From IMG/VR virus record IMGVR_UViG_3300031222_000520, positions 1 to 31,332 of that record: 31,332 nucleotides of DNA; one strand, given 5' to 3'. The notes under the pieces are model-generated. The model searched no databases, was not told where the DNA came from, and saw nothing but the letters and a program-made list of their open reading frames with translations. The translations under genes and the position numbers were made by a program. Of the stretch, positions 1-31,332 are shown in pieces. This stretch comes from a virus. Each line of letters opens with the position of its first letter. Position 1 is the first letter of the stretch.

Positions 1-125
1 CCCAGACGTGAAAATCACGTCATGAAGAAACTGCCTCGCAGATCACCTCACGGGTGTGGCCACATGTCATGGAATGACTGGCCACATGCGCGTGGAACAG
101 GTGGCCACATGTCGTGGAATACGCA
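1..125. mobile_element. Terminal segment of an IS21-family-like insertion sequence
   Basis: The first 125 bases do not belong to the phage. They carry three direct repeats of about 22 bases next to the junction, the arrangement typical of IS21-family ends, where the transposase IstA binds repeated terminal sites. Read on the opposite strand the element would begin TGCGTATTCC, so the end on this strand is ...CA at 124-125, matching the TG...CA ends of the family. Portal-family coding sequence resumes exactly at 126. A reading frame ending in TGA at 23-25 could be the tail of istB, but only seven codons are visible. The other end of the element and any target duplication are outside the window. 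Family assignment is from memory of the end pattern, not from a transposase. Confidence 0.7.
57..123. repeat. Three tandem terminal repeats of the IS end
   Basis: Copies lie at 57-78, 79-100 and 102-123, sharing TGGCCACATG followed after three or four variable bases by TGGAA. The spacing is 22 then 23 bases. They are probably the transposase-binding sites of the IS21-like element. Any open reading frame across them is fortuitous. Confidence 0.8.
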
Positions 126-1196
126 CTTGAGGCCGACTTTCTCGACGCCACCAAATCCGGTGCCAACGGCGCGGGTCGGCTGGTGCAGGGGATCGAGTTC
201 GATCCGGTTGGGAAACGCCGGGCCTACTGGCTGCATGCCGAACATCCCGGCGATGCCTATGGCGCATTGCAGAACGGGCTTCAAAGCCGTCCAGTCTTGG
301 CGAGTGAGATTGCCCATATCTACGAGAAACAGCGCACGCAGGCGCGCGGCGTTCCCTGGGGCGCACCGGTGATCCGCAGCTTGCGCGATCTCGACGACTA
401 TGAGGTTGCCGAACTGGTCCGCAAGAAAACCGAGGCTTGCGTCACCGCCATCGTTTTTGGCGACGACGAGGCGCAGCAGGGCATCGCGCCTTCGGTGGTG
501 GATGCCGATGGCAACCGCGTCGAGCAGTTCGAGCCGGGGCTTATCGCTTATGCCCGCGGCGGCAAGGATATCCGCTTCAACCAGCCCTCGGCAACCGGCG
601 GCTACGGCGAATACAAGCGGGCGAGCCTGCACACGATCTCGGCCGGGTTCCGGGTGCCGTATGAATTGCTGACCGGGGATTTGTCCCAGGTGAACTATTC
701 CTCGATCCGGGCCGGGCTGGTCGAGTTCCGCCGCCAGATCGACGCCGTGCAATGGCAGTTGTTCATCCCGATGTTCTGCGCACCGGTCTGGCGCTGGTTC
801 ACCGAGGCCGCGTGGGCCGCAGGGCAGATCCCGACGCCGGATGTACCGGTCGAATGGTCTCCACCGAAGTTCGAGGCGGTCGATCCGCAGAAGGACGCTA
901 TGGCGAACCTGCTGTCGATCCGGTCGGGCACCATGACGCTGGCCGAGGTGATCGCCCGGCAGGGCCGCAACCCTGACGCGGTGCTGGCCGAAATCGCCGC
1001 CACAAACGCCAAACTCGACGCCCTTGGGCTGGTTCTCGACAGCGATCCGCGCCGCGTCACCAAGACTGGCAGCGCCCAAACAAACGATCCGGCGAACGAT
1101 TCCGCCGACGACGACACGGCCAATGACCCGGCGAGCGATCCGGCCGACGACTCCGATACGGACCCGACGCGGCCCGACACTGACCAACAGGACTGA
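126..1196 (+). pseudogene. Phage portal protein (lambda gpB family), 5' truncated by IS insertion
   Basis: The remaining 356 codons encode the middle and C-terminal parts of a lambda-family portal protein, the ring at the capsid vertex through which DNA enters and leaves. Recognisable stretches are LEADFLD at the very start, a VQGIEFD segment, RGVPWGAPV and YSSIRAGLVEFRR. The family is usually about 500 residues, so roughly the first 150 are missing. They are replaced by the IS end, and the first portal codon is immediately next to it. The C-terminus is a low-complexity tail rich in Asp, Pro, Thr and Asn (about the last 40 residues). A GTG at 114 lies inside the IS and could start a truncated product, which would not be a working portal. 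The next gene begins five bases after the stop. Confidence 0.85.
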
Positions 1197-1201
1197 CCAA
1201 C

Positions 1202-3256
1202 ATGGACACGATGATCGAACTACCGGCCCTGCGCCGGTCGGCGGAGCTTGCGCCGAACTCAGCCGATACCGACGCCCGCACAGTCGAGGTTGTCTGGTCA
1301 GCAGGGGCGCGGGTTCGCCGGTCGACCCTGTTCGGCGAGCCCTATGACGAAGAGCTGAGCCTCGACCCGACCCATGTGCGGCTTGATCGTCTGAACGCGG
1401 GCGCGCCCTTCCTGAAGGTGCATGAGATCGACACGCTTGACGCCGTGATCGGCTCGGTCGTGCCGGGTTCGGCGCGTATCGAAAACGGTCGCGGCATTGC
1501 GCAGGTCAGGATTAGTGAGCGCGCGGACGTCGAACCGATTTGGCGGGACATCCAGGCCGGGCACATCCGCGCGGTCTCCATCGGCTACCAGGTCCATCGC
1601 TTCGAAGTGTCCAAACCTGAAGCGGCCCGAGAACTCTGGCGGGCGGTCGACTGGACGCCCTTCGAGGTGTCCGCCGTGCCCGTTGGGGCAGATCCCGCCG
1701 CAGGGTTTCGCGCCCAATCCCCACTTCACGACTGCGTCCTCCATCGCCGGGACGTCTCACCCACCCAAACAGGAGCCATCCCGATGACGGACAAACTCAA
1801 CGCCCCGGCCGCAGAGGCCAAAGACCAGCCCAGCGACTCTGTCGCGACCGAGGACACCACCATGACTGAACCGAAGACTTCCGCGACTGAGCCGAAGGCC
1901 GCCGCAAGTGAAACCCGCACCCAACCGAAGGCGCGGAAGCCCGATGCCCCCGTTGTGCCTGACACTGAAGCCGTCGCAACCCGCGCCCGTGAAACGGAAC
2001 GCGACCGCGTATCCACGATCTACGATCTGGCGGGACGCCTGAACCTCGAGCGCGGCTTTGCCGAGGATCTGGTCAAACGCGGCACGGATATCGGTGAAGC
2101 CCGCCGTCTGATCCTCGATCAGGTGGCCTCAAAATCCGAGGAAACCCGCACCTTCAGCCAGGTGTCGATCCCGCTGGGTGGCCGCAATGAGGCGATCACT
2201 CGGCGTGACGCCGTGGCGAATGCACTGCTGCACCGCTACAGCCCGACGCTCTTTCAACTCGAGGATGCCGCGCGCCAGTATCGCGGCATGACGCTGCTGG
2301 AACTGGCCCGCGAAAGCCTCGGAAATGTGGGCGTGAACACCCGCGGCCTGTCGCGCGACGAGGTGGCGACCCGGGCCCTGCATTCGACATCCGACTTTCC
2401 TGAGATCCTTTCGGCGGTCACCAACAAGACGCTCCGGCAGGCTTACGAGGCCTATCCCCGCACCTTCATGCTGTTCTGCCGACAGGTGCTGGCCACCGAC
2501 TTCAAGGCCATGCACCGGGTCCAGCTCGGCGAGGCCCCACAGCTTCTGGAAGTCGGCGAAAGCGGCGAGTTCAAGCGCGGTACGCTGGGCGAGAGCAAGG
2601 AGAGCTACAAGGTCAAGACCTATGGCCGGGTCGTTGCCATCACCCGCCAGACGCTGATCAACGACGATCTCGACGCTTTCACCCGGATCCCGGCGATGTA
2701 CGGCAACTCCATCGCGCAGCTCGAGTCGGACGTGGTCTGGGGGGTCATCACCGCCAACCCGGCCATGGCTGACGGCAACGCGCTGTTCCACACCGCCCAC
2801 AAGAACCTCGCTGGCACCGGTGCGGCGCTGGCCGTGGAGGCGGTTGGCGCGGCCCGCGCCGCCATGGCCAAGCAGACGGGTCTCGACAAGAAGACGGTGC
2901 TGAATGTCCGCCCCGCCTTCCTGATCGTGCCCGCGTCGCTGGAACTGAAGGCCGAGCAGATGGTGGCCCAGAACCTCGTGCCTGCCGCAACCTCCAACGT
3001 CGTGCCGCAATCGATCAGGACCCTCGCGCCGATCAGCGAGCCCCGGCTGGATGCAGTCAGCGAGACCGCCTGGTATCTGGCGGCCAGCCCGAACCAGATC
3101 GACACGATCGAGTACGCCTATCTCGAGGGTCAGCAGGGCGCCTACATCGAGACGCGCAACGGCTTCGACGTCGACGGCGTCGAGATCAAGTGCCGCCTCG
3201 ACTTCGGTGCCAAGGCCATTGACTGGCGTGGCCTCTACAAGAACCCGGGCGCATAA
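1202..3256 (+). CDS. Prohead protease / major capsid protein fusion
   Basis: This 684-residue protein combines capsid maturation protease and capsid subunit in one chain. Residues 1-165 resemble HK97-type (U35) prohead proteases, with probable catalytic His74 (FLKVHEID) and Ser126 (IRAVSIGYQ). Residues 170-245 are a Pro/Ala/Thr/Glu-rich linker, and 250-310 are charged and helical, like a scaffold or delta domain. Residues 320-684 resemble the Mu gpT-like HK97-fold capsid subunit. Fused protease-capsid proteins are known in alphaproteobacterial phages. Two in-frame ATG codons with good ribosome binding sites (1784 and 1862) fall in the linker, so capsid could also be made alone. The gene follows the portal remnant directly and belongs to the head operon. 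Confidence 0.88.
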   Translation: MDTMIELPALRRSAELAPNSADTDARTVEVVWSAGARVRRSTLFGEPYDEELSLDPTHVRLDRLNAGAPFLKVHEIDTLDAVIGSVVPGSARIENGRGIAQVRISERADVEPIWRDIQAGHIRAVSIGYQVHRFEVSKPEAARELWRAVDWTPFEVSAVPVGADPAAGFRAQSPLHDCVLHRRDVSPTQTGAIPMTDKLNAPAAEAKDQPSDSVATEDTTMTEPKTSATEPKAAASETRTQPKARKPDAPVVPDTEAVATRARETERDRVSTIYDLAGRLNLERGFAEDLVKRGTDIGEARRLILDQVASKSEETRTFSQVSIPLGGRNEAITRRDAVANALLHRYSPTLFQLEDAARQYRGMTLLELARESLGNVGVNTRGLSRDEVATRALHSTSDFPEILSAVTNKTLRQAYEAYPRTFMLFCRQVLATDFKAMHRVQLGEAPQLLEVGESGEFKRGTLGESKESYKVKTYGRVVAITRQTLINDDLDAFTRIPAMYGNSIAQLESDVVWGVITANPAMADGNALFHTAHKNLAGTGAALAVEAVGAARAAMAKQTGLDKKTVLNVRPAFLIVPASLELKAEQMVAQNLVPAATSNVVPQSIRTLAPISEPRLDAVSETAWYLAASPNQIDTIEYAYLEGQQGAYIETRNGFDVDGVEIKCRLDFGAKAIDWRGLYKNPGA
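1771..1786 (+). promoter_or_regulatory. Internal ribosome binding site and ATG inside the protease-capsid gene
   Basis: AGGAG at 1771-1775 lies eight bases before an ATG at 1784, in frame with the gene and corresponding to Met195, just after the protease domain. Initiation here would give a 490-residue scaffold-plus-capsid protein without protease, like the nested C/Nu3 arrangement of lambda. This is inference from position and spacing. Confidence 0.5.
1850..1864 (+). promoter_or_regulatory. Second internal ribosome binding site and ATG in the capsid gene
   Basis: GAGGA at 1850-1854 precedes an in-frame ATG at 1862 (Met221) by seven bases. It is a second candidate internal start in the linker between protease and capsid domains. 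Confidence 0.35.
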
Positions 3257-3283
3257 CCGGGCATCCCAGAAAACTCACCTCTG

Positions 3284-3318
3284 ACGGGTGGTCCAATCGG
3301 GCCGCCCGTTTCCGTTTG
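3284..3318 (+). terminator. Hairpin with T-rich tail between capsid and decoration genes
   Basis: ACGGGTGG (3284-3291) can pair with CCGCCCGT (3302-3309) in an 8-bp stem containing one G-T pair and a 10-base loop, followed by a T-rich stretch (TTCCGTTT). It sits between the capsid stop and the next ribosome binding site. It may act as a partial terminator or attenuator that sets capsid against downstream gene expression, or it may protect the mRNA end. Confidence 0.5.
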
Positions 3319-3332
3319 CAAAGGATCCCGCA

Positions 3333-3668
3333 ATGAAAAACTACGTCCAGCCCGGCAATACCATCACCCTGACCGCGCCCTACGCCGTGACCTCCGGCGA
3401 CGGCCTGCTTGTAGGCTCCATTTTCGGCGTGTCCACCGGGGATGCCGCAAATGCTGAAACAGTCGAAGCCGCACTCGTCGGTATCTTCGACCTGAACAAG
3501 GTCGCATCCCAGGCTTGGTCCGCCGGTGACAAGGTCTATTGGGACAACGCCAACAAGGAAGCCACGAAGACCGCCACGGCGAATACGCTGATCGGTGTGG
3601 CCACCGAAGCTGTTGCTGGCGGCGCGGGCGACCTGATCGGCCGGGTGCGCCTGAACGGCACATTCTGA
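3333..3668 (+). CDS. DUF2190 family capsid decoration (cement) protein
   Basis: This 111-residue protein begins with KNYVQPGNTITLTAP and has the GDGLLVGSIFGV and AGDKVYWDN segments typical of DUF2190 proteins. Family members bind the outside of phage heads and stabilise the capsid. The ATG at 3333 is chosen because AAGGAT lies just upstream and because homologues begin at this point; a longer frame upstream runs through the hairpin and looks non-coding. The stop TGA shares its last base with the ATG of the next gene. Confidence 0.82.
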   Translation: MKNYVQPGNTITLTAPYAVTSGDGLLVGSIFGVSTGDAANAETVEAALVGIFDLNKVASQAWSAGDKVYWDNANKEATKTATANTLIGVATEAVAGGAGDLIGRVRLNGTF

Positions 3669-3979
3669 TGTCCGCTTTCGCCGCCGTCGTGGATACGTTG
3701 TTCGCCCATCCGAACATCGGCCGGGACGCGGTCTACACCTCTGACGGCGGTGCGCCCGTGCTGGTGCGCGTCGTCTCCCGGCAGGCTGATGCCATCACCG
3801 ACTTCGGCGACGCGCGGCTCTGGTCGGAAACGACCCGGATCGATCTGCGCGTCGCGGAGGTTCCGACCCCTCGTCCCGGCGACCGATTGGAAATCGACGG
3901 CGACGCCTTCCTCATTCAGGGCGAGCCTGTCCGCGACCGCGAGCGGCTGGTCTGGACCGTGGACCTAAGGCCCGCGTGA
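3668..3979 (+). CDS. Head-tail joining protein (FII-like)
   Basis: A 103-residue protein with an N-terminal helix (VVDTLFAHPNIG) and then beta-rich sequence containing LVRVVSRQ and PRPGDRLEIDGD. This resembles small head-tail attachment proteins of the lambda FII / ATP-binding sugar transporter-like group. It follows the decoration gene with a TGATG overlap and precedes the DUF6441 gene with a GTGA overlap, the usual place for a head completion or joining protein. The exact family is less certain than the role. Confidence 0.65.
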   Translation: MSAFAAVVDTLFAHPNIGRDAVYTSDGGAPVLVRVVSRQADAITDFGDARLWSETTRIDLRVAEVPTPRPGDRLEIDGDAFLIQGEPVRDRERLVWTVDLRPA

Positions 3980-4605
3980 AACTCAAGCTCGACATCGATC
4001 CCGACATCGTCGCCATGATGGTGGCGGAGGTCGCGGCGGGCGAACGCGCTGTGACGGCCGCCATGCGTGAGGCCGGAATCGGGCTGAAGACGGCGTGGCG
4101 CACACAGATTACTGGCGCTGGGCTCGGGCGACGGCTCGCCAACTCGATCCGCAACCAGAACTTTCCGAGGTCGGGCGAGAGCCTCGACGCGGCCGCGCTG
4201 GTCTGGTCGAAGGCCCCGGTTATTGTCGGAGCCCACGACACCGGCCCGTTGATCCGCTCGAAGGACGGCTTCTGGCTGGCGATCCCGCTGCCCGCCGCAG
4301 GCAAATCCACACGCGGTGGTCGGATCACCCCCGGCGAATGGGAACGGCGGCGCGGGCTGCGCCTGCGCTTCGTCTATCGCCACACGGGCCCGAGCTTGCT
4401 GGTGGCCGAGGGACGGCTGAACACGAAGGGTCAGGCGGTCGTGTCTCGCTCGAAGACCGGGCGCGGCAAGGTCACCGCGCCGATCTTCCTTCTGGTGCCG
4501 CAGGTGAAATTGCCGAAGCGGTTGAACTTGGCACGCGATGCGGAGCGTGCAGTGGACGGTGTGCCGGGGCTGATCGTGGCGAATTGGGTGGGGCGACGCC
4601 TATGA
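3976..4605 (+). CDS. DUF6441 family phage tail-completion protein
   Basis: A 209-residue protein starting at GTG 3976, overlapping the previous stop as GTGA. It matches in general character the DUF6441 proteins found between head-tail joining and tail tube genes of alphaproteobacterial prophages. The features are an N-terminal helical segment (AMREAGIGLKTAWRTQI) and a basic middle part with PRSGESLDAAALVWSKAP. It probably helps connect or complete the neck or tail (gp10-like), which is inferred from position. Its stop overlaps by six bases the stop of the reverse-strand cargo gene, so the cargo begins exactly where this gene ends. Confidence 0.7.
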   Translation: MKLKLDIDPDIVAMMVAEVAAGERAVTAAMREAGIGLKTAWRTQITGAGLGRRLANSIRNQNFPRSGESLDAAALVWSKAPVIVGAHDTGPLIRSKDGFWLAIPLPAAGKSTRGGRITPGEWERRRGLRLRFVYRHTGPSLLVAEGRLNTKGQAVVSRSKTGRGKVTAPIFLLVPQVKLPKRLNLARDAERAVDGVPGLIVANWVGRRL

Positions 4606-5415
4606 GCGAATGCTATCGTGAGTCCTGTCATGGGTGGCGAAGCGCTTGCTGAGGTCCCACCCGTCTGGAATTCGAGATCTGTCGCACAGCATACATCTGC
4701 AGGGACGAATGCTCTGAGTCTTGGTCTTAGAGAGATAGTCCCGCACGGCTCCGGTTGCGCTCCCAGACGGATGAGGGAGGTTGACGATCCGTTTTGCGTC
4801 TAACTTCGCGATCTTGGCGGCATGTTGGACTATTCTGGGCCCTTTCTTTCCGAGCACAATAATCTGCGCGTCAATAGGCAGGCTCCGAAGCTCCTCCACT
4901 AAGTATGTTTCGACATATCGCCTGAGTTCCGTGTGCGCCAAGGAGTCAATCTGGTTGTTGAACAACTCGCCATTGATGAATGTTGGATATCGAACAGTTG
5001 AAGTGAAATGCAATTTATGTGCCTCACCGGTCCAAATTAGATCGACGTCTTCGATGCCAGCACGTTCAGCGACGCCGCTATGCTCCAAGAGTGATTTGAG
5101 GTTTGGTTCCATCACGTCCCCTCGGAAAGATGATTCTGCCTTTGCCTTTTCAAGGGCTACTTGAGGGTCTGTTCCTGCGTCAGCTGCCCGTCGCGCAGCC
5201 CGATAGCTTCGCATTGCTTGGGTTGGGCCAGGAGTAACGCCGATGATGGCAAGTTGCGCATTGCGATTGATGAAATCGAATGGTGCCCAGATTATTTTGA
5301 TACCTTGTGCGTCGATCTTTCCCTGCTGTGGATAGACCTGAAGCTCGTTGATGTCTTTCAAATCGCGAGACAGATCGCTTTCAGTTAGCGTCAGTAGGGT
5401 TTTTGTCATTTCCAT
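4600..5415 (-). CDS. Uracil-DNA-glycosylase-fold protein, prophage cargo gene
   Basis: A 271-residue protein on the strand opposite to all surrounding phage genes. A hydrophobic strand leads into IIGVTPGPTQ (residues 57-66), comparable to the GxxPG motif 1 of the uracil-DNA glycosylase superfamily. NLPHPSGS (212-219) is comparable to the HPS motif 2. Between them is HFTSTVRYP (136-144). A cysteine cluster (C239, C241, C244) lies near the C-terminus. The substrate is unknown. GC is about 50% in sampled lines, below the phage genes. AGGTGAG lies five bases before the ATG at 5415; a second ATG at 5409 is possible. It probably has its own promoter in the 85 bases to its right, where an A/T-rich stretch includes TAGAAT on the coding strand. 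Likely a moron or defence-type cargo gene. Confidence 0.6.
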   Translation of the reverse strand: MEMTKTLLTLTESDLSRDLKDINELQVYPQQGKIDAQGIKIIWAPFDFINRNAQLAIIGVTPGPTQAMRSYRAARRAADAGTDPQVALEKAKAESSFRGDVMEPNLKSLLEHSGVAERAGIEDVDLIWTGEAHKLHFTSTVRYPTFINGELFNNQIDSLAHTELRRYVETYLVEELRSLPIDAQIIVLGKKGPRIVQHAAKIAKLDAKRIVNLPHPSGSATGAVRDYLSKTKTQSIRPCRCMLCDRSRIPDGWDLSKRFATHDRTHDSIRS

Positions 5416-5500
5416 GCGAGCTCACCTGTTTTCGTCCCGTGGCGCGAGGCCAAACTTGCCGCGTTAGCTATTCTACAAAATTTTCCAAGGGAATAGTCGA

Positions 5501-5920
5501 TTGCTTAGCCCCCGCGAAACCATCCTCGCCGCGCTGCATGCGCGGCTTTCGACGCTGCCCGCCACGTCCCTGCGCGGCGAGGTGCTGCCCGAGCGCGTTC
5601 CGGCCGAGGGCCTGCTGATCCTGCGCGATGGTGAACCCGGTGAGCCCGAGGTCACGCTGTCGCCGCTTCGGTATCACTACCAGCACCGCGCCGAGATCGA
5701 GGCCGTCGTGCAGGGCACCGCCCGCGACGCCGCCTTCGATACCCTGACCACCAGCATCGGCACCGCAATCGCTGGCGACCGCACGCTGGGCGGCCTATGC
5801 GACTGGATCGAGGCGGAAGCGCCCCGTCCAGTCGATCTGCCCGTCGAGGGCGCGACGAGCCTGAAGGCGGCCGTCATCCCGGTCGTGCTGCACTATTCCA
5901 CGGCCGACCAACTGGCCTGA
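5501..5920 (+). CDS. Tail terminator-like protein (databases often label it 'acyl-CoA transferase')
   Basis: A 139-residue protein beginning LSPRETILAALHARLS, with a long beta-rich middle (YHYQHRAEIEAVV) and the ending VIPVVLHYSTADQLA. Homologues sit just before the tail tube gene in GTA-like prophages and are probably tail terminator or completion proteins. The 'acyl-CoA transferase' label I recall for them has no visible support here. The start is TTG 5501, with AAGGGAA seven bases upstream. No ATG is available, perhaps because insertion of the cargo gene replaced the original start region. Separated from the tube gene by 24 bases. Confidence 0.65.
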   Translation: MLSPRETILAALHARLSTLPATSLRGEVLPERVPAEGLLILRDGEPGEPEVTLSPLRYHYQHRAEIEAVVQGTARDAAFDTLTTSIGTAIAGDRTLGGLCDWIEAEAPRPVDLPVEGATSLKAAVIPVVLHYSTADQLA

Positions 5921-5944
5921 CCCCGACAACCCAAGGAGAACACC

Positions 5945-6883
5945 ATGGCACGAGCCCAGGGGGCGCGGGCGCAGATGGCGCTTGCGTTCGAGACGACCTA
6001 TGGAACGCCGCCCGTGGGCGGTTTCACGAAGATGCCCTTCGCCAGCACCTCGCTGGGGGCAGAGCAGCCACTGCTCAATTCCGAACTGCTCGGCTATGGC
6101 CGCGACCCGCTGGCACCGATCAAGGATGCGGTGACGGCGGATGGCGATGTCGTTGTGCCGCTCGATGCCGAGGCGTTCGGCTTCTGGCTGAAGGCGGCCT
6201 TTGGTGATCCGACCACAACCGGCACCGGCCCCTGGACGCATGAATTCCAGTCTGGGTCCTGGACGCTGCCCAGCATGTCCATCGAGACCGGCATGCCCGA
6301 GGTGCCGCGCTTCGCGATGTATTCCGGCTGCGTGCTCGACCAGATCAACTGGCAAATGCAGCGATCTGGTCTGCTGACCGCGACAGCGCGGTTGGTGGCA
6401 CAGGGCGAGACGGTGGGCACGACGACCAGCGCAGGCACGCCTGCCGCTCTCGAATTGCAGCGCTTCGGCCATTTCAACGGGGCGATCACCCGGAACAGCA
6501 CCGCGCTCGGCAATGTGGTTTCAGCCGACATCACCTACGCCAACAACCTCGACCGGATCGAAACCATCCGTTCGGACGGCCGCATTGACGGGGCCGACCC
6601 CTCCATTGCGGCGCTGACCGGCTCCATCGAGGTGCGCTTCGCAGACCAGACGCTGGTGACGCAGGCGATCAATGGCGATCCCTGCGAGCTCGAGTTTGCG
6701 TATGTGCTGCCGTCTGGCGAGAGCTTCACCTTCACCGTGCACGCCGTCTACCTGCCGCGCCCCCGGATCGAGATTTCCGGGCCGCAGGGCGTGCAGGCGA
6801 CCTTCGACTGGCAGGCTGCGCGCGACAGCACGATCGGCCGGATGTGCACCGCCACCCTCGTGAATGATGTGGAGATTTATTGA
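5945..6883 (+). CDS. Phage tail tube protein
   Basis: A 312-residue protein forming the inner tube of the tail. It begins ARAQGARAQMALAFETTYGT, the conserved opening of the phage tail tube family found in GTA-like siphophages, followed by a long beta-rich body with YADNPLD-like equivalents (ITYANNLDRIETIRSDGRID) and a C-terminal VQATFDWQAARD segment. AAGGAG precedes the ATG by six bases, a strong site fitting a protein made in many copies. Its TGA overlaps the ATG of the assembly chaperone by one base. Confidence 0.82.
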   Translation: MARAQGARAQMALAFETTYGTPPVGGFTKMPFASTSLGAEQPLLNSELLGYGRDPLAPIKDAVTADGDVVVPLDAEAFGFWLKAAFGDPTTTGTGPWTHEFQSGSWTLPSMSIETGMPEVPRFAMYSGCVLDQINWQMQRSGLLTATARLVAQGETVGTTTSAGTPAALELQRFGHFNGAITRNSTALGNVVSADITYANNLDRIETIRSDGRIDGADPSIAALTGSIEVRFADQTLVTQAINGDPCELEFAYVLPSGESFTFTVHAVYLPRPRIEISGPQGVQATFDWQAARDSTIGRMCTATLVNDVEIY

Positions 6884-7320
6884 TGCTGACCCTCGATCTG
6901 ACGAATGCACCCCGCTGGCACGACCTCGCGCCGGGCGTCCGGGTGCAGCTGCGTCCACTAACCACGGCGCTAATGGTTGCGACGCGCAGCGATGCGGCTG
7001 TCGAGGCGGTCCCGGTAGACGCTTCCGACGAGGAACGCGCCGTTGCCTTCGCCAAGGCGCTGGCGCGCCGGGCAGTTCTCACTTGGGAGGGCATTGGCGA
7101 CGCCGATGGCAACGTGATCGTCCCTAGCCCCGAGGCTATCGACGCGTTGCTCGATGTCTGGCCGATCTTCGAAGCCTTCCAGCTGACCTTCGTCTCCAAA
7201 GGCCTGCTGCTGGAACAGGAAAAAAACGTCTCCGCGCCCTTGCCGAATGGTCCTTCGGCGGGGGCGAGCGATACTGTGAAGCATGCACGCAAACCTGCCA
7301 AGACTGCCCGGCGCGGCTGA
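6883..7320 (+). CDS. Tail assembly chaperone, short (unshifted) form
   Basis: A 145-residue protein starting LTLDLTNAPRWHDLAPGVRV, placed between tail tube and tape measure genes, where lambda gpG-type chaperones are encoded. These chaperones coat the tape measure protein during tail assembly. ATG 6883 overlaps the tube stop as TGATG. The last 30 residues after the slippery site (VSAPLPNGPS... to ARRG) are the unshifted tail. The longer shifted form is listed separately. Confidence 0.75.
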   Translation: MLTLDLTNAPRWHDLAPGVRVQLRPLTTALMVATRSDAAVEAVPVDASDEERAVAFAKALARRAVLTWEGIGDADGNVIVPSPEAIDALLDVWPIFEAFQLTFVSKGLLLEQEKNVSAPLPNGPSAGASDTVKHARKPAKTARRG

Positions 7321-7547
7321 ACCGACCCACCACCTTTGAAGGCTGGCAGGTCTGGGACCTGGTCGGTCGTCTGGGCGGCCAGCTCCGCGTGCTGCCGGGC
7401 GCGGTGATCGGATGGGACATGACGGCCGCGCTCGCCCTTGGGGACGCACTTGGCACTCCGCCCTTGGTCATGGCCGAACTGCTGCCCGCCGTTGAGGCGG
7501 TGATGGTGGCAAAACTCAACGAACAGATGGATCACTCCCATGGCTGA
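6883..7547 (+). CDS. Tail assembly chaperone, -1 frameshift fusion (gpGT-like)
   Basis: Reading 6883-7227 and then slipping back one base gives a 221-residue fusion ending at TGA 7545-7547. The -1 frame is open across the otherwise geneless 7320-7540 stretch. It reads RLRALAEWSFGGGERYCEAC, then a cysteine cluster with CX2CX3CX2C spacing (C132, C135, C139, C142), then TFEGWQVWDLVGRLGG and a helical C-terminus. No start codon with a ribosome binding site serves this frame separately. The fusion overlaps the tape measure start by eight bases. By analogy with lambda G/GT, the extension would recruit the tail tube protein while the shared part holds the tape measure. The cysteines may bind a metal; this is inference. 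Confidence 0.78.
7221..7227 (+). promoter_or_regulatory. Programmed -1 ribosomal frameshift site A AAA AAC
   Basis: The zero-frame codons are GAA AAA AAC (7219-7227), so the heptamer A_AAA_AAC is in the exact X_XXY_YYZ phase needed for -1 slippage. It lies 94 bases before the short ORF's stop, inside a tail chaperone gene, where such shifts are widely conserved. The downstream GC-rich sequence could form a stimulating structure; I did not model one. Confidence 0.82.
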
Positions 7548-9954
7548 GAAACGCGTTTCTGTCCGACTTGCCGCAGTCGGCGGCCGACAGGTGCGTGCCG
7601 AGCTGGAAGGTGTCGGTGAGGCCGGGGCGCGCGGCTTTGGCCGCCTTAGCCGGGAGATGGAAGCGGCCAACACCCGCCTCGCGGCGTTTTCCCGTCGTGT
7701 TACGGTGGCTGCCACCGCCGCAGTGGCCGCCGCTGCTGCTGCTGGCGTGGCGATGGTCCGATCCGGGCTGCAGACCGTCGACGCGCAGGCCAAACTGGCT
7801 CAGTCTCTCGGGACCACGGTCGCCTCGATCCAGACGCTGGAGCGCGCGGGTGAACTCGCGGGCGTCTCCATCTCCGGGATCGAACAGGCGACCAAGGATC
7901 TGACACGCCGCCTCAGCCAGGCTGCCGCCGGGACTGGTCCCGCTGCCGACGCGCTGGACCGTCTGGGGCTCTCGGCCACCGACCTGATCGCTCTGCCGCT
8001 CGACCAGCGGGTGGGCGCGATCAACGCCGCCATCGAGGCGTTCGTGCCGGTCGCCGAGCGTGCGGCTGTCGCCGGTCAGCTCTTCGGCGAAGAAGGCTCC
8101 ATCGCGATGTCGCGCATCGACACCGCGACTCTGCGCCAGGCGACCGAGGACGTCCTCGCGTTCGGTGTCGTCGTGTCCGAGCAGGATGCCGACCAGATCG
8201 AGCGGACTAACGATGCCATATCGCGGCTCGGCCTGATTTGGCGCGGGCTGTCGAACCAACTGGCTGTCGCCGCAGCACCAGCGCTGGAAGCGGTCGCGAA
8301 CGCGATGGCGGCCGTGGCCAACCGCACCGGGCCACTCGGCATCGCGATCCGAGGCCTGTTCGACAATATCGGCCGTCTGACCACCTATGCCGCCACTTTT
8401 GTGGCCTTTCTTGCAGGGCGTTGGGTCGCCGGGATGGCCGTGGCGGCCTTGTCGGTGCGCGGTGTCGCCACAGCGCTGGTCCTGCTGCGCGGCGCGCTGA
8501 TCCGCACGGGCATCGGGGCGCTGATCGTCGGCGCGGGCGAGCTTGTCTACCAGTTCACCCGCCTCGTGTCGGGCGCGGGCGGATTTGGCGAGGCGATGTC
8601 GCTCCTGAAGGACCTCGCGGTCGAGGTCTGGGACCGCATCAAGATGGGGGTTGCGGCGGCGGGCGCTGCCGCCACGGCGATGTTCTTCGACCTGAAGGCC
8701 GATGCCGCCTCCGGCATGCAGAGCGCCATCGAGAGCGTCGTGGCCTTTGGCAATACGGCGGCGAACACCTTCGAGGGGGCCTATGAGGCGATCAAGGCGA
8801 TCTGGGGCCTGCTCCCGGCGGCCATCGGCGATCTGGCGTTTCAGGCGGCCAACAGCCTGATCGACGGCGTCGAAGCCATGCTGAATGGCGTCGTTTCGCG
8901 CATCAATACATTCATCGGCGGGATCAACCAGGGACTGGAAGCGCTCGGGTCGGAGCGGCGCATCTCGATCATCCCCGAACTTGAGCTGGGTCAGATCGAG
9001 AACCGTTTCGAGGGTGCCGCGACGGCCGCGACCACCGCCGCGCAATCCGCCTTCGACCGCGCTTTCGAGAACAACCCGCTGACTGCGCCCGATCTGGGGC
9101 TCACCCAGGCGGCCAATACTGCACTTGCCACGGCCAACACGTATCGCGGTGCCGCGCAGGATTTGGCCGAAGGCGCGCGTGCGCCACTCGCCAGCTGGCA
9201 GGCCCTGCGTGACGCGGTGCAAGGCAGCAATGAGGGTGGCGCAGACGCGCTGACCGAAGCAACGGACGCGGCTGAGCGTTTGGAGACCACCCTTGGCGAT
9301 GCCGGACGAGCGGCCACGGGTGCAGGTGCTGCGGCCGGGGCTGCTGCCGCTGCCGCCGAACCCGACACCGAAGCCGCCGTCACCGGCTGGCAGGCGGTCA
9401 CTGCTGCGCTCAGCGACTATGCCAGCAGGGCCCGCGACATCGGCGGCGATATCGGCCAGGCGCTGGTCGGTGCATTTCAGTCGGCAGAGAACGCGGTCGG
9501 AGACTTCGTGAAGACCGGCAAGCTGGATTTCCGGGATCTGGTTACCTCGCTGCTGGCCGATCTCGCCAAGCTGGCCGCGCGACGGTTCATTTTGGGACCG
9601 ATCGCCAATGCGCTCTCCGGGGCACTCGGCGGCGCGGGCGGTATGTTCGCCAACATCCTGCACGGGGGCGGAATGGTCGGAGCGACTGGACCCTCGCGGA
9701 TGGTCCCGGCGATGGCGTTCGCGGCTGCGCCCCGGATGCATAGCGGCGGCGTTGCAGGGCTCCGCCACGACGAGGTGCCTGCAATCCTGCAGCGGGGCGA
9801 GCGGGTGCTGTCGCGGCGTGAAGCACAGAGCTACGGCGGCGGTGGGGTCAATGTCACCATCATGGCCCGCGACGCCGAAAGTTTCCGACAATCGCGCACG
9901 CAAGTCGCGGCCGACATCGCCCGCGCCGTATCGCTGGGCCGAAGGGGCATGTGA
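7540..9954 (+). CDS. Tail tape measure protein
   Basis: An 804-residue protein that sets tail length and is threaded through the tail tube. It has a basic N-terminus, an Ala-rich hydrophobic segment near residues 50-70, a conserved ASIQTLERAGELAGVSISG segment, further Ala-rich helical and hydrophobic regions in the middle (about 280-350), and a Gly-rich C-terminus with MHSGGVAGL and EVPAILQRGERVLSRRE, a typical tape measure ending. ATG 7540 is eight bases inside the end of the chaperone fusion frame and no strong ribosome binding site is seen, so translation is probably coupled. Its TGA overlaps the next ATG by one base. The gene is the second longest in the phage block. Confidence 0.88.
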   Translation: MAEKRVSVRLAAVGGRQVRAELEGVGEAGARGFGRLSREMEAANTRLAAFSRRVTVAATAAVAAAAAAGVAMVRSGLQTVDAQAKLAQSLGTTVASIQTLERAGELAGVSISGIEQATKDLTRRLSQAAAGTGPAADALDRLGLSATDLIALPLDQRVGAINAAIEAFVPVAERAAVAGQLFGEEGSIAMSRIDTATLRQATEDVLAFGVVVSEQDADQIERTNDAISRLGLIWRGLSNQLAVAAAPALEAVANAMAAVANRTGPLGIAIRGLFDNIGRLTTYAATFVAFLAGRWVAGMAVAALSVRGVATALVLLRGALIRTGIGALIVGAGELVYQFTRLVSGAGGFGEAMSLLKDLAVEVWDRIKMGVAAAGAAATAMFFDLKADAASGMQSAIESVVAFGNTAANTFEGAYEAIKAIWGLLPAAIGDLAFQAANSLIDGVEAMLNGVVSRINTFIGGINQGLEALGSERRISIIPELELGQIENRFEGAATAATTAAQSAFDRAFENNPLTAPDLGLTQAANTALATANTYRGAAQDLAEGARAPLASWQALRDAVQGSNEGGADALTEATDAAERLETTLGDAGRAATGAGAAAGAAAAAAEPDTEAAVTGWQAVTAALSDYASRARDIGGDIGQALVGAFQSAENAVGDFVKTGKLDFRDLVTSLLADLAKLAARRFILGPIANALSGALGGAGGMFANILHGGGMVGATGPSRMVPAMAFAAAPRMHSGGVAGLRHDEVPAILQRGERVLSRREAQSYGGGGVNVTIMARDAESFRQSRTQVAADIARAVSLGRRGM

Positions 9955-10580
9955 TGGCGTTCCACGAGGTCCGGTTTCCGGACAATATCAGCAGAGGCGC
10001 GCGGGGCGGGCCGGAACGCCGCACCCAGATCGTCGAATTGGCCTCGGGCGACGAAGAGCGCAACGCCAGCTGGGCGAACTCGCGCCGCCGTTACGACGTC
10101 GCCTACGGCATTCGCCGCGCCGACGATCTGGCGGCGGTCGTTGCCTTCTTTGAAGCACGAAACGGGCGGCTGTACGGCTTCAGGTTCAAGGACTGGGGCG
10201 ACCACAAGTCCTGCCTGCCCTCGGGCACGCCATCGCCCACCGATCAGGCGATTGGCACCGGCGATAGCGCGACGACGGCGTTCCAGCTGGTGAAGCGCTA
10301 CGCCTCCGGTGCGCAATCTTGGACGCGCGCCATCGCGAAGCCGGTGGCAGGTACTGTGCGCATCGCGTTCGGCGGGTTGGAGCAGCCCTCCGGCTGGTCG
10401 GTTGATACGACCACTGGCCTCGTCGCCTTCAGCGTCGAACCCGGGGCGGGCGTCGCGATCACCGCAGGCTTCGAATTCGACGTGCCCGTCCGCTTCGACA
10501 CCGACGCCCTCGACGTGACGCTTGATCTCGAGCGGCTCGGTTCGATCACATCCATCCCACTTCTGGAACTCCGCCGATGA
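9954..10580 (+). CDS. DUF2460 family distal tail protein (GTA gp12-like)
   Basis: A 208-residue protein beginning AFHEVRFPDNISRGARGGPE, with the RRTQIVELASGDEERNASW and FRFKDWGDHKS segments diagnostic of DUF2460 (TIGR02217). In the Rhodobacter capsulatus gene transfer agent the homologue gp12 forms the distal tail ring below the tube. ATG 9954 overlaps the tape measure stop as TGATG, and the end overlaps the next gene by four bases. First of four tail-tip genes in GTA order. Confidence 0.88.
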   Translation: MAFHEVRFPDNISRGARGGPERRTQIVELASGDEERNASWANSRRRYDVAYGIRRADDLAAVVAFFEARNGRLYGFRFKDWGDHKSCLPSGTPSPTDQAIGTGDSATTAFQLVKRYASGAQSWTRAIAKPVAGTVRIAFGGLEQPSGWSVDTTTGLVAFSVEPGAGVAITAGFEFDVPVRFDTDALDVTLDLERLGSITSIPLLELRR

Positions 10581-11461
10581 AAAATATTACCCCCGACCTT
10601 CAGGCCCATCTCGACGAGGGCACGACGACGCTGTCCTGGTGCTGGCGGATTGCCCGCGCGGATGGCGTGACCTTCGGCTTCACCGACCACGACCGGACGC
10701 TCAGCTTCGACGGCACCGATTTCGAGCCGGAAAGCGGGCTGACGGCCTCCGAGGTCCGCTCTGGCTCCGACCTGTCGGTCGACGCGCAGGATGCCGAGGG
10801 CGTGCTCACCTCCGACCGGATCACCGAGACCGACATTCTCGATGGCCGCTGGGACAACGCTGAGGTCGAGGTCTGGCGGGTCAACTGGGCCGACACCGGC
10901 CAGCGTGTGCTGATGCGGCGCGGCGCCATTGGCCAGATCCGGCGCGGGCGGCTGGCTTTCGTGGCCGAGGTCCGCAGCCTCGCGCATGTGCTGGGCCAAA
11001 CGGTCGGGCGAACTTTTCAGGCGACCTGCGAAGCCGGGCTCGGGGATACGCACTGCGGCGTCGATCTGGAGAACCCGGCATTCAAAGGTTCGGGCACCGT
11101 GCTCGCCCTTCTGCGGGATCGGGCGTTCTCCGCCTCGGGTCTCGGCGGCTTCTCCTCCGGCTGGTTCACCTTCGGTACCGTCGAATGGACCAGCGGGACC
11201 AATGCCGGGCGGCGCGCCGAGATCATCGCGCATGACGTGACAGACGGCATCGCGGTGCTGACACTGCTCGAAGCGCCCGTGCGGTCCATTGCCGGAGGCG
11301 ACGTCTTCATTGTCCGCGCAGGCTGCGACAAGCGCCTGGAGACCTGCGGGGTGAAGTTCGCCAATACCGTCAACTTTCGTGGCTTCCCGCACATCCCCGG
11401 CCAGGATGCCGTCCTCCGGTACGCCACCAAGGATGGCGGGCACGAAGGATCGGTGTTGTGA
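10577..11461 (+). CDS. DUF2163 family tail hub protein (GTA gp13-like)
   Basis: A 294-residue protein of the DUF2163/TIGR02218 family, homologous to the GTA hub protein gp13, which joins distal tail to the TIM-barrel baseplate protein. Visible features are FGFTDHDRTL near residue 35, four conserved cysteines in two pairs (C151 and C160, C250 and C257), and a C-terminal NFRGFPHIPGQD motif. I recall that the GTA hub carries an iron-sulfur cluster, and these four cysteines would be the ligands; confirm this against the published structure. The start overlaps the gp12-like stop as ATGA, and the end overlaps the next gene as GTGA. Confidence 0.88.
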   Translation: MKNITPDLQAHLDEGTTTLSWCWRIARADGVTFGFTDHDRTLSFDGTDFEPESGLTASEVRSGSDLSVDAQDAEGVLTSDRITETDILDGRWDNAEVEVWRVNWADTGQRVLMRRGAIGQIRRGRLAFVAEVRSLAHVLGQTVGRTFQATCEAGLGDTHCGVDLENPAFKGSGTVLALLRDRAFSASGLGGFSSGWFTFGTVEWTSGTNAGRRAEIIAHDVTDGIAVLTLLEAPVRSIAGGDVFIVRAGCDKRLETCGVKFANTVNFRGFPHIPGQDAVLRYATKDGGHEGSVL

Positions 11462-11892
11462 CCTCCGCGGATCCCGAGCGTGTCATCGCCATCGCGCGGT
11501 CATGGCTCGGCACGCCGTACCATGACCAGGCCAGCCTCCGCGGCGTCGGCTGCGATTGCCTCGGGCTGGCCCGCGGCGTCTGGCGCGAGGTGGTCGGGCC
11601 AGAACCGTTCCCGATCCCGCCCTACAGCCGCGATTGGGGCGAGACCGGGCCGCGTGAGGTTCTTGAGGATGGCGCTCGGCGCATGATGCCGGAAATCACA
11701 CCTTCTGAGGCTGGCCCGGGCGCGCTGGTCCTCTTTCGCATGCAGCCCCGCGCCATCGCCAAGCATGTCGGGATCCTGACCGGGCCCGGCACCTTCCTGC
11801 ACGCCTATGAGCGCCTCGGCGTGATCGAAGAACCGCTCACCCCATCCTGGCGGCGGCGCATCGCCTTCGCCTTCCGCTTCCCACAACGCTGA
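11458..11892 (+). CDS. NlpC/P60 family cell-wall peptidase of the tail tip (GTA gp14-like)
   Basis: A 144-residue NlpC/P60 hydrolase (TIGR02219 type) carried at the tail tip, expected to cut peptidoglycan cross-links during DNA entry. The catalytic Cys34 is in GCDCLGLA, the probable catalytic His103 is in AKHVGIL, and a third polar residue may be His115 in FLHAYE. LGTPYHDQASLRGVGCDC is the typical family N-terminal block. The start is GTG 11458 in a GTGA overlap with the hub gene. Confidence 0.9.
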   Translation: MTSADPERVIAIARSWLGTPYHDQASLRGVGCDCLGLARGVWREVVGPEPFPIPPYSRDWGETGPREVLEDGARRMMPEITPSEAGPGALVLFRMQPRAIAKHVGILTGPGTFLHAYERLGVIEEPLTPSWRRRIAFAFRFPQR

Positions 11893-11901
11893 GATCCCCA
11901 C

Positions 11902-14900
11902 ATGGCCACCCTCGTTCTCGGTGCCGCAGGTGCCGCCATTGGCGGCAGCATTGGCGGCGCGATCCTCGGCGTCAGCGCTGCCACGATCGGCGGCTTCATA
12001 GGCTCCACCATCGGCTCGGTCGTGGACAGCTGGATCATCTCCTCACTCGCGCCCACTCAGCGGATCGAAGGCGCGCGGCTGGACAATCTGCGCATCACCT
12101 CAGCCACCGAAGGGGCAGTGATCCCGCGCATCTATGGCCGCATGCGGATCGGTGGCAACATTGTCTGGGCGACCGATTTCCGCGAGGAGACCAAGACGAC
12201 CACGCAGGGTGGCGGCAAGGGCGGCGGGGGTGGCGGCAAGGTCAAGACGACTGAGTATTTCTACTACGCGTCCTTTGCGGTCGCGCTTTGCGAGGGGCCG
12301 ATCACCGGCATCGGCCGCATCTGGGCCGACGGCAAGCTGCTGGACACCGCAGGGGTCACATGGCGCTGGTATCCGGGCGATGAGAGCCAGGCGGCAGATC
12401 CGTTCATCACAGCCAAGATGGGCGCGGCCAACACGCCAGCCTATCGCGGCACCGCCTATGTCGTTTTCGAGGACCTGCCGCTTGGCAATTACGGCAATCG
12501 CATCCCACAGATGAGTTTTGAGGTGTTCCGTCCGCTTGCAGATCCCGACACCGCGGAGGGTCTGACGCAGGCGGTCACCATGATTCCTGCATCTGGCGAG
12601 TTCGCCTATGCCACGCAGGGTATTCGCAAGGGCAGCGGCGGGTCGTCCGAGCCCGAAAACCTCAACGCGTTGACCGACACCGTCGACATGGTGGTGGCGC
12701 TGGACCGGCTGCAGGCCATGGCTCCGAAGGTCGAGAGTGTGTCACTGGTGGTCGCCTGGTTTGGCGACGACCTGCGGGCAGGCAATTGCAAGGTGCGACC
12801 CGGGGTCGAGGTCACCGCCAAGACCACCACGCCGTCGGCATGGTCCGTGAATGGCGTCAGCCGGGCCAATGCCTTTCTGGTCAGCCGCGATGATCAGGAT
12901 CGCCCGGTCTATGGTGGCACGCCCGCTGATTTCGCGGTGGTGCAGGCGATCCAGGAGATGAAGGCGCGCGGGCTGCGCGTCACCTTCTATCCGTTCATCC
13001 TGATGGACGTGCCGCCCGACAATACGCTGCCGAACCCGTATTCCAACAACGCCGCCCAGACCGGCCAGCCTGCATTTCCGTGGCGGGGCCGGATCACATG
13101 TGCCCCGGCCGCTGGTTACGCCGGGACGGTGGACAAGACTGCCACGGCCGCCACACAGGTCGCGGCGCTGTTCGGTGCCGCGACGCCCGCGAACTTCAGT
13201 ATCTCGGGTCAGTCAGTTTCGTGGACCGGGCCGTCCGGCGACTGGGGCTTGCGCCGGATGGTGCTGCACTACGCCCATCTCTGTGCCGCAGCGGGCGGGG
13301 TCGATGCCTTCCTGATCGGCACGGAGATGCCGGGGCTGACCACGATCCGGTCGGGCGCATCCACCTATCCGGCGGTGCAGGTGTATCGGGATCTGCTCGC
13401 CGATGTCCGCTCGATCCTCGGGTCCGGTACCAGGATCGGCTATGCGGCTGACTGGTCGGAGTATTTCGGGCACCAGCCGGGCGATGGCTCGGGCGACGTG
13501 TTCTTTCACCTCGACCCGCTCTGGGCCGATCCGGATATCGATTTCGTTGGCATCGACAACTACATGCCGCTCTCCGACTGGCGCGACGGCTTTAAGCATG
13601 CCGATGCACAGGAGGGTTGGCCCGCGATCTATGACCGCGCCTACCTGCAGGGGAACATTGCGGGCGGAGAAGGCTTCGACTGGTTCTATGTCTCAGCCGC
13701 GGATCGGTCGGCACAGGTCCGCACCGAGATCACCGATGGCGCGGCGGCCAAGCCGTGGGTCTTACGCTACAAGGATCTGCGCGCCTGGTGGTCGAACGCG
13801 CACTACAACCGTCCGGGCGGGGTGGAGAGCGGGACGCCGACGGCGTGGGCGCCGCAGTCCAAGCCGATCTGGTTCACAGAGCTCGGCTGTCCCGCCATCG
13901 ACCGGGGCACCAACCAGCCGAACGTCTTCTTCGATCAGAAGTCCTCGGAGAGCTTCACGCCGCATTTCTCGCGGGGCTGGCGCGATGACGCGATCCAGCG
14001 CGCCTATCTCGAGGCGACATATCTCTGGTGGGGCGACGGTGCGAACAATCCGGTATCCGCTGTCTATGGCGGGCGCATGGTCCATGTGCCGGAATGCGCT
14101 GCCTGGACCTGGGATGCCCGGCCCTATCCCTTCTTCCCGGCGCTGACCGACGTTTGGACGGACGGTGCGAACTGGCGACTAGGGCACTGGCTGACCGGGC
14201 GGCTAGGTGCTGTGTCGCTTGCCGCACTCGTGCGGCATCTCTGCCTGCGCGCCGGGCTGCCCGAGTTCCGGATCGATGTCAGCGGGCTTTGGGGTGCGGT
14301 CGAAGGCTACGCCATCGGCGCGCTGGAATCCCCGCGCGCCTCGATCACCACGCTGTCGCGGCACTTTGGCTTCGACGCTGTCGAGACTGAAGGTGTGATC
14401 CGTTTCGTGATGCGCGGCCGGGCGGCCATAACCACCATCGCACATGACGATCTGGTGGCGGCCCGCGAGGGCGACCTACTTGAACTGACCCGCGCGCAGG
14501 AGACGGAACTGCCACAGGCCCTGAAATGGCAGGTGGCGCGGGCCGACGAGGACTACGACGCCGCCCTCGTCGAGGCGCGCCGCATAACCGTGGACACCAC
14601 ACGCATCGCCTCGGAGAGCTTTCCCATGGCAGTCCCGCCCGAGGAAGCTGAACGGCGCTGCCGCCGCGCGCTCATGGAAGCCTGGACCGGGCGGGAGACT
14701 GCTGCATTCCGCCTGCCGCCCTCGCTACTGGCGCTTGATCCGGCGGACGTTGTCATGCTGGCACATGACGGGCGGCACATCCCGCTGCGGCTCGTCTCCA
14801 TCGCGGATGCCGAGGCACGCGGGATCGAAGCGGTCCGTCAGGATCGGGAAGCCCACCACCTTCCGCCCGGATCGCCGCGACCGTCGTCCCTGTCTAAAGC

Positions 14901-15870
14901 CGTGGTGTTCGGCGCACCCGAGGTTGTGCTGATGGACCTGCCACAGCTGACCGAGAATCAGCCTGCGCATCGGCCGCTCATAGCCGCCCATGCCGTTCCC
15001 TGGCCGGGGGAGATGGCGGTGTTTCGCAGCCCGTCGACGGACGGGTTCGAATTGCTGACTAGGTTCGGCGGCCGTGCCCGGATCGGGACGCTGGTCTCGG
15101 ACTTCTATTCAGGTCCGAAATCGCGCTTCGATCTTGGGAATTCGCTGGTGATCGATCTGCTCTCCGGCACACTGGAAAACGTCACCGACCTGACACTGTT
15201 TGGTGGGGCCAATGCGCTGGCCGTTGAGGCCGCGCCCGGCACTTGGGAGATCGTCCAGGCAGGCACGGCAGAACTGATCGCGCCCGGTCGATATCGTATG
15301 ACGCGGCTCCTGCGAGGACAGCGCGGCACGGAAGCGGCCATGGCCGACCCGGCACCTGCGGGCGCACGGGTTGTCGTGTTGGACAGCACGCTCGCGTCGC
15401 TGCCAATTTCCGAGGGCGATCTCGGCCTTCCCTGGAACTGGCGCATCGGCCCGGCAAGCCGATCTGTCAGCGACGAGACCTATGTGGCGCAAGCCTTCAC
15501 GCCGGTGGGCGTGGGCCTGCGGCCGTTCTCGGTGGCCCATGTCGAGCAGCCGTGGCGCAGGCCGCGCACGCCGGGTGATCTGACGATCCGCTGGGCGCGC
15601 CGGTCCCGGGCTCTCGCAGCCGACAGCTGGGGCGCGGTGGAGGTGCCGCTGATCGAGGAGACTGAGGCCTACGAGGTCGAGATCCTCGATGGTGCCACGG
15701 TCAAGCGCACGCTGAGCGCAACCAGCACCAATGCGGTCTACACCGCCGCCCAGCAGAGCGCCGACTGGGGTGCAACGATTGGCCCCGGCGGCACGCTCGA
15801 CATCCGCATTTTCCAGCTCTCCGCCCTGATCGGGCGGGGTGCGGCCAAAACCGTAACGCTCCAACTCTGA
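11902..15870 (+). CDS. Baseplate multidomain protein with GTA TIM barrel (megatron-like, gp15)
   Basis: A 1322-residue tail-tip protein, the largest gene here. The N-terminus is a Gly/Ala-rich hydrophobic stretch (residues 1-40), then RIYGRMRIGGNIVWATDF, which is typical of phage tail tip proteins. A polyglycine loop (GGGKGGGGGGK) lies near residue 100. Residues about 430-760 form the GTA TIM-barrel domain, with Glu475 (IGTEMPG) and Glu660 (FTELGCP) in the positions of glycosidase acid/base and nucleophile residues; a cell-wall or surface glycan activity is possible. The second half has the Phage-tail_3-like domain and beta-rich C-terminal repeats. In the GTA this protein contacts the outer membrane. 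Nine bases after the peptidase gene. Confidence 0.9.
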   Translation: MATLVLGAAGAAIGGSIGGAILGVSAATIGGFIGSTIGSVVDSWIISSLAPTQRIEGARLDNLRITSATEGAVIPRIYGRMRIGGNIVWATDFREETKTTTQGGGKGGGGGGKVKTTEYFYYASFAVALCEGPITGIGRIWADGKLLDTAGVTWRWYPGDESQAADPFITAKMGAANTPAYRGTAYVVFEDLPLGNYGNRIPQMSFEVFRPLADPDTAEGLTQAVTMIPASGEFAYATQGIRKGSGGSSEPENLNALTDTVDMVVALDRLQAMAPKVESVSLVVAWFGDDLRAGNCKVRPGVEVTAKTTTPSAWSVNGVSRANAFLVSRDDQDRPVYGGTPADFAVVQAIQEMKARGLRVTFYPFILMDVPPDNTLPNPYSNNAAQTGQPAFPWRGRITCAPAAGYAGTVDKTATAATQVAALFGAATPANFSISGQSVSWTGPSGDWGLRRMVLHYAHLCAAAGGVDAFLIGTEMPGLTTIRSGASTYPAVQVYRDLLADVRSILGSGTRIGYAADWSEYFGHQPGDGSGDVFFHLDPLWADPDIDFVGIDNYMPLSDWRDGFKHADAQEGWPAIYDRAYLQGNIAGGEGFDWFYVSAADRSAQVRTEITDGAAAKPWVLRYKDLRAWWSNAHYNRPGGVESGTPTAWAPQSKPIWFTELGCPAIDRGTNQPNVFFDQKSSESFTPHFSRGWRDDAIQRAYLEATYLWWGDGANNPVSAVYGGRMVHVPECAAWTWDARPYPFFPALTDVWTDGANWRLGHWLTGRLGAVSLAALVRHLCLRAGLPEFRIDVSGLWGAVEGYAIGALESPRASITTLSRHFGFDAVETEGVIRFVMRGRAAITTIAHDDLVAAREGDLLELTRAQETELPQALKWQVARADEDYDAALVEARRITVDTTRIASESFPMAVPPEEAERRCRRALMEAWTGRETAAFRLPPSLLALDPADVVMLAHDGRHIPLRLVSIADAEARGIEAVRQDREAHHLPPGSPRPSSLSKAVVFGAPEVVLMDLPQLTENQPAHRPLIAAHAVPWPGEMAVFRSPSTDGFELLTRFGGRARIGTLVSDFYSGPKSRFDLGNSLVIDLLSGTLENVTDLTLFGGANALAVEAAPGTWEIVQAGTAELIAPGRYRMTRLLRGQRGTEAAMADPAPAGARVVVLDSTLASLPISEGDLGLPWNWRIGPASRSVSDETYVAQAFTPVGVGLRPFSVAHVEQPWRRPRTPGDLTIRWARRSRALAADSWGAVEVPLIEETEAYEVEILDGATVKRTLSATSTNAVYTAAQQSADWGATIGPGGTLDIRIFQLSALIGRGAAKTVTLQL

Positions 15871-15878
15871 GGACCGCT

Positions 15879-16955
15879 ATGTCCGACACCACGACCAATC
15901 TGCTACTGCCCTACATCCTCGCGGCGCAGGCCCAGAAGCATGTCACCCATAACGAGGCGCTTCGGCTGCTCGACGGGCTCGTCCAGCTTTCCGTCCTCGA
16001 CCGAGACATGACCGCGCCGCCCGGCAGCCCTGCAGATGGCGACCGCCATATTGTGGCGAGCGGCGGGACCGGTGACTGGATGGGGTGGGACCTGAACGTG
16101 GCGCTGTACACGGATGGGACCTGGCTGCGCCTACCGCCCCGGGCGGGCTGGCGTGCATGGGTTGAGAACGAGGGGCTGCTGCTGGTCTACGATGGCGCGG
16201 GTTGGATTGGCACCACGCCGACAGATGTGCAGAACCTTGGGCTGCTCGGACTCGGCACGACAGCCGATGCCGCCAACCCGTTCTCCGCCAAATTGAACGC
16301 GGCGCTCTGGACCGCAAAGACCGTGGCCGAAGGCGGGACCGGCGATCTGTTCTACACCATGAACAAGGAAGCGGCGGGCGACGATCTCGGCATGACCCTG
16401 CAGAGCGGTTTCGTGACAAAGGCGCTCGTCGGGCTGTTTGGCTCCGAAAGGTTCCGCCTCGCTGTTTCGGCCGACGGCAGCACCTTCTTCGACGGTCTGA
16501 TCGTGGACAACGCCACCGGCATCGTCGAGCAGCCGCAACTGCCGCGTTTCAAGGCTTACACGAACTATGACAACTACGTGGGCGTTGGAGCCTGGACAAA
16601 GATCGGCCTGAATAACACCGACTACAACGACCAAGGCGCATTCGATGCTGGGACCAGCCTGTTCACCGCACCTGTGGACGGAGCATACCTGTTCGGCGCA
16701 ACGCTGCTCTACAAGATCAACGCCAGCGCCACGGCCCGGATGCGAGGACGGTTGGTGCTGAACGGCGCATCCGAAATCCGGGGGTCGTTTGGGGAGATCT
16801 CCGCCACCCATGTCTCGCTCGCCACCGCCATCTGGCTGCAGACCATGGTGCCGCTCACCGCGGGCGATACCGTGGAGCTGCAGGGGTATTTCCGGGTCGC
16901 GGACGGATACTTCGCAGCCGACCACACGTCCTTCTGGGGCTGCAAGGTCGGTTGA
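15879..16955 (+). CDS. DUF2793 protein with C1q-like C-terminal domain, receptor-binding candidate
   Basis: A 358-residue protein. Residues 1-115 are a DUF2793 domain (NLLLPYILAAQAQKHVTHNE and GDRHIVASGGTGDWMGWD), which in this phage group usually attaches side fibres or receptor-binding parts to the tail. The middle (120-220) is a linker with a possible trimerising segment. Residues 225-358 look like a C1q/TNF-type jelly roll: LFTAPVDGAYLFGATLLY, RGRLVLNG, MVPLTAGDTVELQGYF and a final FWGCKVG. The C1q call is by pattern only. It follows the megatron gene by eight bases and is the best candidate for host recognition. Confidence 0.75.
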   Translation: MSDTTTNLLLPYILAAQAQKHVTHNEALRLLDGLVQLSVLDRDMTAPPGSPADGDRHIVASGGTGDWMGWDLNVALYTDGTWLRLPPRAGWRAWVENEGLLLVYDGAGWIGTTPTDVQNLGLLGLGTTADAANPFSAKLNAALWTAKTVAEGGTGDLFYTMNKEAAGDDLGMTLQSGFVTKALVGLFGSERFRLAVSADGSTFFDGLIVDNATGIVEQPQLPRFKAYTNYDNYVGVGAWTKIGLNNTDYNDQGAFDAGTSLFTAPVDGAYLFGATLLYKINASATARMRGRLVLNGASEIRGSFGEISATHVSLATAIWLQTMVPLTAGDTVELQGYFRVADGYFAADHTSFWGCKVG

Positions 16956-16974
16956 GCGGCGGAAGGAGGATTCG

Positions 16975-17265
16975 ATGACACCACCCCGATCTGATCAGGG
17001 CTTCGTCCGCATGCCCGACGCCGAATTCGAGGCAATGCTGGCGCGGGCCGCCGAGAAAGGTGCCAAGCGCGCGCTCGCCGATGTCGGCCTCGATGGTGAA
17101 GAGGCGGCGCTCGATATCCGCGACCTACGATCCCTGCTCGACTGCATCCGGCTTGTGCGTCGCACCGCAATGCAGACCGCCGTCCGCATGATCACCACTG
17201 GCGTAATGCTGGCGCTACTTGCGGGCATCGCCATCAAACTCAAGATCTTCGGCGGCAGCCCATAG
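16975..17265 (+). CDS. DUF6127 family small membrane protein, possible holin
   Basis: A 96-residue protein with a helical, charged N-terminal part and one transmembrane helix near the C-terminus (about residues 72-90, MITTGVMLALLAGIAIKLKI). It resembles DUF6127 proteins found just before endolysin genes in alphaproteobacterial prophages. Position and a single hydrophobic helix make a holin or anti-holin role possible but unproven. GGAAGGAGG lies immediately upstream of ATG 16975, a very strong ribosome binding site. A terminator-like hairpin follows. Confidence 0.65.
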   Translation: MTPPRSDQGFVRMPDAEFEAMLARAAEKGAKRALADVGLDGEEAALDIRDLRSLLDCIRLVRRTAMQTAVRMITTGVMLALLAGIAIKLKIFGGSP

Positions 17266-17293
17266 CCGGGCTCAATCCCCAATCCATAAGCCC

Positions 17294-17322
17294 AACCGCA
17301 CCCGCCCATGTGGCGGTTTTTT
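17294..17322 (+). terminator. Intrinsic terminator between structural and lysis genes
   Basis: AACCGC (17294-17299) pairs with GCGGTT (17313-17318), or alternatively CCGCC (17302-17306) pairs with GGCGG (17312-17316) around a five-base loop. The stem runs into a TTTTTT tract (17317-17322). This is a standard Rho-independent layout and separates the tail operon from the lysis cassette, whose ribosome binding site follows. Confidence 0.65.
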
Positions 17323-17339
17323 CGTTTCTGGAGGACACC

Positions 17340-18014
17340 ATGACCACGACATTTTACGACCATTGGCGCGACGTGCCGGAAAGCACCTGGCGCTGGACCA
17401 CCTTTTCGCCCGCCGAAATCGCCTGCCGGGGCACCGGCAAGCTGCTGATCAACGAGCACGCGCTCGACAAGCTTCAGGCGCTGCGCGACCGTCTGGGGAA
17501 GCCGCTGATCGTCCGCTCCGCCTATCGGAGCCCGGAGCACAACCGCGCCGTCGGCGGCGCGACGCGTTCCAAGCACATGAACGGTGCGGCCTTTGACATC
17601 GCAATGTCGAACCATGACCCGGTCGTGTTCGAGGCGGCGGCGCGCTCGGTCGGTTTCCTCGGGTTTGGCTTCTATCCGCGCTCGGGGTTCATGCATGTCG
17701 ATCTTGGTCCAGCCCGCCAGTGGGGGGACCGTTTCGCGATCCGGGCGACGGCCTTCGGCGAGGACACGCCGCCCGCGCGCGAGGTTCTTGCTGAAAGCCG
17801 CACGATGAAAGGTGGCGGAGCGGCCGGGGTGGCGACGCTGGGCGCGGCGGGGGTCGAAGTCGCACAAAGCGTCCTGGCCGAGACCCAGTCCGCCGTCCTG
17901 CCACTGGTGCCATATCTCGACACGCTTCGTTGGGTGTTCATCGCCGTGGCGCTCGTTGGCATTGCGGTCACGATCTACGCCCGCCTCGATGATTGGAAGC
18001 GGGGGCAGCGATGA
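17340..18014 (+). CDS. Peptidase M15 endolysin with C-terminal membrane helix
   Basis: A 224-residue D-Ala-D-Ala carboxypeptidase-type (M15A) peptidase that cuts peptidoglycan for lysis. The zinc-site motifs are present: SPEHNRAVGGATRSKHMNG with His79, AFDI with Asp86, and MHVDLG with His119. After the catalytic domain (about 1-145) come an Ala/Gly-rich region and a transmembrane helix at about 196-214, followed by a basic tail. Endolysin may therefore stay membrane-anchored, or the helix may take over part of the holin role. ATG 17340 is chosen for the GGAGG six bases upstream; the longer frame begins inside the terminator hairpin. It overlaps the i-spanin gene as ATGA. Confidence 0.85.
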   Translation: MTTTFYDHWRDVPESTWRWTTFSPAEIACRGTGKLLINEHALDKLQALRDRLGKPLIVRSAYRSPEHNRAVGGATRSKHMNGAAFDIAMSNHDPVVFEAAARSVGFLGFGFYPRSGFMHVDLGPARQWGDRFAIRATAFGEDTPPAREVLAESRTMKGGGAAGVATLGAAGVEVAQSVLAETQSAVLPLVPYLDTLRWVFIAVALVGIAVTIYARLDDWKRGQR

Positions 18015-18268
18015 TCACCACCATTCTCGGCGGGACCACCGCCAACCCATGGGCGCGGGCCATTTTGCGCTACGGTGCCATCGCCGTCGCCATTGTCCTG
18101 TTCCTGCTGTCGATCCGCCGCTCCGGCGAGCGCGTTGGGCGGATCTCTGAACGTCTCGAAACCACGGAGAAAGTCAATGAAATCCAACGCCGGATGCTGG
18201 AGGCTACGGCTCGCCGTCCTCGCGATCGCGACGAGCTGGTTGACCGGCTGCGCGGCGGCGGGTTTTGA
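18011..18268 (+). CDS. i-spanin-like inner-membrane protein (Rz-like)
   Basis: An 85-residue protein with one N-terminal transmembrane helix (about residues 18-35, LRYGAIAVAIVLFLLSI) followed by a charged helical, probably coiled-coil, periplasmic part. This is the topology of an inner-membrane spanin subunit that fuses the two membranes at the last step of lysis. ATG 18011 overlaps the endolysin stop as ATGA. Its 3' third is overlapped in another frame by a lipoprotein gene, the classic Rz/Rz1 arrangement, which is the main support for this call. Confidence 0.7.
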   Translation: MITTILGGTTANPWARAILRYGAIAVAIVLFLLSIRRSGERVGRISERLETTEKVNEIQRRMLEATARRPRDRDELVDRLRGGGF

Positions 18269-18428
18269 GACCGGTGGCGTGGGCGCATGCCCGCCGATCG
18301 TGGAATACAGCAGGGAGCTGCAGGCGCAGGCGGCCGTGGAATTGGCGCTGCTGCCGGACGGATCGGCCGTTGTCGAGATGATGGGCGATTATGCGGTCAT
18401 GAGGGGTCAGGCGCGCTACTGCCAATGA
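18177..18428 (+). CDS. o-spanin-like outer-membrane lipoprotein (Rz1-like)
   Basis: An 83-residue lipoprotein starting inside the i-spanin gene in another frame (92-base overlap). A basic start and hydrophobic stretch lead to the lipobox LTGC with lipidated Cys25; the mature part contains ACPPIVEYSRELQ and ends YAVMRGQARYC. GGAGAA precedes ATG 18177. Two-component spanins consist of exactly such a pair. The stop is 13 bases from the stop of brxL on the other strand, with no clear terminator between them. Confidence 0.75.
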   Translation: MKSNAGCWRLRLAVLAIATSWLTGCAAAGFETGGVGACPPIVEYSRELQAQAAVELALLPDGSAVVEMMGDYAVMRGQARYCQ

Positions 18429-18441
18429 CGCGGCAAACCTA

Positions 18442-20538
18442 CTAGTCGGCAGTTTCAACCTTGTAGATATCGACCTTGGTCTCCAGGCATTTTCGGAGGC
18501 TTAGGTCACTTGCCCCAATCTCGAACCAACTTGCTGGCCGCTGGTAGAAATCAAGGCCTCGTCCAATCTTGATTACCCAACCGTTGTCCAGGCGGATTTC
18601 GCGGTCGTGCATATTTGGATTGAGCTTAACTTCAAGTACAACGTCTACTTCCAGCAAGCTTTGCTTCAAGTCTTCCAGCTTTTCATGAATTTCCGCGAGT
18701 TGGGTGTTGTCGTCATAACCTGTTATCAGATCGATCCTTTTTACCGTTCCTGACCTCAATACCGTTTCACAAAACCGAACAAAGTTTTGAATTTGGTGCT
18801 GAGGACGGATGTATGGATCCTCGATAATTACGGACTTCGCGCCGGTAAGATATGGACCAATTATTGACTCGTAACTGTGCCCTGTGTCCCCATACATGAT
18901 GGTAAAGTGTTGTTCTTGAACCTCCGGTATTATTGCCGCCGCCGCCCGCGGCGCTGACGGAGTTGGGCTGTTCAGAGCCTCTGGTGGACTGCCCGCCACC
19001 GCGACCACTGCTTCAGGCTGAACCGCTATCTCATCTGAAGCGCTTAACCTTCTCCGTGTTGGCTGTTGTGTCGCAGCTGCGTCTTTCGACTCAGGGCAGT
19101 ACACGACCACCTCTGTGCCGCCTGAATTAAAGTAAGACAGATTGATCAAGGCAAACTCATCGTCTGGTTTGCGCTTGTTCATCTGCTCCTTTACCCGGCG
19201 ACGGCATTCGGCCGCATACGCTACATACTCCTCGAACTCTTCATCACTCGGCGCGCCATCCGGATGAAGTATTTTTAAGAACGCCGCTACAGTTTTTTTG
19301 ATACCCTTCTCGTCGCGCCCGTCAACAGCTTTCCCAAGGCGAATGCGTCGATTCACCTCTTCATATCTATTCGTATGTTTGAATTGATAGTGAAATGCTT
19401 CAGCGAGGTAGTCAGTGATAAATCCATACCTGCTGGTTAAGAATGAACTGCTGTTTTTAGGAAATTCCCAGCCGGGAATATACGCGGCAAACCGGTCCAT
19501 TATCGCAAGATCAAGTTCTGGCGGCAGCGGCTGAAAGAGGTCATATTCTGTTGAGTTGACGACCTGGCTCACCGAGAGGTCGATGTTGCCGACAAAACTT
19601 AGACTGGCATCCGCAATGACTTCCGCGCCACGTGAAAACCGTCCATTCGCCATGAAATCCTTCATGATTTGGATCGTATCCGGATCACGGACCTTGATCC
19701 CCCCAACTTCGTCAAATGCCACGGTGTCCCAGTAGCCAACCAAGCCAACCTTACGACGAGCGTTGTTATAGAAGAGCGTCGCTTTTGTTACCTGACCGCC
19801 AGATATGAGCGTTGCGTAGGGCGAGAATTCACTGAAGAAATAAGACTTTCCGGTTCCGCGAGGGCCCAGCTCGATATAGTTATAGTTGGGCTCTACAAGG
19901 GGGGCCAACCGAGCGACAAAGTGCATTTGGACTCTTTGAGAAAGCTTGGACGGTTCCAAGCCAACCGATCTCATAATGACGTTGAGCCAATCATCTCGGG
20001 TGAACGCGCTTCGGCCATCTGCGTACTGCTGGAAGTCAAAGCGTGAAAGCTGAATCGGGCGCAGATCTTCAATGTAGAACGCGTAATCATCTTCCTCAAT
20101 GTCGTTATGTGAAAGCGTAACCTCGGCCCAAATTCCACCCTCGAGCAGCCGTTCATTATCCCGATAGAATTTTTCGCCAATCGCAATACGCTGAGAATTG
20201 AAGTTCTCCAGTGAAGCCCAGTGCCTTTTTTCCTTTTCAACGTAACGGACATGAACTTTGTCAATAAAACGATGTTTGCCTTTGGTTGCGACCTTCGACT
20301 GAGCTGCATTGGCTTCGTCAGGCCTTACGTAATTGTCCTGAAGCGTTGCAAGCACGGCTTCCATACCTGCGTCCATTTCTGCTTGGTCGTCGCTTGCGCA
20401 GTAGCGCGCCAAGAGAAACTCAAGCACGAATGTCGGTACGTTTGTGCCCTTCTTTATCCGATGAAGTAGATCTTTTCGAACAACCTTGCCATCGAAGGTT
20501 GACGTCAGGTGCTGGTCCAGTTCATCCATATCGTTCAT
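18442..20538 (-). CDS. brxL: BREX protein BrxL (AAA+) with C-terminal MITD1-like PLD-fold domain
   Basis: A 698-residue protein, last gene of the BREX operon. The N-terminal region (1-200, beginning DELDQHLTSTFDGKVVRKDL) and the AAA+ domain match BrxL: Walker A GPRGTGKS at 225-232, Walker B VAFDE at 273-277, then SFVGNIDLS. BrxL of type I BREX is a Lon-related DNA-binding AAA+ factor needed for phage restriction. I see no Lon protease Ser-Lys motif. After a disordered linker (about 485-540), residues 545-693 strongly resemble the phospholipase-D-like C-terminal domain of eukaryotic MITD1: EDPYIR (573-578), NFVRFCE, HDREIR (644-649), NGWVIKIGRGLD (652-663). The start overlaps the pglZ stop as ATGA. 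Confidence 0.9.
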   Translation of the reverse strand: MNDMDELDQHLTSTFDGKVVRKDLLHRIKKGTNVPTFVLEFLLARYCASDDQAEMDAGMEAVLATLQDNYVRPDEANAAQSKVATKGKHRFIDKVHVRYVEKEKRHWASLENFNSQRIAIGEKFYRDNERLLEGGIWAEVTLSHNDIEEDDYAFYIEDLRPIQLSRFDFQQYADGRSAFTRDDWLNVIMRSVGLEPSKLSQRVQMHFVARLAPLVEPNYNYIELGPRGTGKSYFFSEFSPYATLISGGQVTKATLFYNNARRKVGLVGYWDTVAFDEVGGIKVRDPDTIQIMKDFMANGRFSRGAEVIADASLSFVGNIDLSVSQVVNSTEYDLFQPLPPELDLAIMDRFAAYIPGWEFPKNSSSFLTSRYGFITDYLAEAFHYQFKHTNRYEEVNRRIRLGKAVDGRDEKGIKKTVAAFLKILHPDGAPSDEEFEEYVAYAAECRRRVKEQMNKRKPDDEFALINLSYFNSGGTEVVVYCPESKDAAATQQPTRRRLSASDEIAVQPEAVVAVAGSPPEALNSPTPSAPRAAAAIIPEVQEQHFTIMYGDTGHSYESIIGPYLTGAKSVIIEDPYIRPQHQIQNFVRFCETVLRSGTVKRIDLITGYDDNTQLAEIHEKLEDLKQSLLEVDVVLEVKLNPNMHDREIRLDNGWVIKIGRGLDFYQRPASWFEIGASDLSLRKCLETKVDIYKVETAD

Positions 20539-23063
20539 ACGGTATAATCCGTCTCAAGATTCAGCGCGCTTAGGCTCGCTAGAGTTGTTGGGTTCAGGGC
20601 CTTTATCGAGAATTTTCCCTCAAAGTCGGGATCCATTCGCAGCGCGATCTGCTTGCGCTGGCCCGGCGTCAACGTGATTGTCCGTGTTGCGGGGTTTACA
20701 TCACCACCTGCTCGCGGCTCACCAACCACATTCCCCTTTCCGTCCTGGGCTTCGATATGGACCTCGACACTTTCCTCTTGAGAAAACATGTCGTCAGAAA
20801 CCAATGCAATTTCCACTACTGGAACTCGTGTCGTAATTCGTTTCGCTCCGTTTTTGTAGCTGAGTTCGACACTCATTTTGGCGGCGCTCGAGTGCTCTTC
20901 ATTATCGAGGCGGGCAATGATCACAGGTACAACTGCCTCCGCCAAGGAAGCTCCGCCGTGGAAGTAAAGATGTCCAGCTCTGTAGGGAGCCATGCTCTTG
21001 GGGAGCGCGACCTGCGCAAAGCTGCCTCGAATACCAAGCTTCTGAGAGTTTAAAACAACACTGTGAGAGTCGCTGTTTCCATTTCCAAGCAGGGCCCTGT
21101 CATGCGCATTTATCGGCCAATTGCCTTGTGGCTTGGTGCAAACGTCACCGGCTGCAGCGTGACCGTTTAGAAAAAATCCATGATCGGTGACAATCACGGC
21201 CTCTTTGAACCCCATTCCACGCAACTTGTGCAGGGCGACACGAATGAGTTTCAAAGTGCTTGGTATCAAGCCGAGCGTGGTCTCAGGATTGCTTTCGAGC
21301 TGACTGTCGATCTCTGTCGATCGCAGCAACAGGAGATCAACGGTAGGCGTGATCTTTGGCTTTCCCCGAACAAAGTCGCTCAGAGGCATCTCTTGGAACC
21401 GATCACCGAGTTTCTTTCGAAGCACATCCATTCTCTGGGTGACGTTCCCAACCTTGGCAGTGCCAAGTTTTGGGGCCAGCGCGTCGCCTTCAATCTCGAG
21501 CGACAACTGTGTGCGGGCACCAGGAAGAAGGCTAGCCATACCGACAAGGGTTATCGTCGGCAATTGGGCATAGGCAGCTTGCAGCTCGACCGGCCCGTCT
21601 TCAGACAGCTGCTTTTCAAGTGTTACGCCGAGCTCATACCTCAGCGCGTCGACCATGAGGTAAGCAACTCTTCGTCCATTTTCTTTCAGTCGATCGGCCA
21701 GAAGTCGGTCATAGACGTCTGCATTGGCCAATCTGCCTTCTGGAGGCCAACCCACACCCTCAATGTGCTTAATGAAAATTGCTTGGACTTTTTCCGCCAG
21801 GCGACGATACCGGGACCGGGCCTGATCAATTACCTCGTGCATCATGCCGTGAGGGCCGAGAAAGTCACCAACCGCCTGCTCAAATTCGCGTTGAAGGCGG
21901 TCCACTTCTCGCAGGCTTCCAAGATAGAAATCCAGCAAATCTGCCTGGGATCGGGCGTGTTCCGGGAGCTGGCGTTCGTTGTCGTCGCAGCATTCGATGA
22001 GCGCTAGGCCAGTGCGGATCAATTCCCACTGCGCCTGGCTTTCACCTTTGCCGAGCCAGACGGAATTCTTGTGGCGGCTGATGATGCGGCGGGTCGTGTC
22101 AGTTTCGTTGGTCGAGATGCCCTTGATCGCCGCTTTGAGGAAGGTGCGCTCCTCGAAAGGGAACGTATCGCGATCGCCAAGATCATCGATGTTGCGGCAC
22201 TGCTCCGGTAGGGAGAGTTCAACCTCAATTGCCTCAGCGCGTTCAATGTAGATGTCCCGAGTTGCCGGATTGGTGCGAAGACGATCGCACACATCCTCGA
22301 CGATCGGCTTTGCTTCGATCGGTGAGTGAGGAACGCCGTCGAGAGACTCAGGCAAGGGAACCGGCAGATCAAAGACGAACTCGCTGAAGAGAACAAACCG
22401 CCAGAGTTCGTTGGCGATGAAACTCCAGGTCCGGCCGCTCGTCTTGACGCTCATACCCAAGGTCGCGCGCAGGAATTCTCGGGCTTCGTCGCTCCAGCCT
22501 TCTTGCGACTTGAGGGCGTCGGCTTGCTTGGCAGTCGGTGCCAAGAGTGCGGTCAGGATTTCGCGTCCTGACTCGACCCTCAGTGCGGCCCTCAGCTGTG
22601 GCCAGCTGGCACCACCGCCTATAGCATCAATCACAGGGAAGGACGGGCCATTGGGCGACCCTGCGAAGATTCGGCGTATTTCCGTTGCATGATCTGGCTG
22701 CGCGCGCAGGCATAGGCTCAGATAGTCGTCCCCATCGTCCTGGGGAAAGACCGCTCCGCTTTGCGCATAAATTGAGAAGGGGTCAGCCTGTTTTTCTTCA
22801 TCGGTTTCCGTACGTCTCTGCGGTACGTAGACCACCAGTGCATCAATCTCACGCTTCGCCTTGCCGACTTCGCGCAGTGCCATGATCGCTTCCTGGCGGC
22901 TCTCGATGCTGCTTTCAGAGGCGTCAATTACACGGATGCGGTCATCGCCAAGTCCCAAACACAGATCGTGGTACCGGTGATCGGGGTCATAGACGACCAT
23001 GCAGCCCGCTTGCAGAAGGCGGGGGCGCAAAACGGTGTCGCGGATGAAGGTGGCAATACTCAT
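20535..23063 (-). CDS. pglZ: BREX phosphatase-like protein PglZ
   Basis: An 842-residue PglZ protein, a core BREX component with an alkaline-phosphatase-superfamily domain. The metal-site motifs are visible: VDALRYE at 471-477 after a hydrophobic strand, and VIVTDHGFFLNG (TDHGF at 626-630). A Thr in LPTITLVGMASLLPG (about 501-515) is the likely nucleophile. The N-terminal 450 residues are the helical PglZ-specific region, and the last 120 are a beta-rich C-terminal domain (VPVVEIALVSDD and LTPGQRKQIALRMDPDFEG). It begins inside the stop of the nuclease gene (ATGA) and ends inside the brxL start. Its precise activity in BREX is not settled. Confidence 0.93.
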   Translation of the reverse strand: MSIATFIRDTVLRPRLLQAGCMVVYDPDHRYHDLCLGLGDDRIRVIDASESSIESRQEAIMALREVGKAKREIDALVVYVPQRRTETDEEKQADPFSIYAQSGAVFPQDDGDDYLSLCLRAQPDHATEIRRIFAGSPNGPSFPVIDAIGGGASWPQLRAALRVESGREILTALLAPTAKQADALKSQEGWSDEAREFLRATLGMSVKTSGRTWSFIANELWRFVLFSEFVFDLPVPLPESLDGVPHSPIEAKPIVEDVCDRLRTNPATRDIYIERAEAIEVELSLPEQCRNIDDLGDRDTFPFEERTFLKAAIKGISTNETDTTRRIISRHKNSVWLGKGESQAQWELIRTGLALIECCDDNERQLPEHARSQADLLDFYLGSLREVDRLQREFEQAVGDFLGPHGMMHEVIDQARSRYRRLAEKVQAIFIKHIEGVGWPPEGRLANADVYDRLLADRLKENGRRVAYLMVDALRYELGVTLEKQLSEDGPVELQAAYAQLPTITLVGMASLLPGARTQLSLEIEGDALAPKLGTAKVGNVTQRMDVLRKKLGDRFQEMPLSDFVRGKPKITPTVDLLLLRSTEIDSQLESNPETTLGLIPSTLKLIRVALHKLRGMGFKEAVIVTDHGFFLNGHAAAGDVCTKPQGNWPINAHDRALLGNGNSDSHSVVLNSQKLGIRGSFAQVALPKSMAPYRAGHLYFHGGASLAEAVVPVIIARLDNEEHSSAAKMSVELSYKNGAKRITTRVPVVEIALVSDDMFSQEESVEVHIEAQDGKGNVVGEPRAGGDVNPATRTITLTPGQRKQIALRMDPDFEGKFSIKALNPTTLASLSALNLETDYTV

Positions 23064-24868
23064 GCGTTTTCCCTTAGGCCGAGAATTGACTTGACCTCTT
23101 TGACTAAAACTTCTGAACGCTGTGAGATCGCTTCTTCAGTCCACTCAGACCTTTGAGCAAGAAAGGCATTCAAATACAGGCCGTTCCGGTATCCGATGAA
23201 GTCGCCAGATTCGTTTTTTCTGTCGCGTTTTCTTGAATATTCCATCGTGCCAAGTTTCGAATTGTATCCGCTAAGGGTGAGATTTCCGAGGTTATGTGCA
23301 CAGCGTTGTCTTATCGCGTAGGATGTATCTTTCCCGTTTGCCTCGAGCATCGTGACCCAGCCAGCTGCAAGATTTTCGGTCTTTGGCAATATATGTTCTA
23401 CCGTAAACACTGGCCGCCCGTGGGAGTCTTGGGCCCAAAGATCGCGTTTCGTTTCTTTGGTCTGGTGGGTTTCTTCGAGCTTGCAGAGCATGAAGCGAGT
23501 TGCTTCATAGTTTTCGAGATACACGTCCCCTAGTAGTCGAGCATCACAGATTTCCTCTGACGGTGCCCTTTGGAGGAGCCACGCCCGCGTTCGTTCAATA
23601 AAATCAGATAATCCATTGAACTTGCCACTGCGCAGATCGACTAGAAGGTCGTTGACCAACTCCATAAACATGGGATCGAGATCACGCGTCGCCGGTGTGT
23701 CTGTCAAATTTCTCCAAAAGAACCAGCGAGTTAAATACGCTGCTGTCTGCTGGAGAGCATGCCCCTCATCCCATTCCTGGCTTTTCGCGACCTGACTGAC
23801 CCACACAAGGAAAGCGTAGGCGGGCGCGGCTCCCAGACGGTGGAGATCTTGAAGTGCCAAGCTAGTGGCATCCCCCCATTTTTCCTTGGCATCGACTGGA
23901 TTGATCAACGCAGAATAGGTTTTTGCCTTGTCCTGGAGCTGTTGGAACACCCAGACCGGACGCCTGCGCAAGAGAGTGTCGTAAATAGTAATCAAGTTGG
24001 AGCGCGTCGCCCTTGAGCATCCTTTCACTTCAACCGACTTGAGGTATTTGAACATGTTGTAGAGGTGTCGAAGGAAGCGTTCCTGCACCGCAGGTTCTGG
24101 CAGAAGGCCGATCAAATCCTTCCACTCCTCGAACGCTCGATCGATGCCGTATTCTTCGCGCTTGTCGAGCTCGGCCAAGAGGTTGTTCTTGATGATATCA
24201 ATCGCGGAAAGCGGAATGCCGCGATTATTTATGGTCTCGAATAGAACGAATGCGTCAGAATGGCTTGGGACCTCAATTTTTACGAGGATCGCGGCCTTGA
24301 GCTTATCCAGAAGGGCGACGGTTTGGTCGTCGCTAAGAGCTTCGAGGCGGTCCGTGAAATAGGCATAGGCCTTAGCAATGCGCCGATTGCCGAAGTTCTT
24401 CAGGCCCTTGGGCGCGGATACCTGCTGGGGAAACAGATCGCTGAGGATCCGTTGAAAGTCGGCCTTGTTCTGGGCCTGTTCACTGGGCTCGAAGCGCCAC
24501 GTCTTCGTTCCCTTGAGGAAGATTCGGTTCTTAAGGTTCACCAACTCAACCGTCAGATCGTCATCAGGATTGGGATGGGTCTTAAGCTTACTATAGAGCG
24601 CACAAAACAGCAGGCTGATGGTCGTGAACCGCTGTTGTCCATCGATCAGCTCCAACCTATTGCCCGCCATCGAGTCTTTTTGGCTATTCACGCAAATAAT
24701 CGAGCCGAGGAAATGGCCACTTGGCGAATCCTCGAGGTCATTGAACAGGGCTTCCCAATTGTCGCGCCGCCAAACGTACTCGCGTTGATACTTCGGAATG
24801 AAGAAGCTGTGGGGTAAGTCTGGATTAAAATAGTGACTGATAGGGTCGTCTTTAACGCTGCTGATCAT
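23060..24868 (-). CDS. DUF262-DUF1524 nuclease (GmrSD / BrxU-like) inside the BREX operon
   Basis: A 602-residue protein. The N-terminal DUF262 (ParB-like NTPase) domain shows IPKYQREYVWRRDNWEALFNDL and the ELIDGQQRFTTISLL block with the DGQQR motif. The C-terminal DUF1524 HNH-type nuclease domain shows VEHILPK (His492) and HNLGNLTLSGYNSKL (about 525-539). This is the architecture of type IV restriction enzymes GmrSD and BrxU, which cut DNA carrying modified bases in a nucleotide-dependent way. ATG 24868 (MISSVKDD) is chosen because it overlaps the previous stop as ATGA and because sequence upstream in this frame is only the shadow of pglX. It lies between pglX and pglZ, cotranslated with both. 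Confidence 0.87.
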   Translation of the reverse strand: MISSVKDDPISHYFNPDLPHSFFIPKYQREYVWRRDNWEALFNDLEDSPSGHFLGSIICVNSQKDSMAGNRLELIDGQQRFTTISLLFCALYSKLKTHPNPDDDLTVELVNLKNRIFLKGTKTWRFEPSEQAQNKADFQRILSDLFPQQVSAPKGLKNFGNRRIAKAYAYFTDRLEALSDDQTVALLDKLKAAILVKIEVPSHSDAFVLFETINNRGIPLSAIDIIKNNLLAELDKREEYGIDRAFEEWKDLIGLLPEPAVQERFLRHLYNMFKYLKSVEVKGCSRATRSNLITIYDTLLRRRPVWVFQQLQDKAKTYSALINPVDAKEKWGDATSLALQDLHRLGAAPAYAFLVWVSQVAKSQEWDEGHALQQTAAYLTRWFFWRNLTDTPATRDLDPMFMELVNDLLVDLRSGKFNGLSDFIERTRAWLLQRAPSEEICDARLLGDVYLENYEATRFMLCKLEETHQTKETKRDLWAQDSHGRPVFTVEHILPKTENLAAGWVTMLEANGKDTSYAIRQRCAHNLGNLTLSGYNSKLGTMEYSRKRDRKNESGDFIGYRNGLYLNAFLAQRSEWTEEAISQRSEVLVKEVKSILGLRENA

Positions 24869-26784
24869 TCGCTGGCCCTCTTGCGGCCGCGGGCCTTTGT
24901 GAGTTTGGGTTCTGGCTCGACGTAGAGGTGCTCCAGATCGTGGGCGATGGCCAGCGACTTGTCGGTCAGGCACTTTTCGCGCACGCGGTCGGGCCAATAG
25001 GCCATGGCGAGGTGGGCCCAGTCGTAGTCGCCCTTTTCCAGCTTGGCCCAGGTGTCTTTCAGGATCTTTTGCCAGGGCTTGTGGCGGAACAGCTGCCAGA
25101 GCGGGGCGGCGGTGATCTGGACGCCGTCGTCGTGGTTCGGGCGATAGGATTGGGCGATTGCCAACAGGGTGTCGCGCAGCTCGATCAGTTCGAGCTCGAG
25201 GGTCTGGAGCGACTCGAACGTTTTCTCGTCATCGCGGGACCGAGTGCTGCCTTTGGTGCGCAGGGCGGCGACGTCCTGACCGACCTGCTTCAGCTTCGGC
25301 TCGATGAAGTCGTTGACGGCGGTGAAGAGGGTCTGGTCGGTCAGGCTGGGGTAGTAGAGCCAGAGCGTGTAGCTGCCCGAACTGGTCGAGATTGGCCAGT
25401 AGATCGGGGCCATGCGGCGGCTCTTGCTGTGTTGCCTCAGGTGCAGGGGAAAGAAGTCGCGCTGCAACCAGCGGCGCACATCGGCGGGAACCGGGGCTTC
25501 GACGCAGGCGAGCACTTCCTCGATTAAGCGGGCGAGGTCATTCGGATGACCTTGGTCGGCCACCAGAATGCCGGAATGGGCATGGAATGGTTCAGCACCA
25601 TCAGGCAGCATGCCGGGGCTTTTGGCAGGCAGCGGGTCAAAGGGTTCTGGCTCAGGCGGAGCTTCGCGTTCGCCGGTGGCCAAGTGCCAGTCGAAACGGC
25701 CGAAAGCCACTCCAGCGGCCCAGCTGAGCAGACCATCGGTCTGGTCGACTGCAGTGGGGCTGTCGTCATCTTCGTTATCGTCTGCGTTCTCAGCTTCGTC
25801 GCTGTCTTCTTCGTCTGTCGAACTGGACGAACCAAGCGCTGCGGCACGGTCTGCGTCGCTGAACCCGTAAAGGTCAAAGGCGATGTCATCGATCTCGGCC
25901 TGGATTTCCGCCAGCTCGACGCCAATGCACGGCGGATCGTATTCACCGAGGTGCGACATTAAGTCAACCGGTAAAACAAATGCTAGCGAGGTTTCATTTG
26001 TTTGATCTAACTTGCGCTTCAGAGACCAAGATCGAAGACTTAACCTGGAGAGTCGATCTGCATCTACTTTTCCGATCTTCGGCACAGGCGTTCTTAGGAT
26101 CACTCCGGCTTCATAAGACCCCACAGCGATTTGAAGGCTGACAAGAAAGGAATACGCAGCACTATTTGCTATAGCCATTGTGTTAAGCAATTGGTTGGCG
26201 TCGTTTTCAGGCAAGAATACTGTCGGCCCTTTGTCAGAAAATATGCATCCTTCTGGAAGTGCTCGAAAGGAAAGGCCCTTTGCCGACCGGCGCGACCAAG
26301 TAAAGCCAGGACGGAAAAAATATGACTTAATTGTATCTGGCAGCATCCAAATGTTGGATTTAGTTTTTCCCGATTTTGGATTGAGAATTGCAAGCATCTG
26401 GGTTTGACCATGGCCCCAGCTAACCAAGAGATGAATAGAACCATAAAATTTGGAATATGCGCCTCCCTTGGAGAAAAACTTCCAATTTGGAGTGCGCGAG
26501 TAGTCAACTTCCCATATAAGTCTGACAAATCTGAAGTCGTCAGCAGTAGCTAGTCCTTGTCTTGCCTCCAAACCTTCCTCCGAGGCTGTTCTGAAGACTT
26601 CAAAAGATTCTCGGACTGCACTGCTAACCCAATAAGCAAATGGTGCCCCAGGGATTTTGTTGAACTCCGATGGCTCAATTGCAGAAGCACAAGCAGGGCT
26701 TCCGCCGCTTCTAATATCATTAGAAGCCTTTGAAAGAGCCGCGCCTTTTTCAGATTCATTCAATAGCCGCAAAAAAATCGTCAT
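24865..26784 (-). CDS. pglX: PglX second part: target-recognition and C-terminal region
   Basis: A 639-residue ORF encoding the portion of PglX that follows the methyltransferase core. Residues 1-20 (TIFLRLLNESEKGAAL) resemble the segment just after the catalytic domain. Residues about 30-270 look like a target-recognition domain, ending in AYSFLVSLQIAVGSYEAGV and RTPVPKIGKV. Residues about 318-341 are a run of Ser, Asp and Glu. The rest has the PglX C-terminal hallmarks YWPISTSSGSYTLWLYY, PLWQLFRHKPWQ and YWPDRVREKC. The start at 26784 overlaps the first ORF's stop as ATGA, with GGAG eight bases upstream. A T7 tract falls at codons 3-5. The recognition part has lower GC than the flanks. Confidence 0.85.
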   Translation of the reverse strand: MTIFLRLLNESEKGAALSKASNDIRSGGSPACASAIEPSEFNKIPGAPFAYWVSSAVRESFEVFRTASEEGLEARQGLATADDFRFVRLIWEVDYSRTPNWKFFSKGGAYSKFYGSIHLLVSWGHGQTQMLAILNPKSGKTKSNIWMLPDTIKSYFFRPGFTWSRRSAKGLSFRALPEGCIFSDKGPTVFLPENDANQLLNTMAIANSAAYSFLVSLQIAVGSYEAGVILRTPVPKIGKVDADRLSRLSLRSWSLKRKLDQTNETSLAFVLPVDLMSHLGEYDPPCIGVELAEIQAEIDDIAFDLYGFSDADRAAALGSSSSTDEEDSDEAENADDNEDDDSPTAVDQTDGLLSWAAGVAFGRFDWHLATGEREAPPEPEPFDPLPAKSPGMLPDGAEPFHAHSGILVADQGHPNDLARLIEEVLACVEAPVPADVRRWLQRDFFPLHLRQHSKSRRMAPIYWPISTSSGSYTLWLYYPSLTDQTLFTAVNDFIEPKLKQVGQDVAALRTKGSTRSRDDEKTFESLQTLELELIELRDTLLAIAQSYRPNHDDGVQITAAPLWQLFRHKPWQKILKDTWAKLEKGDYDWAHLAMAYWPDRVREKCLTDKSLAIAHDLEHLYVEPEPKLTKARGRKRASE

Positions 26785-28670
26785 ACCTGCTTCTCCAGCG
26801 TATATGCGGCAGCTTCAACCCAAGCGTCGTCCATCACCCCTAAGCCGAGGTCAGCAACTACTTCTGGCCGTGCAATGCCAAGTACTATTTCTTCCCGCCA
26901 TTTTTGAAAGCTCGTTAGGTAGAAGCAGGTTCGGGAGGTTATAGCACCAAGCCGAGACTCTGCTCGCATTAGCTGTAAGCCGCGCTCGACGAAAATTGCG
27001 AGTAGATCATTTTTACTTTTGGGATACGCCGTGGTCATTTCCGCCTTGGTTCCCGCCGCCATAGCGCCAAAGGGTGGATTCATCACCACCACGTCATACA
27101 CTTCGCGGCAGTGGTCGATCATCCGCAGCCCTTGAAGCGCATCCTCTGCGAACAACCGCCCCTGATAGGTGGACCGTGCCGCGCGGGCGAACTCGGTCAG
27201 GGCTTTACTCAGACGCGCCTCAGCCTTCTGCCACTGCGCCATGTCCTCTTCGCGGAAGAGATCGCCATGCTCGCCGAAGACCGCGCGCACAAGCGCAGGC
27301 AACTCCTTCTCAACCTGCAACAGTACGCCAAGTTCTGGCAGGCCCTTGAGCAGGAACAGCGTCTTCTCGAACAGCTCTGCATCCAGGGGATCGAGCTCTT
27401 CCATGAACCGCTTGCGCAGGTCCACCTCGGCCGGGGGCGCGACCGCCGCCACCACATGTCCACGGCCCACCTGGGGCCGGTCCTTGGCCTTCGCGCCCGC
27501 CTCATGCCAGGCGCGCTGCGCCCGCAGCCACAGCGCCAGCGACGCGATCTGCGCCGCGCGTGGGTCGATGTCGACGCCATAGATGTTGTGTTCGATGATC
27601 AGCCGCGGCACGTCGTGCAGGAACGCGTCCTGGTCGGCATAGGTCTGGCTGAGCGGTTTCAGGTCCGCGCTGCCGCCGGTTTCAGAGTCCAGACAGCCGG
27701 GCCCATTGGTCTGCTCCCAAGCCCAAGCCTCGCGATAAATCTCGAGGAACAGATCGAAAGCATAGAGCCCGAAATGCATCGACCCACAGGCCGGATCGAG
27801 CAGCTTGATCGTGCGCGGGTCGCGCAGGCGTTTGGCCGGTTCGGGCTGCTCGTCCGGTTTCACCAGCAGGTATTGGCAGCGGTCGCGCAGGCCGGTTTGC
27901 CCGCCCGTCCAGTTGAACCAGAGCCGCCCCAGCGTGTTGTCGACCAAGAACTCCACCACATAACGCGGCGTGAAGAACTGGTTGCGCACCGCCAGCTCAC
28001 GGCTGTTGCGCGGCGCCTGGGACGCATCGCGCATCGCTTTGCGCTCTTCCTTCGAGTTGAAGTACTGGTAGATCCAGCCGATCGTCTCATCCTCGGCCCA
28101 GAGCGGTTCGATCTCGCCATGGTTCATGAGGGTAAGGACCTGCATGAGCGCGGCCTCACGCGGGAACAGGCGGCCCTGGGGGGAGAAGCGGTCGAAGAGG
28201 CCGGGCAAATCCTGCGAGAGCTCGTCAAAGACGCTCTGGAGATAGACGCGGTAGGCGTCGCCGGTTTCGCCGAGGCCGGTGCCAGCCAGGCGGGCATAAA
28301 GCTGGAAGCCTTTGGCCTGGTAGCCGTTCCCGACGGATTCCATCAGCAGCCCGCGAGCTTCAGCCATCCTGAGAGCCGCGAGGCGGTTCAGGACGGTGAA
28401 GGCCTGTTCGCGCACGATGCGGTCAAGGCCAGCCTTTGTGTCGGTGTCCGCGTTGGCACAGTAGTGGGCCAGCGTATCGCGCAGGATCCGCGCCGTCTCG
28501 CGCTGTTGGTCGTTGATGTGGCGCAGGCTTTCGAGCGGGGAGGCCGTGCCGGAAATCGGATCCAGCCCGTAATCGTTCTGGAGCTGACGGGTGAATTCCT
28601 CTTCCAAAGTGCGGCGGGCATCGGTGACGAAGCGCTGGAGGCGGTTACGGGTGGACTGATCAAACGCCAT
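26781..28670 (-). CDS. pglX: PglX first part: adenine-specific methyltransferase core
   Basis: A 629-residue ORF with the N-terminal and catalytic regions of PglX, the BREX methyltransferase that marks host DNA. SAM-binding motif I is DPACGSMHFG at 292-301, preceded by QFFTP (231-235) and followed by IYGVDIDP (363-370). Catalytic motif IV is NPPF at 531-534. It ends shortly after VMDDAWVEAAAYTLEK, where typical PglX proteins of about 1,200 residues continue into the recognition domain. Together the two ORFs total 1,268 residues, a full-length PglX. A stop two bases after brxC and GGAG before the ATG show tight linkage. The last 90 codons share the low GC of the next ORF's first half. Confidence 0.88.
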   Translation of the reverse strand: MAFDQSTRNRLQRFVTDARRTLEEEFTRQLQNDYGLDPISGTASPLESLRHINDQQRETARILRDTLAHYCANADTDTKAGLDRIVREQAFTVLNRLAALRMAEARGLLMESVGNGYQAKGFQLYARLAGTGLGETGDAYRVYLQSVFDELSQDLPGLFDRFSPQGRLFPREAALMQVLTLMNHGEIEPLWAEDETIGWIYQYFNSKEERKAMRDASQAPRNSRELAVRNQFFTPRYVVEFLVDNTLGRLWFNWTGGQTGLRDRCQYLLVKPDEQPEPAKRLRDPRTIKLLDPACGSMHFGLYAFDLFLEIYREAWAWEQTNGPGCLDSETGGSADLKPLSQTYADQDAFLHDVPRLIIEHNIYGVDIDPRAAQIASLALWLRAQRAWHEAGAKAKDRPQVGRGHVVAAVAPPAEVDLRKRFMEELDPLDAELFEKTLFLLKGLPELGVLLQVEKELPALVRAVFGEHGDLFREEDMAQWQKAEARLSKALTEFARAARSTYQGRLFAEDALQGLRMIDHCREVYDVVVMNPPFGAMAAGTKAEMTTAYPKSKNDLLAIFVERGLQLMRAESRLGAITSRTCFYLTSFQKWREEIVLGIARPEVVADLGLGVMDDAWVEAAAYTLEKQV

Positions 28671-28672
28671 CC

Positions 28673-31332
28673 TTACTCCTCACTGCCGAAGCTGAATGAG
28701 ACTTCGATCTCGTCGTAGAGCGCGAGCTGGGCTTTGATCTCGTTGAGCTTGAGGATGAGGGCATCCAGGTCGGCGGCCGTTGTCATTTTGGTTGGCACAG
28801 AAACCGATTGCTCGAACTTGGCCGGTCCCTTCTTGCCCGTCTCAGCGCGCTCGTCCTCGATCCGCTGGCGGATGCGTTCCTGGCCTTGTCGCTGGATCGA
28901 GCGCCGGAGCTCGTCGATTGTACTGCTAATGTCATAGTCACGGGCAAGCAGCTTGCGCAGCCCCGCAAGGTCGAGGGTCGCAGTCAGTTCAAGACCGTCC
29001 AGCTGGCCAATGGTGCTGCCACGCTCTTCCTGGGTCAACTCCCCCCATTCAGGCACGCGTTGAAGCTCCTCCGCACCTTCCTTGATGCGCTGTTTTTGCT
29101 GGTCTGAAAGCGAGATTACAGCCTCACGGACCCGGCCTTTGACATGCGTGAGCAGCGAACTGAAGTCCGCACTATGCTTGAAGAAATCCTCAGTTCTGAG
29201 GCGTTCGGAGAGTGCCGACAGATCTTCGCTTAGCTCGTTCCGCAGCTCACCCGGAACGCCTGTATCCGGGAGCGCTTCGATATCTTGGCGGTGCGACTGC
29301 AGTTCGCGCAGGGTTCCATCAAGGCCATTTTCCAGCGAACGCTTCACCTCAAGTGCCCATTTGAGGTTGTCGAAGAGTGCAGACGTCTCCGCACCGAGGC
29401 GTTGTGGCGCGTCTGAGGCGTCGGTGAACAGGACGTCCGCGAGCTCCTGGTTCATCACCCGGACACGGTCGCCTCCGGCAAGCCCCAAACCGCTGAGCTT
29501 CTCTCCCAACGAGCCGTAGTCGTGTTGGGAACGTGGGAAATGCTTTGCCGCGGCTTTGCTGATTTCCTGTTCAAGCGGAATGACAATGTCGCCGATCAAC
29601 TCGGTCAGTCGATCTGCCGCCCGGCCAAGCGTTTCGTTGGACGGATGCTCATCTCGAAGGGCAACTCCAATCTGTTTGAACGAATTGTTTGTCTTGAGCG
29701 CGTCGATGGCTTGCTGACCAGCGGCAGTCACCTCTCGACCGGAGACTTTCAGTTTAATCTCTCCGGCCATCAGCATGGCCGCAAGAATGTAGCGGGTCGT
29801 GTCAGGCGACCACCCAAAAGGATCGCTACTGAAATCGTCGAGAAGCCGCTTCCCATCGACGGTGCCGCGTTTGTCGATGTAGTCCCGAATGCTTGTCATC
29901 GCCTTGTGGTCGGTCTTGAATGACGCTCGACCGGCGGTGGTTTGAACGAGGCTAAGCGGATCAATGCCGCTGCTTATGGCAGCGGGATTTGCCACCTTCA
30001 GGAATTTCTCAGCAGTATCGGTACCTGCGCGCACGGGCGCTTCGACGTAGCGATCGAACACCTGCGTCGCCACGTCATTCAGGAGCTTTTTGGCGGCATC
30101 CAGCAGATTGGGATCTAGAGCAGATACAGCTGTCGCCTGGCCACGAAAGACGAACGATCCAGCTTGGAGCGTTTGCTTGATCTTGCTTTGAAGTTGCGTG
30201 GCCAGCTTAGCTGCCCTGTCCAATTGGCCAGAACAGTAGTCGCGTACCTCCTGGTCAGGTTCGTTTCGATGAAGTTCCGCTATGCGTTGGCACCGATAGA
30301 TATCGTTTGCCAAATCGTCCATTTCTGGATTGGAGCGAGCAAGCAGGCCGATGATGTTCCGCCCGGTACGACTTCGAGAATCGTCGAGCATCCTATTGCG
30401 CGCTGCGTCGTAGTCAGTGGCGGCCACCAACTCCAGGACCGTCTGGACGGTGTTTTGGTCTCCAGCAAGGCTTGTTACGGCACTGCCAGATTGAACTTTG
30501 ATCCCGGATGCAACAGCCAAAGTCCCGTGGAGGCTGACCCTTGGCAAAGGGTCGAATACTTCACGCACAGAGTCGCTGAAGATCCGCCGGACATCAACGG
30601 AGCGTAGGGCCAGCGCTCCACGCTCTTGCTCGATGTCGCGAAGTTTCTCGCTCAAGAAGACAAGGTTTCCGTCCTTTTCTCCGAGCGGAACCAACACGTC
30701 GCCCAGCATCTCATCAACAGCTTCTTTCACTTTGTTGAGTTGGGACGCTGAGGTGATTGAGGGATGCATCAAGCTCGCGACATTTTGCACACTGACCGGC
30801 AAATTCCCGAGGATCTGGAGAACAGCGACAGATTTTGCGATGTCTTGATGAAGGTCGCCGTCAGGAAAGCGAATGAGCACCTTCCCAACGGCCTGATGCA
30901 CTGACGGAAAAGCCCGTCGAATGTCCTTCTCAAGCTCGTCATAGAGCGTAACGGTCGTAGCGAGCCAGCCAACCGGCTGATTTGCCATGGCGGTCGTTCC
31001 ACCTTCACCCTTCAGAACATCCTGAATGACCTTGATGGCTGATCTCAGGCCAATGCCGCCGGTCGACTTGGCCAGCGCACCGAGCAAATGGAGAAGAATG
31101 TCAAAGTGCACGGGGAGGAACGGGTACAGGTTTGTGAACGTCTCACGGCTGAAGTCGGCATCGTAGTATTTTGCGTCTTGAAGCCTCGTGTTGTGTCGCA
31201 GCGCTTGACCATGCGCGTCAAACAATTTCCCAAGTTGATCTTCACCGCTGGGCGATTTCCCAAGTAGTCGACGATAGCAGATTTCCTTGATGTCGCTGGA
31301 TTCCAGATCAATCTGAATCGGAAATCGATCCT
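28673..31332 (-). CDS. brxC: BREX ATPase BrxC, 5' end outside the window
   Basis: The frame is open to the window edge, so at least 885 residues of the protein are present. A TTG at 31225 is not the start; the frame continues upstream with FPIQIDLESSDIKEICYRRL, the segment that follows the ATPase sensor region in BrxC. Walker A and B lie beyond the edge. Visible family features are LYPFLPVHFDILLHLLGA, GLRSAIKVIQDVLKGE and VGKVLIRFPDGDLHQD, and long helical, probably coiled-coil, segments in the last 300 residues. BrxC is the large P-loop protein essential for BREX methylation and defence. pglX follows after two bases; brxA and brxB are expected upstream. Confidence 0.88.
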   Translation of the reverse strand, partial: DRFPIQIDLESSDIKEICYRRLLGKSPSGEDQLGKLFDAHGQALRHNTRLQDAKYYDADFSRETFTNLYPFLPVHFDILLHLLGALAKSTGGIGLRSAIKVIQDVLKGEGGTTAMANQPVGWLATTVTLYDELEKDIRRAFPSVHQAVGKVLIRFPDGDLHQDIAKSVAVLQILGNLPVSVQNVASLMHPSITSASQLNKVKEAVDEMLGDVLVPLGEKDGNLVFLSEKLRDIEQERGALALRSVDVRRIFSDSVREVFDPLPRVSLHGTLAVASGIKVQSGSAVTSLAGDQNTVQTVLELVAATDYDAARNRMLDDSRSRTGRNIIGLLARSNPEMDDLANDIYRCQRIAELHRNEPDQEVRDYCSGQLDRAAKLATQLQSKIKQTLQAGSFVFRGQATAVSALDPNLLDAAKKLLNDVATQVFDRYVEAPVRAGTDTAEKFLKVANPAAISSGIDPLSLVQTTAGRASFKTDHKAMTSIRDYIDKRGTVDGKRLLDDFSSDPFGWSPDTTRYILAAMLMAGEIKLKVSGREVTAAGQQAIDALKTNNSFKQIGVALRDEHPSNETLGRAADRLTELIGDIVIPLEQEISKAAAKHFPRSQHDYGSLGEKLSGLGLAGGDRVRVMNQELADVLFTDASDAPQRLGAETSALFDNLKWALEVKRSLENGLDGTLRELQSHRQDIEALPDTGVPGELRNELSEDLSALSERLRTEDFFKHSADFSSLLTHVKGRVREAVISLSDQQKQRIKEGAEELQRVPEWGELTQEERGSTIGQLDGLELTATLDLAGLRKLLARDYDISSTIDELRRSIQRQGQERIRQRIEDERAETGKKGPAKFEQSVSVPTKMTTAADLDALILKLNEIKAQLALYDEIEVSFSFGSEE

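What the first reader, a model, noticed from the sequence alone, without database searches (positions are those of the whole stretch)
18442..20538. BrxL carries a C-terminal domain strikingly like eukaryotic MITD1 (PLD-like fold)
Residues 545-693 share with the human MITD1 C-terminal domain, as I recall it, an EDPYIR block, a HQ..NF.RFCE helix, HDREIR, NGW.IKIGRGLD and a final C.ET.VDI. The order and spacing are the same. In MITD1 this domain binds membranes in cytokinesis. A membrane-, lipid- or nucleic-acid-binding PLD-like module on the BREX effector AAA+ would suggest how BREX acts on incoming DNA at the envelope. No Lon Ser-Lys protease signature is visible. A Pro/Ala-rich linker separates the two parts, as expected of a module fusion.
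Basis: partly seen in the sequence, partly recalled or inferred. Interest (0 to 1): 0.72.

Follow-up and report, generated by a model that had tools for sequence, protein, structure and literature searches.

The report
BREX effector tail resembling human MITD1
A bacterial anti-phage protein (BrxL, from a BREX system) ends in a domain about half identical to the membrane-binding domain of the human cell-division protein MITD1; BrxL proteins with such a nuclease-like tail are already described, but the link to MITD1 is not in the papers I could search, and it makes an ancient bacterial-defence origin and a hidden enzyme activity of MITD1 testable.

Summary
ORF 18442-20538(-) is a 698-aa BrxL (BrxL_N plus AAA+), and residues 553-693 match the full Pfam MIT_C profile (E 2.5e-51). 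They match human MITD1 directly (E ~1e-36, 47-48% identity). The predicted fold superposes on MITD1 crystals (TM 0.93, 1.1 A), then on other PLD-superfamily proteins. No Lon fold is seen. The architecture is not rare: MIT_C occurs in about 3% of 1632 sampled genomes in five phyla, roughly four-fifths fused to BrxL. [quoted passage not shown] That is almost certainly this domain, so the fusion is known. The survey does not mention MITD1. What I add: H644, R646, Q582, N585, R578, R660-GLD663 and R682 are near-invariant across 144 domains, and human MITD1 keeps all of them (only D651 becomes N). In trees MITD1 groups with the window-type BrxL tails, excluding the other BrxL tails (100/99). The best mechanism is a PLD-type DNase carried by the DNA-loaded BrxL ring, not an envelope-binding module. 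Side finding: this BREX is prophage cargo.

The parts
18442..20538 (-). BrxL, 698 aa, with MIT_C (PLD-like) C-terminal domain
   Evidence: PADLOC BrxL PDLC02508 full length
20110..20499 (-). BrxL_N domain, residues 14-143
   Evidence: E 6.9e-45
19150..20079 (-). BrxL AAA+ ATPase domain, residues 154-463 (Walker A GPRGTGKS 225-232, Walker B VAFDEV 273-278)
18910..19098 (-). Pro/Ala-rich linker, residues 481-543
   Evidence: composition; pLDDT <50
18460..18882 (-). MIT_C / PLD-like domain, residues 553-693, homologous to human MITD1 C-terminal domain
18586..18609 (-). H-x-R-x4-D motif HDREIRLD, residues 644-651 (PLD HxKx4D-like)
   Evidence: H644 and R646 each 99% of 144 domains, D651 92%
18550..18564 (-). 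GRGLD motif, residues 659-663
   Evidence: G661, L662, D663 invariant, R660 99%
20535..23063 (-). PglZ
   Evidence: (PDLC02561 full length)
23060..24868 (-). GmrSD-family type IV restriction enzyme (BrxU-like), about 602 aa, accessory gene between PglX and PglZ
   Evidence: GmrSD_N E 9.2e-40, GmrSD_C E 2.5e-17; same position in relatives
24865..26784 (-). PglX C-terminal half as a separate ORF
26781..28670 (-). PglX N-terminal half (Eco57I methylase)
28673..31330 (-). BrxC, 5' end cut off by the contig end

Best explanation
This is a Type-1 BREX BrxL in which the catalytically dead Lon-like tail of the best-studied BrxLs is replaced by a single-motif PLD-superfamily domain of the MIT_C (MITD1) family. 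Proposed mechanism: the N-terminal and AAA+ domains assemble as an ATP-dependent ring on invading DNA, and the linker-tethered PLD halves pair (within or across the stacked rings) to form composite H-R-D active sites that cut the enclosed phage DNA, alongside the PglZ nuclease. Shown here: the domain identity, the fold, conservation of the putative active-site residues, and the conserved BREX operon. Known from a relative (PMC10164562): DNA-loaded double rings whose tails meet at the equator. Inferred: pairing of the PLD halves, DNA cleavage, and timing.
For: MIT_C and BrxL matches. AlphaFold2 domain model with pLDDT 90; Foldseek puts MITD1 first (TM 0.93), then PLD-superfamily proteins, with the PLD-type restriction enzyme NgoAVII R protein at rank 35 (TMq 0.53, E 0.083). 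H644/R646/D651 plus Q582, N585, R578, R660-D663 and R682 are conserved in 144 domains. In 132 of 147 MIT_C ORFs the BrxL body is in the same ORF. The BrxC-PglX-PglZ-BrxL order is conserved. An independent published reading is 'BrxL-HKD', 1030 of 2913, HRD motif. In Acinetobacter BrxL the tails join two rings around DNA.
Against: The canonical Lys is Arg and the GSxN element is absent, so activity is not guaranteed. The only experimentally studied relative, human MITD1, is described as membrane-binding. No nuclease assay exists in the papers I could read. BrxL is dispensable for restriction in some Type-1 systems, though those with Lon-type tails do not test this domain. That the survey's HKD domain and MIT_C are the same domain is inferred; its supplements were not available.
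Confidence: 0.62

Rival explanations
1. Membrane-docking module: the MIT_C tail binds acidic phospholipids as MITD1 does, and places the BrxL ring at the envelope where phage DNA enters.
For: 47-48% identity to MITD1, whose PLD-fold domain binds membranes and whose membrane binding is needed for abscission (PMC6015221). One bacterial MIT_C is fused to a dynamin-family GTPase (L013).
Against: The conserved positions are PLD-type motif residues. The operon is a DNA-restriction system. Other fusions are to an MZB helicase-like protein, IF2_N and Sel1 repeats, none membrane-specific.
Confidence: 0.12
2. Structural replacement: the MIT_C tail is catalytically inert and only dimerises, doing the ring-to-ring joining that the dead Lon domain does in Acinetobacter BrxL, or binds DNA or phosphate without cutting.
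For: Lon-type tails mediate tail-to-tail joining. Lys to Arg and loss of GSxN. PglZ already supplies nuclease activity (PMC12205998, seen as title and abstract only).
Against: A purely structural domain need not keep H, R, Q, N, R and D near-invariant across 144 divergent domains and in human MITD1.
Confidence: 0.22
3. The MITD1 resemblance is only a shared PLD fold (convergence or very distant homology), with no special relation between MITD1 and BREX.
For: MIT_C also occurs outside BrxL. Only one eukaryotic sequence was at hand.
Against: Direct sequence E ~1e-36 and hhalign probability 100%. MITD1 groups with the window-type tails to the exclusion of all other bacterial MIT_C domains sampled, 100/99.
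Confidence: 0.04

Closest known systems
BrxL with C-terminal HKD-endoDNase (NAR 2026 gkag035, PMC12839542; first report credited there to Li et al. 2025, NAR gkaf357)
   Same: Same AAA+ body, a PLD-type tail replacing LonP, Lys-to-Arg 'HRD' motif, Type-1 BREX operon
   Different: The survey names it an HKD nuclease and does not mention MIT_C or MITD1; identity of the two domains is inferred from position, fold and motif
Human MITD1 C-terminal domain (PDB 4a5z, 2ymb)
   Same: Fold (TM 0.93), 47-48% identity, all pocket residues except D651 (Asn in MITD1)
   Different: Carries an N-terminal MIT domain that binds ESCRT-III; no AAA+; acts in cytokinesis
Acinetobacter BrxL (PDB 8emc, 8emh)
   Same: N-terminal and AAA+ domains, about 45% identity over residues 6-472
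   Different: Tail is an inactive Lon-like domain that joins two rings; no detectable similarity to MIT_C
PLD-type restriction nucleases such as NgoAVII R protein (4rct)
   Same: PLD fold (TMq 0.53, Foldseek E 0.083), DNA restriction role
   Different: Canonical HKD motif (own knowledge); not detectable by sequence from this domain

Membership tests
BrxL (Type-1 BREX) | BrxL_N plus BrxL AAA+ domain with Walker A and B | tested here: met
   motifs; TIGR02688 479 bits, above its 329.3 cut-off
BrxL (Type-1 BREX) | Encoded with BrxC, PglX and PglZ | tested here: met
   BrxA and a WYL regulator seen in the relative L181
BrxL (Type-1 BREX) | C-terminal Lon-like domain (TIGR02653); defines the Lon-type subgroup only | tested here: not met
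   TIGR02653 aligns only 5-484 and scores 549.6, below its 628.25 cut-off; fold search shows PLD, not Lon
MIT_C (PF16565) | Full-length profile match above gathering score | tested here: met
   173.8 bits against 25, positions 1-142/142
MITD1 | N-terminal MIT domain before MIT_C | tested here: not met
   no MIT domain in P0001
MITD1 | Membrane or phosphoinositide binding by the C-terminal domain | not testable with these tools
   needs a lipid-binding assay
PLD superfamily nuclease | PLD fold | tested here: met
   model pLDDT 90, top Foldseek hits MITD1 and PLD-superfamily proteins
PLD superfamily nuclease | Canonical HxK(x)4D(x)6GSxN | tested here: not met
   HxR(x)4D then GRGLD; H and D positions kept, Lys replaced by Arg, GSxN absent
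PLD superfamily nuclease | Phosphodiesterase activity on DNA | not testable with these tools
   no assay
Lon protease | Ser-Lys dyad and Lon P-domain fold | tested here: not met
   no motif; no Lon in fold search

The most novel reading that the evidence does not exclude
The C-terminal domain of eukaryotic MITD1 descends from the bacterial anti-phage lineage of BrxL tails (or from a domain shared with it), was tied to ESCRT-III by an MIT domain, and still has a working phosphate-binding or phosphodiesterase pocket, so MITD1 would be a domesticated phage-defence effector and might act on nucleic acid or lipid in the midbody.
Probability: 0.3. Interest if true: 0.8.

Novelty: new member of a known kind. 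Interest (0 to 1): 0.52.

Why it matters
How BREX stops phage is still open. This tail gives about a third of Type-1 BrxLs a plausible built-in nuclease with exact residues to mutate (H644, R646, D651, D663). Recognising it as the same domain family as MITD1 lets the two solved MITD1 structures guide BREX work. In the other direction, it asks whether MITD1's near-complete PLD-type pocket is active, and adds a candidate to the list of eukaryotic proteins with parts traceable to bacterial immunity.

Tried and rejected
Lon-like protease tail: rejected by profile, fold and shuffle tests. Chance or composition effect: rejected by 2000 shuffles. A rare one-off fusion: rejected by the survey. Gene transfer agent island: the phage half of the window has GTA-like tail genes, but with lysis genes and, in Roseivivax, an integrase beyond the BREX operon it reads as a prophage. 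A single fusion event for all MIT_C-BrxLs: neither shown nor rejected (bodies of groups A and B held together, p-AU 0.48). Sequence search for other PLD relatives in the PDB with the domain profile: only MITD1 is significant. Full-length AlphaFold2 model: poor outside the tail (mean pLDDT 50.5), so no ring model was attempted. Viral structure library: only weak generic PLD matches. Phage genome collection: no MIT_C match. The MITD1 structure paper and Li et al. 2025 are not in the library. The first phylum search failed until genome handles were obtained.

Full report
The protein. The minus-strand ORF 18442-20538 encodes 698 aa without interruption. Pfam places BrxL_N at 14-143, the BrxL ATPase at 154-463 and MIT_C at 553-693, the last over all 142 profile positions at E 2.5e-51. 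NCBIfam calls it BrxL by TIGR02688, while the Lon-type BrxL model TIGR02653 stops at residue 484 and stays below its cut-off. PADLOC already holds a 698-position BrxL model that covers it end to end.

The MITD1 resemblance. phmmer against the PDB finds two relatives: Acinetobacter BrxL for residues 5-473 and human MITD1 for residues 546-693 at E about 1e-36. Controls: the real tail scores 135 bits against MITD1, the best of 2000 shuffles 7.9, and ten Lon-type BrxL tails at most 2.3. An AlphaFold2 model of the domain alone, built from 39 bacterial sequences without templates or MITD1, has pLDDT 90. Foldseek puts five MITD1 chains first (TM about 0.9, rmsd 1.1-1.5 A), then phosphatidylserine synthase, PLD1, PLD3 and vaccinia F13, with the PLD-type restriction nuclease NgoAVII R protein lower (rank 35, E 0.083); no Lon protease appears.

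How common it is. Relatives were found in 24 plasmids, 30 IMG/VR contigs (29 of 30 with the BrxL body in the same ORF) and 80 listed of 150 bacterial genome loci spanning Pseudomonadota, Cyanobacteriota, Chloroflexota, Acidobacteriota, Chlorobi, Bacillota and Thermodesulfobacteriota. In searches with PF16565 itself, excluding the centre genomes, 49 of 1632 sampled genomes of five phyla are over the cut-off: Chloroflexota 5/399, Pseudomonadota 6/398, Bacteroidota 25/394, Cyanobacteriota 12/243, Acidobacteriota 1/198. About four-fifths of these are BrxL fusions. The rest sit on an MZB (DUF1998-type) helicase-like protein, Sel1 repeats, short standalone proteins and a weakly matching family of about 305 aa; plasmid copies add a dynamin-family GTPase and an IF2_N protein. 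The set of 147 ORFs is biased toward BrxL because part of it was fetched with a BrxL tail.

What is already known. A January 2026 survey (PMC12839542) states that 1030 of 2913 Type-1 BREX BrxLs have the inactive LonP domain replaced by an HKD-endoDNase with Lys changed to Arg, and credits an earlier 2025 report. Position, fold and the H-x-R-x4-D motif make it nearly certain that this is the same domain, although its supplements could not be opened. MITD1, MIT and ESCRT are not mentioned in its main text, and no paper in the library holds both BrxL and MITD1. Pfam and NCBI names already put the bacterial and eukaryotic domains in one family, so the link exists in databases but, as far as I could search, not as a stated finding.

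Active-site residues. In 144 aligned domains H644 and R646 are each 99% conserved, D651 92% (Asn in most others), Q582, G661, L662, D663 and R682 100%, and N585, R578, W654 and R660 99%. Human MITD1 keeps all of them except D651, which is Asn. This is what one expects of a functional pocket rather than of a spacer. The canonical Lys and GSxN are absent, so activity is a prediction.

Evolution. In three trees human MITD1 groups with the window-type tails (group A) and apart from the other BrxL tails (group B), at 99/92, 100/99 and 100/99. Group A itself is separated from MITD1 at 98/92, 88/70 and 97/86. The trees are unrooted, and only one eukaryotic sequence was available. The BrxL bodies of A and B each form a group among Lon-type BrxLs once a few long or doubtful rows are left out, and whether A plus B is one group is unresolved (p-AU 0.48). 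The breadth of the domain in bacteria favours a bacterial origin of MITD1's domain, but this is inference.

Mechanism. In Acinetobacter BrxL, rings assemble on DNA with ATP and the C-terminal domains meet at the equator of the double ring around the enclosed DNA (PMC10164562). PLD enzymes with a single motif work as pairs (own knowledge). The simplest model is that MIT_C halves pair there and cut the enclosed DNA. Fold, residues, fusion and operon are shown; pairing and cutting are inferred.

Context. The operon reads BrxC (cut by the contig end), PglX as two ORFs with a 4-bp overlap, a GmrSD enzyme, PglZ, BrxL. It lies tail to tail with the late genes of a prophage, as described under things noticed.

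Noticed in passing
window 1-18428 versus 18442-31330; L021, L023, L002, L003, L181: The BREX operon looks like prophage cargo: portal, protease-capsid fusion, tape measure, GTA-type tail and megatron, DUF2793 fibre, M15 lysin and Rz-like gene end 13 bp from the BrxL stop codon; GC drops from about 66% to 51-57% over most of the operon. The same junction is in Roseivivax lentus and Marivita lacus genomes, and in Roseivivax an integrase gene lies just beyond the WYL regulator and BrxA, so the whole BREX sits between integrase and lysis genes.
   Followed up: partly
L005, L006, L007: Window-type BrxL operons also abut a different phage module (endolysin in L005, tail proteins phrog_1101, phrog_778, phrog_1082), so this BREX lineage has been picked up by at least two prophage types.
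   Followed up: partly
window 24865-28670; many of L010-L098: PglX is split into two ORFs with a 4-bp overlap; split and fused PglX occur mixed among group-A relatives, so splitting seems recurrent.
   Followed up: partly
window 23060-24868; L022, L024, L029, L031, L035, L036, L039, L046, L047, L089: A GmrSD (BrxU-like) type IV restriction gene of about 602 aa sits at the same slot between PglX and PglZ in a subset of loci.
   Followed up: partly
L013:7634-10477: MIT_C at the C-terminus of a dynamin-family GTPase in Thiodictyon syntrophicum plasmid pTs485.
   Followed up: no
L108:1-1920: MIT_C at the C-terminus of a very long ORF (1993-aa open frame) with an MZB domain, reminiscent of DISARM/Mrf helicases.
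   Followed up: no
L143, L144, L159, L160: A family of about 305-aa bacterial proteins with a weak MIT_C match after about 150 unknown residues, keeping a D-x-Y and (H)DR-type motif.
   Followed up: no
L012:8331-10450: Hymenobacter sp. BRD67 carries a decayed BREX in which BrxL is broken into pieces and MIT_C stands as a separate ORF.
   Followed up: no
L048, L049: Tepidimonas fonticaldi has two near-identical BrxL-MIT_C BREX loci about 22 kb apart on one contig.
   Followed up: no
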